IMG/VR virus record: IMGVR_UViG_3300008261_000125
Span: 1 to 64,000 of that record
Source of the DNA: a virus
DNA: 64,000 nt
Strand: one strand, 5' to 3'
Shown: positions 1 to 64,000 of the stretch, in pieces
Layout: each line of letters starts with the position of its first letter
Numbering within the stretch: the stretch's first letter is position 1
Translations under genes and position numbers: made by a program
Notes under the pieces: model-generated
Databases searched by the model: none
Told to the model about the DNA's origin: nothing
What the model saw: the letters and a program-made list of their open reading frames with translations, nothing else

Positions 1-32
1 CAGAAATTATCCCTAATTTTGATGAAAAATAA
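1..32 (+). CDS. 3' end of an upstream gene (partial)
   Basis: The window opens inside a reading frame whose last codons give EIIPNFDEK followed by TAA at 30-32, two bases before the ATG of the next gene. Only nine residues are visible, so nothing can be said about function. The tight spacing fits the operon style of the rest of the block. The call rests only on frame and spacing. Confidence 0.4.
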   Translation, partial: EIIPNFDEK

Positions 33-34
33 AA

Positions 35-247
35 ATGGTAGCTATTCATGAATTACAGCAAATAATGTGGGTTACAACACCTCATGGTGATGGACAAGTG
101 TTATTCCTTATGGACTATGGAGTTCATGAAAACACAATATTTGTTGTAGCACTTGAAGAGACAGGTATAATTAAACATTACAATAGTAATGATGTAAGGT
201 TATGTAAAAACAATACAATAAAAATGAATATTGATGAAAACACTTGA
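35..247 (+). CDS. small hypothetical protein, SH3-like/beta-rich
   Basis: A 70-aa protein starting at the ATG two bases after the preceding stop. It has a beta-rich pattern (WVTTPHGDGQVLFLMDYG, then TIFVVALEETGIIKHYNSNDVRL) like small SH3/KOW-type phage domains. I do not recognise a named family. It overlaps the next gene, whose ATG is at 234, suggesting translational coupling. No catalytic motif is visible. Confidence 0.6.
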   Translation: MVAIHELQQIMWVTTPHGDGQVLFLMDYGVHENTIFVVALEETGIIKHYNSNDVRLCKNNTIKMNIDENT

Positions 248-557
248 AGAAATAGAAAACTTAATGTCTGATAAAAAATACACAGAGGAAGAGATGTTAT
301 TTATTTTTATGCAAGGAGCAGCCAAATTTGAGGAAAATAAAGATGTTGAAAATCTATCTAAAAACTTTAAACAGCTTATTAAAATTCTTGATTTGGCAAG
401 GCTTAAAATGTTAGTTATAGCTGAAAATGAATATACAGAAACAGATATAATAAATGCTATACATAATGTAGAATTAAAAGATAATAAAACTTCCTTTGAA
501 ATTTATAAAGGTATGAAAGAGTATTTGCACTCATTAAAAAAAGATGAAAAAAACTAA
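234..557 (+). CDS. hypothetical helical protein
   Basis: A 107-aa acidic, probably all-helical protein. An in-frame TTG lies at 231, but the ATG at 234 is the better start. It overlaps the gene before it by 14 nt and the helicase fragment after it by 14 nt, as in a coupled operon. No recognised domain; position next to a helicase suggests an early/replication role by context only. Confidence 0.6.
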   Translation: MKTLEEIENLMSDKKYTEEEMLFIFMQGAAKFEENKDVENLSKNFKQLIKILDLARLKMLVIAENEYTETDIINAIHNVELKDNKTSFEIYKGMKEYLHSLKKDEKN

Positions 558-1553
558 AGATCAAATACAAGAAGAAGCATTAACTGCTCTTAAATATGTA
601 AAAAGAGGAAGCATTGGAGTATCTGTTGGAGTTGGTAAAACCCTCATTGGATTAAAACATATGGCAAGTATGTATAATGATAGTTCATTCTTTTTAGTTA
701 TATTACTTTTAGTACTTATCTATCTCTTAATAAACAAGATTTGGACTATGATGCAGTGTATTTAGATGAGGCACATTCTATATTAGATTCTCATGATAAT
801 TGGTTGACTTGTTATAAAAACCACTTAATAGGACTAACAGGTACACCTCCTAAATACTCTACATCTCAGAAAGGAAAGCTCTTTAACAAACATATACCAA
901 TTGTATACAAGTATATTACAGATAAAGCAGTTAATGACAAAATTTTAAACGACTATGAAATCTTAATTCACAAGGTTAAACTAAACACAAAACAAAACAT
1001 AAAAGCAGGGAAAAGCCCCAAGCTATTCTACACATCAGAACATGCTAATTACCATTACTGGACTAATAGATGCAACTCAGCAACTTCTCCTAAAGAGCAA
1101 CAGATTGTGAGAATCATGAGAATGAAGGCATTAATGAGTTTTAAATCTAAAGAAGATCATGCTAAAAGGCTATTAGACTCTATAGATGATAAGGTTATAT
1201 TGTTTGCTAACACTCATGAACAAGCAGATAGTTTTGATATAGAAAGTTATCATAGTAAAAATATCAATTCTAAATATAATCTTGAGGATTTTAAGAAAGG
1301 TACAATTAATAAACTCTCTTGTGTATTACAATTAAGTGAGGGTATTAATATTCCTAATTTAAAACAAGGTATTATAATGCATGCTTATTCTGGTGGTAGT
1401 GCTAAGAGTCAACAAAGATTTGGTAGGTTGCTAAGGTTAAACCCTGATGAAAAATGTACTTTGCACATATTGTGTTATGAAAATACAATTGATGAACAAT
1501 GGGTTGCAAGTTGTTTAGAAGATCTAGATCAATCTAAAATTAAATGGTTATAA
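544..1553 (+). pseudogene. SF2 (DEAD/DEAH-like) helicase, broken by internal deletion and frameshift
   Basis: Two overlapping frames make one helicase. The first (544-765) carries motif I, GVSVGVGKT. The second (open across 741-1553) carries motif II (YLDEAH), motif III-like GLTGTPP and motif VI-like QQRFGRLLR. Read upstream of 741, the second frame gives ITFSTYLSLNKQD just before the DEAH box, a typical pre-motif-II segment. The first frame runs SSFFLV and then changes to an unlikely hydrophobic tail. The natural junction is therefore near 699/702. In SF2 helicases of this type some 50-70 residues (motif Ia region) normally separate GKT from this segment; here there are almost none. I infer a deletion with frame change, so the product should be inactive unless this is an assembly error. 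Family assignment is strong; the damage is read directly. Confidence 0.75.
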
Positions 1554-1556
1554 ATT

Positions 1557-1874
1557 ATGACAAAACAATCAATAAAATCAGTGGATGTAATTGGAATTAA
1601 CATGATGATAGCTCATGTCAGATGTGTATCAGAACTAATTCATAATCTTCCTGAACATAAATATGAATTTAAAGCTTACTTTAAAGAATTATTTACAGTA
1701 GTAAAGAAATATGAAAAAGCTCTTAATACCATGACTGATTATGAAAAAGACCCAGGCTCAAGAGAGCAGCAGGAGCAAATATATGATGACTTAATGGATG
1801 TTACATATCAAATTAGAGAAATTATATTAAACAAACAAAAAGAAGAAGATGGAAGTAATGGATCCGGAAATTGA
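1557..1874 (+). CDS. hypothetical helical protein
   Basis: A 105-aa protein starting at ATG in the recurrent AATTATG context, three bases after the helicase stop. Mostly helical, with a charged C-terminal tail (KQKEEDGSNGSGN). It overlaps the start of the ClpS-like gene by 26 nt, so the two are likely co-translated. I do not recognise a family. Confidence 0.6.
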   Translation: MTKQSIKSVDVIGINMMIAHVRCVSELIHNLPEHKYEFKAYFKELFTVVKKYEKALNTMTDYEKDPGSREQQEQIYDDLMDVTYQIREIILNKQKEEDGSNGSGN

Positions 1875-2133
1875 TGTTCAGTTAGACTCTGAAATCAAAG
1901 AAATGATTGAACCACAAAGAGTAATTATGTTGTACAATGATGAAGTAAATACATTTGAACATGTAATAGAGTGTTTAATGAGCTATTGTAGTCACTCAGT
2001 AGAGCAAGCAACACAAATAAGTCTGATTGTCCACCATAATGGTAAGTGTGATATAAAACATGGTAGTTTTAAAACACTAGAGCCTATTTACCAAACTTTA
2101 TTAGAAAAGCAATTATCTGTAAAAATTAATTAA
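1849..2133 (+). CDS. ClpS-like adaptor protein
   Basis: A 94-aa protein matching the ClpS core, the adaptor that hands N-degron substrates to ClpA/ClpC. The segment VIMLYNDEVNTFEHVI (about residues 25-40) matches the VxLxNDDxxTxxxVI strand-loop-helix of ClpS. Asn30/Asp31 correspond to the known N-end residue-binding pair. LIVHHNGKC (59-67) holds the pocket histidine (His62 or His63). EQATQ (52-56) fits the following helix. The protein lacks the long flexible N-terminal extension of some bacterial ClpS proteins. Start could be 1849 or the second ATG at 1858. A phage ClpS could redirect host Clp proteolysis or protect phage proteins; that role is inference. Assignment to ClpS is strong from pattern. 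Confidence 0.85.
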   Translation: MEVMDPEIDVQLDSEIKEMIEPQRVIMLYNDEVNTFEHVIECLMSYCSHSVEQATQISLIVHHNGKCDIKHGSFKTLEPIYQTLLEKQLSVKIN

Positions 2134-2142
2134 TTTAGTGCT

Positions 2143-2391
2143 ATGATGACAAAACAAGAAGAATTGACTTTAATGCAAAATTCTCATTTGAGACCATTAA
2201 CAACTAATGTTAAAAACTTAAAACCTATTACTTGGTTAAATACATGGGATTACAAAAGTACACTACATGATGTTACATTTAAGACCACAACTCCACCACC
2301 AGTAGTTAATTCATTAATTAGTTCTGAAACTGTAGACTTAAGACCATTAAAAAATACTACATTCTACAAAATTAAAATTAAAAGAAATTAA
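2143..2391 (+). CDS. hypothetical protein
   Basis: An 82-aa basic protein beginning with two consecutive ATGs (2143 and 2146). It contains the repeated short motif LRPL (HLRPLTTN and DLRPLKNT) at its two ends and a Pro-rich middle (TTTPPPVV). No family recognised. It lies nine bases after the ClpS-like gene on the same strand. Confidence 0.5.
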   Translation: MMTKQEELTLMQNSHLRPLTTNVKNLKPITWLNTWDYKSTLHDVTFKTTTPPPVVNSLISSETVDLRPLKNTTFYKIKIKRN

Positions 2392-2402
2392 TATATTTGT
2401 GT

Positions 2403-2708
2403 ATGCCAGTTACAGCCTTAAAAATAGGAGAAGTCAAAATAAAGTTTATGACAACTCCAACTCAATATGTTCAGAAAGAAGATGAATATAAAGACTTTAC
2501 AAAAGTTGAAGTGTGTGTATGTAATGAAGAGTTTATACCTATTGGTACACCTTCAGTAAGTATCCATGAAGACCCTGAATCAAAGTTTCATGCTGATTTA
2601 AGATTAGAATCTTCTAAATACAATCATTTTATTCCTGAAGAATCAACCAATCCAGAATGGAATCCTGGATATAAAGAAGAAGAAAATGGAAGTGAAAGTA
2701 CCCTTTGA
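2403..2708 (+). CDS. hypothetical beta-rich protein
   Basis: A 101-aa protein from the ATG at 2403; an in-frame TTG at 2397 is less likely. The N-terminal half alternates hydrophobic and charged residues (ALKIGEVKIKFMTTPTQYV; KVEVCVC), suggesting beta strands; the C-terminus is acidic. The sequence TATATTTG sits three bases before the ATG and resembles a Bacteroides -7 element. The 3' end overlaps the next gene by 23 nt. Function unknown. Confidence 0.55.
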   Translation: MPVTALKIGEVKIKFMTTPTQYVQKEDEYKDFTKVEVCVCNEEFIPIGTPSVSIHEDPESKFHADLRLESSKYNHFIPEESTNPEWNPGYKEEENGSESTL

Positions 2709-3003
2709 AGTTACATGTGTAGATGCTAAAAACAAGCCTAATGATATTCCTAACAGTAAATGGTTAGTAGAAGGTCAGAAATACACAGTAGTTAAAGTTG
2801 CTAAGTTATTAATACAGGGAGGTATGATCGGTTTCAAATTAGAAGAAATCAATATTGATGATTACTTTCCTTACCAATTCTTTGCAGCCAATAGGTTTTC
2901 CATTCCATTAAATGATGCTTGGAACATAGAAGAAGAACTAGAAAGATTGTTAGAAGAAGCTAAACAAGAACATAGAGAATTAGAAATTGAGTATACTAAA
3001 TAA
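2686..3003 (+). CDS. hypothetical protein, SH3-like N-terminus with acidic helical tail
   Basis: A 105-aa protein. Residues 1-75 look like a small beta-barrel (FEVTCVDAKNKP, SKWLVEGQKYTVVKVAKL, IGFKLEEINID, PYQFFAANRF), a style common in small conserved phage proteins. Residues 80-105 form an acidic amphipathic helix. It starts inside the 3' end of the preceding gene. I know of no function. Confidence 0.6.
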   Translation: MEVKVPFEVTCVDAKNKPNDIPNSKWLVEGQKYTVVKVAKLLIQGGMIGFKLEEINIDDYFPYQFFAANRFSIPLNDAWNIEEELERLLEEAKQEHRELEIEYTK

Positions 3004-3017
3004 TTAAACTAAAAATT

Positions 3018-3167
3018 ATGTCACAACCAACAACCCCTCAAAACCAACCTCAATCTCAACCAGTAAAAGGTGGTGAATTATTTAAAAAAACAGCTGAAGA
3101 AAGAAAAGCAGTTAAAGCAGCTATCTCCTTTTGGAAAAGATCACAAAGAACCAATAATGCAAAATAA
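3018..3167 (+). CDS. small hypothetical protein (49 aa)
   Basis: A short reading frame from an ATG in the AAAAATTATG context, 14 bases after the previous stop. It has a Gln/Pro-rich start (MSQPTTPQNQPQSQP) and a basic helical end (FKKTAEERKAVKAAISFW). The stop at 3165-3167 overlaps the ATG of the next gene at 3157. The start context and the close fit between neighbours support it as a real gene. No family recognised. Confidence 0.5.
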   Translation: MSQPTTPQNQPQSQPVKGGELFKKTAEERKAVKAAISFWKRSQRTNNAK

Positions 3168-3564
3168 AACAGACAACATGTTTACCTCTTCTTTAAAGAA
3201 AGAAAATGGTAAACTTGTCTATTTTAAACCTAGTGATAATCAGTTATATAAATTATTTGTAGATAGTCTTGCAGAAGGACAAACTGTAGAAGTATTTTTT
3301 GATGCCAATATTGATGATGGTACATTAGCCCAGCTGGCTAAAATTCATAAATGTATAAGAGAAATAGCAAAAGAAACAGGAGCAGGCTTTGAAGAAACTA
3401 AGAGATTAGTTACTAAAAAAGCAGGCTTATGTTTTGAAAAAGAAATAGATGGAGAGACAAAAGAATACTATAAATCTTTTAGTATTGCTTCTAAATCTGA
3501 ATTAAGTTCTGTAATAGAAACTATTATGGAAATATCAGATTTATTAGGAATTAATCTTTTTTAA
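3157..3564 (+). CDS. conserved phage protein, possibly NinB/recombination-like
   Basis: A 135-aa protein. The frame is open upstream to a GTG at 3070, but the ATG at 3157, overlapping the preceding stop, is the likely start. Residues around 50-75 (DDGTLAQLAKIHKCIREIAKETG) and the C-terminal SKSELSSVIETIMEISDLLGI recall the helical layout of NinB-like and related phage recombination accessory proteins. This similarity is from memory and weak. The 3' end overlaps the convergent gene at 3551-3853 by 14 nt. Confidence 0.6.
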   Translation: MQNKTDNMFTSSLKKENGKLVYFKPSDNQLYKLFVDSLAEGQTVEVFFDANIDDGTLAQLAKIHKCIREIAKETGAGFEETKRLVTKKAGLCFEKEIDGETKEYYKSFSIASKSELSSVIETIMEISDLLGINLF

Positions 3565-3853
3565 ACTCTTCCTCAGAAGGTAATTCATATTCTTCCTCAA
3601 CAGTTTTGTTTTGCTTTTCAGCTGAAGTTTCAATTTCATAAAGCAAAATTAATAAGTTGTACATGTTTTGATCTTGTAGATTCTCTGCTGGTTTTTGATT
3701 TTTAAAATTATCTAATAATTTTCTATAATCTTCCAATGGAGATTCTTGAGCTAATCCTAAACATGTGTTGCGTAATACTTTGTAAAATGCACCAGATACT
3801 TGAATATCAATAATTGCTGAATCTTGTATTGTTTTTAATTTAATTTTTTCCAT
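3551..3853 (-). CDS. hypothetical acidic protein, the only minus-strand gene in this block
   Basis: A 100-aa protein read opposite to its neighbours. It begins at an ATG (3853-3851) and shares a 25-nt intergenic region with the divergent uracil-DNA glycosylase gene. The N-terminus is beta-like (IKLKTIQDSAIIDIQVSG), followed by helices and a Glu-rich tail (EEEYELPSEEEF). TATATTTG on the minus strand lies four bases before the ATG. It overlaps the convergent gene by 14 nt. No family recognised; coding is supported by composition and a clean ATG. Confidence 0.6.
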   Translation of the reverse strand: MEKIKLKTIQDSAIIDIQVSGAFYKVLRNTCLGLAQESPLEDYRKLLDNFKNQKPAENLQDQNMYNLLILLYEIETSAEKQNKTVEEEYELPSEEEFKKD

Positions 3854-3878
3854 GCATCAAATATACAAATAATATAAT

Positions 3879-4595
3879 ATGAATAAATTAGATGAAGTAG
3901 ACTTAGAAGAAGTTAAAACAAAACTGTATAATAACCTGAAAGAATCAGGATGGGGAGATAAGCTTAAAACTTTCCTACTAAGCAATGACTTTCATGTAGT
4001 ATTGGAAACATTACTTAATGAGGCTAGAGCAGGTAAAAGGTTTACCCCTGTAGCAAAACAAATATTTAGAGCATTCCAAGAATGTCCCTATGATAAATTA
4101 AAAGTAGTAATAATAGGTCAAGATCCTTACCCTCAGCCATATGTAGCTGATGGTATATCATTCTCATGTAGTAATACTAATAGAGCAGAAGCATCATTAA
4201 GGTATATGTTCAAAGCTATAGAGGATAACATCTACAAGGATGGGTATAACTGGGATCCAGATTTAGCAAGATGGTCTAACCAAGGAATGTTATTGATTAA
4301 TTGTGCATTTACAACTAACATTCACAAAGTTGGAGCACATTATGAATTATGGAAACCTTTTCTATCCTTCTTATTAGATCATCTCTCTACTACTAATAAT
4401 GGACTTATATATGTATTCTTAGGAAAAAAAGCTCAAGAATGGGCTGACCATGTATCAGATAGTAATTTTAAAATATTTGCCAGTCATCCTGCATCAGCTG
4501 CTTATAAAGAGCAACAAAAGTGGGATGGAGAGAACATATTTGCTGATATAAGTCAGTTAGTTCATAAACAATACAATGAAAAAATCATATGGTAA
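3879..4595 (+). CDS. ung: uracil-DNA glycosylase, family 1
   Basis: A 238-aa protein, the usual size for Ung. GQDPYP (80-85) is the water-activating motif with the catalytic Asp, continuing as PYVADGISFS like the family pattern. LLINCAFTT matches the uracil-recognition Asn motif. SHPASAAY (from about 202) corresponds to the HPSPLS leucine/minor-groove loop. The enzyme removes uracil from DNA to begin base-excision repair. UDG genes are known in crAss-like phages. It overlaps the following gene by 7 nt and is divergent from the minus-strand gene. Start is the ATG at 3879. No defect is visible. Confidence 0.93.
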   Translation: MNKLDEVDLEEVKTKLYNNLKESGWGDKLKTFLLSNDFHVVLETLLNEARAGKRFTPVAKQIFRAFQECPYDKLKVVIIGQDPYPQPYVADGISFSCSNTNRAEASLRYMFKAIEDNIYKDGYNWDPDLARWSNQGMLLINCAFTTNIHKVGAHYELWKPFLSFLLDHLSTTNNGLIYVFLGKKAQEWADHVSDSNFKIFASHPASAAYKEQQKWDGENIFADISQLVHKQYNEKIIW

Positions 4596-5074
4596 ATGAA
4601 AGATTAGTAAAAATTAAAGAAGATGCTAGATATGATGTAGCTAAATTTTCCAAAGAGTTTAATAATAAGTATGGAGTATATCCTGTAGTGATGTATAAGA
4701 TTGTTAATGACAATCAAAACCTTAAAATTGTCCCTATTGATAAAGTTGAGAAGATTGTTGATAGATTAATTAAAGATTATTATGGTGAAAATTATTCAAT
4801 CTGGTTGAGAAAAAGATATAAGTTTCTTATGGAATATAAACAGGTGATGTTTAAAATTTTATATGATATGGGTTATACTTATTCAGTATTAAGTAAGTAC
4901 TTTAAGTATGCACATTGTACTATATTGTATTCTAATAACACAGTGAATGGTTATATTAAAATTAAAGATGAAAAAATAATTAACATTTATAATCAAATAT
5001 TATATGAAATCAACAAAGAATCTGGGACTTTTGACATTATTCAATGGGATGACCCAGGAAAAACTAACCCCTAA
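4589..5074 (+). CDS. DnaA domain IV-like DNA-binding protein
   Basis: A 161-aa protein. Residues 85-135 resemble the C-terminal DNA-binding domain of DnaA: a helix (KQVMFKILYDM), then GYTYSVLSKYFKYAHCTIL at about 95-113, matching the DnaA signature in which a His-x-Thr-hydrophobic element follows the recognition turn. The N-terminal part has no AAA+ motif, so this is not a full DnaA. A role in origin recognition or regulation is inferred from the neighbouring helicase and primase genes. It overlaps the UDG gene by 7 nt and the next gene by 26 nt. Confidence 0.65.
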   Translation: MVNERLVKIKEDARYDVAKFSKEFNNKYGVYPVVMYKIVNDNQNLKIVPIDKVEKIVDRLIKDYYGENYSIWLRKRYKFLMEYKQVMFKILYDMGYTYSVLSKYFKYAHCTILYSNNTVNGYIKIKDEKIINIYNQILYEINKESGTFDIIQWDDPGKTNP

Positions 5075-5624
5075 CCAATTCTATCTTCTTTATTGTATGA
5101 AGACTGGGATATCTCCTACTGATATAAACATACATGTAGAATTAAGAGAACTAATTAATTCTGAATGGGTAAATAAAGTAGTAGATGAATATGTTCTTAC
5201 ACCAAAGAGTATTGCTATTGTTAACAAAATTGAATCCTATTTTAATACACAGCATAAGAAATCTAATAATGCTTTAATGGGAGAAGGTTTTGAAGAGAAT
5301 GCTCAGAAGTATAATGAACTATTTCCTAAGAGAAAACTTGGTAGTGGTAAGCCTGCAAGATCTCATATTAAGAACATTGTCACTGCTTTTAAATGGTTCT
5401 TTGAGAATTATGATTATTCATGGGATGTTATTCTTCATGCAACAGAGTTATATTTGGAAAAAGAAGAAGAAACTGGGTATAAATACACAAGAACATCACA
5501 GTATTTTATTAAAAAGCAAGATGTATCTGATAAAAGTATTAACTCAGAGCTGGCTAATTTTTGTCAATTATCTATTGATGGTGAAGAATTTGAGAAACCA
5601 CAATTTACAGAAAAAGTGTTTTAA
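5049..5624 (+). CDS. conserved hypothetical protein (replication-associated by context)
   Basis: A 191-aa protein, start taken at ATG 5049 (MTQEKLTPNQF); the frame is open further upstream from 5004 inside the previous gene. The N-terminal third looks like a winged-helix (LTPNQFYLLYCMKTGI, later EYVLTPKSIAIVNKI). The central part (KAFKWFFENYDYSWDVI-like region) is aromatic and helical. It lies between a DnaA-like gene and the DnaB-type helicase, so a helicase-loader or initiator role is possible, but no diagnostic motif is seen. A promoter begins just after its stop. Confidence 0.6.
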   Translation: MTQEKLTPNQFYLLYCMKTGISPTDINIHVELRELINSEWVNKVVDEYVLTPKSIAIVNKIESYFNTQHKKSNNALMGEGFEENAQKYNELFPKRKLGSGKPARSHIKNIVTAFKWFFENYDYSWDVILHATELYLEKEEETGYKYTRTSQYFIKKQDVSDKSINSELANFCQLSIDGEEFEKPQFTEKVF

Positions 5625-5627
5625 TGA

Positions 5628-5659
5628 TTTGTATGTAAACTGCTTTTTTTGTAAGTTTG
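5628..5659 (+). promoter_or_regulatory. Bacteroides-type promoter for the helicase gene
   Basis: TTTG at 5628-5631 is followed after 20 bases by TAAGTTTG at 5652-5659. This fits the established Bacteroidetes primary-sigma consensus (TTTG, about 19-21 bases, TAnnTTTG). The expected start of transcription near 5666 gives a roughly 28-nt AC-rich leader containing AACAAACCAACAA at 5673-5685 before the ATG at 5694. It sits in one of the few real intergenic gaps of the block. Confidence 0.6.
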
Positions 5660-5693
5660 GTATAGTTTAACCAACAAACCAACAATCCTACAC

Positions 5694-6683
5694 ATGACTA
5701 ACACTAAGTGGAAGACTCAAAGAGAGGCCTTCATAGAATCCTTATCTTATCTAGATGATAGGAGAAAAGGTAAGATTACAAGTTTAAAAACACCTTGGCA
5801 AGCCTTTAACAATGCAACTACTAATGGTATAGAATGGCACAGTACAACTGTTATTGGTGCTAGACCTGCTACTGGTAAGACAGCTGTTAAGAACTTGCTT
5901 GTTAATGGTGCTTTTAAACATAATCCAACAACTGACTTTAGAGTACTAGAGTTTCAATTTGAAATGGTAGGTAAAGTATCAGCAATCAGAGAGTATGTAA
6001 CTCATACAGAATTAAGTTACAAAGCTTTATGTAGTGCTGAAAATCCTTTAGATGATGATAATTTTGAGAAATGTAGAGTCTATGCTAAAGAGAAAATAAA
6101 GTTTCCTATAGACATTATAGAGGAGCCTTGTAATATTCTTGAATTTCAACAGATTATACATGATTATATGGCAATGCACATGTATACTGATAGTAATGGT
6201 GATAAGAAATATAGAAACACTGTTATTACATTGGATCATTCAATCTTATTAAAGAGAGCACCTTTTGAAAGAGATGTTTATGAAACATTATACTCTTTAG
6301 GAGAAGCAGTCACATTTCTTAAAAGAAAATATCCTATTGCTTTCATCATCCTCAGCCAGCTTAATAGAAATATTGATGCTCCAGAGAGGAATGAAGATGG
6401 TAAATATGGTAATTACATTTTAGAGTCAGACATATTTGGTTCAGATGCTTTACTCCAACATGCAGACACAGTAATTGGTCTTAATAGACCAGGTAAACAG
6501 AAAATAAACTATTATGGTGTAGATAGATATATTATCAACAAAGACCCTTTCATTTTAGTAATGCACTTTCTAAAGTCTAGAAATGGTGAAACAGGACTAG
6601 GTTTCTTTAGAACTGAATTTCACAAAATGAATATTGTTGAAATAGATGCACCACCAACACAAGAAAGAAGATTAAAAATATAA
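5694..6683 (+). CDS. DnaB-type replicative helicase (ATPase domain)
   Basis: A 329-aa RecA-fold SF4 helicase. Walker A is GARPATGKT (55-63). ITLDHSILL (about 178-186) is the Walker B strand with the acidic residue. IILSQLNRN (about 218-226) is the DnaB H3 motif. The C-terminal segment with HADTVIGLNRP and VMHFLKSRNGETG matches motif H4 with the arginine finger region. The N-terminal primase-binding domain of bacterial DnaB is absent, as in several phage helicases. It should unwind the fork ahead of the polymerase, working with the TOPRIM primase encoded at 8669. A near-consensus promoter precedes it. Confidence 0.88.
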   Translation: MTNTKWKTQREAFIESLSYLDDRRKGKITSLKTPWQAFNNATTNGIEWHSTTVIGARPATGKTAVKNLLVNGAFKHNPTTDFRVLEFQFEMVGKVSAIREYVTHTELSYKALCSAENPLDDDNFEKCRVYAKEKIKFPIDIIEEPCNILEFQQIIHDYMAMHMYTDSNGDKKYRNTVITLDHSILLKRAPFERDVYETLYSLGEAVTFLKRKYPIAFIILSQLNRNIDAPERNEDGKYGNYILESDIFGSDALLQHADTVIGLNRPGKQKINYYGVDRYIINKDPFILVMHFLKSRNGETGLGFFRTEFHKMNIVEIDAPPTQERRLKI

Positions 6684-6685
6684 TT

Positions 6686-7240
6686 ATGGGAATATCAACA
6701 GTAGACAAAGGAAAAGAAACAGTAGTAGACAAAAAAGAAAATTTAAAGAAACTAAGAGAGTTTCACAAAGCAACATTAGATAGAATAGGAGTACCTGTTG
6801 AATATCTTACTGGTAAAATGGCTTATAGACCATATGGTAGAGCAGAAGTTTATGTTAGTTTCTTTGACAATGAAATTAACAAAGGTCATGACATCTTTTT
6901 AGAATTTACTAATAGAGATTATATACCTGAAGATGTAAACAGAGTATTATACATGTGGAAATTTAATCCTCACTTTGAGGAAGAGTATGAAAAAACAGAA
7001 TCAGCAACTGGTACAACTAGTCCTAGATATTTGATTCCTGTTGATGAATTAGTAGTGATAAAAAACTATGGTGACAAGAGTGAACCAGAAAAATCACAGA
7101 AAGAATTAAGTTTTGATCTACCTGATCCTAGTATTGATCCTCCTATTAATGAGTTAAGTATTAGAGATTTGGCAGCTATTCTCTTAAACAAGCCAGTAAG
7201 TAATAAACAATGGTTAAATGAATTAATTAAACAAAAATGA
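6686..7240 (+). CDS. conserved hypothetical protein
   Basis: A 184-aa protein three bases after the helicase gene, in the AATTATG start context. It has a basic N-terminus, a beta-rich middle (RPYGRAEVYVSFFDNEI; HDIFLEFTNRDY) and an acidic Pro-rich linker (SFDLPDPSIDPPI) before a C-terminal helix ending NKQWLNELIKQK. Such a tail could be a docking element, but that is speculation. The TGA stop overlaps the ATG of the RecT-like gene. Confidence 0.6.
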   Translation: MGISTVDKGKETVVDKKENLKKLREFHKATLDRIGVPVEYLTGKMAYRPYGRAEVYVSFFDNEINKGHDIFLEFTNRDYIPEDVNRVLYMWKFNPHFEEEYEKTESATGTTSPRYLIPVDELVVIKNYGDKSEPEKSQKELSFDLPDPSIDPPINELSIRDLAAILLNKPVSNKQWLNELIKQK

Positions 7241-7869
7241 TGGACAATACACCAGTACAACAAGGAGAAGAACTAAAACAATTTCTACAAACATTAATTG
7301 ATTCAAAACAATTACCAGGTCATGTAAGAACTATAGAGCAGGCATTTACTATTGCTCAAATGGGTAAAGAGTTAGGTTTTCCTACAATGCAGGCTTTTCA
7401 TTACATTATTCCTATTCAAGGTAAACTAAGTCTAAGTGCTAAAGCAGTAGGTGCATTATTGAGAAAAGGTAATATAAAATATATTACTAAAGAAGATGGT
7501 GTATTTGCATATCCAGATGGTAGTACAGAACAATTTGCAATAAAGAAACCTGATGGTTCAACTCCATTAGATAGAAGAACTACAATAGAATTTTACAGAG
7601 ATGGTTTAGTAGAATCTTGTTCTTTTACATGGAAAGATGCAGAAGGTCAAGGGTTAACTACTAAAGACAATTGGAAAAGAATGCCTAAAGAAATGCTTTT
7701 TGCTAGATGTTTAGCAAAGGGTGCTAATAGGATTGGTCCAGATGTGCTACTAGGTCTTTATACAGCAGAAGAAATGGCTGATACATTCTTAAGAGAATCA
7801 GATGTAAGAAGAAATGATGATGGTACTATAGCAGAAGTAATAAACATAACAGCAACAGAAGTAAAATAA
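7237..7869 (+). CDS. RecT-like single-strand annealing protein
   Basis: A 210-aa protein. The pattern QAFTIAQMGKELGFPTMQAF followed by IIPIQGKLSLSAKAVGALL resembles RecT-type annealing proteins, where a helix leads to a core strand and a GKxxLxxxxxGhh segment. KEMLFARCLAKGANRIGPDV and a GLYTAEEM end also recall that family. It would anneal complementary strands, paired with the PD-(D/E)XK nuclease encoded at 16266 and the SSB downstream. Starts at 7237 or the adjacent ATG at 7240. Family membership is probable, not certain. Confidence 0.6.
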   Translation: MMDNTPVQQGEELKQFLQTLIDSKQLPGHVRTIEQAFTIAQMGKELGFPTMQAFHYIIPIQGKLSLSAKAVGALLRKGNIKYITKEDGVFAYPDGSTEQFAIKKPDGSTPLDRRTTIEFYRDGLVESCSFTWKDAEGQGLTTKDNWKRMPKEMLFARCLAKGANRIGPDVLLGLYTAEEMADTFLRESDVRRNDDGTIAEVINITATEVK

Positions 7870-7904
7870 CTCAATAAATAAATAAACAAATAAAAACAAT
7901 AACT

Positions 7905-8618
7905 ATGAGCAAATTAGGAACAAAAAATGTAACAACAGGTGAAGGTTCAGTACAAAAAACATTAGAACCAGGAAACACAATAGCAAAAATTAATGGTATT
8001 TATTTAGAAGAAGCTAAATTTAAAGAAGGAGCATATAATGTAATATTATCTTTAGAAGGTGAAGACTTAGGAACTGCATTTGAAGGATTCTATATTAATA
8101 AAGATCAGCCAGAATTAGGAAGATTTAAAGGTAGAGTGGCTAATATTAAAGCTACATTATGGCCATTTGCTGATGGTATAACTAAATCAGGTGTAGAAAT
8201 TAGCCGTGACATGGAGATATTGAAAGTTATCAAACAGATTTGTGTTGGTACTGAAACTACTGAATGGTTTAATGCTCAAGATGAAAAGCATGATACAATT
8301 GAGCAATTAGTTGATGCTTTCAATAAAGAGAAACCATTTGCTAATTTATTCTATAATTTCTGTATTGCAGGTAAAGAATATAAAAACAAAGGTGGTTATA
8401 CTGCTTATGATTTATTCTTACCTAAGTTTACAAAAGATGCTTCTCCTATAGAGGTTTTAGCTCCAGCATCAAGCAAACTTTTAAAGTTTAATAGTGAAGA
8501 GCATATTGTTAAGAAAAAAGTTGAAGCTGTAACATCATTTGCACCAACAGCTGGTGATGCTTTTGCTACTACTCAATCAGATTTTATTACTGAAAGTGGT
8601 GCAGACTTTGATCTTTAA
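7905..8618 (+). CDS. probable single-stranded DNA-binding protein
   Basis: A 237-aa protein with a beta-rich centre (NTIAKINGIYLEEAKF; AYNVILSLEGEDL; RVANIKATLWPF) compatible with an OB fold, and a disordered C-terminal region ending ESGADFDL. An acidic tail ending in hydrophobic residues is the typical partner-docking tip of SSBs. It lies between the annealing protein and the primase and is followed by a strong intrinsic terminator, suggesting abundant, separately terminated expression. A 35-nt A-rich gap precedes its ATG. Function is inferred from tail and context. Confidence 0.65.
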   Translation: MSKLGTKNVTTGEGSVQKTLEPGNTIAKINGIYLEEAKFKEGAYNVILSLEGEDLGTAFEGFYINKDQPELGRFKGRVANIKATLWPFADGITKSGVEISRDMEILKVIKQICVGTETTEWFNAQDEKHDTIEQLVDAFNKEKPFANLFYNFCIAGKEYKNKGGYTAYDLFLPKFTKDASPIEVLAPASSKLLKFNSEEHIVKKKVEAVTSFAPTAGDAFATTQSDFITESGADFDL

Positions 8619-8633
8619 TTATCAAATCAGTAG

Positions 8634-8656
8634 AGGGGAGGTAACTCCCCTTTTTA
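8634..8656 (+). terminator. intrinsic terminator after the SSB gene
   Basis: A perfect 7-bp stem AGGGGAG/CTCCCCT with loop GTAA (8641-8644), followed directly by five T residues. It is GC-rich against an AT-rich background and sits between the SSB stop and the primase ATG at 8669. Confidence 0.88.
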
Positions 8657-8668
8657 TACAAAATAAAT

Positions 8669-9649
8669 ATGCTCAGAATAAAATCAATAATAACAGATAT
8701 TAGAGATATACCTAAAGAGTGGGTATATGAGTTTTATTTAGAACTTCCTGAAAAGTTAACAGGACAGGACTTAAAGATTAAATCAATATTTAATCCACAT
8801 GATAAAACTCCTTCTATGTATATTTATTACTCTAATGCTCAATATTATAAGTTTAAAGATTTCTCAACTGGTAAAGCTGGTGATCCTCTTGAACTTGTAT
8901 GTTTATTGTTTAATATAAAAACAAGAAGTGAAGCAGCTTTAAAAGTTATAAATGACTATAACAAGTACATAAGCATTCACGGTGTTGGAGAGTCTGCAGA
9001 AATTAAAGCTAAAACCAGATATCATATGACTGGTTATAACTTAAGATCTTGGACAAACATTGATCAAAATTATTGGACTAAGTTTAATATAGGCTCTGAA
9101 ATGTTAGAAGCTTATAATGTTAAACCATTTGCAAATTATACACTAGAGAAAGATGAAGATGGGCAATTAAAACAAATTGTAATATCTAATAATAGCATTT
9201 ATGGATTTTTTAGAAAAGATGGTAAGTTATATAAGATTTATCAACCATTTGTAAAAGACTATAAGTTTATTAAAGTTGCAGATTATACTCAAGGATTAGA
9301 CCAGTTAACACTGCAAAAGCCTTATTTAATAATATGCAGTTCACTAAAAGATATTATGTCTTTCAATTCTCTAGGTTACAACAATGCTGAAGCAATAGCT
9401 CCAGACAGTGAAAATTCTATAATACCTGAAACAACTATAATAGCACTCAAACATAAGTATAAAAAGATTTGTACTTTGTTTGATAATGATCCTGCAGGAA
9501 TAGAATCTATGAGTAAATACAGTAGTAAATATGAAATACCAAGTGTATTGCTACCTCTCTCTAAAGATTTATCAGACTCAGTAAGAGATCATGGTGCTCC
9601 AAAAGTAAGACATGTATTAACTCCTTTATTAAAAGAAAAACTAAAATGA
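8669..9649 (+). CDS. DnaG-like TOPRIM primase
   Basis: A 326-aa protein. The N-terminal part (FNPHDKTPSMYIYY, 41-54; KDFSTGKAGDPLELV, 63-77) resembles the DnaG zinc-binding domain fold but has no zinc-ligand cysteines. The TOPRIM domain has IICSSLKDIMSF (221-232) and LFDNDPAG (270-277), the latter being the metal-binding DxD. The usual acidic Glu before the Gly of motif 1 is replaced by a Cys-Ser-Ser sequence, while the KD is kept; I recall similar SLKD forms in phage primases. It would make primers for the DnaB-type helicase/PolB fork. Its stop overlaps the next ATG. Confidence 0.78.
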   Translation: MLRIKSIITDIRDIPKEWVYEFYLELPEKLTGQDLKIKSIFNPHDKTPSMYIYYSNAQYYKFKDFSTGKAGDPLELVCLLFNIKTRSEAALKVINDYNKYISIHGVGESAEIKAKTRYHMTGYNLRSWTNIDQNYWTKFNIGSEMLEAYNVKPFANYTLEKDEDGQLKQIVISNNSIYGFFRKDGKLYKIYQPFVKDYKFIKVADYTQGLDQLTLQKPYLIICSSLKDIMSFNSLGYNNAEAIAPDSENSIIPETTIIALKHKYKKICTLFDNDPAGIESMSKYSSKYEIPSVLLPLSKDLSDSVRDHGAPKVRHVLTPLLKEKLK

Positions 9650-10071
9650 CTTGGATATACAAAGGTAATTCATTTACAGATGAACATATACCAGACAATG
9701 CTATAGGATTTGTATATGCAATGTCAGCCATAATTAATGGTAAATCTGTAATATATATTGGTAAGAAGAACTTTTATGCTAGTACTAAAACAAAACTAAG
9801 CAAGAAAGCTATGCCTACTGATAAAAGACTTAAAAAGTATAAAAGAGTCATCAAAACTGCATATCAAAACTATTACAGTAGTAATGAAGTATTAAAACAA
9901 GCCCATAAAGATGGGGTAAGAATTAAACGAGAAATCTTAAAGATATGCTTTAGTAAAAATGAATTGACTTACCAAGAGGTTAAACATCAATTTACACTAG
10001 GTGTATTAGAAAGTGATTATTATCTAAATGGTAATATACTTGGTAGATTTTATAAAAACAAAATAAAATGA
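9646..10071 (+). CDS. GIY-YIG-like endonuclease
   Basis: A 141-aa protein. GFVYAM (about 22-27) and VIYIGKKNFY (about 34-43) form the two-strand GIY-YIG pattern. A basic helical centre follows, then a KNELTYQEVKHQF segment whose Glu fits the metal-binding position, and SDYYLNGNI. Small stand-alone proteins of this kind occur in many tailed phages, as repair, restriction or homing-like nucleases. No intron is linked to it. ATG overlaps the primase TGA (ATGA), and its own stop overlaps the next ATG. Confidence 0.65.
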   Translation: MTWIYKGNSFTDEHIPDNAIGFVYAMSAIINGKSVIYIGKKNFYASTKTKLSKKAMPTDKRLKKYKRVIKTAYQNYYSSNEVLKQAHKDGVRIKREILKICFSKNELTYQEVKHQFTLGVLESDYYLNGNILGRFYKNKIK

Positions 10072-10415
10072 GTTGGCAGAAAATAATATTAACTCTTAAA
10101 GACAGAAATGTAGATCAAATAATTGTAAATTATAGTGGTGGTGGAGATAGTGGTGCTATTGATGGGGTAGCATTTTTTATAGATGGTCATGGATATAATC
10201 CAAGTGAATTAAATATTGATCTTTCATTAATTGATGAGATAGAAAAATTAACTTATCCTTTATTAGATGATATAGAAGATTGGTATAATGATGAAGGAGG
10301 TTATGGTTCTGTAAATATTAATGTAAATAATTTTGAATATGAAATAGAAAATCATATACAATATACTTCCTATGAAGATTATAATCATTCTGGTAATTTG
10401 ACAGATTTAGATTAA
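10068..10415 (+). CDS. conserved phage protein, DUF6878-like
   Basis: A 115-aa acidic protein. QIIVNYSGGGDSGAIDGVAF (about residues 17-36) followed by a long acidic helical region, then GGYGSVNINV, is the pattern of a widespread small phage/bacterial family of unknown function (DUF6878-like, from memory). It overlaps both neighbours by 4 nt and 1 nt. Nothing points to an enzyme. Confidence 0.65.
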   Translation: MSWQKIILTLKDRNVDQIIVNYSGGGDSGAIDGVAFFIDGHGYNPSELNIDLSLIDEIEKLTYPLLDDIEDWYNDEGGYGSVNINVNNFEYEIENHIQYTSYEDYNHSGNLTDLD

Positions 10416-10762
10416 TGGCACATCCATTTGACCATAGTAGAAGTTCAGCTAAGAAATATGGTGGTGAACCTGAAGAGTATTTAAAATATCATGAATGGTT
10501 TGATGAAACTAAAGGTTGGGTTGGTCATTCTTTACATAGAATGTTCAGACATCATAGTGAAGGTATATTTGAACTTGAAAAGATATTTGGTAAGTACTTT
10601 GTAAATTCAGTAGGAAAAAGAGTGTACACTAGGTACATAGGAGAACAACATGTAAAGGAAGATTGCAATGGGCATATTCCCTCAGCCAAAGAGTGGTTAG
10701 ATTGTATTACTAAAAATAAATTAGAAGTATGGATGACCAAAACACTAAAAATAGAAGATTAA
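10415..10762 (+). CDS. conserved phage protein, DUF6915-like
   Basis: A 115-aa protein rich in His and Trp. The pattern HPFDHSRSSAKKYGGEPEEY, then HEWFDETK, RHHSEGIFELEKIFG, NSVGKRVYTRYIGEQHVKED and IPSAKEWL matches a conserved family of unknown function that I know as DUF6915. Several invariant His residues suggest metal binding, but this is inference. Starts where the previous gene stops (TAATG) and overlaps the next gene by 34 nt. Confidence 0.7.
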   Translation: MAHPFDHSRSSAKKYGGEPEEYLKYHEWFDETKGWVGHSLHRMFRHHSEGIFELEKIFGKYFVNSVGKRVYTRYIGEQHVKEDCNGHIPSAKEWLDCITKNKLEVWMTKTLKIED

Positions 10763-11169
10763 ATAAAACAAAATTAGATGATGAGATTTATAAGAATTTA
10801 AGTAAAATGCTAAATGCTACAGAAGAAGATAGAATGGTGGCATATGCTTGTTTAAATACTGTAAATCAAACAGAGTCTCTAATTTATACACTGTTCTTAA
10901 GAAAAGAATCAAAGTATTTATCAGAATGGGTTAAAAATTGCCCAAAGGTTGTAAGTTATCATAACTCATATGGGATTGCAAAAGATAGTAATATCATAAC
11001 ATTTCCAACTATTTACTCCATTTTAAAGAAAGTGACAAAAGAAAACAAAGATGAAAAGATCTTAAAGTTCTTCTTGTCAAAATTTGCATCATTTATAAAA
11101 GAGTCATTGATGTTTGATTTTATAGAAGATGTAGAAATAACCTATAAACTAAAAGATGATGAAAAATAA
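10729..11169 (+). CDS. helical protein, paralog A of the MoxR/VWA-associated family
   Basis: A 146-aa protein. Its N-terminal segment DDEIYKNLSKMLNATEEDR, then MVAYACLNTVNQTES, resembles segments of the proteins at 14676 and 15172 (shared pattern E/D-x-x-Y-x-x-L-x-x-M/L-hydrophobic, then an MA-x4-hydrophobic helix). It lies directly before the split metallopeptidase/VWA gene, which it overlaps by 14 nt. This placement suggests it serves the same module, perhaps as adaptor or substrate. Function unknown. Confidence 0.65.
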   Translation: MDDQNTKNRRLNKTKLDDEIYKNLSKMLNATEEDRMVAYACLNTVNQTESLIYTLFLRKESKYLSEWVKNCPKVVSYHNSYGIAKDSNIITFPTIYSILKKVTKENKDEKILKFFLSKFASFIKESLMFDFIEDVEITYKLKDDEK

Positions 11170-13467
11170 AGCAGAAGAGCTTGCAAAAGCTAGTAAAGAT
11201 CTAATGTTAAAAGAAAGTTTTTATGGTCTATTTCTTATAATGTTAAATAAACAATGGAGTACTAAAGTTCCTACAGCAGGTGTAAGTAGAAATGGTGTAA
11301 ATTTTCAATTATATCTTAATGAAGAATTTTGGCAGAGTCTTACTCCAGATCAACATATAGGTTTACTGAAACATGAGCTCAAAGGGCTCCTTGTACAGTA
11401 ATGTACATGTAAAAAGGTTTAAATTGCAGGGAGTTCCTTAAGTTTTATCTACTAACTGATCATAGTAATATAGATCAAGGCACTGCTAACTACAGTGGTA
11501 TAGTAAAAATGATAAAAATTGGATAATCTGCAGCCAAATCTCTTGAATAATTAAAGAATTAGTGGTATATTGCAACATAATACTTTGCATATGACTACTG
11601 AAAAAGAAAAACAGCTAATAAACTATTATATAATGCAGAAACTATCTGCTGATAAAATAGCTAATCTTATGTGTATAAACAGAAAAACTGTATATGCTAC
11701 TTTAAAAAAGAATAATATAAAAGCAAGAACTATAGCTCAAGCAGCTATGAAATATTCTTGTAATGAAAACTTTTTTGAATTAATTGATACAGAAGAAAAA
11801 GCCTACTGGTTAGGTGCTTTATATGCTGATGGTAATGTTTCACAGAACAAAACAGGATCTGGCAAGATATTTTTATCTTCTAAAGATTATAAATGGATTG
11901 AAAGATTTATGAGAAGTATAGAATCTACAAACAAGCCTACTAGAGAGTTTCATAAAAAGTATCAAAAAGAGATATGGAAAGCTCAGATAACATCTACAAA
12001 GATGTTTAATGATCTAGTAAGATTGGGTTGTATACCTAGAAAATCAATGATAATAACCTTTCCTGAGTTACCTTCAAATTTAATATCCCATTTTATCAGA
12101 GGATATTTTGATGGTGATGGTACAGTAGGGATATATCAGAATCTTAAAAAGCATAACTGGAAGATCTTAAAATCTGGAATTTGTTCAGGTTCTGAGCTCT
12201 TTTTGAGAGAACTGGTGACATATTTACCAACAAAAAATAAGAATGTAGTTTTTAATAAGTCCTTGTATGTTATTCAGCTTTCTTTAAAAGACAGCATTTT
12301 GTTACATGATTATATGTATAAAAATGCTAATGTTTTTCTTATAAGAAAAGCTGTGATATTTACAACTTATTTAAGCAAATATTATTCAAGAGAGAGGTTC
12401 AACGACTATAATAACCTACCCTAATGGGGTAAAGGAATAGTCTGATCTTACATGAAAATGTAAGCTAACACAAATGATTGCATATAGCATTTTTTCATGT
12501 TACAGATTTTGAACATTTGACAAATAAAGAGATTGCTAACATAGCAATGGATATTGAAATTAATCAATATATTGATGAGAAATTTCTTCCTCCTGGACCA
12601 TGCTTACTAAGCACTTTCCCAGAGCTTAATTTAGAACCTAAGAAAGGTGCTAATTATTATTATGAGAAATTATTACAAGCATCTCAAAATCCAGAACAAT
12701 GTCCTAACTTAGATAAAATGCTTGCTAATGCTCCAGGTTATCAGGTTAAAGTAAGTATTGATGGTGATGGTGATATTGAAGTATCTGTTCCTGACCATAG
12801 TTCATGGGAAGAGTTTGAAGATTTAGATGAAGCTACTAAAAAGCTAATCAAATCACAAACAGAGCATATATTAAAAGAAGTTGCAGATCAAGTAGAAAAA
12901 TCTCGTGGACATGTTCCAGGAGAATTAAAAGAAATCCTAGAGAAAATTTCTCAACTAGAACCTCCTAAATTTAATTGGAGAGGATATTTAAGAAGATTTG
13001 TAGGAGGAAGTATAAAGACATTCACAAGAATGTCAAGGCACAAGCCTAATTTTAGATTTATTGAAAACCCAGGTTTAAAACACAAAAACAGAAGAAAAAT
13101 CCTGGTAGCTGTAGATACTTCAGGTTCAGTTAGTACTAATGAACTTAAAGAATTTCTTAATGAAATAAACCACATTCAGAGAACTGGTACAGAAGTTATC
13201 ATTGTTCAATGTGATTCAGCAATATCATATATTGGTAAGTTTAATCCTAAAGAGGACTTTAAAATACATGGTAGAGGAGGCACTAGCTTTCATCCTGTTA
13301 CTGATTATTATGATGAGAATCATAAAAAGTTTAATTGTTTGATTTATTTAACTGATGGTGAAGCATCTGCACCTGAAAAGTGTAAAGGTCCAGTATTATG
13401 GGTTATATCAAGTCAATCAAGAGAACTTAATCCAGACTTGAAAGGTCTACAAATTCAATTAAATTAA
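11156..13467 (+). CDS. DUF2201-like metallopeptidase/VWA protein, interrupted by a group I intron (exons 11156-11379 and 12477-13467)
   Basis: Splicing at T11379/A12477 joins the exons in frame to give 404 aa and restores HELLHIAFFH at residues 73-82, with HExxH in place. This is the hallmark of the DUF2201 N-terminal domain. The C-terminal VWA-like domain begins near KILVAVDTSGSVS (about 283-295), with the MIDAS DxSGS, and later has a TDGEA segment. The linker is acidic. Together with the adjacent MoxR ATPase it forms a RavA/ViaA- or CbbQ/CbbO-like pair that probably remodels a protein partner. Unspliced mRNA gives a truncated 81-residue protein ending HELKGLLVQ. Start at 11156 or 11159. Strongly supported. 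Confidence 0.88.
11380..12476 (+). ncRNA. group I self-splicing intron
   Basis: The 5' exon end GAGCU (11375-11379) pairs with GGGCUC in the intron (11384-11389), giving P1 with the usual U-G pair at the splice site. ATTGCAGGG (P) and AATCTGCAGCCAA (Q, near 11526-11538) fit the P4-P6 core. GGTTCAACGACTA (R, 12396-12408) and AAGGAATAGTCTGA (S, 12432-12445) make P7. TACCC/GGGTA is P8. CTTACAT-GAAA-ATGTAAG (12447-12464) is P9. The intron ends with G12476. Removing these 1097 nt restores the host frame exactly. A LAGLIDADG gene occupies most of the length. Confidence 0.93.
11591..12424 (+). CDS. LAGLIDADG homing endonuclease inside the intron
   Basis: A 277-aa protein from the ATG at 11591; an in-frame TTG at 11570 is less likely. 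An N-terminal helix-turn-helix (LSADKIANLMCINRKTVYATL) precedes two LAGLIDADG helices: YWLGALYADGNVS and FIRGYFDGDGTV, each with its acidic metal ligand. It would cut intronless alleles of the DUF2201-like gene at the exon junction and drive intron homing. The 3' end runs into the intron core (R element), a compact arrangement common in phage introns. Assignment is strong. Confidence 0.9.
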   Translation: MTTEKEKQLINYYIMQKLSADKIANLMCINRKTVYATLKKNNIKARTIAQAAMKYSCNENFFELIDTEEKAYWLGALYADGNVSQNKTGSGKIFLSSKDYKWIERFMRSIESTNKPTREFHKKYQKEIWKAQITSTKMFNDLVRLGCIPRKSMIITFPELPSNLISHFIRGYFDGDGTVGIYQNLKKHNWKILKSGICSGSELFLRELVTYLPTKNKNVVFNKSLYVIQLSLKDSILLHDYMYKNANVFLIRKAVIFTTYLSKYYSRERFNDYNNLP

Positions 13468-13485
13468 TATTAAAAACTAAAAATT

Positions 13486-14673
13486 ATGTCTACAACAAAT
13501 AACAAAATCAGCTTATCTTCAGAAGAATTAAAATCTTTCTTAACTTATATTTATAATAACAATAAAACATTACTAGAGAAAAACTTAGCAGTTCAAACTG
13601 TGAATGTTGAGGGTGAAGCTGGTGGTGGTAAGACTTCTACTATTTTACAATTAGCTGAAGAGTTAGGGTTGGAATTAGTAAGAAGAAACTTAGCAGAATA
13701 TGAAGATGTATCTGACTTAGTTGGTTATCCATGTAAAGAGCATGAAATGGTTGGTAAAGATGGTAATGTTAGATGGGTAGTAGAAGGTACTATGCCTCAA
13801 TATATTACTGCAGGGTATAAACCAACAAGTAATAAAAGAATGACTCATGCTGCTCCTGAATGGGCTCAAGGTAGAGTTAAGCCAGTATTGTTATTATTAG
13901 ATGATTATAGTCGTGCTAGTGAGAAATTCATTCAAGCTACTATGACTTTAATAGAAACTCAATGTTATAATAGCTGGTGCTTACCAAAAGGTTCATTTAT
14001 TATATTAACTTCTAATCCAGATAATGGTAATTACAGTGTATCAGCATTAGATGCAGCACAAAAGACTCGTACAATTAATGTTAATTATAAATTTGATATT
14101 AATGCATGGGCTAGATATGCAGAGAAAACAGGTATTGATGGTAGATGTGTTAACTTCTTATTATTACATCCAGAGTTAATGGAGAATGATAGTATTAATG
14201 CTAGAACTGTAACTATGTTCTTTAATTCATTAATGTCTATTAGTAATTTTTCAGATGAGTTACCATTGATTCAACAATTAGGTGAAGCAACTACCAATCC
14301 TGAGTTTTCTACTTTATTTACAACATTTATTAATAACAAGTTGGATAAATTAGTTACTCCTAAAGATATGTTATTACACCAAAATGAATCTTATATTATT
14401 GGAGAATTAAATAGTTGTATTGGTACTAACTCTGATTATAGAGCAGATATTGCAAGTGTATTAGCAACAAGGTTAATTAACTTTACTGTTAACTATGCAG
14501 AAAGCAATACTATTACTCCGGCTATTATTGATAGATTAACTAAATTCTGTACTGGAGAAGTATTTACAAATGATTTAAAATATATCATTGTAAGAAAGAT
14601 TATCAATAGTAATAAACAAAAATTCCAAAAGTTAATGTTGAATAGTGAAATTGTTAAAATGGCAATGAAATAA
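13486..14673 (+). CDS. MoxR-type AAA+ ATPase
   Basis: A 395-aa AAA+ protein. Walker A GEAGGGKT is at 43-50, Walker B LLLLDD at 135-140 and sensor 1 LTSNP at 174-178. The segment NLAEYEDVSDLVGYP after Walker A is typical of the MoxR/CbbQ/GvpN group, where a loop contacts substrate. The C-terminal half is helical, as expected for the lid. It follows the VWA/metallopeptidase gene by 18 nt with an AAAAATTATG start. The two proteins are expected to act together as an ATP-driven chaperone-like complex. The target in the phage cycle is unknown. Confidence 0.85.
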   Translation: MSTTNNKISLSSEELKSFLTYIYNNNKTLLEKNLAVQTVNVEGEAGGGKTSTILQLAEELGLELVRRNLAEYEDVSDLVGYPCKEHEMVGKDGNVRWVVEGTMPQYITAGYKPTSNKRMTHAAPEWAQGRVKPVLLLLDDYSRASEKFIQATMTLIETQCYNSWCLPKGSFIILTSNPDNGNYSVSALDAAQKTRTINVNYKFDINAWARYAEKTGIDGRCVNFLLLHPELMENDSINARTVTMFFNSLMSISNFSDELPLIQQLGEATTNPEFSTLFTTFINNKLDKLVTPKDMLLHQNESYIIGELNSCIGTNSDYRADIASVLATRLINFTVNYAESNTITPAIIDRLTKFCTGEVFTNDLKYIIVRKIINSNKQKFQKLMLNSEIVKMAMK

Positions 14674-14675
14674 TT

Positions 14676-15170
14676 ATGACTGATACACAAGAAAAAGTAC
14701 TAACAGCTTCTCCAATAAATGGGGAGGCTGTTGTTATTAATGAAGAGATTTATAATTCATTAATAACAATGTTTAAAAGCAGTAATGAAGAAGACCATCT
14801 TATGGCAAGACTTATCCTTAATACATGTGATATTAAAAAGTCTATTTATTGGATATGGTTATTAGCCAGAAGTGGTGGATGGAATGTGTTAAATAAAATG
14901 GTTTACTTAAGAACCAAAGCAAGTAGAAATTTTAGAGATTTAAGTAGAATTTTTCATATCTATTCTAAGTCTCCAAGAGAATTTGCAACTTTTTTAGAAA
15001 ATGAGAAGTGGTTAACTCCTGAAATTTATCAATATCTTGAAGAAGCTATTATAAACACTACATGTTCTCAAGTGAGAAATAGGTTTTATGATGTGACTAT
15101 CAAAATCAAAGATGAGTACAAACATTTAGCTAGTAATACAGAAATAATAACAAATATTAAAGAAGATTAA
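14676..15170 (+). CDS. helical protein, paralog B of the MoxR/VWA-associated family
   Basis: A 164-aa protein starting two bases after the MoxR stop. Residues about 23-60 (INEEIYNSLITMFKSSNEED, then LMARLILNTCDIKKS) align by eye with the proteins at 10729 and 15172. The rest is helical and basic. A strong RNA hairpin is embedded at 14702-14732, codons 10-19. The order ATPase then paralog B then paralog C suggests a functional group with the MoxR/VWA pair. Confidence 0.65.
   Translation: MTDTQEKVLTASPINGEAVVINEEIYNSLITMFKSSNEEDHLMARLILNTCDIKKSIYWIWLLARSGGWNVLNKMVYLRTKASRNFRDLSRIFHIYSKSPREFATFLENEKWLTPEIYQYLEEAIINTTCSQVRNRFYDVTIKIKDEYKHLASNTEIITNIKED
14702..14732 (+). other. hairpin embedded near the 5' end of paralog B
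   Basis: A 12-bp stem (arms 14702-14713 and 14721-14732) with two G-U pairs and loop AATAAAT. It lies 26 nt after the start codon in coding sequence. There is no U-run, so transcription termination is not clear; effects on translation or mRNA processing are possible. Confidence 0.6.
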
Positions 15171-15171
15171 T

Positions 15172-16272
15172 ATGGAAAAACAAGAGTATTTATATTTAAA
15201 AAATTATAATAAAAATAATGTTGCATTTGAAAAAGTTTGTTTAGTAAATTCAAATTCAAACTTTATTATGCAGTATGCTCCTACTAAGGGAGATGTTATT
15301 TACATTCATCCTGATAGTGTTATTCCAAGATTTAAAATGAAACAATTTTGTGAAACTCATGAGGTTAAAGTAACTAGAGATGTTAAGAAAGCTAATATTA
15401 TATTTAGTTGTAAAAAGGCTTTTGAAAGTTTTACTATTAGTACACATTCACCACACTTGTTTAAAAAATCTTCATTTTATAATTTTGTATCTACATACAA
15501 TCTTCATTTTTATAATGAATTTGTAGAGGAATTAAAGAATGATCCTCAAGATTGTTTTATCATCCCTTATAATTTTGTATACAATTGTAATTCTAATTAT
15601 TATGGTAATGTTTTAGGTCCAGGTCAAAGTTATGAATTTAAAGAAGAAGGTGATTATGATGAAGATTATAAAGGCTATAAAAGAATAGACTATTTTGAAA
15701 TAGATGATGATAAAAATTTAATATTAATCTCTTCTACTGATTTTGATGAATATAATTTTTGGTTAAATAAATCATATGATGAAAAAGCTTTAACCTCAAT
15801 ATTAAATAACAGTTTGGTGTTGGATCAAGATATGTATGAGGGTTTATGTAATTTATTTGCTAGTTCTGATACATCAAATCATATTATGGCAATGGAATCA
15901 ATGGCTAATTGTGATTATAGAGAGTCTGCTAGTTATTTGTTATTATTATTTAGTGAATATTATAAACAAATGTATGCTAGTAAAACTAGAAATCATGTCA
16001 ACTTTAAAAGTTTGTTACAATTCTTTGATATAACATTACATAGATACATGGATTTAGATGGTATATTTAGAAGATTATTAGATTTAAAATTAGTTACTAA
16101 ATATCATATTGATATATTAACTCCTAAAGTAATAAAAGAATCTAAAGGTTATTTTCCTACTAAGTATTTTGAATTTTCTAAAGTTATACCTAAAACTGAA
16201 ATTCAAAATATATTAGATAAAGAACAAGAATTATTACAATCTAAAGAAGAAGAAACAAACATTACATGGTAG
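15172..16272 (+). CDS. two-part protein ending in paralog C of the MoxR/VWA-associated family
   Basis: A 366-aa protein. Residues 1-200 form an acidic, aromatic mixed domain (VIYIHPDSVIPRF; ANIIFSCKKAF) that I do not recognise. Residues about 216-360 carry the shared pattern (VLDQDMYEGLCNLFASSDTS, then IMAMESMANCDYRES) found in the genes at 10729 and 14676. The protein thus looks like a fusion of a new N-terminal domain with the paralogous helical domain. TAG is its stop, and the next gene's ATG lies inside its last codons. Confidence 0.65.
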   Translation: MEKQEYLYLKNYNKNNVAFEKVCLVNSNSNFIMQYAPTKGDVIYIHPDSVIPRFKMKQFCETHEVKVTRDVKKANIIFSCKKAFESFTISTHSPHLFKKSSFYNFVSTYNLHFYNEFVEELKNDPQDCFIIPYNFVYNCNSNYYGNVLGPGQSYEFKEEGDYDEDYKGYKRIDYFEIDDDKNLILISSTDFDEYNFWLNKSYDEKALTSILNNSLVLDQDMYEGLCNLFASSDTSNHIMAMESMANCDYRESASYLLLLFSEYYKQMYASKTRNHVNFKSLLQFFDITLHRYMDLDGIFRRLLDLKLVTKYHIDILTPKVIKESKGYFPTKYFEFSKVIPKTEIQNILDKEQELLQSKEEETNITW

Positions 16273-17279
16273 ATACAAAATTACAAAAGACTCCTGCTGA
16301 ATTAGAGCAGGAGTTTTACTCTAAACCTTATAACATAAGTTATTCAGGTTTAAACAAATTGGTTTATTCACCAACTCTATTTTATAATCATTACATACTC
16401 CAACAAAGAGAGGATAAAACAGATTCATATCTTGTAGATGGAAAAGTTATACATTGTTTATTGCTGGATGATGGAAGCTTTGACACTAATTTTGTTCTCT
16501 TACCCACATCTCTACCCACTGGCAACTCTAGACTTGTAATTGACAAAGTATTTGCTCAAGCAAATGACAACTCAGGAAAACTCTCAGATCATACTCAGGT
16601 TATATTGGATATTTTAAAAGAAATAAATCTACATCAATCTCTTAAGACTGATGAGCAAAGAGTTGCTAAAATAGTTACAGAAGAAAATGATAGCTATTTT
16701 GCATTTTTAGCTACAAAGGGTAATAGAGATATTATAGATTCAGAAACATTACAAAGATGTTCACAATCAGTTGATTTACTTAAGAAAAACAATAAAGTAT
16801 GTGATTTATTAGGTCTTTTCACATCTGGACTTGAAAACTTTCAAATGTTTAATGAGATAAGTTTATCTGTAGGAAGTGATGTAACAAATAGACCATTTGG
16901 ACTTAAAGGTGTAGCTGATAGTATTCAAGTTAATCATGATAAAAAAATAATTTTTATTAATGATTTAAAGACTACTAGTAAAACTATTACTGATTTTCCA
17001 GAAACAATAAATGTTTACAATTATAACCTGCAGGCAGCTATCTACTATTGGCTTGTTTCAGAAAAATTTAAGGATGTTATTACAGAAGATTGGGAGTTAA
17101 TTTTTAATTTTATTGTAATAGATAGGTATGATCAAGTATATTGTTTTGAAGTATCAAAAGAAACTATATTGAAATGGCATGATGAGCTATTAGATAAGTT
17201 AGATGAAGCCTCATGGCACTATAATAACCGTAACTACAAACTCCCTTATAGATTTGAAATTAGCCCAGTAATTTTGTAA
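16266..17279 (+). CDS. PD-(D/E)XK exonuclease (RecB/DUF3799-like)
   Basis: A 337-aa protein. It starts with the typical ISYSGLNKLVYSPTLFY helix (24-40) and GKVIHCLLL (59-67, with the early His). The catalytic core is GVADSI (215-220) and FINDLKTTS (230-238), giving the D...DxK metal site, followed by NYNLQAAIYYW as the QxxxY-type helix. This fits RecB-like phage exonucleases that resect DNA for an annealing protein such as the RecT-like one at 7237. A terminator-like hairpin lies at codons 9-17. Strong family pattern. Confidence 0.8.
   Translation: MVDTKLQKTPAELEQEFYSKPYNISYSGLNKLVYSPTLFYNHYILQQREDKTDSYLVDGKVIHCLLLDDGSFDTNFVLLPTSLPTGNSRLVIDKVFAQANDNSGKLSDHTQVILDILKEINLHQSLKTDEQRVAKIVTEENDSYFAFLATKGNRDIIDSETLQRCSQSVDLLKKNNKVCDLLGLFTSGLENFQMFNEISLSVGSDVTNRPFGLKGVADSIQVNHDKKIIFINDLKTTSKTITDFPETINVYNYNLQAAIYYWLVSEKFKDVITEDWELIFNFIVIDRYDQVYCFEVSKETILKWHDELLDKLDEASWHYNNRNYKLPYRFEISPVIL
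16291..16317 (+). terminator. terminator-like hairpin inside the nuclease coding sequence
   Basis: A perfect 8-bp stem CTCCTGCT/AGCAGGAG with a 7-nt loop (16299-16305), followed by TTTT at 16314-16317. It begins 25 nt after the nuclease ATG and 19 nt after the upstream gene's TAG. It has the form of an intrinsic terminator although it is coding. It could attenuate the nuclease or end the upstream operon. Confidence 0.6.
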
Positions 17280-17292
17280 CTTAATAATCACT

Positions 17293-17859
17293 ATGGCTAT
17301 AACATCATTGTACAAAGACTATTTCCAAAAAAGCAGAATTTTTGTTTATCCACAATTGGGAATAGAAAAAGGAGTAACTGCTACTCCAATCCAAACTTAT
17401 ATGTCCTGGAAGAACCAGTACACAATTCACGAAGTAAAATTAGTATGTGTTTATCACTTAAGAAATGATTTAGAATTTAGAACATTTGAGAAAGACAGAT
17501 TAATAAACAATAAGTTATTCTTTGATTTTAAAGAAATTGAAGATAATAAAGCTGTTTATGTATTTGATTTTTTTGAACATTCTGATGACTGGAATTATAT
17601 CATTAATGGTAAATATTCAAAATTGAGTGCATCTTATAAGAAAAGAATTGAACAGTTCATTGGTAAAAGAAACCCTAATTATGCTCATATAGAAAGTTTT
17701 CTTTATCCTGAAAAGTATTATAAGATGTATTCAGAAATTATGGATGTGAAAGAATCTTTATTAAAAGAGGTAGGAGAGTTATGCTCAATTATTGATTTTG
17801 ATAAAGAAACTTTAATTGCAGACATTAAAAGCTTGGAATTAAAAAACAAAATGTCTTAA
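17293..17859 (+). CDS. conserved hypothetical protein
   Basis: A 188-aa protein with a beta-rich first half (KSRIFVYPQLGIEKG; TIHEVKLVCVYHL; AVYVFDFFEHSDDW) and a helical second half. It has the look of a conserved core phage protein of unknown function. It starts 13 bases after the nuclease gene. No motif suggests catalysis. Confidence 0.6.
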   Translation: MAITSLYKDYFQKSRIFVYPQLGIEKGVTATPIQTYMSWKNQYTIHEVKLVCVYHLRNDLEFRTFEKDRLINNKLFFDFKEIEDNKAVYVFDFFEHSDDWNYIINGKYSKLSASYKKRIEQFIGKRNPNYAHIESFLYPEKYYKMYSEIMDVKESLLKEVGELCSIIDFDKETLIADIKSLELKNKMS

Positions 17860-17867
17860 TTTGTAAA

Positions 17868-17880
17868 AACAAACCAACAA
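17868..17880 (+). promoter_or_regulatory. AC-rich leader element shared with the helicase gene
   Basis: AACAAACCAACAA occurs here, ending four bases before the ATG at 17884, and also at 5673-5685, ending nine bases before the helicase ATG at 5694. Both follow a TTTG-ending -7-like box. This may be a 5'-leader or start-region element in a genome without Shine-Dalgarno sites. Confidence 0.4.
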
Positions 17881-17883
17881 AAA

Positions 17884-18291
17884 ATGAGTTCAGAAAAATC
17901 AATGATGGTAGTAACCTCCAGAAGAAATGGTGCTCCAACCTTTAGAATGTTGCCAATTAATAATGAATGTCCTTATATTGAGGTATGTTATATTCCACAA
18001 GCTGAAGCTTTAGTTATATTTCATAAACATCAAGTACAAGGATTTCATGCAGTTCCTCAATTAGACTCAAATGGTGATTCTGTAAGAGCATTAAAACCAA
18101 GACCTAATGGTAGTGAATTTAAAGAAGAAAGAAAAATGTTAACAACTTCTCATGAATTTTATATTACTGAGAAATCAGAAATTAAAGATTTTGTAAATTA
18201 CTTTGCATTTAATTCATTTAACTATGAAAAGTTTATGATTAAATCAACAATAATTACACCAGAACAACCTAAGATTATTCTTAATTCTTAA
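17884..18291 (+). CDS. conserved hypothetical protein
   Basis: A 135-aa beta-rich protein (MMVVTSRRNG; CPYIEVCYIPQAEALVIF; HEFYITEKSEIKDFVNYF). No family recognised. The leader just before its ATG contains AACAAACCAACAA (17868-17880), identical to a stretch in the helicase leader, next to a weak TTAATTTG -7-like element. It is followed by a strong terminator, so it may be independently and highly expressed. Confidence 0.62.
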   Translation: MSSEKSMMVVTSRRNGAPTFRMLPINNECPYIEVCYIPQAEALVIFHKHQVQGFHAVPQLDSNGDSVRALKPRPNGSEFKEERKMLTTSHEFYITEKSEIKDFVNYFAFNSFNYEKFMIKSTIITPEQPKIILNS

Positions 18292-18312
18292 TGTTTAACA
18301 CCTAACTATAAG

Positions 18313-18337
18313 AAGGGTAGAGAAATCTACCCTTTTT
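18313..18337 (+). terminator. intrinsic terminator before the DNA polymerase gene
   Basis: A perfect 9-bp stem AAGGGTAGA/TCTACCCTT with a GAAA tetraloop (18322-18325), running into a T5 tract. It lies in the gap between the gene ending at 18291 and the polymerase ATG at 18354. Confidence 0.88.
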
Positions 18338-18353
18338 GTTTCAAAACTATTTT

Positions 18354-20147
18354 ATGTCAGAGAAAACCCATTGGGTAATGGATTATGAAACACTAATCAA
18401 TTGCTTTGTAGCATCTCAGATTACTCAGTTTATTCTGAATGATCATCAGAAATTAAAAGTATTACCAGTAAATGAAATTATTACAAAAATTTATCAGAAA
18501 GCTCAAACTACTATCAGAAAATCTAATGACAAAGAGTTTTTAGATTATCCTGAATGGAAATTGAGCATTGGTCAAATTGATGTTTTTAAAATTAATCATT
18601 GGGACAATGCAAATAAAAGAACTAGTTTAAAGTGGGCTGAGTTTGCTATTGATTCTGAAAATGTGCAAGACATGTCTATACACCATGAAACTGCTATTAA
18701 CAATAAAGAAGAGATTGAAATTGTATCTTCCTACTGCGTTAATGATGTCTTGGCAACAAAAGCAATATTGCATCTATCTAAACCATTGATTAATGTTAGA
18801 AATAGAATCAAGACCAAATATGGACTAAACTGCTATAATTTTTCTAATACTAAACTGGGAAGTGAATTGTTACTGAAACTTTATTGTAGTGCTACAGGAA
18901 AGAATGCATATGAGGTTAAGCAATTAAGAACACATAGAGATCACATCAATATTAAAGATATACTATTTCCATATATCAAATTTAAGTCTCTTGAATTTCA
19001 AGGATTTCATGAAATGTTAAAGACCAAGATTATCTATGATACTAAGAATGGTTTTAAATATACTATGAAGTTCAATGGTTATGAATTTGATTATGGTGCT
19101 GGTGGTATTCATCAATGTATTAAAACAGGAATATACAAAGCAGAAAATGGTATTATTATTAAAGACTTAGATGTAGCTTCTCTATATCCTAGTATTGCAT
19201 GTATGAATGAAATGTATCCTGCTCATTTAGGATCTGAGTTCTTTGGTGTATATAAGAATGATATTGTTGATGTAAGGTTAGCAGAAAAATCTAAACCAAA
19301 ACAAGATAGAGATATGGCTATTATTGAGGGGTTTAAAGAAGCTGCTAATGCAACTTATGGTAATAGTAATAGTGAGTATTCTTGGCTATATGATCCGCAG
19401 TATACTATGCAAACTACTATTAATGGTCAGTTGTTAATAACTATGTTGGTAGAAGAATTACTTCTTACTATTCCTGAATCTGTATTACTACAAACTAATA
19501 CTGATGGTGCTACTCTTATGTTTAATAAGTCTTATTTAGATGTTTATAATCAAATCTGTAGGAAGTGGGAGGAAGTCACCAAGCTCACTCTTGAATTTGC
19601 TGATTATAAAGCAATGTATATCTGGGATGTAAATAATTACATAGCAGTCTATACTGATGGTAAGACTAAATGCAAGGGTAGATTTGAATGGGAAGATTTA
19701 CAAAACCACAAGTATACACACTTACATAAGAACAAGAGCTTCTTAATTATTGCTAAAGCTATTTATGCATACTTTGTTAATGACATACTTCCTGAGACCT
19801 TCCTACTGAATAACAGAAACATATTTGATTATTGTGGTGGAGCTAAAATAAAAGGTGAGTGGGAGTTTCAACAAATATGTGTTGATAAAGATGGCATCCA
19901 TAAGAACAAACTACAAAAGACTCTAAGATATTATATCTCTTCTAAAGGTTGTAAGATTTATAAAGTCAACAAACATGATAAGAGAGAAATACAATTAGAA
20001 TCTGGAAGATGGATGCAAGAACTGTTCAACAAGTATGAAGAAAAACCTTGGGATGATTATCATATTGATGACTCTTATTATCTTGAAAACATATATAAAG
20101 AGATCAACAATATCATAATGAAAAAAACCCAGCTAACACTGTTTTAA
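18354..20147 (+). CDS. family B DNA polymerase with a shortened exonuclease domain
   Basis: A 597-aa polymerase from ATG 18354 (a TTG lies in frame at 18336). Motif A is DLDVASLYPS (271-280), motif B FKEAANATYG (327-336) and motif C TNTDG (381-385). Motif C keeps the second, catalytic Asp but has Asn at the first. In the exonuclease part, Exo I is MDYETL (9-14) and Exo III is YCVND (127-131). Directly after NCFVA (16-20) comes SQITQFIL (21-28), a sequence that in relatives follows the Exo II FD motif. The expected intervening 60-100 residues, including Exo II, are missing in frame. Polymerisation motifs look intact; proofreading is probably lost. It should be the phage replicase. Confidence 0.85.
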   Translation: MSEKTHWVMDYETLINCFVASQITQFILNDHQKLKVLPVNEIITKIYQKAQTTIRKSNDKEFLDYPEWKLSIGQIDVFKINHWDNANKRTSLKWAEFAIDSENVQDMSIHHETAINNKEEIEIVSSYCVNDVLATKAILHLSKPLINVRNRIKTKYGLNCYNFSNTKLGSELLLKLYCSATGKNAYEVKQLRTHRDHINIKDILFPYIKFKSLEFQGFHEMLKTKIIYDTKNGFKYTMKFNGYEFDYGAGGIHQCIKTGIYKAENGIIIKDLDVASLYPSIACMNEMYPAHLGSEFFGVYKNDIVDVRLAEKSKPKQDRDMAIIEGFKEAANATYGNSNSEYSWLYDPQYTMQTTINGQLLITMLVEELLLTIPESVLLQTNTDGATLMFNKSYLDVYNQICRKWEEVTKLTLEFADYKAMYIWDVNNYIAVYTDGKTKCKGRFEWEDLQNHKYTHLHKNKSFLIIAKAIYAYFVNDILPETFLLNNRNIFDYCGGAKIKGEWEFQQICVDKDGIHKNKLQKTLRYYISSKGCKIYKVNKHDKREIQLESGRWMQELFNKYEEKPWDDYHIDDSYYLENIYKEINNIIMKKTQLTLF

Positions 20148-20148
20148 A

Positions 20149-20331
20149 ATGCACAAAGCAAGCAAAAAATCAAACACTAATCCTCCCCACAAACAAGGGG
20201 AGGACTCACTTAATAGGAAGAATGGTGAAAAACCAAAAGTTCAACAACTCTCACCAGGAAAGCAAATGGATCTCGAAGAACTAATCAAGATTGTTGAAGA
20301 AGAAGAAAAGAATAAACATTTAAACTTATAA
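20149..20331 (+). CDS. small basic hypothetical protein
   Basis: A 60-aa protein, polar and basic in its first half (HKASKKSNTNPPHKQGED), with an acidic C-terminal helix (DLEELIKIVEEEEKNKH). It starts one base after the polymerase stop. A hairpin at 20181-20204 forms part of its coding sequence. Coding is plausible but unproved; the region could instead be the structured 3' end of the polymerase mRNA. Confidence 0.45.
   Translation: MHKASKKSNTNPPHKQGEDSLNRKNGEKPKVQQLSPGKQMDLEELIKIVEEEEKNKHLNL
20181..20204 (+). other. 8-bp inverted repeat after the polymerase gene
   Basis: A perfect stem TCCTCCCC/GGGGAGGA with loop ACAAACAA (20189-20196), 33 nt downstream of the polymerase stop and 32 nt into the next small frame. 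No U-run follows. It is conspicuously GC-rich for this genome. Confidence 0.6.
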
Positions 20332-20336
20332 TATTT

Positions 20337-20540
20337 ATGGAAACAATTGAGAATAAAATATTAGATGATTATACAGCTGTAGGAATAGCTGAAGGATTTA
20401 TAGAATGTGATTCAGAAGAAGATATGTTAGCTGCATGGCAACACCTAGTTGACACAGGTTTAGCTTGGAGCTTACAAGGATGGTTTGGAAGAACAGCTAC
20501 AAGTCTTATAGAAAGAGGAATTATTAACCCAAAACAATAA
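20337..20540 (+). CDS. small conserved phage protein
   Basis: A 67-aa protein: an acidic N-terminus, then MLAAWQHLVDTGLAWSLQGW and FGRTATSLIERGII. The AAWQ-LVDTGL-W-LQGWxGR pattern recalls a small family found in many phages (DUF7417-like, from memory). Function unknown. Five bases separate it from both neighbours. Confidence 0.6.
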   Translation: METIENKILDDYTAVGIAEGFIECDSEEDMLAAWQHLVDTGLAWSLQGWFGRTATSLIERGIINPKQ

Positions 20541-20545
20541 ATAAA

Positions 20546-20872
20546 ATGACAAGAGAAGTTTTTAATAACATTGTAGAAAGAAGATTAAGTTTAATTAAGG
20601 TTATCTTAGTAAAGAAAGGTGAAGAATACTCAACTGAGGATGATGTTTTTCACAACTTTAATGCAGCTACAGGTTTATCATTTCATAAAAGTAGAGAAAA
20701 AGTAGCTTGGGAATTTGCAGTAAAGCATTTTCAATCTATAAAAGATATACTTGATAAAACAGAAAATGAAGAATTTGAAGTATCTGCACCAATGATTGAA
20801 GAAAAACTAGGTGATGCTATCAACTATTTAATTTTAATTGAAGGAATGTTAAAAAACAGAATAAACAAATAA
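20546..20872 (+). CDS. all-alpha NTP-pyrophosphatase-like / DUF1599-like protein
   Basis: A 108-aa helical protein. KKGEEYSTEDDVFHNFNAAT, a following WEFAVKHFQSI helix and EEKLGDAINYLILIEGML resemble DUF1599 and MazG-like all-alpha NTP pyrophosphatases, where ExxxD metal sites hydrolyse nucleotides. The EKLGDAINY helix fits the second metal motif. It lies beside another probable member of the fold. A role in nucleotide-pool control or modified-base metabolism is inferred. Confidence 0.6.
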   Translation: MTREVFNNIVERRLSLIKVILVKKGEEYSTEDDVFHNFNAATGLSFHKSREKVAWEFAVKHFQSIKDILDKTENEEFEVSAPMIEEKLGDAINYLILIEGMLKNRINK

Positions 20873-20873
20873 T

Positions 20874-21284
20874 ATGAAACAAGAACTAGACAAAGTAGCA
20901 AATTTCCACAGAGTTTTTAAACAAATTGATGGAACAGAACCACAGCTAATATCAATTAATGATGTTAGATTAAGACATAAGTTAATGGCTGAAGAGAATG
21001 ATGAATATCTTGAAGCTGCAACTCAAGGTGAAACACCAAATACAGAAGAGAGATTAGTAGGGATAGCTGATGCATTAGGTGATCAATTGTATATATTATG
21101 TGGTACTATTCTTAAACATGGTATGCAACATATTATTGTAGATGTATTTAATGAAATACATGAAAGTAACATGAGTAAGTTAGATGAAAATGGTCAACCA
21201 ATCTTTAGAGAAGATGGTAAAATCTTAAAAGGTAAAGACTACTTTAAACCAAATATTGGTGAAATTCTTAAAAGATTAAAATAA
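20874..21284 (+). CDS. MazG/PRA-PH-like nucleotide pyrophosphohydrolase
   Basis: A 136-aa protein. RLRHKLMAEENDEYLEAA (about 29-46) carries the EExxE-type acidic motif, and VGIADALGDQLYILCGT (about 62-78) the ExxD-like helix of all-alpha NTP pyrophosphatases. FNEIHESNMSKLDENGQPIF and GKDYFKP complete the pattern seen in phage dNTP pyrophosphohydrolases. It probably hydrolyses non-canonical or host NTPs. Last gene of the plus block; a bidirectional terminator follows. Confidence 0.75.
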   Translation: MKQELDKVANFHRVFKQIDGTEPQLISINDVRLRHKLMAEENDEYLEAATQGETPNTEERLVGIADALGDQLYILCGTILKHGMQHIIVDVFNEIHESNMSKLDENGQPIFREDGKILKGKDYFKPNIGEILKRLK

Positions 21285-21285
21285 T

Positions 21286-21320
21286 GAAAAAGGAGTGCTT
21301 CGGCACTCCTATTTTTTTTT
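21286..21320. terminator. bidirectional intrinsic terminator between the two blocks
   Basis: A perfect 8-bp stem AGGAGTGC/GCACTCCT (21291-21298, 21303-21310) with a TTCG tetraloop, an A-run before it and a T-run after it. It can end both the plus-strand early block and the minus-strand giant-gene block, whose last stop is at 21320-21322. Confidence 0.9.
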
Positions 21321-24300
21321 TAATTTCTACTGAACATGTCAAATGTCTGTAAACCTTTAACTGGATCAACTTGACTACCTGAGAAACCAACCATAGAGCC
21401 AAAATGATTCCATATTTTAGCTTCACCTTCTTTCTGCCAAGGATATGGACCTGCATCTCTTTTGTAATACAAGCTTTCATTTTCTCCTGGAGCAGCATGT
21501 AATGCTAAATCTGTCATAATCTTAGCATAAGATGTTACAGTAGGACCAAATGCTAATGATGTAGAACTAGATAAATCTAAATAGTTATCTAAACCAAACC
21601 CTGGTAATGGTATAAAACTTTGATTCTCTGCTTGAGTTTTAAGTAATAAAGTTAATGCATGGTTAGATAACCAACCATCTAAGTGAAAATCTTCTGCACC
21701 TAAAGCTCCTGATTTTTTTCTTAACTTTTCAAATCTGTCTTTATCATCTGGATCCCAACCAAACATTAATGCTACAGCTGCAGAAATAATAAATATCTGA
21801 GCAACATCAGCAATAACTTTAATCATAGCCATTTTTTCTGAGTTAGACATGTATGGTAATGATTTACCAAGACTTGTTATTGTTTTACCAACTGCTTTAA
21901 TAGCTTCAATATAGTAACCAGTTCTAATTTCATCTAATGGGAAGTTAGCTCTTTCACCACCAAATCTATACATGAACATACTTGTAAAGTATCTTCTCAT
22001 GAAAGCAAATAATCTATACGCAAAGAACTGTTGAGCTTGAGGTTGTTCAAACTTAGCAAATGCACCATTCAAATCTTTAAACTTTTCATGTACTGCATTT
22101 TGCATTTTGACAAACTCTTCTCCTAATTTAGCTTTACCATTTTGATCATAAGTAACTCCATAAGCTTCATCAATACCAGACTTAAGTGTTAACCTACCTT
22201 CTTTATCTAATTCAAAAGCATCAGCATAAGATATTTTAGTTTCATTACCATTTACAATTCTTGGTATTTTTTCATGGTACATCATAGCATAAAATACATG
22301 TAAAGCACCTTGCATTTCCATATACTTTCTAGGGCTATATACCCAGCTAATACTAGCTAAATCACTTGCAAATGTTCTAGAATAATCTCTACTAATAACT
22401 TCTTCAGCTTTACCTTGAGCAGGATCAAACATTAATATCATTTGAGTATTAACTGTGTTATAGTTAGCTCCCATGACCTTACTACTCCACTCAGGCATTA
22501 CTTCAAAGTTTACTTTAGTTCTAGCTTTAGCAAGAGATATAACATCACTTCTATCACCTGCAATTGCTTCTATATTACTTTGCCATATCATACCCCAGTA
22601 GTTTTTAATTGCTGAAGGTAAGTTTAATGCAAAGTAGTTGGTTGCAGCAGCACCGGTAATTGTATTAGTTACTTTGTTTAACCAATCTAAATGTTTATCA
22701 GAATACATCTCTCCTTTAAACTCTCTATTATATAAAGCTCTAAAGGCAGCTGTTCTAATTCCTTTATTTTTGTTACCAGTAAGATGTTTCATTGAATCTG
22801 TCATAGAGAAATTCTTTCTCTTAACACCTTCCATTTTCTTAAGCTCAGCATCAGTCTCATCAAGAGTAGCTAACATTGCTTTAGCCATAGGATTAATTTT
22901 ACTTAATACTCTTTGTCTTTCAGCTTGTAACATATAGAAGTTAAGTGAACCAACTATATCATAAGATACTTCATTAATAGGAATTCTACTTAATCCTTTC
23001 ATTGGTAACTTATCAAGTACAGGATCCATCAAACCATCTTTTACTATACTTAGTTCATCAGCAGCTTGTTGTAAATCAGGGTTTGCCAATCCTTCATCAA
23101 CATCACTGTCAATTCTAGAGGCTTCATTAGCTTCTTCTCTAGTTTTACCAGATATTGTTGCTGAAACCCCATTCTTAATACTCTTAAACCAATCACTCCA
23201 TCTTCTAGTTAATTCTCCTCTTTGAGCAGCTTCCAGTTGTTGTTTAATTCTTAGTCTAGGAATATCTAAATATAATTTATCAGCTGTTTCTAAACCTACT
23301 TGGTTTTGTATATGGTAGTTAGTTACTACTTCAAGAAGTTTCTTCTTGTTTTCATTTTGAATTACTTTGTAGTAATCTTCATTGATATAAGATTTAACTT
23401 CTCCATTCTTATCTACATAGGATGTTGGTACTCCTAGTTCTTCTGCTCTTTCTTTGGTAAGTGGTAGGAAGTTACCCTTATTGTCAATCACCTTTCCTAC
23501 ATAATCTCTAGCTTTTTGTTCTTCAGTTAATTTAAATGGAACAGTTCTAAAATTATTCTTAACTCTAGTATAAAAATATTTAGAGTTAGGGACTCCACTA
23601 AACTCAATAATTTCTTTACCTACATGTACTTTAGTTGTTTGATAGTATGCAGGTCCATCTTCTTCTTCTAGTGGTCTTGCTATACTCCATGCATGAAGTC
23701 TTTCATAGTTGTATTTTACTTCACCTTTTGCATTTTGATAGTATTTTTTAACATGATTTTTTTCAAACCATTTTTTAAATTCTTCATATTTCTTACCAGG
23801 AGTATTAAGTAATTTATCAATTTCTCTTGCATCTGTTAGAAAATCATTAGCACTTACTTCATCTAAAGTACTTTTATTTAAAATAATCATTTGATTATTT
23901 ATAGCTTCTAAGTAGTAAGAACTTGGCTCAGTATATCTTATCATACTAAGTTCAGCTAATGCTAATTTTAAATCTTCTTGAGCAGATCTTTCATCAGCTG
24001 TTAATTTAGAAGAATCAGATTCATATTGTTGTTTATAAATCAAATCATTAATGGTTTCTTGAATCTCTTTAATTTGAGACATCTTTTCATCCATTTTATC
24101 CTTCATCAATTCAGGATTAACTTGACCATTGTTATCTTTATATCCTAAGAATAAACTAGTTCTTTTTTCATATAATTTATCTAGTTTATAATTTTTAGGT
24201 AATCTTTTAGAAATATCTTCAAGTTTTTTAAAGATATCATTTACTTTATCATAATATGCTTGTGTATATCTTACTGCACTATTTTGTTGAATCCACTTTT

Positions 24301-27034
24301 GTACTATTTGATTAAACTCTGGTGTAAGATTACCATTTTCATCAAACTGTTTAATGTTAGCATATCTAGTATCATTATTTACTTTTTGAATGAAAGCATC
24401 TAGAGCTCTTTGGAAGGCGCCTTTTTTCTCTACAGATTCATAATACTTACCTGTTCTTTTTCTATGCTCTTTTAATGCAGTAGCAATTGCTAACCCTTCA
24501 TCATCTTTAAGAACACCATTCTCATCATATAAAGAAAACAATCTTTCTCTTTCAGTAAGTAAAATTGTTAAATCATCATAATGCTCAAAGAAGTCTAACT
24601 CATCAGCATTGGATGTTCTAAATTCAGATATTTTACTATCTATATTTTGTAAAGCTTCATATGCTAAAGGACTTTCATTAATTAATAGTGCTCTATCTGC
24701 ATAATATTTAGGTAAATATTCTCTATTAAATAAAGTTTCAATTTGTTCTTTCTCTTTATAAGCTTCTTCTAAAGCAGCTTTGTCTCCACTTTCTCTAGCA
24801 TCTCTAATTTTCTTTTTAATTAACTCTAAATCAAACCTCCAGTTTTTAACTGGTGTCATAAAAGAGATTACTTCTTCAGATTGTAACTCACCATTCTCAT
24901 CATAGTAAGCCTTCTTATCAATCATTGTTAAACCACTATCACTCCAATCACTTTTGAAGTTTACACTGTTCATACCTAAAGCAGCCATTAGTTCTTTAGT
25001 ATCTTTTGAGAACTGTTGAGCTCTAGCAAAAGCAGCTGCTGTAATTTGAGAAGTGTGAGATTTTAAATAGATTGCAAAGGTTGCTAAGATAGGATCAGGA
25101 TCACTTGTATAACTTACAAACATGTTACTCCAGAAATTAGAATCACCAAGTTTACCTTGATATAAAGCATTAACTTTCTCTTCAGTAAAGTTATACTTTT
25201 CTTTTCTTTCATTAAGTTCTTTTATTTTAGATCTTTTGTAGTTCTCATTACCAGCAATAGATTCTACTCTTTTTATTTCATCATCTATCTGTTTAACAAC
25301 TTTATCAGTAAATGATTTTAATAACTCAGTTGTTTGTTTAACAGAACCAATTCTTTTAATATCAGAAGTAATTTTTCTACCTTCTTTAGTTAAAGCATCT
25401 AATCTAGTAACAAACCCATATATGTAACTTGTTCTTTCTACCCCTGCATCTAGTAAGTTTTTTTCTGCTTCTTCAATGAAGTTAGCCCAACCTTTCAGTA
25501 AGTTCTCCATTGTAATAGCATCAACTATCTTATCCATTAAAGGCTCATTACTATTCTTTAATCTTTCTAAATATTCATTCATTTTAAAAAGATTAGCTTC
25601 TAATGTAAATAGTGTATTTACTAGATTTTGAGCTTTGTGAGTATCAGTTACTTTCTCTAATGCTTTCATTTGCTCTGGAGAAAGATTCTTTCTAAACATC
25701 TTTAAGTTCTCAGCCATACTAGTAAGAAAAGCTGACCCATCAGGATCAATTAATTCTTTTTTAATATTCTGTGATGTTCTTGCACTTTTAACTTCTTTAG
25801 TTTGTTTACCTACTATATCTAAGAAATTCTCAATAAAAGCTTGAAGTGTTTCATTGATTTTTTGTTTAGTAGGATTTTTCTTTAAAGTATCAGTAAGTTC
25901 TTTAGCACCTCTGTTTAAGTTTGAATTAAATTCATTAAAACTTTCAGCATCTACTTTTTCATTATCTACTTTAAAAGTTGCACTATTAAATAATGCTGCT
26001 ATTTCATCTAATGAACTATTAGTATTTAACTTACTTGTATTATCAGTATTAAACTTTCTTCTTATTTCAGTTCTTAATACTCCTAAATAATCTTTAATAA
26101 ATATGTTAAAGTCTTTAAGTCCTGGATTTGTACTACCTTCATTATTTAAACCTAATCTAGCATTTTTAGCATGTTCTTTTAAAGCTTCAGCAAGTACTTT
26201 TTCTTTAAACCCTGTTGTATCTCTATTTTTAACATCAGGATACCTAGCTGCTACTCTTTCAATTAGTGCTTGACCTATAGGAAGTTTCTCTAACTTTTCA
26301 TAAGCTTCATTAAATAATTTAGTAGCAGCTTTTCTTGATAATGCTATAATAGGCATAGCTAAATCTGCAAATTGAGTATTTAATGTTATCTTATCTTGTA
26401 CATAGTATATAGTATTTCCATAAGCAAATACTGCTTCTCCTCTGTAGGGGAAGACACCTTTAAGTAATATTTGAGCATCACTTGAGCTAATGATATTAAA
26501 CCTAATACCATAATCATTTTTATCAAACTTTAATGCATACTGGTGAAGGATTTCATTAGCTCTAATTTTATTTTGTAATTCAACAGGATCTATTTCAGTA
26601 TCATAAACTGGTACATCTGGTCTCTGTGCTGCCAACTCTTTAAGAGAATCAAACTTCTCTTCTACTGATTTCTCTAGTTCAGGTGTTCTGATAATCTTTT
26701 CATCTTGAAATATCTTTTCAGCATAACCTTCATCTTTTAACCAACTCTTAAACCCTGCATCCTGGAACATAGAATCATAAGAGTTATCAATCATATCAAA
26801 TACAGTAGTAGATATATTAAAACCAGCCTTAACAGTGGCTGGTATATTAGTATCTAGTAAAGCAGCAGCATCCTTTGGATTCTTTTCTGCATATAAGTAA
26901 AAAGCAGCTTTAACAGGTTCTGGTAATATTTCACTAGTTGAAGCTATGAATATTTTGTAAGCATTATCTTCACCCAAAGAACTCTCTAAAGCTACCCAAT
27001 CAGAATTTGTTTTTAAGGGACATGAACCTTTCAT
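21320..27034 (-). CDS. giant virion/transcription-block protein with degenerate zincin and membrane-like C-terminal part
   Basis: A 1904-aa protein, last in the minus block, six bases after the gene before it. Near residues 218-250, TQFADLAMPIIALSRK continuing to KLFNEAYEKL recalls zincin regions of related giants where HEFAHP is followed by LFN; here the ligands appear as ADLAMP, so metal binding should be lost. The middle is long, charged and helical. The C-terminal third (for example TNYFALNLPSAIKNYWGMIW and VAQIFIISAAVALMFGW) has hydrophobic helices. By size, place and pattern it fits the giant proteins flanking the RNA polymerase in crAss-like phages. An injected or membrane-passing role is inference. 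Confidence 0.7.
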   Translation of the reverse strand: MKGSCPLKTNSDWVALESSLGEDNAYKIFIASTSEILPEPVKAAFYLYAEKNPKDAAALLDTNIPATVKAGFNISTTVFDMIDNSYDSMFQDAGFKSWLKDEGYAEKIFQDEKIIRTPELEKSVEEKFDSLKELAAQRPDVPVYDTEIDPVELQNKIRANEILHQYALKFDKNDYGIRFNIISSSDAQILLKGVFPYRGEAVFAYGNTIYYVQDKITLNTQFADLAMPIIALSRKAATKLFNEAYEKLEKLPIGQALIERVAARYPDVKNRDTTGFKEKVLAEALKEHAKNARLGLNNEGSTNPGLKDFNIFIKDYLGVLRTEIRRKFNTDNTSKLNTNSSLDEIAALFNSATFKVDNEKVDAESFNEFNSNLNRGAKELTDTLKKNPTKQKINETLQAFIENFLDIVGKQTKEVKSARTSQNIKKELIDPDGSAFLTSMAENLKMFRKNLSPEQMKALEKVTDTHKAQNLVNTLFTLEANLFKMNEYLERLKNSNEPLMDKIVDAITMENLLKGWANFIEEAEKNLLDAGVERTSYIYGFVTRLDALTKEGRKITSDIKRIGSVKQTTELLKSFTDKVVKQIDDEIKRVESIAGNENYKRSKIKELNERKEKYNFTEEKVNALYQGKLGDSNFWSNMFVSYTSDPDPILATFAIYLKSHTSQITAAAFARAQQFSKDTKELMAALGMNSVNFKSDWSDSGLTMIDKKAYYDENGELQSEEVISFMTPVKNWRFDLELIKKKIRDARESGDKAALEEAYKEKEQIETLFNREYLPKYYADRALLINESPLAYEALQNIDSKISEFRTSNADELDFFEHYDDLTILLTERERLFSLYDENGVLKDDEGLAIATALKEHRKRTGKYYESVEKKGAFQRALDAFIQKVNNDTRYANIKQFDENGNLTPEFNQIVQKWIQQNSAVRYTQAYYDKVNDIFKKLEDISKRLPKNYKLDKLYEKRTSLFLGYKDNNGQVNPELMKDKMDEKMSQIKEIQETINDLIYKQQYESDSSKLTADERSAQEDLKLALAELSMIRYTEPSSYYLEAINNQMIILNKSTLDEVSANDFLTDAREIDKLLNTPGKKYEEFKKWFEKNHVKKYYQNAKGEVKYNYERLHAWSIARPLEEEDGPAYYQTTKVHVGKEIIEFSGVPNSKYFYTRVKNNFRTVPFKLTEEQKARDYVGKVIDNKGNFLPLTKERAEELGVPTSYVDKNGEVKSYINEDYYKVIQNENKKKLLEVVTNYHIQNQVGLETADKLYLDIPRLRIKQQLEAAQRGELTRRWSDWFKSIKNGVSATISGKTREEANEASRIDSDVDEGLANPDLQQAADELSIVKDGLMDPVLDKLPMKGLSRIPINEVSYDIVGSLNFYMLQAERQRVLSKINPMAKAMLATLDETDAELKKMEGVKRKNFSMTDSMKHLTGNKNKGIRTAAFRALYNREFKGEMYSDKHLDWLNKVTNTITGAAATNYFALNLPSAIKNYWGMIWQSNIEAIAGDRSDVISLAKARTKVNFEVMPEWSSKVMGANYNTVNTQMILMFDPAQGKAEEVISRDYSRTFASDLASISWVYSPRKYMEMQGALHVFYAMMYHEKIPRIVNGNETKISYADAFELDKEGRLTLKSGIDEAYGVTYDQNGKAKLGEEFVKMQNAVHEKFKDLNGAFAKFEQPQAQQFFAYRLFAFMRRYFTSMFMYRFGGERANFPLDEIRTGYYIEAIKAVGKTITSLGKSLPYMSNSEKMAMIKVIADVAQIFIISAAVALMFGWDPDDKDRFEKLRKKSGALGAEDFHLDGWLSNHALTLLLKTQAENQSFIPLPGFGLDNYLDLSSSTSLAFGPTVTSYAKIMTDLALHAAPGENESLYYKRDAGPYPWQKEGEAKIWNHFGSMVGFSGSQVDPVKGLQTFDMFSRN

Positions 27035-27039
27035 CTTTA

Positions 27040-30000
27040 TTAACAGTTTAATTTTTTGTCATCAATATCTTGTTTAGTAACAATAACCTGTCTATTTAAT
27101 ATGTCCAAAGGACTAAGTGCATCACTATTTCCAGGATTGTCATAACCAAACTCATCTTTAAGCTTGTTAGACAAATATACTGATAATTCACCACCTAAGC
27201 TAGTTGGTTGAGTAGTAGTTCTAGTAGTAAATTTCTTAAATCCTTCTATATCTTGTTTAGAACCTAATTCTTTGTACTCAGTAATAGGTTCATTTTTTAT
27301 ATCTTCAAGCATTTGCTTATAAGATTCAGCATGTCTATCTATTGTAGAATCTGGTACATTTGCCCTATTTTCTCCTCTTGCTATTTGTGTTTTAATTCTT
27401 TGTTTAGCTAATTCAGGATTTAATTCCATTAACTTATATTGAATATTAACAGTAGGTATTGCTTTTTTAATAGCTTCTATAAAAGGTAATCTTTTATCTT
27501 TAGTGAGATTAGTAGTATCAAATACAACTTGTTTACCTTGTTTAATTGCTTGTACAGCTCTATTAGCAGCTTCAATATAAATTTCTTTATCTTTAGATTT
27601 ATTATTTATATCACCTGTAAATTCAACTCTCATTGCATCAGGTTCTATAACTACTAAGTTTTCTTTAGGTAAAGATTTTATAAATGTAGATTTACCACTA
27701 CCACTTGTTCCTATAGGTAATATAACATTAGGTTGTTTAGTATCAAGATATTGAGAGTATTGTTCAGGTGTACCTATGTTAGCTAACTCAGGATTAGATT
27801 CAAATAGTTCTGATACTCCTTCTTTAACACTAGTAGATGGTTGAGTAGTTATAGGAGCTTGTTCTGATCTTATTTTTTGAAAAGGTAACTCATCTTCAAA
27901 CATGTCTGCTTTCCAGTTACCACTAGGTAAACCTTCTTCTATTCTTACAACTTCACTTCTAATTAAACTTCTAGGATACTTTTTAGCTACTTCTTTAAGT
28001 TTGGCTATTTTAGTATTGATTAAAGCTTGAGAAGTGTATTCTTTATTTACACTTTTTTTAGCTTGTTCATACTCTTCTTTTGTAATTTTAACCCAACTAG
28101 AAGATTTTGTAAAATCTTTATCTATTAATTTAGAATACCGACCTTCTATCATATCAAAAACATATCTAATATCTCCTATATTAAAAGCATTTACCCCTTC
28201 TTCACTATACTCCATTATTGAGTATTTCTTTTTAACACTATCAATACTCTCTTTTAAAGTTTCATTAGTTTGAGTTGGTTGAATACCTACTTGTTTACTA
28301 ATTTTAACTGAAAGATCATCAAATTGCCCCATATATTCTTTATAATCTAAAGCCTCTTTTTCTGTATTAAATATTGTACTTTTATTAAGATCTCCATAAG
28401 CAGATTCTACTTTTACTATATACTTAGTACCAAACTCTTTTTGTTTAATCTCAGGTTTAACTAATTTACCATATCTTTGGTCAAGGATAGAATTAATACT
28501 ATTTATAATCTTTTTAGTTTGATAAGGAATGTCTTCATCATATTCAAGTCTAAAATTACTTCCTGTTAAAGAAATACCCAGTTCATTATGGTGGTGATCT
28601 AAATTATCTACAATATTAGCTAAATTTGGTTGTACAGCATCAACATTCTTTAAAGAAGGATATTTAGAATAACTAACTCCTAATAATTCAGATTTTTTAT
28701 CTTTATTTATTTTTTCAGAAGCATCCCATACACTACCACTAAAAACATCAGCATTAGCAGCCCATAAAATGTCTTCTGATTGAGGGTAAATTTTAAATTT
28801 AATTTTACCTCCACCTCCTTCTAAATGACCTATTTTTTTATCAACAGGTTTAGTGTAAACAGAAATAGCAAACTTACCTCCAGCTTTCTCATTATCTTCT
28901 ATATGTTGCAATAAGTTTTGCATCATAAGATTTACATCAAATGAAGAATAAGCTCCTACAACAGAAACAAACTCTTGTCCTCTACTATATATTTCTTCAG
29001 GATTATATTGAATATTATTTACTTTTTTCCATTCTTCTATAATTTCTTTAGACTGTTCGTATTCTTTGTTTTTTGCTATAAAAGATTTAGCATTATGAGA
29101 TTCATTTGTTTTCTTTATCTCAATATTTGAAACATTATCCCTTTGATTTAAAGTTTCTACAAATTTTTCTGCTTCTTGTTTATTTATAAAATCTTTATTG
29201 TAATATTGAACATCATAAGGGTCTTCTGGAACATTTGGTCTAAAATTCATTTCTTCCCATGTTACCCAATGTGTTTCAGGTAATATCACGCTCTCTAAAT
29301 CAACATCTTCAACACTTTTAGCTAATTGACTAATATGATTACTAACTTCCTGATAAGTTTTAAACTTCATATTATCAGGAGTAGTATATTCTACTTCATA
29401 TCCTGGAAGTATAAGTTTAGAGTTAGAGTAAGCTAATAAATCAGCTATATCTCCAATAGTCATATTATCAGGTAATTTGTCTATTTCTACTTCTCTTTGT
29501 TTAAGAAGTGATTTAACAAACTGTTTTATTTCTTTAAGTAATCTTCTAAGAAGAGATATAAGTTTGCCATCTTTAACTGCATCAAGTTTATTAGCAGTCA
29601 TCATACCAAGAAGTTCTACAATAGCTTCTTCTTGTTGTTCTTCTAAAGAGTATCTTATAATTTCAGGACTATCCGGGTATTGCTCTATATATTCTTCTTC
29701 AGTAAAACCTTCATCCCAGTTGTCTTTTATTTTTTGAGATAACCCCTTTATATTGTAATCTCTCTTAACCCTATCTAATACTTCTTTACCTCTACCTGTT
29801 TCAAGTTCTTTGAGTAAATTTTTATATAGTGTAGGAATAGAAGCTAATTGTTGTTTAAATGTTATTTCTTCTTCTTTAGAAAATCCTTCCCATGCTTCTG
29901 CTAATTTATCTTTTTCAAATTGTGATAATTTGTTATTACTTAAAGTTTTAATAGCTCTAATAATAGGATGTCCTAATATTTCATGTATAGGAGTATCTAA

Positions 30001-30330
30001 TGTAGCATATGCTAAATTAACGACTGCTGATGTACCATCCATTAAACTTCCATATTTGTCTATATATCCATCTTGTAATTTACCTTTAAACTCTTGAGTT
30101 CTATCAGATATAAATCTAACAGGTATTCCTATTCTATCAGACATTCTAGCTGCTATATCTCTTAAAGTTTTTTCAGATGCAATTATTTCATCAGATGTAG
30201 CTAATTGATAATTTACTTTTGAATCAGATGCTGTATATCTTTTAGCATATTCTACTTCTGCATAAAGAGGATCACCTACTTCAGCTAATATTTGCTTGAA
30301 CTCTATACTATTTGGATTAACACAAATCAT
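27040..30330 (-). CDS. polyvalent protein with zincin peptidase and P-loop kinase (zeta/PNK-like) domains
   Basis: A 1096-aa protein. DTPIHEILGHPII (about residues 110-124) is an HExxH zincin motif, and EEAIVELLGMM (about 232-242) supplies a possible third ligand. The middle (370-780) is mixed and unrecognised. Residues about 860-1015 form a P-loop kinase: GTSGSGKST (Walker A), IEPDAMR, QVVFDTTNL and an arginine-rich lid region (AKQRIKTQIARGE), like zeta toxins and polynucleotide kinases. Proteins mixing peptidase and nucleotide-processing domains are known as polyvalent proteins and are thought to be delivered with phage DNA. The ATG overlaps the upstream stop (TAATG). Confidence 0.72.
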   Translation of the reverse strand: MICVNPNSIEFKQILAEVGDPLYAEVEYAKRYTASDSKVNYQLATSDEIIASEKTLRDIAARMSDRIGIPVRFISDRTQEFKGKLQDGYIDKYGSLMDGTSAVVNLAYATLDTPIHEILGHPIIRAIKTLSNNKLSQFEKDKLAEAWEGFSKEEEITFKQQLASIPTLYKNLLKELETGRGKEVLDRVKRDYNIKGLSQKIKDNWDEGFTEEEYIEQYPDSPEIIRYSLEEQQEEAIVELLGMMTANKLDAVKDGKLISLLRRLLKEIKQFVKSLLKQREVEIDKLPDNMTIGDIADLLAYSNSKLILPGYEVEYTTPDNMKFKTYQEVSNHISQLAKSVEDVDLESVILPETHWVTWEEMNFRPNVPEDPYDVQYYNKDFINKQEAEKFVETLNQRDNVSNIEIKKTNESHNAKSFIAKNKEYEQSKEIIEEWKKVNNIQYNPEEIYSRGQEFVSVVGAYSSFDVNLMMQNLLQHIEDNEKAGGKFAISVYTKPVDKKIGHLEGGGGKIKFKIYPQSEDILWAANADVFSGSVWDASEKINKDKKSELLGVSYSKYPSLKNVDAVQPNLANIVDNLDHHHNELGISLTGSNFRLEYDEDIPYQTKKIINSINSILDQRYGKLVKPEIKQKEFGTKYIVKVESAYGDLNKSTIFNTEKEALDYKEYMGQFDDLSVKISKQVGIQPTQTNETLKESIDSVKKKYSIMEYSEEGVNAFNIGDIRYVFDMIEGRYSKLIDKDFTKSSSWVKITKEEYEQAKKSVNKEYTSQALINTKIAKLKEVAKKYPRSLIRSEVVRIEEGLPSGNWKADMFEDELPFQKIRSEQAPITTQPSTSVKEGVSELFESNPELANIGTPEQYSQYLDTKQPNVILPIGTSGSGKSTFIKSLPKENLVVIEPDAMRVEFTGDINNKSKDKEIYIEAANRAVQAIKQGKQVVFDTTNLTKDKRLPFIEAIKKAIPTVNIQYKLMELNPELAKQRIKTQIARGENRANVPDSTIDRHAESYKQMLEDIKNEPITEYKELGSKQDIEGFKKFTTRTTTQPTSLGGELSVYLSNKLKDEFGYDNPGNSDALSPLDILNRQVIVTKQDIDDKKLNC

Positions 30331-33300
30331 TATTTATAACATTTATTTAGTATTTCTATAGTTTTATCTCTATCCTCGGTCATTAATCTGTTGTTGATTC
30401 TTTGGACAATTTCATCATCAGACAAATTTTTGTAAGCATTTTTATACTTATCTCTTAGTGCAACTAATATAGTAGTTCTTTCTTCATTATTGTAAAGTTG
30501 TTCAAAAGTTCTAGCTGTACCTTGTGACTTAGTAGTTATAGGAGCTTGAGTAGGTGTAGCAAGTTTAAACTCTATTTGCCAAGCTTTATCTAATTCCAGT
30601 CTTACCTTATTATTAAAATAGTCTACAGACCAACCTTCAAGCTTGGACCATTCCTTGGCTGTTTTACCAGAATCTTTTAGTGGATGAAGAGTTTTTGTTA
30701 CAACTACATCTACAGTTCTACCATCCCCAGAATCCCAAGTTATAATATCTCCAACCTTAGCAGATTTCCAATAGTCAAAAGCTTTATGATCAGAATATCT
30801 TGTAGTAGCTGTTCTTTCACCTTTAAGTATTGCATCAAATGTTGTAGAACTTGTAACATCAGATCTTTTATTTTTACCATAAGGCATTTTCATTTGACCT
30901 GATAGTTTATTAGGTGTAGTTACAGGAGCTTGTGGTTGAGAAACAGATGAATAAGCATCATTAAGTGTTTCAATAAACCAGTTTCTACCATTAGTTTCCC
31001 ATACTGTATTTTTACTAGTAGGTTGGTGGGTAGAACTTAATATCCAAGCTGATCCTCCTTGTTTGTTAATTTCAGTAACTAATCTAGGATGTTGTTGAAG
31101 TTTAGCTGTAATAATATCTACCATTAGATTATAAGTACTATTAGGACCATCATCTTTAGTAGCAGTAGATTTTAAAGCTTGATAAGCAGCTTCAGCATCT
31201 TTATAAGTTTTACCTCTAAATTCAACAGGATAAGATTTTGTAATATTTCCTTTAGATTTAGAAAGTTCAGTTGGATTAGTAAGTGCTCCTGCTAACCCTT
31301 TAGCATTAGAACTTATCTCTACACCTTTACTTACAGTAACTTGTGGTTGAGTAGACTTGCCAAATCCTTTATCAGATAAAACTATTATTTTACCTGATTC
31401 TTTGATCTTGTTAATAGCAGTGTCTATATCAGCTTTAGCTTGTTCTAATTCTGTCTCTGTTGATATATTAAGGTTTACTTGTAAGTCATTGTCATTTAAT
31501 ATAAATATTATATCAGGATTACCTTGTTTTAGCATTTGTAATTCACCTGCTGGTAAAGATTTAATTTGATTAGTAGAAGGATCCTCATAAGATTGACTTA
31601 TTACATAAACTCCATCATCAATTTTAGATACATAAGGTTTATCAAACAAGTAAGTATCTTTACCAGTAGCATCTGCTATTAATTGATTAACTGATCTTTT
31701 ATAGCTAATACCTCTACCTTTAAGTCTATTGTTTTCAGTTTGATTATTTTGTTTAAAGAACTCATAAAATCCTTCTAGTACCATGTTAGCTTTAGACTCA
31801 TTTTTATTTAAGAATGTATAGAATGCTTCAGAAGCTTTTTCCATTACAGGTCTATATCTATCATAAGGCATGATACTGTTTAATGAAAATTCACTAGAAT
31901 CCATACCACTCTGTAGGAAAGCAATCATAGGTAACTGAGCAAAGAACTCACTAATATATGCATTAGCTTGTGCTCTATTAGCTGTTTTCTCAGACACTTT
32001 CATTTCTTTAGGATTAGCTAACTTAAGCCACTCATTATAGTATTCTTCACTCAAGTTTTCATCTAACTCAGTTAAGTTTTTAATCTTAAAGTTAGTTCTT
32101 GACATGTGGTTCTTTTTACTACTTATAGAAGATGCAGAAAATTGTCTAACTAAATCAAATTGAAGTTTTAATTCAGGATAGCTTTCAATAATACTAATTA
32201 GTTTTCTAGCTGTAGTATGCTCACCAGATCTGAATAACTCATAGTTATTATAAGTATTACTTAATGCTTCATGCATTAATACATACTCATAAACTATTTT
32301 GTTTAATCTATTTGTATAATCTTCTTGACTTTCACCTTCTCTTTTAACAAATAAACTAACCCCACTATTTACAAGTCTGTTTTTAGCACTTTGAAATTCT
32401 TTTGTTCCTAATAAAGATTCTAAACTTTTTATCTTTCTTAAATATTCTCTTTCTAAACTGAACTCAATAAATGATTCAACATCATTTTGATTAAATGCAG
32501 ATGGATGAATATAAAATAATCCTCTTCTTAAATAAGCTTCATCAGATTTAGAACTAGATAAGTGATTTTCATTAGCAAAATCACTTCTTAATTGCTCAAT
32601 ACTTTTAACAGGACTGTTCTCATTAAGTAATTCACTAATAGGAGTTTGTTTGTATTCACTAGCACCTTGTTTATATTGTTTAAGAACATTAGTAAATATG
32701 TATAAACTTAAAGCATTTTTAAATCTGTTAATAAATGTTTCTTCATCTAAACCAGTTTCTTGTTTTAGAATAGCTCTTTCAATTGGATTCTCTAAAGTTT
32801 TTATTAAGAATTTATTTACTAAATCATTATCCCTTGTAGCAAATAAGTTTTTACCAAATAATGCTCTAGAAAATTCTTGAATAAAGAATGATGATATAGC
32901 ACTCTCTTCTTTGAAATGAACTTTAAGAGAAGAATCTAATGTTTTAAACTTATCAATTTTTTCAATGTCATGTATTTTAGCTTGAGCTGCAAAGTTATCA
33001 ACTGCTGATTCTGTATCTACATTAAGATATCCTTTAAGGTTATCAAACTCTTCAATTAAATCTTCAATATAAAAATACTGTAATAAACCAGCTATTTGTT
33101 CTTTATTAAATTTAAATGATTGTTTTGCTACTTCTTTTAAAGATTCTTTACTAAAAGATACATCTTTATATCTTGTATTTAATATTTTATAAAATCCAGC
33201 AATATTATTTTTTAATTGATTTCCATCAAGATCTACCATTACTCCTTTAAGTAATTCTTTTCTTGCTTTATTTTTAGCAGAAGTAGTTGTATTTCTATGT

Positions 33301-36300
33301 TTAGGACCATAGATTATTTTTGCTAAAGGTGATTTATAATTTATCTTAGATTCAACATATTTTCTAATCATAGGATTACTTACAAAATACGCTATATCCT
33401 CTATAGGAACACCTGCTTGTAATAAGAATAATGTTTTAGGAATTACTTCCATGTTACCTTGTAAGTAACTAATCCATGCATCTTTACCAACATCCACAGC
33501 ACCATTCATCAATTGAGATAAAATATCAGCTATATTATTAATTTTTTCAGCATCTGTTTTATTAGATAAAGAAATAACTTCAATCTCTTTTAATGTTTTA
33601 CTATCAATTTCTTTAGTTTTATTATAATTAAGTCTTAGTTTAATTGGAACTTTTACAGGTGATAAAACTTCACTATCACTATAGTATGGATTTTCTACTT
33701 CAAATGAATAATTCATTTTAGCACCAGCCATAGTTAACATATTAGCAAATGTATTATGTAAAGTAATAAGTCCTAAAATGTTTTTACCTGTAATATTATC
33801 TTGTTGTTTTTTAAGATTGTAAGCATACTCAGTCATTTTAGTAGGACTCACTCCACCACCTGGAGTTGATTCTCCAGTTTTAATAGATTTAGTATGATCA
33901 ACTTCATTATCTGCTTTTTGAATATCTTTTTTGAGTGTATTAGATAAAGGTTTAGTTAAATGAGTATCATTAGGTTGCATTAATGAGAAAGCCATCTCTG
34001 GCATTTCCATAACCCCAATAATATTATCTATAAATTTATTTTGAATAGCAGCAGTAAAGTTTCTCTTATGTTCTTTTAAATTAGAAAGTTCATTATAAGC
34101 TCTACTTAATTCACTATCTTTTGATATTAATTCAGTAATTAAATTTTCAATTTCAGGATATTTTTCTGAATCAAATCCTTTAATTTGTTTAGATAAAATT
34201 TGATAAGATTCTGGAAGATTCTTTTTAATAAACTCTTGTTCCTTTGGATTACTTAAAGTTTTTAATAACTCTTCATTATTATAAGTAGTATAAGCAAAGA
34301 ACTTTTCTTTAACAAGTCTTTTATGTTTACTTTCTTTTTTAATACTATTTCTAAAGTCATCAAGATCTTCTTTAATAGTTAATTTATCAGCTTTTAAATC
34401 TTTTAATTTAGTTTTTAATTCTTGAATTTTAGCATCTAATTCTTCTGGTGTTTTATAAGTATCACCTGCAGATGCTGGTAAGAATTCATGTATTTGAACA
34501 AACTCAACTGAGTTAGGTCCTTGTGTAGGAATCCTTACACCAGTCATTCTAATAGAGTTTTCATTTTCTTTTAACCAAGCTTCATTCTTAATCATTTCAT
34601 TAAGTCTTATGAAACTTGCATCATAGTCTAATACATATTTAATCTCAGATTCTGTATCAGGGTTCTTTACATAAACAGCTACTTTATCTGTAGTCTTTTT
34701 ACCATTAACATAGTAATTAGTAGAGAATAGATTTTGATAGTTATCTGTTAAGGCAACTTTAACCTTTGCACCTATAGTCTCTTTACTACCATTTGTACTA
34801 ACAATATATCCACTTAAACCATTAGTACCAAAGTCATCATATTCTTTTGTTTGTTCAATAGTAGGTTTTTTAAATGATTGTGTAAGAGCAGAAGAAACTT
34901 GTACTAAAGGTTCACCTTTAATTTTAAGTTTAATCAATCTATTATTAATAACAGACATTAAAAGTTTTTCAAGTCTAGCAGCTTGAGGACTTAAACTTAA
35001 ATCAATTTTCTTGTTAGAACTATATTGAACAAAGTCTATTTCATGATCACTATATCCTTGACTTTTTAATATATCAACAACATAAGTAATCATGTCATCA
35101 ATATTACCTTCTGGTAAACCATTTACTTCAGTCCAACCCATTTCTTCTAATAGGTCTTTTCTCATGTACTCAGTTAACCTTTTAAGTTGCTTATATACTT
35201 GTTGTGTATTTTTATAAGCATTACTGTTTTTTAGCTTTTCAGCTTTAGTTAAACTGTTCCATTCCTCTTTAGTACCTTTATAATCTATAGGGACACCATT
35301 ATCAAATAACCCAACATTAAACACTTTACGTAACTGAGTAGATAAAACACTCTTTCCTTTAAAGTATTTATTAACTTCTGTTTGATTTTTTAAGTATTCA
35401 AAGTAAATAGGATTAGGAGTAAAGTTAATATCTTGATATTCTTTGATATTACTTGTATCACCTTCATAAATACTATCACCATTAGTTTTGTCATCAGCTC
35501 TTAAGTAAGATCTCTTAGCTCCAGAATCAAATAATGCATAGTCAATGTTTTGAGCCATCATAGCTAAGTGCATTTTTTCTAAAGGTAATCCTTTAATTAC
35601 ACTAGGAATTAATGGTAATAAACTGAATTTATCAATACTTTGTATAGGATAGTTCTTTAATTCAGTTACTAATGGTCCTGCATACTGTAATTTATATACT
35701 GGGAATAAATCAGTTAACTCTTCAGGTGTAAGACTTTCTCCTCTAAGTTCTTTTTGGTAAGCAGCTTCTTGTTGTTCTGTCCAACTATTTTCAAGATTTT
35801 TTAAGATTCTATATGAGTCAAATGATATCCATCCTTGACCATCACCATCTTTAATTCCTGTATATGGTTGTAATAAACCTCCAGTAATATTAGTTTCAGA
35901 ACCACCTTTACCATATAAAGCTTCGTTAATATCACCTTGATATTTTTTTTCTTTTAACCAATGTCTGAACATTTCAGCATAATCATCTAAGTAAATACTA
36001 TCTACTTTACTCTCTTTGATTATTGCTTTGTTACCTTTACCTGTATATAATCTTGACTCAGTTTGATTTGGATCTCTTCTTACTAATTTACCACTCTTAA
36101 CTAGACTATCTTCATATGGTCTTTTTACATGAGTATTAATAAATAGTTTTGCTAGTTCATCAGTAGGGAAGATTAGACCAGAAGAGTTATAAGTAGGAAC
36201 CCTTTTTAAACTCTCGTCATTGATATGATTAAATTGAAATCCATCACCAAGCTCTAACAATATAACTTCATTAGCATGTAAAGAACTGTTTATAGCAAAT

Positions 36301-39300
36301 GAATATAATAAAGCATCTTTAATACTATCAGTTGTAGCTACTTGTCCTTCAGTAAGATGTTCTTCAGCAATTGATCTTAAGAAATTAGGAACATTATTAC
36401 CAAAAACTTTATTATAATTATTAACTTCTAATGATTTTTTTGAAGTTTCAAAATAGTTAATAATTTCTTTTTCAATTTCTTTTCTTAACTCAAGGTTTTT
36501 ATTTAATAAACTATTTAAAGTAGTTTCATCATTTAACTGACTAGCATACTCATTAATAAGTTTATTTTTTAATTCACCATCTTTAGTATTTAAGATATCA
36601 TCAAAATAATCAAACTTAATACCTTTTTCATAAAAGTCTTTAGCTTTAGAATAGTACTCTTTATTGTCTTTGATTTTTTGAATTCTTCTTAACTCACCTT
36701 CTAACTTAGGAATCATTATGTCCATTACTTTATCAAATGGATTATATCCTAATAAGTAATTACCATTAATATCTTTTAAGAAAGCTTGAGTATCTACATA
36801 TAAATGGTTATTCTTTTTAAGTGAATAAGTGTTAAGTCTTTTTACTTTAACTCCAGTATAAGTACTTTTTTCACCATGTCTTACAGCTTCAATATATCCA
36901 TCTTTTAACATAGAAGCAAAGTCAGTAATAAACTTATCAACTTTGGTCATTGAACCGTGTGAAACACCATTACTATCATCAGATAAATCTTCATATTGAG
37001 AACCAGTTAAATCTACTAATTCAATACCATTAAGATTATTTCTCTTACCTGTAGTGTCAAATAATGAATTCATTATAACACTACCTATAACATGAGGGTT
37101 GTTTTCTTTAACTAAATGAGGAACATAACTATAAGCACCACTTTTTAATTCATCTAAAGAACCTGCTTTCTTTAAAGCATATACAATTTGAGTTAAAGTT
37201 GTATTTAATGAGAATGCACTTTTCTTACTTTTTTCTGCAGTAAGTTTCATCCTACTAATGTTTTCTGTAGAGAACTCAGCATCAATCTTAGCTAATGTAT
37301 TAACATTAGAAGCTTGATTATCTATAGCACCCTCAATAAACTCACCAGTAGCTAGTTCAATTTTAATCTTATTATGTTTTTGACCTAAGAAATTAACTAT
37401 GTTAGTAATAGGTAATAGGTTTCTTTTTGCTAAGATGTCTTTGTTAGCTTCTGCTAAACCAATAGCATTAACAATATAATCAAAAGCTTTTGTAGTATCA
37501 TCATTAATAGCTTTTCTAACATCATAGTTATCTTCTAAATACATACCTATTGCATTTAAGAATGGAATCTTTAATGATTCATCTTTAATGAAATATTTAG
37601 TAATACCTTCTTTACCTATAGCAGAAGATGTTAAAAATTCTTTAACTACTTTACTTAAGTTAAGAGTATTTTCTTTATTAGCATTTACAGTAACAAATGG
37701 ACCTGATTCAGTAGAGAACTTAGCTGGCCATACTTTATTTTTAATTGCTGAGTGATCAGCTGATACTTTACCTACTACAAAACTAACTTGAGTTTGATTA
37801 TCAATGGTTTCTTCTTTAAATTTAGAAGTAACTAAATCTTCTCTTTCTAAGTTCAATGATCTGAATACACCCATCCAAATTTTAGATGCACCAGCACCTT
37901 TATCAGCACCCATAACCACAGTAGGATCACCTAGTTTTTCTAACAACTGAGCAAATAAAGGTGAAGTATTTTTAACTGATGCTAGTTTTTTGTATAACTC
38001 ATCAACTCTTTTTTCACCACCAACTTTATCTATTAAATTGTTAAAGAACTGTTTATGATTAATAGGCTCAGGAAATCCTAGACTATTTAATATATTAACT
38101 CTTTCTCCATTTACAACTTCTTGTTTTAATAAAGTCTTTAGGATGTATGTACAATCAGCAGTAGCAAGTTCATATGATTCAGTTTCATTACCACCTTCTC
38201 TTCCAGATTTAGATAATGGAGACTCATAGTTCTCATCAATCATTTCATTAAATGAACTGTTTTGTAAATGGTAAGTAATAAGATCTAACTTATCACCTTT
38301 TCCATTTAAAGAATTAGTTGCATCACCATAGTTATCTAAAGCTTTTATTAACAATAAAACATTGTTTCTTTTATATTTTCTTTCAATCTTATCCCACTTA
38401 GTTTTATTATTTTTATCTTTAGCATAATCTGCTTCAAACTCTTTTCTTAAAACATCTAATCTAGATGCTAATTTCTTTTTAATTGCAGAATTATATAATA
38501 AAGTTAATCTCTCTTGTCCTTTTAAGATATTAGCTGCAGCATCATATTTACCTTTTAATAAATAACCTGTAGTTATATCAGATATAATACCATCCATACT
38601 CTTAACAAGTAATGATGCTTCTACTGGAGTAAATATTACAGTACCATCTTTAGCAATTATACCAGAGTTTAATACACCAAACTCAGCATTGTCCATACTT
38701 GGAGTATACATGTTTAATTGTTCAGGACTTTCTGCTGTATATAACTGATTAAACATTTCAGATAATATACCTTGAGAACCAGGATTAGAATAAACATTAA
38801 TATCAGTTGTTCCTTTAAATAATGTTTTTAAGAATTTCCAAACTCTATCAAAGATTCTTGAGAATATATTTGATTTTTCATTTTCAGTTTTGAACTTACC
38901 ATTGTTCATGGCATATACTCTGAACTCTTCTGCTATAAATTCTTCTAACTCTTTTCTAGAAGCTTCAGTAAATTCTACTTTAACTGTTTGGATGTTATTA
39001 CTTTCATTCTTTCTGGTAACAGTGAAGGTGCCTGGTAATTGTCCTACAGCTTCATATAGTTTATTTCTATCAGCTTTAGATAAATATATCTGACTGAATG
39101 CATGCCAAGCCTCATGGTAATTATGAGTGTAATCTGAACCTGCAAACAAAGTAATAGTAGCATTACTAAAACTAGCCCAAGCATCTGAGTTAACTAAATT
39201 AAAAGCTTCTTTTAAAGTAATCAATGGTTTACCATTAGAGTCTTTAGCTTTAGATAATGCACTTTTTTCCCACCATGTTTTTGCTTTAGCTTTCTGTTCT

Positions 39301-41192
39301 GGAGTAGCAATACTTTCAATTAACTTAGATCTTAATAAACTTTCTAGTTTATCTTCTTCATCAGTATCTTCTTGTATAATTGTTTTAGCATTATTAACTA
39401 CTTCTTTTACTTCTTGTTCTACTACTGCTGTTTCATTAGTAGGTTCAAAACTGAAATATCCATTAGCTACTAATGGTCTTTCTGTTGTAGAATCAAAAGC
39501 AATTCTGGGGATCATGTTTTGTAAAACATAATCTTTAATGTAATTAATAGGTTGTACACTTACTACACCATCTTTAATATTAAATCTTTCAATGGTTACT
39601 TTATTTTTTAAATCAGTAGAGAAGTTAGCAAATAGTTTTGCACCCAAAGTTTTTACTAGCTGTTCTTTAGCTTGTACTTTATCTGATAAATCTAACTGCT
39701 GTCCATTTAAACTAATAACAATTTCATTGTTTACTATTGAAAGATTAAATACAGATCTATCTAATTTACTAGCATAGTTATTAAAATAACTTTGTCTATC
39801 AGCTGGAGATAATGGTTTACCATTTTCATATACTAAATCATCAATCAGTACAGAAATTAAACTATCAAACAATGATCTATCACCTGCAAGAAGGTTTCTA
39901 CCTTTTAATGATATAGGTTTATCAATATTGTTTATTTTAATAGATGGTAAGTTTAATGTTTTAACAACACCTTTTACCATCATATCAGCATATGCTATTG
40001 CAATACTTTCAATTTCAGTATCTGTAAGATTAAATTGACTTAGTGTTTTTTCAACTAAAGATTTGTATTGTTTTAATTTTTCAGGATCAGTTATTTTCTT
40101 AAATGTCTCATCAGTATTTTCATGATAACCTTTTTTACCACCTGTTATATCTAACAAAATTGGTTGGTTATCCATTACAGATTTGGATATAAGATCACTT
40201 TGTTTTTTTTCTTCATTAACCATTTGGTTAATTTTAGAAATAAGTTCATTTCTTAATCTTGAGTATTCAAGAGGATCATTTTTAGATTGCTCTCTTAAAG
40301 CTGTCTCATTACTTTTTAATAACTCTTCTTTAAGTGCTTTAACTTTAGCATCAGAAGAGTCTTTCATATAGAAGTAAACTATTTTACCATCTTCTTTAGA
40401 TGTAATCTCACCTTTACTATTAAAGTATAAAAACTCACCTTTGTTATTAGTTAATGCTAGAATTATTCTCTTAGAACTTAAAGTAGCTCCAGGATATATA
40501 TTTTTTTCTAAATCAGGTAATGTATTTTCTACTATTGGTTTTAATTTAAAACCTTTATGTCCACTATATTCTACATTAGAGTAATTAGCATTATCAGTTG
40601 TATTAGCTTCTAATACTTTAGTTAATACATTATAGTAAAAGTTTTTACCAGCATTTGTTTTAGTAAATATAGGAAGACCTGATACTTCTTCTAACTGTTG
40701 ACCTGTTGAGTTTTGTAAAGATAAACTAGTTAATATTTTATTAAGAACTAATTCTAATATTTGATTTTCATTAGATACTTCAGACTGAGTTTCAGGAGTG
40801 GTAACACTATTTTCTAATATGACTTTCATACTAGTTTTAGTACCAACTTTAATGTAATTAGCAATTTCTTTTAAAGGATCCTCTGACTTATTAACTAATA
40901 ACTCAAAATTTCTTACAGCTTTTAAATCAAAGTTTTTGTCTATTAACTGAGTTAGTAATTTAGGATTGTCTTCAATAACTTGAAAAAACACTGTAGGAAT
41001 AACTGCTGCTATTCCTAAAGACTTAGCTTGGTCTTTGTTTTTCTCATAAGCAACATAATAAACATCTCTTACTACTTCTAATATTTTAAAAGGTTTATCA
41101 GGAGTCTTTAAGTTGTTTAAAATCTTATTGTAGACCTGATTAGCAAGAACTTTAGCTAATTCTTTATTTTCATCTAAATTACAAATACTCAT
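30330..41192 (-). CDS. giant RNA-polymerase-like polyvalent protein (zincin, RNAP-like core lacking the Asp loop, NADAR-like, ASCH-like)
   Basis: A 3620-aa protein from ATG 41192 (a TTG lies in frame at 41201). HNYHEAWHAF near residue 694 is a zincin motif. MAQNIDYALFDSGAK and, near residues 2210-2235, RIPTQGPNSVEF and HEFLPASAG fit the double-psi barrels of crAss-like virion RNA polymerases. The DFDID-type metal-binding loop expected right after this is absent; the chain goes to TYKTPEELDAKIQ and a coiled coil. IQNKFIDNIIGVMEMPEMA then fits the downstream core. Residues about 3294-3416 (YPVEFRGKTYKDAEAAYQAL) look NADAR-like, and about 3432-3530 (ATTRYSDHKAF, KVGDIITW) ASCH-like. RNAP assignment is from remembered patterns. 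Confidence 0.68.
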   Translation of the reverse strand: MSICNLDENKELAKVLANQVYNKILNNLKTPDKPFKILEVVRDVYYVAYEKNKDQAKSLGIAAVIPTVFFQVIEDNPKLLTQLIDKNFDLKAVRNFELLVNKSEDPLKEIANYIKVGTKTSMKVILENSVTTPETQSEVSNENQILELVLNKILTSLSLQNSTGQQLEEVSGLPIFTKTNAGKNFYYNVLTKVLEANTTDNANYSNVEYSGHKGFKLKPIVENTLPDLEKNIYPGATLSSKRIILALTNNKGEFLYFNSKGEITSKEDGKIVYFYMKDSSDAKVKALKEELLKSNETALREQSKNDPLEYSRLRNELISKINQMVNEEKKQSDLISKSVMDNQPILLDITGGKKGYHENTDETFKKITDPEKLKQYKSLVEKTLSQFNLTDTEIESIAIAYADMMVKGVVKTLNLPSIKINNIDKPISLKGRNLLAGDRSLFDSLISVLIDDLVYENGKPLSPADRQSYFNNYASKLDRSVFNLSIVNNEIVISLNGQQLDLSDKVQAKEQLVKTLGAKLFANFSTDLKNKVTIERFNIKDGVVSVQPINYIKDYVLQNMIPRIAFDSTTERPLVANGYFSFEPTNETAVVEQEVKEVVNNAKTIIQEDTDEEDKLESLLRSKLIESIATPEQKAKAKTWWEKSALSKAKDSNGKPLITLKEAFNLVNSDAWASFSNATITLFAGSDYTHNYHEAWHAFSQIYLSKADRNKLYEAVGQLPGTFTVTRKNESNNIQTVKVEFTEASRKELEEFIAEEFRVYAMNNGKFKTENEKSNIFSRIFDRVWKFLKTLFKGTTDINVYSNPGSQGILSEMFNQLYTAESPEQLNMYTPSMDNAEFGVLNSGIIAKDGTVIFTPVEASLLVKSMDGIISDITTGYLLKGKYDAAANILKGQERLTLLYNSAIKKKLASRLDVLRKEFEADYAKDKNNKTKWDKIERKYKRNNVLLLIKALDNYGDATNSLNGKGDKLDLITYHLQNSSFNEMIDENYESPLSKSGREGGNETESYELATADCTYILKTLLKQEVVNGERVNILNSLGFPEPINHKQFFNNLIDKVGGEKRVDELYKKLASVKNTSPLFAQLLEKLGDPTVVMGADKGAGASKIWMGVFRSLNLEREDLVTSKFKEETIDNQTQVSFVVGKVSADHSAIKNKVWPAKFSTESGPFVTVNANKENTLNLSKVVKEFLTSSAIGKEGITKYFIKDESLKIPFLNAIGMYLEDNYDVRKAINDDTTKAFDYIVNAIGLAEANKDILAKRNLLPITNIVNFLGQKHNKIKIELATGEFIEGAIDNQASNVNTLAKIDAEFSTENISRMKLTAEKSKKSAFSLNTTLTQIVYALKKAGSLDELKSGAYSYVPHLVKENNPHVIGSVIMNSLFDTTGKRNNLNGIELVDLTGSQYEDLSDDSNGVSHGSMTKVDKFITDFASMLKDGYIEAVRHGEKSTYTGVKVKRLNTYSLKKNNHLYVDTQAFLKDINGNYLLGYNPFDKVMDIMIPKLEGELRRIQKIKDNKEYYSKAKDFYEKGIKFDYFDDILNTKDGELKNKLINEYASQLNDETTLNSLLNKNLELRKEIEKEIINYFETSKKSLEVNNYNKVFGNNVPNFLRSIAEEHLTEGQVATTDSIKDALLYSFAINSSLHANEVILLELGDGFQFNHINDESLKRVPTYNSSGLIFPTDELAKLFINTHVKRPYEDSLVKSGKLVRRDPNQTESRLYTGKGNKAIIKESKVDSIYLDDYAEMFRHWLKEKKYQGDINEALYGKGGSETNITGGLLQPYTGIKDGDGQGWISFDSYRILKNLENSWTEQQEAAYQKELRGESLTPEELTDLFPVYKLQYAGPLVTELKNYPIQSIDKFSLLPLIPSVIKGLPLEKMHLAMMAQNIDYALFDSGAKRSYLRADDKTNGDSIYEGDTSNIKEYQDINFTPNPIYFEYLKNQTEVNKYFKGKSVLSTQLRKVFNVGLFDNGVPIDYKGTKEEWNSLTKAEKLKNSNAYKNTQQVYKQLKRLTEYMRKDLLEEMGWTEVNGLPEGNIDDMITYVVDILKSQGYSDHEIDFVQYSSNKKIDLSLSPQAARLEKLLMSVINNRLIKLKIKGEPLVQVSSALTQSFKKPTIEQTKEYDDFGTNGLSGYIVSTNGSKETIGAKVKVALTDNYQNLFSTNYYVNGKKTTDKVAVYVKNPDTESEIKYVLDYDASFIRLNEMIKNEAWLKENENSIRMTGVRIPTQGPNSVEFVQIHEFLPASAGDTYKTPEELDAKIQELKTKLKDLKADKLTIKEDLDDFRNSIKKESKHKRLVKEKFFAYTTYNNEELLKTLSNPKEQEFIKKNLPESYQILSKQIKGFDSEKYPEIENLITELISKDSELSRAYNELSNLKEHKRNFTAAIQNKFIDNIIGVMEMPEMAFSLMQPNDTHLTKPLSNTLKKDIQKADNEVDHTKSIKTGESTPGGGVSPTKMTEYAYNLKKQQDNITGKNILGLITLHNTFANMLTMAGAKMNYSFEVENPYYSDSEVLSPVKVPIKLRLNYNKTKEIDSKTLKEIEVISLSNKTDAEKINNIADILSQLMNGAVDVGKDAWISYLQGNMEVIPKTLFLLQAGVPIEDIAYFVSNPMIRKYVESKINYKSPLAKIIYGPKHRNTTTSAKNKARKELLKGVMVDLDGNQLKNNIAGFYKILNTRYKDVSFSKESLKEVAKQSFKFNKEQIAGLLQYFYIEDLIEEFDNLKGYLNVDTESAVDNFAAQAKIHDIEKIDKFKTLDSSLKVHFKEESAISSFFIQEFSRALFGKNLFATRDNDLVNKFLIKTLENPIERAILKQETGLDEETFINRFKNALSLYIFTNVLKQYKQGASEYKQTPISELLNENSPVKSIEQLRSDFANENHLSSSKSDEAYLRRGLFYIHPSAFNQNDVESFIEFSLEREYLRKIKSLESLLGTKEFQSAKNRLVNSGVSLFVKREGESQEDYTNRLNKIVYEYVLMHEALSNTYNNYELFRSGEHTTARKLISIIESYPELKLQFDLVRQFSASSISSKKNHMSRTNFKIKNLTELDENLSEEYYNEWLKLANPKEMKVSEKTANRAQANAYISEFFAQLPMIAFLQSGMDSSEFSLNSIMPYDRYRPVMEKASEAFYTFLNKNESKANMVLEGFYEFFKQNNQTENNRLKGRGISYKRSVNQLIADATGKDTYLFDKPYVSKIDDGVYVISQSYEDPSTNQIKSLPAGELQMLKQGNPDIIFILNDNDLQVNLNISTETELEQAKADIDTAINKIKESGKIIVLSDKGFGKSTQPQVTVSKGVEISSNAKGLAGALTNPTELSKSKGNITKSYPVEFRGKTYKDAEAAYQALKSTATKDDGPNSTYNLMVDIITAKLQQHPRLVTEINKQGGSAWILSSTHQPTSKNTVWETNGRNWFIETLNDAYSSVSQPQAPVTTPNKLSGQMKMPYGKNKRSDVTSSTTFDAILKGERTATTRYSDHKAFDYWKSAKVGDIITWDSGDGRTVDVVVTKTLHPLKDSGKTAKEWSKLEGWSVDYFNNKVRLELDKAWQIEFKLATPTQAPITTKSQGTARTFEQLYNNEERTTILVALRDKYKNAYKNLSDDEIVQRINNRLMTEDRDKTIEILNKCYK

Positions 41193-41194
41193 AA

Positions 41195-44100
41195 TTAACA
41201 AATGTTATCTTGTATATCTTTTTTAAGTTCATCTTCTGATTTCTCTGTGTAAGTTATATTAACATTTTTAATAGCTGATTGATTTTGTACTGCTGTATCA
41301 ATATCCTCTTTACTATTTTGTATTCCTTGGATGTCAATTATTGATTTAATTTCATTAGGAATGTTTTCTGTTTTTACACTGATATCACCAGATAATCCTG
41401 ATAAAGATACAGAATTTTCTTTTATTTCCTTTATTATATATCTACCATTTTTCTCTGGATTATCAACTGATTCATACATAACTTCATAATTTCTGTCTTT
41501 AGCAACCTGAAGACTGTTAATGTTAATATTCTGATTTAATGTTTCTATAGTAGCTTGTTTACTCTCTGGTACTTCTACTTTAGCTTTTTCATTTTTAGGT
41601 GTACTCTCTCTTATATATGTAAGAACATTTCCATTATATAATACTTCAATTACATCAGTAGAAGGTTTGTCACCAACTGCTTTTTTAATCTTTTGTATAG
41701 TAACCTTTTCTCCAATAGGTAACTTGTTATCTTTAAAGAATTGAGTTACTCTTACTACTCTACCATCATCTAACACTACATGATATGAACTCTCATCAGC
41801 TGCATTAGGATATACACCTTTTTGAAATACACCACTAAGTTGCTCACCTGGCTTAAGTTCATCAACAATAGTTTTAAATTTCTTTTCTATTGATAACTCA
41901 TTAAATTCTCCTACAGGTTTACCTTTTAAAGCTTTTAGTTCTGCATCATATCTAGTATTGATTTTAGTTACTTTGTTACCTAAGTGAGTACTTCTGTACT
42001 TTTCACCTTTTTCTTCATATCTTCTTTGGTCAAAAGTATTGTAACCTATTTTTGGTTCTAAAGATGTTTCAACTGTTTCAATAACTTTTCCATCTTTAAC
42101 AATAGCAAGTTTTACATCTTTCCCTTTTACTTGCTCATTAGTATCATAAACATTTCCAGCAGAATCAACTACATATAACTTTTTACCATCTTGCCTATTT
42201 TGTGCAGAAAGAAAATCTTGTTCTTGTTGTACATTTTTAAACTTAACAAATACAATTAAGTCATTAGGTTCATTTTGTTCTCCAGTAGCTGTTTTAAATC
42301 TTTGTGTTCTACCATCAGGTAACACAGTATAAACACTTCCTTTAGCTGTTTCAAAACTTTCTATATCAGCTTTCTTATCAGAAACAGTACCTTCTAAAGC
42401 AGCTAGTTCTGCATCGTAATCTCTATATGCAATAGCTTCTGCTTTTCTTATTCTATTACTAGCAAGATTTTCAAATAGTTCAGAATCAGTAAATCCTTCT
42501 GAACCCATTGCTTTTCCTGTATCTGACACCACAGCTATTATCCAAGTCCATAATCCATTTTCTTTTCTTTTAGCCCTCCCAACTTTTACAGTACCATCAG
42601 ATTGTTTTTTACTTATAAGAATTTCATCTTTTCCTTCAATATCTTCAATTTGAACTGGTCCAGAAGGTTTAACTTCTACAAATTGTCTATCAGACCCGTT
42701 AAAAAGAGTTGTTTTATTTAAATTTTTTAAATCTTCTTGTCTTCTCTCTTCTATATCAGCTTTCTTAGCTTTTAAATCTGTAGTAGTTTCGGTTCCAGTT
42801 GGTACTGGAGCTGCTACTTCTAATTTAGAAGGGATGTATTTATTTACAATCTCTTTAAATTCATTATAATTAATCTTTGTTTTACTTGCTCTTGGTTCTT
42901 CTGTTAATGAGGTAATATTACCATCTAAATCTTCTTTTGTTTTAAAAGCTATAAGTTCTAAGTTAGTTACTTTTATTCCTGTAGTATTCTCTAATAAGTT
43001 TTTATATAGAGAAAGCTGTAGGGAATATTTTTCTTTCTTAGCAGACTTATCACTTTTGTTTCCAAAGTATTCCCATTTTGAACTAGTTTTCATGTCATAT
43101 ATTTTGTATTCTCCACCAGGAGTAACTACAAGTAAATCCATTTCACCAGCTATAGTTTGAGGCTTACCATTTACTTCATTAGTTGTAACACCAGATAACA
43201 CTAATCCACTAGCAACTACAACTTCATTTTGTTCAGCTAATTGTTGATCAAATTCAATTAATTTAGTTCTTAAATTGTTAAAAGCTGTCTCACTCATATT
43301 TGATGGTTTTATAAGTTCAACACCCTCAAAATAATCACGGACTAATTTATCTACAACATTACCTCTAATTGTAGTTTCTTCATAAATATATTTTTCAAAT
43401 AGCTTTTTAAAATTATCATTTGAAGTATTAGACTTAAGTTCTTCTTTAAATAGTTTTAATTTTCTACCATTAAATTGTTTATTAAATAACTCTTGAGCTT
43501 TTTGTTTAGCTTCATTATCTTTATTATCTGCTAAATCTTTTTTAATAAATTCAAATATACTGTCTACATATGCTTCTCTATTTTTAGCATTTGCTTTAAC
43601 AGTATCATCTTCTTGAGCTTTTATATAAGCATCAAGAATAGGAGCAGCAGATTTTTCAAATACAGCAAACTTGCTATAATCTGGATAATTTTCTTCTAAG
43701 ATTTGATCAATAAGTTTTGTTACTCTAGTGTCTTTCTTTTCACCATTGATAATATAATTATTATCAACTTTATCTTTATTAACTGTTCTCTTAGATAAAG
43801 CTTTAACAAGAGCTAATGCATTTTCTTGTTCAGGTGTCATTTTAATTGACAATCTGATTTTATAGTTAAGTGCTTGTTTAACTTTATTTAATTCATTTAA
43901 AACACTAGGTTCAGTTTTATATTTTTCTAAAAGCTCTTTATGTTTATTTTCAAGTTCCTTAAGTGTTAAGTTTAAATACTCTTGAAACTCAGCTGTTTTT
44001 TCATTTAGTATTTCTTTTTCTAATTGTTTTTTGAAATCATCAACAATATTTTTACCAGCTGGAAACTGTGTAGAAAATTCTTCAATAGTCATTTCATCAC

Positions 44101-47100
44101 TAATATCTCCTGCTTTAATTAAAGCATTGTATTTTTCTTCTAGTTTAGCTTTAAGTTCATCAGGGTATTCTTCATACTTAGCAGAATCAAATGATTTTAA
44201 AGTTTGTAGTTTCTCATCTTTTTTCTTTTGCTTTTCTAATTCAGCTTTTACAGTTACAATATTTAAATGCATCTCCCATAACTCTAAAGCTTTATCAAAG
44301 TCAACACCTTGAGTTACTTGTTCATTTCTAGAAGGATCTATAAAATTAGTAGGAAGTATAGGTGTTTCCCCTTTATCCAAAGCTTTTTGATATTCAGCAA
44401 TGTACTCTGCAGATAATGTTAAACCAGTTTCTTTTGTAATCTCATTTAAAGCATCATTTTTTTCTTGAAGCTTTACTAACAGATCAAACATTTTTTTTGC
44501 TTGTTCTGCTTTTTCTTTATCATGTTCAGTAATAGCTTGTTGAAGTCTATACTGTAAATTCATAAAACCTTTAGGACTGCTTAGTACATTAATACTTTCA
44601 GCTAAACCTTGTCTGTCTTTTTGAATTTGTAATCCATCTTTTAATAAAGAAAATGCTTCATCCATGTCTTTATCAAAAACTATGGTATTATTTTTTTTAC
44701 TTAAATATTTAGCATATTTAGCAAAAACCTTTTTAGCATTTTCATGTATCTTTTCTTTTTCAATAGGATCAGTTGTTTTTTCTGCAGCTAATAACTCTTC
44801 TTGAAACTGTTCTAATATTTCAATTCTTTTTTCTTTATCTCTTTTAACATCAGCTTGTTCTGGTACATTACCTAAAACTTTTACCTCATCTCTTAATAAC
44901 TTAAGTTCTTTTTCTAAACTAGGAAGAGATAATACATTCATTAAAGATTGAGAATCTTCTTTAGCAATATTACTAGACAATTTAGAAAATGAGTTATACA
45001 TTTTCTCTAGTCTTTGACCATAATGCTGAAAAGTATTAGTAGCAAATACTAAGTTTTGTTGTGCTTTTCTCCAAGCAATGGATGAATTAACAGCTGCTAA
45101 ATAAGCATCACTACCATGTTCATATTGATTTGGATTAAATGGATTTGGATAATTAGTAGCTACTTCTTCATAAGTTTCTTTAATCTTTTTAGCTCTGGCA
45201 ATAACACCATCCATTGCTTTTAAAGCTTTACCTACATCTTCTTTAGCTACACCATATTTAGCAAATGCTTCAGCTGCTTCTTCTGGAGATAAGTTTTTAT
45301 AATCTTCTAACTGATCTACAAATAAATCAAACTTACTTGTTTCTAATGCAGTCATTATATGATTATATTCAATTTCTTCTTGAGCATCTTTAGCTTCTTT
45401 ATGCTTACCTTCTTTAATAGCAGTATATAAATCATCTGATAAAGTACCATTTCTTATAACATTATGAATTTCTGGAAAAAAATGTTTTAAATTATCTTTA
45501 GAAAGCTCATTTAATATCTTAACTTGTCTATCAATAGTTTCATCTCTTTTTCTCTTTGCTTCTTCAATTTTAGATTTATCACCTGCTAGTTTAGAAAGTT
45601 TTGTAAATGACCAAGCAGGTACTGCCATAATAGGTTGAGCAAACATACCCATTAAGAAACCTCCAGCAAAAGTCTCAGCTCCTTCAGCAGAAAACTGATC
45701 TTTCATACCTTCCATAAAGTGACCCATGTAACCATGATATGCACCCATCTTAGGATCTTTAAAAACTGCAAGTGCATGATTAATTGCACCTTTAGAAATA
45801 GCTTCTTGAAGATTCTCTTGAATACCTTCAGCAAAGTTGGCTTTTAAATAGTTCATACCAACTTGACCATATATTTTAGGTTGTGCTAATGACTTAGCAG
45901 CAGCTCTAGCTTTAGAACCAAAACCTTCACCTAATTTAGCAAAGCCTTCAGTTGTAGTTGCTTTTAATGGTTTTGATGCTATGATGTCATCAAGTAATTT
46001 AACTGAGCTACCTCTACCTACCATTTTACGAATAGGTGCAAGCATTGTAGCATAAAGTAATTTATTACTAGTCATGATTGCTGGTAAGTTCCAGAAAGCA
46101 GTTCTTCTAGCTTCTTCTCCTGATAATGCTTCTATTTTTGCAAGTTCTTTTTCATCAGGCTCTTGACCAAAATGTGTTCTTTTATATTCATCAATCAATG
46201 CTTTGTTAGCATCAATTTTAACCATACCACCTTCTAACTTAGCTTCTGATACAGCAGTTTTAATACTAATAATATCATCTGCAAAAGCTCCGAATGTTTT
46301 AGTAGTCTTAATAAGATCAGTTGCATAATCAGTTTTCTCTAAAGCTTGTAATGTATTTTCAAATGGGTTTAATGTTCTTAAAGTACCCATTGCTATTTGT
46401 TTAGCCCCTAACTCACCAGCTTTTATAGAATTATAAAAGTTTCTAGCATCATTAAAACTTCTAATACCCTTAATATTATCAGTAGCTTTTTTAACAGTCT
46501 CAGCTTCTTTAGCTAATCTTCCAGCAGCAGCAGCTTTTTCAGCACCTGCTACAGCTTCACCAAAACCCATTAATTTTCTAGTTGCCATACCTGCTTTAGC
46601 AGCCATTCCTGGTAATGTAACTTCACCAGCTAAACCACCTGTAAATGCAGTAACAGCTCCTAATGCAACCTCTTCTGCTAAGAAGTCAGCAGCAATACCT
46701 ATAGTGTAAGCAGAGTTTAAGAATGTATTAGTTACAAATCCACCTATACCACCAGAACTAGAGTTACCAATAGCCATAGCTTTTTGCATTTCTCTAGCAC
46801 TTTCAATATCCGGGGCTAATGGATCTGTGAATAAAGTACCCCATGCTTTAATACCTGATTTAAAACCAGTTAATGCTAAGTTATCCCATTGTGATGCAGC
46901 TCTTACAAACTGATCACCAAATGTCATCTTACTATTATATAGTGCTTCATTATCTCTAAAGGGGGAGAATCCTAAAGTTTTAAATTGATCAGTAGAGTAA
47001 TATCTTTCAAAGTTAGCACCATCCACATCACCATTGTATGTATATGGTCTCATCTTTACATAATCACTCTTAGAAGACTGAACATTTATATCAAATAGTT

Positions 47101-47329
47101 TTGCTTCATCTTTAGGACTAACAGCAGCAGTATTAATATCACTTAGTTTTGTTTTAGGATTAGTACCAGTTATTGGATTACCTACAACATTTTTATAAAT
47201 ATTTAAACTTGCAGGTTTTGCTGAATACTCTCCTAAGTCTGTAGTAACACCTGTGGTATTAATACTAGAAAAATCTTTAGGGGAAGCTGTGTTTACTGCT
47301 TCTTCAGATGTGTTTAATTCTTCTGCCAT
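41195..47329 (-). CDS. giant ejection/cargo protein with membrane-like segment and PD-(D/E)XK nuclease domain
   Basis: A 2044-aa protein. Residues about 195-265 are hydrophobic and Ala/Gly-rich (SGGIGGFVTNTFLNSAYTIG and onward), and another hydrophobic stretch lies near 565-585; such regions suit a DNA-ejection protein entering the host envelope. Residues 620-1330 are charged helices. Residues about 1340-1470 contain IAGEMDLLVVTPGGEYKIYD, then MKTSS, and YSLQLSLYKNLL: the D...DxK and QxxxY pattern of RecB/Cas4-like PD-(D/E)XK nucleases. The C-terminal part is beta-rich. Stop is TAA, with the RNAP-like gene starting three bases later. Nuclease domain well supported; role inferred. Confidence 0.75.
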   Translation of the reverse strand: MAEELNTSEEAVNTASPKDFSSINTTGVTTDLGEYSAKPASLNIYKNVVGNPITGTNPKTKLSDINTAAVSPKDEAKLFDINVQSSKSDYVKMRPYTYNGDVDGANFERYYSTDQFKTLGFSPFRDNEALYNSKMTFGDQFVRAASQWDNLALTGFKSGIKAWGTLFTDPLAPDIESAREMQKAMAIGNSSSGGIGGFVTNTFLNSAYTIGIAADFLAEEVALGAVTAFTGGLAGEVTLPGMAAKAGMATRKLMGFGEAVAGAEKAAAAGRLAKEAETVKKATDNIKGIRSFNDARNFYNSIKAGELGAKQIAMGTLRTLNPFENTLQALEKTDYATDLIKTTKTFGAFADDIISIKTAVSEAKLEGGMVKIDANKALIDEYKRTHFGQEPDEKELAKIEALSGEEARRTAFWNLPAIMTSNKLLYATMLAPIRKMVGRGSSVKLLDDIIASKPLKATTTEGFAKLGEGFGSKARAAAKSLAQPKIYGQVGMNYLKANFAEGIQENLQEAISKGAINHALAVFKDPKMGAYHGYMGHFMEGMKDQFSAEGAETFAGGFLMGMFAQPIMAVPAWSFTKLSKLAGDKSKIEEAKRKRDETIDRQVKILNELSKDNLKHFFPEIHNVIRNGTLSDDLYTAIKEGKHKEAKDAQEEIEYNHIMTALETSKFDLFVDQLEDYKNLSPEEAAEAFAKYGVAKEDVGKALKAMDGVIARAKKIKETYEEVATNYPNPFNPNQYEHGSDAYLAAVNSSIAWRKAQQNLVFATNTFQHYGQRLEKMYNSFSKLSSNIAKEDSQSLMNVLSLPSLEKELKLLRDEVKVLGNVPEQADVKRDKEKRIEILEQFQEELLAAEKTTDPIEKEKIHENAKKVFAKYAKYLSKKNNTIVFDKDMDEAFSLLKDGLQIQKDRQGLAESINVLSSPKGFMNLQYRLQQAITEHDKEKAEQAKKMFDLLVKLQEKNDALNEITKETGLTLSAEYIAEYQKALDKGETPILPTNFIDPSRNEQVTQGVDFDKALELWEMHLNIVTVKAELEKQKKKDEKLQTLKSFDSAKYEEYPDELKAKLEEKYNALIKAGDISDEMTIEEFSTQFPAGKNIVDDFKKQLEKEILNEKTAEFQEYLNLTLKELENKHKELLEKYKTEPSVLNELNKVKQALNYKIRLSIKMTPEQENALALVKALSKRTVNKDKVDNNYIINGEKKDTRVTKLIDQILEENYPDYSKFAVFEKSAAPILDAYIKAQEDDTVKANAKNREAYVDSIFEFIKKDLADNKDNEAKQKAQELFNKQFNGRKLKLFKEELKSNTSNDNFKKLFEKYIYEETTIRGNVVDKLVRDYFEGVELIKPSNMSETAFNNLRTKLIEFDQQLAEQNEVVVASGLVLSGVTTNEVNGKPQTIAGEMDLLVVTPGGEYKIYDMKTSSKWEYFGNKSDKSAKKEKYSLQLSLYKNLLENTTGIKVTNLELIAFKTKEDLDGNITSLTEEPRASKTKINYNEFKEIVNKYIPSKLEVAAPVPTGTETTTDLKAKKADIEERRQEDLKNLNKTTLFNGSDRQFVEVKPSGPVQIEDIEGKDEILISKKQSDGTVKVGRAKRKENGLWTWIIAVVSDTGKAMGSEGFTDSELFENLASNRIRKAEAIAYRDYDAELAALEGTVSDKKADIESFETAKGSVYTVLPDGRTQRFKTATGEQNEPNDLIVFVKFKNVQQEQDFLSAQNRQDGKKLYVVDSAGNVYDTNEQVKGKDVKLAIVKDGKVIETVETSLEPKIGYNTFDQRRYEEKGEKYRSTHLGNKVTKINTRYDAELKALKGKPVGEFNELSIEKKFKTIVDELKPGEQLSGVFQKGVYPNAADESSYHVVLDDGRVVRVTQFFKDNKLPIGEKVTIQKIKKAVGDKPSTDVIEVLYNGNVLTYIRESTPKNEKAKVEVPESKQATIETLNQNININSLQVAKDRNYEVMYESVDNPEKNGRYIIKEIKENSVSLSGLSGDISVKTENIPNEIKSIIDIQGIQNSKEDIDTAVQNQSAIKNVNITYTEKSEDELKKDIQDNIC

Positions 47330-47331
47330 AA

Positions 47332-50145
47332 CTATTTATTTTTATTTATTTCTCTAATAGCATCTTCTGCTGCTAAATTTCTTGCTTCTTGGTCCTTGAG
47401 TATTTGAAGTAATTGCGATTCTACTGCATTAATGTCTTCTAGATTATAACTATTATATGGAATATCTTGAGTTCTTGGTTGACCATTAATATATACTTTT
47501 TTATGATAAACAACATTAACTTCATTAGTTTCATCATCATAACTAAGATTTATTTTTCCAGCTTTGGGAAATGAATCAATAGTGTAATTTTTTTGAACTT
47601 TAAGAATAGGTGTTATATTACTTACTTCAGCTTCTTTTTTGAATACTGTATTTAAACTATTATCATAAAACAAAGTAAATTTAGATATGTCTTGACCATA
47701 TAAAGGACCAGGATTTTCTTTAGTACCTACATATTTTTTAATATAATCTGGATCAAATCCACTAAAAGTAATAGCTGCCATATTTTTATTACCAGCAGCA
47801 TAAGGACTAAGTTTTACATTAAATACAGGTCTAGTTCCTTTTTCTTTAGATGATGTAGTATTAACATCATTTATTAATCCTGACATAAATTGTTTAACTA
47901 ACTCTGTGTTATCTTTTTCAAATGATTCTTTAGAAGCATCACCTAATACTCCAGTAAATGAACCAGGTGTATTAACTAATTGATTAGTAACAGATGTTAC
48001 ATTTTTAAGAACTTTAGATTTATTTTTAGCATCTACAGTTGAGTAGTTTAAAGTACTAGCACCAATAGAACCTGTTCCTTGATAATCAGTAATTAATCCA
48101 GTAGCTTGTTTTAAACTAACTCCAGGGGTTGTGTTGTATGTTCTGTAAAACTGAGTTTTTAATGCTTCATAAGCATCTTCAGCATCTCCTTTATCAACAC
48201 CATAATCCCCTTCAGAGTGTTTTTTTGATATATATTTTTGAATAAATTCTGCAGGTGCTTCTTTATCTGTATATAAAAATCCAGAAGAAGTTAATAATAA
48301 GTCTGCATATTTAGCTACAGGATTTTCTGAAGATACAGTTTTCTTGATTTCTCCTACTACTTTTTTATTTGATGTTGTTAAATGTTTTATAGATGCATAG
48401 TAAGCATCATTAGTAGTTTTAATATCATGAATTTGTGAACCATATTTTTGCAATACTGGTTGAGCCCATGCATAATCACCTTGAGGATTTTTACCTTCAG
48501 GAACTATTTTCATAGTAGCATCAAAAACAGATTTAGGAGAAGTTTTCTTTGCTGCCATTGCAGCAGTTAACTCTTGTTTGTTTGTAATTGATTTACTTCC
48601 TACTACTTGTTGTAAATATTGTTTAGCACCTACACTACCTTCTTTAGCAGCTTTTTGAGCAGCTATAACCATATTATATACATAGTCAGTAGACATAGCA
48701 TTTGCTTTAGCTTGATAGTCATGCATTTCTTTCCTAGTCATTTCAAATCCTGCTTCAGGATTATTGTCTAGATCTACTTGAACTTGAGTATTAGGGTCAT
48801 TCTCATCAACTGTTAATGATGGTTCTTCACCATCTTCACCAGCAGTACCTTCTTTTCTAAGTTTTGCAAACTCTTTAAACTCTTCTAACTTAATATCTAA
48901 ATCATGTTTTATTAACATTTTTTGTTTATCAAGTTCAAAATCTAAAAGTTTATTTTGTCTTGTAATAGCAGCTTGTTGTGCATTTACACCATAAGGGTTA
49001 GCCTTAACACTTTGTTTTTTTGTAATGTTAGCAAGTGATTCGCCTAAACTTCTAAAATCTTCATCTTTTAAAGTATTAGCTACAGCTATATCAACTCTAT
49101 TTCTAAAACTACTTAAATCAGCACTTTGTAAATTATTGTTAACATTATCTATATCTGATTGAATAGCAGTTCTTTGAGCAGCTAATGATTCTTTAGTTTG
49201 AGGAATATTTTCTAAATAAGCTTCTTCTTCAGGAGTTAATCCTTTACCACTATCTCTTTGTTTTTGCAATTGTAATTGTCTACTATTTAAATTTTCATAA
49301 GATTTATTTAAATAGTTATAATTACTTTCTAGTTTTTTAAGACCTCTTTGCATTTCAGTTTGTATGTAATGTTTTTCAGCTTCTTCTTCAGAACCAAATT
49401 GAGCAGCATTACCTTTAACAAAATCTTTTCTTCTAACATAAGATTGGGTATTATAGTTAGATTGAATTCTTGAATCATCCCCATAAATGTCTTTAAACAA
49501 CGAATGTAATCCCCCACTTACTAATTGACCATTAGTGTTTGTAACAATCCATTCTTTAGTAACTTCATCTTGAGAAACACCATAATTTAAATCTTTAGCA
49601 GCTTTAATAGCTTTAGTTTTCCAATCAAAGTATGGTGTATATTCTCCTATATCATATCTAAGAGCTTCATCATCACTTGCATTTTTAAACTCTTCCATTC
49701 TATATTGAAGAGATTTAACACCATCATCCCAATACTGACCTCCACATTTATCTGGATCTAAACATGATTTTAATGATTCAGCTTTATCTAATTCAGCATA
49801 AGCCTTCTTAGTTTTAACCATATCATTAATCATATTTTTATCTTCATAAAAACCTTTAAACACATTTTCAGCAGCATCTACATTTTGTTGTAGTGATAAA
49901 TCCATTCCAGATATTTTTTTAATATCTTCATCTATCACTTTGAAGAACTCATCCCTTCTTTTAACATTACCTTCTCTCAACATTGGAGAGTAAAGTAACG
50001 AACCATATAAATCACTTACTTTCTTCTTAGCAGAATCATACCTAGTTTGTCTAGTCTGCATTACATTTGCTAAGAAATTATAATCAGGTCTGAATGGTTG
50101 AATTTGAGGAATGTAATCTGTTACACCATTAATATAAGTAGCCAT
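47332..50145 (-). CDS. probable virion cargo/ejection protein
   Basis: A 937-aa protein with a conserved-looking start (MATYINGVTDYIPQIQPF) and a long helical, coiled-coil-prone body (NYNLYLNKSYE-type region around 280-350, DKQKMLIKHDLDIKLEEF near 410). It fits the medium-size crAss-like proteins packed with the RNA polymerase. It ends in TAG, followed two bases later by the ATG of the 2044-aa gene; that stop is genuine, since the frame closes again soon after. Its start is preceded by a 68-nt gap, one of the largest in the block. Function inferred from position. Confidence 0.6.
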   Translation of the reverse strand: MATYINGVTDYIPQIQPFRPDYNFLANVMQTRQTRYDSAKKKVSDLYGSLLYSPMLREGNVKRRDEFFKVIDEDIKKISGMDLSLQQNVDAAENVFKGFYEDKNMINDMVKTKKAYAELDKAESLKSCLDPDKCGGQYWDDGVKSLQYRMEEFKNASDDEALRYDIGEYTPYFDWKTKAIKAAKDLNYGVSQDEVTKEWIVTNTNGQLVSGGLHSLFKDIYGDDSRIQSNYNTQSYVRRKDFVKGNAAQFGSEEEAEKHYIQTEMQRGLKKLESNYNYLNKSYENLNSRQLQLQKQRDSGKGLTPEEEAYLENIPQTKESLAAQRTAIQSDIDNVNNNLQSADLSSFRNRVDIAVANTLKDEDFRSLGESLANITKKQSVKANPYGVNAQQAAITRQNKLLDFELDKQKMLIKHDLDIKLEEFKEFAKLRKEGTAGEDGEEPSLTVDENDPNTQVQVDLDNNPEAGFEMTRKEMHDYQAKANAMSTDYVYNMVIAAQKAAKEGSVGAKQYLQQVVGSKSITNKQELTAAMAAKKTSPKSVFDATMKIVPEGKNPQGDYAWAQPVLQKYGSQIHDIKTTNDAYYASIKHLTTSNKKVVGEIKKTVSSENPVAKYADLLLTSSGFLYTDKEAPAEFIQKYISKKHSEGDYGVDKGDAEDAYEALKTQFYRTYNTTPGVSLKQATGLITDYQGTGSIGASTLNYSTVDAKNKSKVLKNVTSVTNQLVNTPGSFTGVLGDASKESFEKDNTELVKQFMSGLINDVNTTSSKEKGTRPVFNVKLSPYAAGNKNMAAITFSGFDPDYIKKYVGTKENPGPLYGQDISKFTLFYDNSLNTVFKKEAEVSNITPILKVQKNYTIDSFPKAGKINLSYDDETNEVNVVYHKKVYINGQPRTQDIPYNSYNLEDINAVESQLLQILKDQEARNLAAEDAIREINKNK

Positions 50146-50213
50146 GTTTTAAAATCAATTTATGTTTAAATATACAAAATTTAAAAAGAGTGATAATACA
50201 CTTTAAAAGTTTA

Positions 50214-51710
50214 TTATGCTGTTGAACCTGGATATCCAGGAGGTATTGATCTTTCATTATCTTCACCTGTATTAACTTTTTGATTTTTTAAATAATCAAG
50301 AGCATCTTTTGGAGTTAAACCTGGTATATCTCTCATTAATTTTCTTACTTGTGCAGTAATATCATTATTAGTAGGGGAGGTAGGAGTAAAATTGTTTGTT
50401 GGATCAAAATTAATTAAACCACCACTTGAAGGATCTGTATAGTAGTTAGGATATAATGTATTTAAGTTAGCAGTATTAGCTCTATTAGTAATAGCATCCA
50501 TATATGATTGTCTGATATTTTGTCTAGCTTGAGCTTTACTATTATCAAACTGTTGATTAAGTACTGTATACTTATCCCATAACTGAGTATCTAAATTAGC
50601 TTTGTTTTGTGAAGCTTGATTTAAGATATTAGTTCTTTCTTGAGATAACTGATTAGATAGTCCTACATTTAAGTTATTATATCTGCTCATTATGTCTGCT
50701 GCATTCTTACCTGCTTGTCCTTGAGCTGCTGACATTTGGGCTGCTAGTTGTCTTGGATCAGTAAAGGAAGCTGCAGCTTGTGCTGATATATTAGCTTGTT
50801 CTGCATTAGCAGCAAGTTCTCTAGTTGGATCATAGAAGGTAGCTTCTGGCAATCTTACTTGAGGAGTAGCTTGCCAAGGCATGTATCTTTTAATTCTAGC
50901 TTTATCTCCTACAGCTCCAGCTACTTTAATAATATCTTGCAACCACCAAGGAGCTTGACCTTGTGGACCTAATGGTGGAGGAGGATTTCTTTGAAAATCA
51001 TCTCTAGTAATTTCTTCTTCAGGTTTTTCAGTTGGAGTTGTACTAGTATCTTTTGGTGTTTTTACTGGTTCATCAGTTATGTAAGTTGTATATTCATAAG
51101 GTTTGTCTAAATCTTCAACCCAATATTTTTTATTATCTTGAGAAACAAAATTCTCACGACTCATTAACTTATCATATTCATCTTTGCTAACTTTTTTAAC
51201 TTGAGGTACTACAGCTCTAAACCACCATTGTTGATCTTTGTAAGAATTTACAACATCATCTTTAGAAAGTTTACCAGATTTCACAGACTCATGAACATCT
51301 GACATTGTAGGTACTTTACTAGTCTTATTTAAAGATTGCCAAGTTTTAATTAATTTATTATTAGGTTTAGGATTTCTATATAACATAAAATCATAAACCA
51401 ACTCAGGAAGTTTACCACCTGAATATTGTTGAAGTTCATTAATACCTTGCCTCACAGCTTTGTCTATATCAGTAGAACTATTTGACTTAGGTTGGATAGG
51501 TGGTAGTTCAACTCTAGCTCTAAGCTCATTAAGTCTTTTTAAACCTTTTTCACCATAAGCTTCTTTTTCTCCATAACCTGCTTGCTTTTCAGCTTTATGA
51601 TATTCATAATCTTGTACTTCTTCGTCAGTTGCTTTTCTTAAGTCAGTATATGTTTTACCATCATCTGTACTTTTTTGAAGCATTCCATTATATATTCTAA
51701 ATTTGTCCAT
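50214..51710 (-). CDS. virion-block protein, Ala/Gln/Asn-rich, conserved type
   Basis: A 498-aa protein. The N-terminal 220 residues are charged and mixed. A Pro-rich linker (RNPPPPLGPQGQAPWWLQ) leads to an Ala/Gln/Asn-rich helical segment (about 300-430; ELAANAEQANISAQAAAS), the composition of a coiled-coil or ejection protein. The C-terminus is disordered and ends PPGYPGSTA. Neighbours are a GG-motif protein and the 937-aa cargo protein. No enzyme motif. Confidence 0.6.
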   Translation of the reverse strand: MDKFRIYNGMLQKSTDDGKTYTDLRKATDEEVQDYEYHKAEKQAGYGEKEAYGEKGLKRLNELRARVELPPIQPKSNSSTDIDKAVRQGINELQQYSGGKLPELVYDFMLYRNPKPNNKLIKTWQSLNKTSKVPTMSDVHESVKSGKLSKDDVVNSYKDQQWWFRAVVPQVKKVSKDEYDKLMSRENFVSQDNKKYWVEDLDKPYEYTTYITDEPVKTPKDTSTTPTEKPEEEITRDDFQRNPPPPLGPQGQAPWWLQDIIKVAGAVGDKARIKRYMPWQATPQVRLPEATFYDPTRELAANAEQANISAQAAASFTDPRQLAAQMSAAQGQAGKNAADIMSRYNNLNVGLSNQLSQERTNILNQASQNKANLDTQLWDKYTVLNQQFDNSKAQARQNIRQSYMDAITNRANTANLNTLYPNYYTDPSSGGLINFDPTNNFTPTSPTNNDITAQVRKLMRDIPGLTPKDALDYLKNQKVNTGEDNERSIPPGYPGSTA

Positions 51711-51721
51711 AAATAAATTTT

Positions 51722-53443
51722 TTAATCCCAGTTATGCAAAGGTTTACGTGAACTTGATGTTTTAACTTCTTCAACATCAGTTACAGCTTTAGCTGCAGGT
51801 TTTTTTATAATTTTTACATTTTCAACAACAGGTTTAGCTACAGGAGTTTTTCTAATATTAGTTACAACATTCTTTGTAGTTACTTTTGTTTTTGGAGTTA
51901 TTTTATTAACTTTTTTACTATTTAATGCATTAGGATGTTGAATAGCTTTTTCAGCTTCTTCTCTTAATATTTTATTTTGTAATTGAAGATTTTTAATTTC
52001 TTTATCTTTTTTTTGTTCTTGACCATATCCTTGTAAAGATCTTGTTCCAATATTAACAACAAATCCAGGAGGCATTTTTTCAGCAATTTTTGGAGCATTT
52101 TCTATAACATAGTCAATACCTTTTTTACCATATTTATTAATAGCATCTATACCAGCTTCACCATATTTTTGGACTAGCTCGTATCCTTTTGTACCATATT
52201 TTTGTAAAAATTTTCCTACTTCAGGGCCATACTTTAATGCTGCTTGACCTATTTGTTTAGCATACTGAACAGGTGCAGTATAGGCTTTTGCACCAAACCA
52301 AGTTGTAGGATCAGCAGCAACATCTGTATAAATGTTTCCTGTACTTTCCCATTCACCTGTTAATAAATTATTTACACCATATAATGGAGCATTTAACATA
52401 TTGGCTGCATAATCTATAACACCTTCTGAATTTGCTGGATTTAATTTAGCAACAAATTGATTAAGTTTTTTCTTACTTGGATTTTCTACTACACCTTTTC
52501 CTGATTTAGGTGGTGGAGCAAATTCATACATATCTCCTGACCATCTTTTCCCTACTTTTTCAGCGTAATCTTCTATAGATTTAAGATCAAAATAACCATG
52601 TTCTTGTTTAAGATTACCTTCTTCATCAAATCTATCACCAGAACCACTTACCCATTCAGACTCTTCAGCAATATTTAATTTAGGTTTACTTTTTCTAAAC
52701 TTATCTCTTTCTGCATATGTTTTACCATAATTTTCATTAATTAGTTTATTATTATTAGTATATTGATCTAAGAGATATTTAGGTATTTTTTCACCTGATT
52801 CATTATATTGCCCAAATTGTTTTAGTAAATTTCTTTCTTTAGTTTCTAAAATCTCTAAAGAAGGTATATAACTTTTTTTGGCTCCACCTTTTTGTTTTGT
52901 ATCAAACTGAGATATCATATTTCCACCATATCTAGCTTCACCTGTATCAGCATCTGGTTCTTCTTCTTGAGACTGAGTAGGTAAATAGCTAGAAGGATCA
53001 ATGTCATTCTCAATGATATATGGCATAGCAATAGCAGGTATACCTTGAGGGAAACCTTTCATTGATTCTTGAATTAAAGCAAGTTTAGCTAACTTTAAAT
53101 TGTAGTTAGATATCATTGCTTCTGCAGTTTTTCTTTGTAAATCTTCAGAATTAGGATCAGCAAGTATTTGTCTGAACTTATTAATATCAAACTTCTTAGC
53201 TATTTCAGCTGGAGTATATCCTGCTTTTTTAGGAACCATTCCAAACTGAGCTATTATAATAGGATCCTTTATTTTCATCTTAGCTGTATCACTAAAAATA
53301 AAAGAGTTATCAGGAAGGTTTAATGGTGTACCACCTTGACTATGTCTTTTACCACCAATCTTAAAATGAGCTGGTAATCCTCCTAAACTCATTACAGCTG
53401 TTTCACCTTTTTCTGCTTCAAGATTTGCACCTTCTCTAGCAAT
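51722..53443 (-). CDS. conserved GG-motif virion protein, probable ATT start
   Basis: The first ATG (53392) begins inside what looks like conserved sequence. Upstream, in frame back to a TAA at 53452, the codons give AREGANLEAEKGETAV. The frame thus most likely starts at ATT 53443 (MAREGANLEAEKGETAV, 573 aa), or the original ATG was lost. The following PAHFKIGGKRHSQGGTPLNL, then SFIFSDTAKMKI, recalls a conserved crAss-like structural protein. The N-terminal 150 residues look folded; a GG-bearing linker (ARYGGNM, KQKGGAKK) and a basic tail follow. The TAA is the stop of the gene at 53450-57745, in the same frame. Confidence 0.65.
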   Translation of the reverse strand: MAREGANLEAEKGETAVMSLGGLPAHFKIGGKRHSQGGTPLNLPDNSFIFSDTAKMKIKDPIIIAQFGMVPKKAGYTPAEIAKKFDINKFRQILADPNSEDLQRKTAEAMISNYNLKLAKLALIQESMKGFPQGIPAIAMPYIIENDIDPSSYLPTQSQEEEPDADTGEARYGGNMISQFDTKQKGGAKKSYIPSLEILETKERNLLKQFGQYNESGEKIPKYLLDQYTNNNKLINENYGKTYAERDKFRKSKPKLNIAEESEWVSGSGDRFDEEGNLKQEHGYFDLKSIEDYAEKVGKRWSGDMYEFAPPPKSGKGVVENPSKKKLNQFVAKLNPANSEGVIDYAANMLNAPLYGVNNLLTGEWESTGNIYTDVAADPTTWFGAKAYTAPVQYAKQIGQAALKYGPEVGKFLQKYGTKGYELVQKYGEAGIDAINKYGKKGIDYVIENAPKIAEKMPPGFVVNIGTRSLQGYGQEQKKDKEIKNLQLQNKILREEAEKAIQHPNALNSKKVNKITPKTKVTTKNVVTNIRKTPVAKPVVENVKIIKKPAAKAVTDVEEVKTSSSRKPLHNWD

Positions 53444-53449
53444 ATTTTT

Positions 53450-56400
53450 TTAATAGCGTTGTACTGTGTATCCTAATTTTTGTAATCTATCAATCTCATC
53501 TTCATCAATATCTGCTTCATAATACTCATCATCTTCATCTGAGGAACCTCCCATAGCATAACCACCATATCTCATTGCTGGTTGCATTTGTTCTTGCTCA
53601 GGTTGTTGTTGTTCAGACATTTGTAATTGGTTAATTACAGTATCAATTATTTCAGAAGCTTGTTCTTCAGGTAAACCCATTTCAACAAGTTGTTCTAAAA
53701 TCTGTTCTGATTCAGCACCTTGTTGTAACATTTGTGCAACACCTTGCATGATTTGTTGTTCTCTACCATCTTGTTGTTGCATACCTCCATCTTGCATAAA
53801 GCCACCATAAGCTGCTACAGATTGTCCATGAAATTGTACAGGTGTATGATCCCGTGATCTTAACCTACCTGAATTAATTTCAGTATCACCTTGACTTATT
53901 GCATTTTCTGGAGTTTTTATTTTTGCATTATCTGCTACTGTAGATGCTTTAAGATTTCTTTTATTAGGTGCTACCTCTGATATTTGTTCTAAACCACTTG
54001 AAATCATATCTGCTCCGGTAATTTCCCAATTAGCCATAGCCTCTTGGTTAAATTTAGGTTTACTCTTTTCAGTTATTTCAACTTGTTTTTCATCTCTACC
54101 CATACCTTTCATTTCAATATTTTTATGTTGTAACCCAACTGATTCGGGTGTAGAGTATGCTGGTTGAGAAGCACCTTGATAAGATATATTTGAAGGTGCT
54201 GCACCTGGAGCATTACCAGATGGTTGAAAAGGAGAACCTTGATTAGAAAATAAAATAGGATTAGAAGATACTCCTAAATTACCAGTTGAAGATTGAACAC
54301 CAACTTGAGCTTTTGCTAATCCTCCATATTCTTTTTGTCTAGCTCTATTTTTAAATTTTTTAAGTATTTCTGCATCTAATGGATTTTTACTATCTAATAC
54401 CATTAATGTATCTGATGTAGGGAAAACTTTTGCTATATCATCATAAGAAGCTTCTGCTACATTAACACATCCATAAGAAGTACATCTCATGTTAGGATTT
54501 TGAGAGTTTAATTTTTTCATCCTTTCTACAAATACAGGATCTTTAGGATTAAATGCATTATCTGAATAGACTCTATGAAAACCTAAATCATTAGCAGCAG
54601 GAGCAGGTTGACCATAAGCAGATATAGGATTCATATCTCTTGTTTTTCCTTTATAAGCTTTTTTAATATAATTATAATATGAACCTGGTTTACCTAGACT
54701 TCCATCATCTTCCTCAAGAACCATTGTTTTTAAATCAGGGTGTGTTAAAGCAGGTTTTCCTAAAGTATAATAACCAACTGGAGTAGCTCTTAATGATGGG
54801 TTATTTGCTAATTGTATTAAATTATAAGGATTATAATTAGATTCAACATTTGAACCAGTTAATACAGGAAATGAACCTGCTTGTCCTTTGTCTCCAATAT
54901 AATAAGCTTGATTAGTTCTTTTATCAACTACTACTCCAGATTGAGGGGCTTTTCTTTTATCTACTTTATTTTGAGTTAATTTTTTAGCAGATGGACCAAA
55001 AGGATTTTGATAAATATGGTTTAAGTTATTAGTTACTGCAGGCATTGGAGAACTGCTTTTAACATTTGATTTTTCTGGTAATGTTCTTGGAGCAGGAACT
55101 GCTTTAACAGGAGTCTTTACTCCTTTTGTAGGTTTAGTTTCTGATTTAACTTTACTTACATTTTCTTTATTTACAACTTTTGGTTTATTATCAGATGTAT
55201 TTCTATAAGAAATTTTAGTAGGATTAGCAACATCATTCAATATATTTGCTAAATTAACTTCTGGTTCTTCTTGTTGCATTTGAAGTACTTTTGCTTGAAT
55301 AGCATTCATAATCTCAGGGTGATATGCTTCATCATTATTTTCATATGCTTCATCATTATTTTCAAAAGCATTACCATGATTAAATGGGTTCATCATCATC
55401 TCAACAGTCTGACCTTGAGGTCCTATTCTTGATGATTTAAATCCTCCATCTTGGTAGAATCCACCATATCTTTGTATTCTTGGGCCAGATTGAGGAATCA
55501 TTGCTTCTTTTTGGAAATTATAATTTGTTTCTACATTATTTACTGGATTAGCAGGGTTATTCTGATAAGCATTTATTTCATCCATTACTTGATCTTCATC
55601 AATATCTTTATATCCAAAATTATAATGACCTTGAACTGGTATATTATTTTGAACTGGTGGAGTGTATTGAGAATAAGAAGGATTTAACATATCATTTGCA
55701 TACTGTTCAAAATCCATATCTTTATAATTCTCTCTTTGTCTAGGTAAAGATTGTAATTTATTTTTTAATTCAGCTGCTCTTCTTTCTGGCATATCTTCTA
55801 CAGTATGCACTGCAGGGAATCCTTCAGTAAATCCTCTTGGTTGTACTTGTATAGGATCACCTTTATATTCACTATATGGAGTTTGATCTTTATAACCAAA
55901 TTTCATTTTAGTTTTACTCCATGGTCCAAAATGTCTATGACTAAACTCTCTAAGATTACTACTAGGGTTGTTAGCTAATTTCTTTAAAGCTTCTACATCA
56001 CTAGAAGAAATTGAATGTTTATATCCATAGTTCATTGGAAAATACCTCATACCATATCCTTGGTTATAGTAATGAGCTGGATAACCATATTGTTGAGGAG
56101 CATAGCCATAAGGATAATAATCTCTTTTTGGTTGTTTTTGTGACTCTTGATATTGAGATATTATTTGATCTAATAACTTTTCTCTTTCTGCTGCTTTTTT
56201 ATTAACCTCAGTTTCTTTAGTATCTTTTGTTTCAATACCTTCTTGTGCTTTAACTTCTTTAACTTTAGTTTTATCTTTAGTACCCATGGTGTTAAATACA
56301 TCCATAGTTGAACTACCTAAGTTAGCAGCTGCTTGACTTAATCCTGCTTGACCTTGATTAATGTTTTGTTGTAACATTTGTTGGTAAGCTTGATTTTGAG

Positions 56401-57745
56401 GATTAAGTTGTGGACCACCCATTTGCTTGTATTGTTCAAGCATGCTGTTTCCTTCTTCCTCTACTAATGAATTATGTAAATTAGTTTTAATAGCATTATC
56501 AAATTCTTCTCTTCTTTTACCTGGATAGTCTGTAGCATTACCTCCTTGCATTACTGTATCTCCACCTTTAGAGAATAGTTTCTTTTTAGCTTTCTTTAGG
56601 TTGTTTATTAAGCTGTAGAAGGATCCACCTTTCTCAAACTCATTACCACCTTCTTGAAATACAGGATACTCATCCATATTAGATTGGTCTAACATTCCAC
56701 CATATTCAGTATTAGGAAATGCACCATAGTTCATAGGAGAAGCAACATCACCTCCATCATCCATATATCCACCACAATTCATACATGGCATTTCATTAGC
56801 ACCATTAGGTAAACCTCCACCATAAGCAAAACCAGTAGAACCAGCCATTGTAATAGGATTATCTGTTGCTGAACCAATTGGTGTATTAATTCTTGTTTGT
56901 TTTAATGTACCTTCAGCACCAGGAGCACCTTGTATAAAATTAGCTACATAGTCTCCTTTATCAGTATATGATTTAGCAGGATCAATTTCTTGCCCTGTCT
57001 TTTTATCAAAGTATCTTCTTGTAGGATTTGCATAACCAGAATTAACATCAGGATACATATATGAATCATAATTTTGACTTTGATTACCTGGAGATGAAAA
57101 CCATTTTCTATCTATTTTATCTTGATCTTTTAAAGGAGTTGGTTGAGGTTTAGAAATAGAAGTTGCAGGAGTTGTTTGAGCTGTTTCAGTATAAACTGGT
57201 TTATAATATTGTTCAAAATCTTTAGCAGCATCTTTAGATATATGACCAGCTTCAACTAATGATTGAGGACTAACTCCAGATTGTAATCTACTTATCATTG
57301 ATTGCTTCCAATCACCACTTGTACCAGAACCACTTCCAGGACTACTAATAGCTTTATCAGCTTTCTTATCATAGAATGTTTTACTTCCTACAGAACCTAA
57401 CATATTATATCCTGGTTCTACAGTAGATACTTTAGTAGCACCTCTAGGTTCTTCTTTTAATACAGGAGGATTTGGATTATTCATCCCTCCTGGTTCAAAA
57501 TACCCACCATAAGCAAAATTACCAAATGGTATATTTAAATTACCATATGTAGGATCTCCAAAACTGAAGAACTCATCAGCAGTAGGTTGTCCATTGTGAG
57601 GAGCACCACTTAGTGATCCACCATGTTTCATTTGCTTATAACTTTCCCAATCTTCTTTAGTTGGAAACTCTTTATAAAAAGCAGCTTTGCCTTCTGGGGT
57701 ATTTGGAAACCCTGCTTCTGCTAAAATTTCATCTATCTTGCTCAT
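53450..57745 (-). CDS. large virion protein with L,D-transpeptidase (YkuD-like) domain and GG repeats
   Basis: A 1431-aa protein from ATG 57745 (an in-frame TTG lies at 57751). It is low-complexity and Pro/Gln/Asn-rich, with repeated YGG and DGG or EGG elements (FAYGGYFEPGG, QRYGGFYQDGG, AAYGGFMQDGG). Residues about 915-1125 hold a YkuD-like domain: PQSGVVVDKRTNQAY, LRATPVGYYTL, GFHRVYSD and CTSYGCVNV, with catalytic His and Cys. YkuD enzymes make or cleave 3-3 peptidoglycan links. The gene contains a 21-bp tandem repeat at 55322-55363. A tail position is likely; cell-wall processing at entry is inferred. Confidence 0.75.
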   Translation of the reverse strand: MSKIDEILAEAGFPNTPEGKAAFYKEFPTKEDWESYKQMKHGGSLSGAPHNGQPTADEFFSFGDPTYGNLNIPFGNFAYGGYFEPGGMNNPNPPVLKEEPRGATKVSTVEPGYNMLGSVGSKTFYDKKADKAISSPGSGSGTSGDWKQSMISRLQSGVSPQSLVEAGHISKDAAKDFEQYYKPVYTETAQTTPATSISKPQPTPLKDQDKIDRKWFSSPGNQSQNYDSYMYPDVNSGYANPTRRYFDKKTGQEIDPAKSYTDKGDYVANFIQGAPGAEGTLKQTRINTPIGSATDNPITMAGSTGFAYGGGLPNGANEMPCMNCGGYMDDGGDVASPMNYGAFPNTEYGGMLDQSNMDEYPVFQEGGNEFEKGGSFYSLINNLKKAKKKLFSKGGDTVMQGGNATDYPGKRREEFDNAIKTNLHNSLVEEEGNSMLEQYKQMGGPQLNPQNQAYQQMLQQNINQGQAGLSQAAANLGSSTMDVFNTMGTKDKTKVKEVKAQEGIETKDTKETEVNKKAAEREKLLDQIISQYQESQKQPKRDYYPYGYAPQQYGYPAHYYNQGYGMRYFPMNYGYKHSISSSDVEALKKLANNPSSNLREFSHRHFGPWSKTKMKFGYKDQTPYSEYKGDPIQVQPRGFTEGFPAVHTVEDMPERRAAELKNKLQSLPRQRENYKDMDFEQYANDMLNPSYSQYTPPVQNNIPVQGHYNFGYKDIDEDQVMDEINAYQNNPANPVNNVETNYNFQKEAMIPQSGPRIQRYGGFYQDGGFKSSRIGPQGQTVEMMMNPFNHGNAFENNDEAYENNDEAYHPEIMNAIQAKVLQMQQEEPEVNLANILNDVANPTKISYRNTSDNKPKVVNKENVSKVKSETKPTKGVKTPVKAVPAPRTLPEKSNVKSSSPMPAVTNNLNHIYQNPFGPSAKKLTQNKVDKRKAPQSGVVVDKRTNQAYYIGDKGQAGSFPVLTGSNVESNYNPYNLIQLANNPSLRATPVGYYTLGKPALTHPDLKTMVLEEDDGSLGKPGSYYNYIKKAYKGKTRDMNPISAYGQPAPAANDLGFHRVYSDNAFNPKDPVFVERMKKLNSQNPNMRCTSYGCVNVAEASYDDIAKVFPTSDTLMVLDSKNPLDAEILKKFKNRARQKEYGGLAKAQVGVQSSTGNLGVSSNPILFSNQGSPFQPSGNAPGAAPSNISYQGASQPAYSTPESVGLQHKNIEMKGMGRDEKQVEITEKSKPKFNQEAMANWEITGADMISSGLEQISEVAPNKRNLKASTVADNAKIKTPENAISQGDTEINSGRLRSRDHTPVQFHGQSVAAYGGFMQDGGMQQQDGREQQIMQGVAQMLQQGAESEQILEQLVEMGLPEEQASEIIDTVINQLQMSEQQQPEQEQMQPAMRYGGYAMGGSSDEDDEYYEADIDEDEIDRLQKLGYTVQRY
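54912..54946 (-). repeat. 35-nt direct repeat, copy 1 (YkuD-like domains)
   Basis: This stretch is identical to 58502-58536, 3.6 kb away. Both copies encode the start of a YkuD-like domain (PQSGVVVDKRTN). Identity at DNA level, including synonymous positions, points to recent duplication or gene conversion. Confidence 0.85.
55322..55363 (-). repeat. 21-bp tandem repeat, two units
   Basis: Two exact 21-bp units (55322-55342 and 55343-55363) encode a repeated ENNDEAY heptad in the disordered part of the 1431-aa protein. Probably slipped-strand expansion. Confidence 0.85.
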
Positions 57746-57748
57746 ATA

Positions 57749-57780
57749 CAAATATATTGAATTTATTAAATATCATCAAG
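57749..57780 (-). promoter_or_regulatory. possible Bacteroides-type promoter before the 1431-aa gene
   Basis: On the minus strand CTTG (57780-57777), 20 bases, then TATATTTG (57756-57749) nearly fits the TTTG-N20-TAnnTTTG consensus. The -7 box ends three bases before the ATG, so a transcript would be almost leaderless or begin within the gene. This makes it uncertain. Confidence 0.35.
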
Positions 57781-60189
57781 CCAATTAGTAGATTCCCCAC
57801 CATCTTGGTACTTTAAATTTGGTTTATATCTTCTTTTACCAGAAGGTCCATAAATAGTTTCATTTCTTAACATAATATCATTTATGCTAGTTTGAATATT
57901 TTTAGATGTAAATCTTTTTAAACCTTTTTGACCACCTTTTTTAAACTCATCTTCATACTCATCCAACCATTCTCCACCTTCTTCTTTCTTCATTCTTTTT
58001 TTAGCTTGATTTAAGAGTTTTAAATCTTTAGGTCTTTTACTATCAATTACCATAAGTGTATCAGGATTAGGAAACATCTTATTTATTTTATCATAAGAAT
58101 TATCTCCAACATTTACACAACCATAAGAACCACATCTTAATTTAGGATCTGCTTGTCTTAATAATTCTAATCTTTTATTATACTCAACATCATCAGCATT
58201 ATAAGCATCATCTGCATAAAGTCTGTGAAAAGCTAAATTAGCAGCACTAGGAGCTGCTTGCCCATATGCAGGAATTGGATTTAAATATCTAATTTTAGAT
58301 TTATAATTAACATCTTCATCATCACCTTTAACAGGAGTTAATTGTTTTTCTAAATTATAATAACCTACTGGAGTACCTCTTAATTTACGGTTTTGTGCTA
58401 GTTGCTCTACAGTATATGGGTTTACATTTAAATCAGGGTTAGCACCTGTCATTACATTAAAAGAAAGTGTTTTACCATTATCTCCTACTGCATAAGCAAT
58501 GTTAGTTCTTTTATCAACTACTACTCCAGATTGAGGTATCTTTCTATTGTCTTTATAAACTATAGGATATTTTTCTCCTGAAGCTAATCTGTTATCATAA
58601 TATTCAGGATGATAACCACCTCCTACTTGATACTCATCTAACCATCCTCCATTTTTAAAAGTTTTTGATAAACTTAAACCCTGATAATCTGGAGAAATAT
58701 TTGCCCCTATAGATATATCATTATTTAATTGATAATTTGCACCCACATATGGATTTATAATACCTGTTTGTTCAAATGTTTTAATAGGTATATAATTTCC
58801 AATATTACCTGTTAGTTTTCCTTTACCAAAAGATAATCCTAAATCTTTATATGATTCTCCTAACCAGTTCATATTTTCATTCCATCCTTCTAATAATTTA
58901 TTTTCTGAAAGGTTAAATTTTGGAATAATATCTATTTGTCTTGGTTTATTATGTATATTATTTATACCTCCTTTTTGCATATGAGTATGAGTCTTAGTGT
59001 TCTGTCCACCAAAAGGATAATGACCTGTTATGTTAGGTAGAGAAGGATCTCCACCATAAGCTACTGTATTTAAGTCTTTAGTTTGATTATTTTTAGCTAA
59101 AGTATTAAGCATATCAATAATGGTATCATCATCATAATAAAATCTAAGATCAGAAATAGGTAGTTTAATAGATTTATTATCAAGTATAGATTTATTTACT
59201 TTTTGACCAGGCTTTAAATTAAGAGTTCTTCTAATATCCATTATTCTAGGATACATACCATCTTTATCTAAATATTTTTTTTGTTTTTCAAACTCGCTAT
59301 AAATACCAGGATATTTTTGTTTTGCTTTATCAAAAGAATCATAGACTTTATTATAATTATCATCAAAATTATAATCTCCATACATCTCTACAAATTTTTT
59401 ATCAGAATTTTGTTTCTTATCTAAATAGTTGCTCAATATAACATCCTCCATAGTTTTTTGCAAAGGGCCTGCACCATGTGTTTGTTCATGAGTAATTACT
59501 CCTGGATTATTAAAAGTATTAACCATTGATACATGGTAATTAGGTATATAAACACCAAGTTCTCCAGGATCACCTGAAAAATAAGGATTACTTGAAGAAA
59601 TATTACTAGGTGTTTTCCATCCTTGTAAAGAGTTATTATATTCTATATCATTTTGACTAACATCAGCTTTTTTTACTAACTCTCTACTAAACATTGGTAA
59701 AGCATTAAGTTTGTTTATAACTTCTTTTGTTAAAATTTTTGGATTTATATCATTAGTAAGAATATTTGACTTTAAGTTTTTACTTAATCTTTTTTGTGTT
59801 TCTGGATGCTGCAACCAATTGACTAAAAAAGGATCTACATCAGGTGCCATCTTATATGTACTTTGTACATCATCTGTATTATTCCACCAGTCACTTATAG
59901 GATTACCTTTTTGCTTACCTTTCTGAGCCATAGGTATTTCAGTAACATACTGTCCTGGAAACTGATAGTCCATACCAGGATACATCATCTGACCATAACC
60001 TAAGTCATCTTCTCCATATACAGGGTAATTTACACCCTGCATTGTTATATCATTAGAAGGAATTTTAGTTACTTGTCCAGGGTATTTCCACTGACCTAAG
60101 TTAGTATATTGTACATCATCCTTATATGGATCTGTTTTACCTTTTGGTTTAACTATGTACTCATTTCTAGGTATCTTATTCTGTTTCAT
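57766..60189 (-). CDS. virion protein with zincin-like motif, L,D-transpeptidase (YkuD-like) domain and GG motifs
   Basis: An 807-aa protein. VITHEQTHGAGP near residue 230 is an HExxH-type zincin motif. Residues about 543-720 form a YkuD-like domain: PQSGVVVDKRTNIAY, LRGTPVGYYNL, AFHRLYADDA and CGSYGCVNV, with the catalytic His and Cys. It is clearly paralogous to the domain in the next gene (53450-57745). Between and after lie GG elements with a shared WLDEY word (KNGGWLDEYQVGGGY, EEGGEWLDEY) and a WLDDI end. It appears to be a tail or virion protein acting on peptidoglycan. Its ATG overlaps the stop of the upstream gene. Confidence 0.75.
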   Translation of the reverse strand: MKQNKIPRNEYIVKPKGKTDPYKDDVQYTNLGQWKYPGQVTKIPSNDITMQGVNYPVYGEDDLGYGQMMYPGMDYQFPGQYVTEIPMAQKGKQKGNPISDWWNNTDDVQSTYKMAPDVDPFLVNWLQHPETQKRLSKNLKSNILTNDINPKILTKEVINKLNALPMFSRELVKKADVSQNDIEYNNSLQGWKTPSNISSSNPYFSGDPGELGVYIPNYHVSMVNTFNNPGVITHEQTHGAGPLQKTMEDVILSNYLDKKQNSDKKFVEMYGDYNFDDNYNKVYDSFDKAKQKYPGIYSEFEKQKKYLDKDGMYPRIMDIRRTLNLKPGQKVNKSILDNKSIKLPISDLRFYYDDDTIIDMLNTLAKNNQTKDLNTVAYGGDPSLPNITGHYPFGGQNTKTHTHMQKGGINNIHNKPRQIDIIPKFNLSENKLLEGWNENMNWLGESYKDLGLSFGKGKLTGNIGNYIPIKTFEQTGIINPYVGANYQLNNDISIGANISPDYQGLSLSKTFKNGGWLDEYQVGGGYHPEYYDNRLASGEKYPIVYKDNRKIPQSGVVVDKRTNIAYAVGDNGKTLSFNVMTGANPDLNVNPYTVEQLAQNRKLRGTPVGYYNLEKQLTPVKGDDEDVNYKSKIRYLNPIPAYGQAAPSAANLAFHRLYADDAYNADDVEYNKRLELLRQADPKLRCGSYGCVNVGDNSYDKINKMFPNPDTLMVIDSKRPKDLKLLNQAKKRMKKEEGGEWLDEYEDEFKKGGQKGLKRFTSKNIQTSINDIMLRNETIYGPSGKRRYKPNLKYQDGGESTNWLDDI
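58502..58536 (-). repeat. 35-nt direct repeat, copy 2 (YkuD-like domains)
   Basis: Identical to 54912-54946; encodes the same PQSGVVVDKRTN segment in the 807-aa protein. See copy 1. Confidence 0.85.
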
Positions 60190-63100
60190 TATCTTGGAGA
60201 ATTAAGGTTCTTAGTATTAGCTATCATTACCAACATTTTGTAATTCATAGATTGGTTTAACACAACTGCTTTTCTTAATAAAACAGAAGTAGTATAATGT
60301 CTGAATTTTTTTCTTTGAAATGGAGCTTTGTTATAATCTAGATTAAAAGTATTTAATACTCTATGGTATCCATTAGCACCTGTGTTCCAAATAGGTCTTT
60401 GAGCAAATCCAGGAATAGTTGGGTTATAATATTCCCCTCTATCTTTAGTAGTATCCCAGAATTGATTGAATCTATATTTGTTTTCTTCCTTAGAGAATAG
60501 AACATTTATGTTAGTTGGATTGATGATTGGATACTGAAGTATTGCAGTTGGATTCTGTTTAGGATTAAGAACTAACTTCAATAATCCTGAAGTTTGTTCA
60601 GTATTATATATAATAGCTTCATTAAAATTATAATCCAATACATGGAATCTATCATAACAGTTTGGTGCATATTTGTATGCTTCCATAATATATTCAATAC
60701 TTCTTAAAGATGTAACATCTTGAGCAGTATTAACCATAAACTCTACTTCAAATGGTTGATCAATATTGTAATAGTTACAATATAAATCACATCTTTGATT
60801 ATGAATCCATATACCTCTAAGATCATTAGGGTTAGTAGTCATGAAAGTATTTTTACCAGGAAGTGTTAATGATGGATGCCAATCATGGTACCCAATCCAA
60901 CCATCAGTTTTAGGATCATAACTTATAGTCCATGATGCATCATCAAAGTATAATTGCCATAAAGTATCTACAGGATCACCTAGTTTAAATAGTAATTGTG
61001 TAGAAAGTACTTTGAATACATTTGAACTACCAGTGTATTGTATTAAGTTTTTAAACTCAGGTTTGAGTTTGTAATCCTTCTTACTAAAGTATAATATACC
61101 ATCTTGATTATTATACATAGATTGACAACCAATACCAATAACAGGGTTATCAATAAGTTCAAAATCAGGAAAGTCTTTTGTTAATACATAAGGTAAGTAT
61201 TGAGCAAACCACCATTTCATATTCATGTTGGATACCTCTTTAATACCACCTTGTAAAGAGAATACTTTACCTTGGTTTTGACTAATCCAATACAATCCTG
61301 CTGGAGTATTTATTACACTTAATCTATTTTGACAAGATGCATACTCATGAGAACTATCTACATTAATAAGTGCTTGCATTGGTTGAGAGAATAATCCTCC
61401 ATCACCAATAGTAAGTTTAGTTCCTAAACCTGTTTCTAATTGATCTGTTCCTTGAAACTGAACTGGACTAGCAGCATCAAAGAATATCATAGCACCACTT
61501 TTATTTACTGGTTTAATACATGTTACTACATTGTCAAAATCATTATAGTTACTCGGTAGGAAGACCAACCATCCATCCTTTAAACTTTCATATTGAGCAG
61601 GTAAAGAATAAACAGCTCTTGTTGGTTTATATACATAACATGTTTCAGCAATATATGGATCATAACTAATAGGTTGACTACTAGCCCATGATACATAATT
61701 AGAAAACATTTTAGATATACTTAATGAAAAATCATATTTATAATAGTTACCTGATTTAATAATACTAGTTTTAAATAAATCTTTAGTATCACTTCCTTCA
61801 TATGGATCATAAAACTTTTGTTCTTCTAAAGCACCATAATCTCTATAGGCAGTATTAATTTCACTTTCAACAAAGAAATCTCTTACACCAGATTTAAATA
61901 AATAAAACCATCCTTTTACATCAAACCTAAACGAGTTAGGTGAAAAACCTGAAATTGCAGCATTAAAACCTTCACCATCTAGTACATAATAACTACTAGG
62001 AACAATTGAAGGTTCACTTTGTCCAAAAGTAGCTAATTGTGAAAAAAAACTACTAGTAAAATCACTTGTTTGAAACTGATTAAAGTTAGCCCAATACTTA
62101 GGATAAGGTATCATTACATGCTGCGTGTAATCTAACTGAGCACCATCTGGTTGACCCTCTAACCAATCATAAAAGTATAAGAAAGTATTTTTTTCTGTAT
62201 ATCTGTTTACATAAGTATCACCACCAAATAGTGTAGTTGTAGAAGATCCTGTACTATAACAAGGACTTACAGGTACTTGAACTATATTATTTAATTGACT
62301 ATACTGATTTTTAATTCTAACTTTTAAAGCACCATAATGAGAAGCACATCTGGTTTCAAAAATTTTATTAACCATGTCTTCTACTTTTGTAATATTACTA
62401 GGTTTTATAATACCAGATCTAGAATTATCTCCTGTTGGTACTGGTAGTTTATTAGTTGATATTGTTTCAAATGTAACAGTTCTTTGTCTATATAGATTGT
62501 TTATTTGTAAATTAGGATTTAATGATACTATTTCAGGATTAATATAAAATGCATTATCAATTTCACTTCTAAATGTATTAGCTTTATTTACATTGTCAAA
62601 TTCATTATAAAACCCATGAGAATGGTATCTTAATGCAAAGTCTCTATATCTAATAATTGCTCTAATTAATCTTATAATAGAATCAGTTCCTTCAGAAAAA
62701 TAGTTTAAAAACATTGGTATTTTGTATATTATTCCTGCTCCTCCTAAACCATCTAAATAACCATCAGTTTTATTAACTTCTAAATCTGGTATTGAAGCTG
62801 CTAAAACACCTGAAGCCGACATTGCAGCAGAATAATAAGCTATATTTTTTTGAGTAGCATTTGGAACTAATGGTACTAATGCACCAATTGTATTTGAAGC
62901 TAAGGCTTCATCAGCTAATATTGTTCCTACTAATCCTAAATTTACTCCAGTAACTGGGGGGTTTACTAATAAATAACTTGGTGATAATAACCCACTAGAT
63001 GTACCAGCTGCTAATACATCATTATAATGACCAGATGTAGAAAGAGTGGTGCTAAATTTTTTACTACTTTGTCCTTGAGCTGCTTGAGCTGCTATTACTA

Positions 63101-64000
63101 AACCACCTATAGCTGAAATTATAAAAGATAAATTAGTAATTAGTTTTTCTTTAGGATGTTCTTCAGAATATTCATATTTACCTCTTACACCCCCTTTTAT
63201 TGTACCATAGAGTTTAAATTCTTTAGCAGATAAAAATGGATTATTAAAGTTAGTTTCAGGAGAGTGAAAAGTATAATAAGGATTATCAAAACTAGAACCA
63301 GGTATTGGTATATTAGCATTTATATTTCCATTACTATAAGAAGTTAATGTTGAACTTAAAAATGGATTATTGCCTAAATCATTATATGGATAATTTGGAA
63401 ATAAACCATTTTTTGTACTATTTGGTATAGCATATCTACACATGTTATTAATCATACCTTTGGCAATAATTGTTCTATTACCATTTCTAGTACCTCTTAA
63501 TATTTCATATCCTATAATACCTGGAATAGGTTGACCACTATTATCTACAGGAGGTTTGACTTTTTCAAACTTAACTCCCATTATTCTTATTTTATCTCCA
63601 TTACCACTATTAAATAATACTGTATTTGAACTAGTATTATCTTCAGGAAACTTATGATGTCTTATAGGTTTTCCACATAAATCATAATCATCAATTTGAG
63701 TACTGCTGTAAGGAAAGCTAGTAACTGCTGACCAAGTATGAGCACTTGCATTCCAAATTTGTGGTTTGTTATCTGGGTAGTTTTCACTTGATTGCCAATA
63801 ACCCATATAACCTTCAGCAATGACTACACCACCATCTGGTAAAACATTAGCACCTAAAGGTGGAGGTAATGGAAAAGTAGCAGTTTCAGTAGCTGTATTG
63901 TAAGTTTCAAATACGTATTCATCTCCTTCTAATGCATTACTTGCTCCAAAACTCCAAGCTGAATCTTCTTTAGCAGAAGGTCCACCAGGAATTGAATATG
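60189..64000 (-). CDS. crAss-like tail stabilisation/muzzle-type protein (5' end outside the window)
   Basis: The frame stays open to the window edge: upstream of the ATG at 63806 it continues with IPGGPSAKEDSAWSFGASNA and GVVIAEGYMGYWQ, so that Met is internal and at least 1269 residues are encoded. GYWQSSENYPDNK followed by a RHHKFPEDN segment is the pattern I know from the large tail-stabilisation proteins of crAss-like phages. A hydrophobic, Ala/Ser-rich segment (about residues 290-420 of the visible part) interrupts beta-rich sequence. It is a probable tail component. Stop overlaps the ATG of the 807-aa gene. Confidence 0.68.
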   Translation of the reverse strand, partial: YSIPGGPSAKEDSAWSFGASNALEGDEYVFETYNTATETATFPLPPPLGANVLPDGGVVIAEGYMGYWQSSENYPDNKPQIWNASAHTWSAVTSFPYSSTQIDDYDLCGKPIRHHKFPEDNTSSNTVLFNSGNGDKIRIMGVKFEKVKPPVDNSGQPIPGIIGYEILRGTRNGNRTIIAKGMINNMCRYAIPNSTKNGLFPNYPYNDLGNNPFLSSTLTSYSNGNINANIPIPGSSFDNPYYTFHSPETNFNNPFLSAKEFKLYGTIKGGVRGKYEYSEEHPKEKLITNLSFIISAIGGLVIAAQAAQGQSSKKFSTTLSTSGHYNDVLAAGTSSGLLSPSYLLVNPPVTGVNLGLVGTILADEALASNTIGALVPLVPNATQKNIAYYSAAMSASGVLAASIPDLEVNKTDGYLDGLGGAGIIYKIPMFLNYFSEGTDSIIRLIRAIIRYRDFALRYHSHGFYNEFDNVNKANTFRSEIDNAFYINPEIVSLNPNLQINNLYRQRTVTFETISTNKLPVPTGDNSRSGIIKPSNITKVEDMVNKIFETRCASHYGALKVRIKNQYSQLNNIVQVPVSPCYSTGSSTTTLFGGDTYVNRYTEKNTFLYFYDWLEGQPDGAQLDYTQHVMIPYPKYWANFNQFQTSDFTSSFFSQLATFGQSEPSIVPSSYYVLDGEGFNAAISGFSPNSFRFDVKGWFYLFKSGVRDFFVESEINTAYRDYGALEEQKFYDPYEGSDTKDLFKTSIIKSGNYYKYDFSLSISKMFSNYVSWASSQPISYDPYIAETCYVYKPTRAVYSLPAQYESLKDGWLVFLPSNYNDFDNVVTCIKPVNKSGAMIFFDAASPVQFQGTDQLETGLGTKLTIGDGGLFSQPMQALINVDSSHEYASCQNRLSVINTPAGLYWISQNQGKVFSLQGGIKEVSNMNMKWWFAQYLPYVLTKDFPDFELIDNPVIGIGCQSMYNNQDGILYFSKKDYKLKPEFKNLIQYTGSSNVFKVLSTQLLFKLGDPVDTLWQLYFDDASWTISYDPKTDGWIGYHDWHPSLTLPGKNTFMTTNPNDLRGIWIHNQRCDLYCNYYNIDQPFEVEFMVNTAQDVTSLRSIEYIMEAYKYAPNCYDRFHVLDYNFNEAIIYNTEQTSGLLKLVLNPKQNPTAILQYPIINPTNINVLFSKEENKYRFNQFWDTTKDRGEYYNPTIPGFAQRPIWNTGANGYHRVLNTFNLDYNKAPFQRKKFRHYTTSVLLRKAVVLNQSMNYKMLVMIANTKNLNSPR

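Follow-up and report, generated by a model that had tools for sequence, protein, structure and literature searches.

A catalytic loop missing from the giant RNA polymerase of a crAss-like phage contig is very probably a gap in the sequence record

Introduction

The only solved relative found for the protein described here is phi14:2 gp66 (6VR4), a single-chain, two-barrel RNA polymerase (RNAP) of a crAss-like phage, whose crystallised chain has 2,194 residues and which carries a DFDID loop. Departures from this plan are on record. For the Zeta group of crAss-like phages, introns and inteins have been reported, as has a disruption of the DxDxD motif that is left unexplained (PMC7886860). In cr108_1 (MT774385, Steigviridae), the annotated RNAP gene ends at the catalytic motif, ...AKAGSD, where a group I intron (Rfam RF00028, 80 bits) interrupts the motif, which resumes as DIDKMYLYVPNY; apparently no exon sequence has been lost. 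In the deposited entry MT774385.1 (L005:15349-15667), the intron lies between GSD and ..DIDK, the CDS stops there and the remainder is annotated as a separate gene.

The locus studied here lies in a crAss-like phage record of 95,567 bp in IMG/VR (IMGVR_UViG_3300008261_000125), whose first 64 kb are referred to below as the window. Its RNAP gene resembles that of cr108_1 in breaking off the conserved sequence at the catalytic motif, and differs from it in that 37 residues are absent with nothing in their place. It is not an example of the disruptions described by Yutin et al., being a clean absence in a protein whose relatives are intact. The nearest relative found, IMGVR_UViG_3300020167_000001 (L086), has a colinear giant ORF amid the same neighbouring genes, with the same coiled-coil linker after the loop, but its DFDVD loop is intact.

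The giant RNA polymerase gene and its setting

The features discussed are collected in Table 1. The core of the 3,623-aa protein, which is longer than the crystallised gp66 chain, aligns with about 120 IMG/VR RNAP loci. A profile built from 13 sequences of this family matched a single PDB entry, 6VR4 (E=2.4e-21), aligning with its GYRIPNQGQSSNDPLQIVGILPEAMGDTIVAYTEIPTKTGSDFDIDKMYVMLPN stretch, where gp66 has the loop that the window's record lacks. The same structure was the only significant PDB match in Foldseek searches with AF2 models of the window RNAP core (E=5.8e-7) and of the L086 RNAP (E=1.6e-13). These models are of low confidence (pTM 0.37 for the window vs 0.59 for L086) and, being weak at the loop, contribute little there. 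Homology in sequence and in fold places the protein among the crAss-like two-barrel virion RNAPs, while the DxDxD metal-binding loop of the beta'-like barrel is absent from the record.

Table 1. Features of the window discussed in the text
Feature	Position	Strand	Basis
crAss-like virion-type RNA polymerase ORF (P0001)	30330..41201	minus	3,623 aa; stop-free frame and homology
Conserved strand just ahead of the missing loop, RIPTQGPNSVEFVQIHEFLPASAG	34464..34535	minus	Kept in all relatives
Junction where 37 codons (111 bp) with the DFDxD catalytic loop are absent	34463..34464	minus	Alignment to five relatives; tblastn gap at 34463; FLPASAG ends at 34464, DTYKTPEELD starts at 34463
Coiled-coil linker, DTYKTPEELDAKIQELKTK...	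34050..34463	minus	Colinear with L086 linker DSYNKPEDLDSLIKEAEEKLKALKGEKLNVVNYLNDFR
76 bp absent, SF2/SNF2-type helicase gene (motif Ia region), frame broken	699..700	+	Versus near-identical contig (L215/L224)
144 bp absent (48 codons, including the Exo II SFNGLSFD region), family-B DNA polymerase gene	18413..18414	+	Versus near-identical contig (L192/L225)

The gene stands in a row of giant, co-oriented ORFs on the minus strand (1904, 1096, 3623, 2044 and 937 aa), as in a transcription block, and the block order is matched in two related contigs, G001 and G002. From its sequence, it is predicted to encode an ordinary giant crAss-like (Crassvirales) RNA polymerase. Enzyme domains are also fused into other giant proteins of this block: the neighbouring proteins (window 27040-30330 and 41195-47329) include a 1096-aa protein with an AAA_33 / polynucleotide-kinase-like domain at its C-terminal end (residues 869-1005) and a 2044-aa protein with a PD-(D/E)XK nuclease domain.

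The missing catalytic loop

The preliminary description had reported a giant RNAP whose catalytic Asp loop is missing exactly where it should be, and the absence itself is confirmed. The chain reads ...VRIPTQGPNSVEFVQIHEFLPASAG and then directly DTYKTPEELDAKIQELKTK, with the junction between G2246 and D2247. In the alignment to L086, the closest relative (67% identity in the A1 region), the gap corresponds to exactly 37 residues, PIIIIPAEIVAKSGGDFDVDKLTMYIKHITKTGKTLN, which comprise the strand and the loop bearing the catalytic Asp triad (DFDVD). The same 37 columns are occupied in all five closest relatives (L086, L093, L089, L091 and L095). The flanks on either side of the gap are homologous and colinear, and no other gap of that size occurs within the aligned RNAP core; the C-terminal tail is freely variable. 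The wider alignment with crAss-like RNAPs that had been called for agrees, in that the loop is uninterrupted in 161 of 162 RNAP loci (some of them the same contig twice, so that independent genomes are fewer), the exception being the intron of cr108_1. Two contigs flagged with missing core columns, L160 and L140, proved to show an extraction edge and a variable linker. The landmarks RIPTQG, FLPASAG and IQNKFIDNI had been correctly identified, and the length given earlier (3,620 aa) differs trivially.

It might be asked whether the loop is still there in degenerate form, the string DLKADKLTI in the coiled coil being a mutated DFDIDKLTI. Local BLAST alignments to many relatives do extend through aa 2276, and one multiple alignment placed the coil on the loop. 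L086, however, has the loop and also, downstream of it, a colinear copy of the coil (KLKALKGEKLNVVNYLNDFR). Because both occur in one chain there, the coil is the linker that in relatives comes after the loop, and does not replace it. The degenerate-loop reading is refuted by this comparison and keeps practically no probability; the DKLTI string downstream is a chance resemblance.

A genuine RNAP whose active site comes from elsewhere, be it another gene, a fragment that is split off or spliced in, or an additional polymerase, draws some support from the Zeta-group disruptions and from cr108_1, where the intron sits exactly within the motif, and the record is linear and possibly incomplete. 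Scans of all six frames over the full 95,567 bp of the record, extending the earlier observation that the window holds no other DFDxD-type motif, nevertheless found no DFDxD-type RNAP motif, FDxDK or PxEIVAK, nor any copy or fragment of the loop elsewhere. An intron or intein at the junction was considered and rejected, since nothing is inserted there; the window gave no Rfam hit at gathering level. Known splicing, moreover, cannot add an internal segment in trans once the flanks have been fused. Such an origin of the active site is consequently regarded as very improbable.

Two further blunt gaps in the same record

Comparison of the record with three related contigs revealed private losses in conserved genes, two of which could be tested exactly through a near-identical contig. 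This contig, IMGVR_UViG_3300008448_000575 (25,272 bp), is nearly identical to window 700-21224: the 20,525 aligned bp contain 11 SNPs and are free of small indels. It contains the 76 bp missing from the helicase gene, with the helicase ORF intact, and the 144 bp missing from the DNA polymerase gene, with an intact frame of 656 aa. Of the flanks of the latter gap, one (2,093 bp) matches at 100% identity and the other (2,811 bp) at 99.9%, and the 144-bp segment is also present in G002, in G003 and in other phage polymerases. As at the RNAP gap (111 bp), the frame is kept. Both junctions are blunt, with 0 bp of microhomology, and no complete or strong copy of the 76-bp or the 144-bp piece occurs at any other point of the record; recombination through a repeat was rejected for these reasons.

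In a reciprocal test with the four genomes, private losses of conserved segments survived inspection only in the record of the window. An apparent private gap at 22681 turned out to be an artefact of gap placement when L001 and the window were read side by side. At 4146, in a gene assigned by eye as uracil-DNA-glycosylase-like on its GQDPY motif, the difference is an insertion in G002 and not a loss in the window.

Some other features of the record were observed. Immediately left of the helicase gene, window 205-585 has 381 bp against 65 bp in the near-identical contig and the surrounding identity is lower (95-96%), which is probably a strain difference or a recombination boundary. At window 11381-12468, an insertion of about 1.09 kb splits a VWA-like/DUF2201 gene; it contains an ORF for a LAGLIDADG homing endonuclease (11570-12424), its two ends show matches to group I introns below the threshold, and it probably represents such an intron together with its endonuclease. 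Proteins at window 53450-57751 and, past the window, at record 68889-72694 match relatives piecemeal, through several segments that overlap or recur, which suggests virion proteins that are rich in repeats or have been rearranged.

Origin of the gaps

How unusual such gaps are was assessed with 40 other near-identical IMG/VR contig pairs, not all of them independent, in which about 557 kb aligned and only 2 indels of 15-2000 bp were seen (one of 1,629 bp with 9-bp microhomology, the other of 369 bp). Two blunt losses within 20.5 kb, each in a gene for a conserved enzyme and without small indels nearby, do not look like strain evolution.

Real deletions would make this a defective or helper-dependent phage genome, with its RNAP loop, DNA polymerase exonuclease and helicase damaged, borrowing these enzymes from an intact, near-identical sibling. 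Such a sibling is present in IMG/VR, and the remainder of the RNAP frame is undamaged. Yet three losses would have struck replication and transcription genes while 20.5 kb gathered only 11 SNPs and no small indels, both measurable junctions lack microhomology, and assembly would require the defective genome to have dominated the sample. Real deletions are accordingly judged unlikely.

The RNAP gap is very probably a short stretch lost from the sequence record and not real biology, a reading that draws on comparison among the three gaps. A near-identical contig spanning the RNAP gap was searched for in vain, so its status as an artefact is argued by analogy with the other two, and we infer that it shares their origin. 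The preserved frame at the RNAP and DNA polymerase gaps counts against this reading. The record would have lost at least three short stretches, of 76, 111 and 144 bp, with the ends bluntly joined each time, most likely as assembly or scaffolding gaps that were closed up with their sequence left out. N runs occur neither in the record nor in any fetched IMG/VR locus; their absence from the record is expected if gaps carry no Ns, and fits closed-up scaffold gaps while being no proof of them.

The headline that this RNAP lacks its catalytic loop finds nothing in its support, and the gap is most likely an error of the record. Among the three options raised in the preliminary description, those of a dead enzyme and of an active site supplied elsewhere are not supported and that of a lost in-frame segment stands. 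Given that a near-identical contig reveals blunt gaps in two further genes of the record, a loss from the record is much more probable than one that happened in nature. The frame is indeed open over 3,623 codons, as had been held against random decay. This argument is weak, since a random gap keeps the frame one third of the time, and the helicase gap breaks it.

Implications

The absence of the DxDxD loop is attributed to loss from the record, the loop being present in all relatives examined (split by the intron in cr108_1). The real phage almost certainly has an RNAP with an intact DFDxD loop, which would function as other crAss-like RNAPs do, with two double-psi beta-barrels per chain and the metal held by the Asp triad. 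Taken at face value, the gap would suggest a viral RNA polymerase that is split or has no catalytic activity. Where a universally conserved loop is cleanly absent in frame from a metagenome contig, near-identical contigs should be checked before a biological reading is given.
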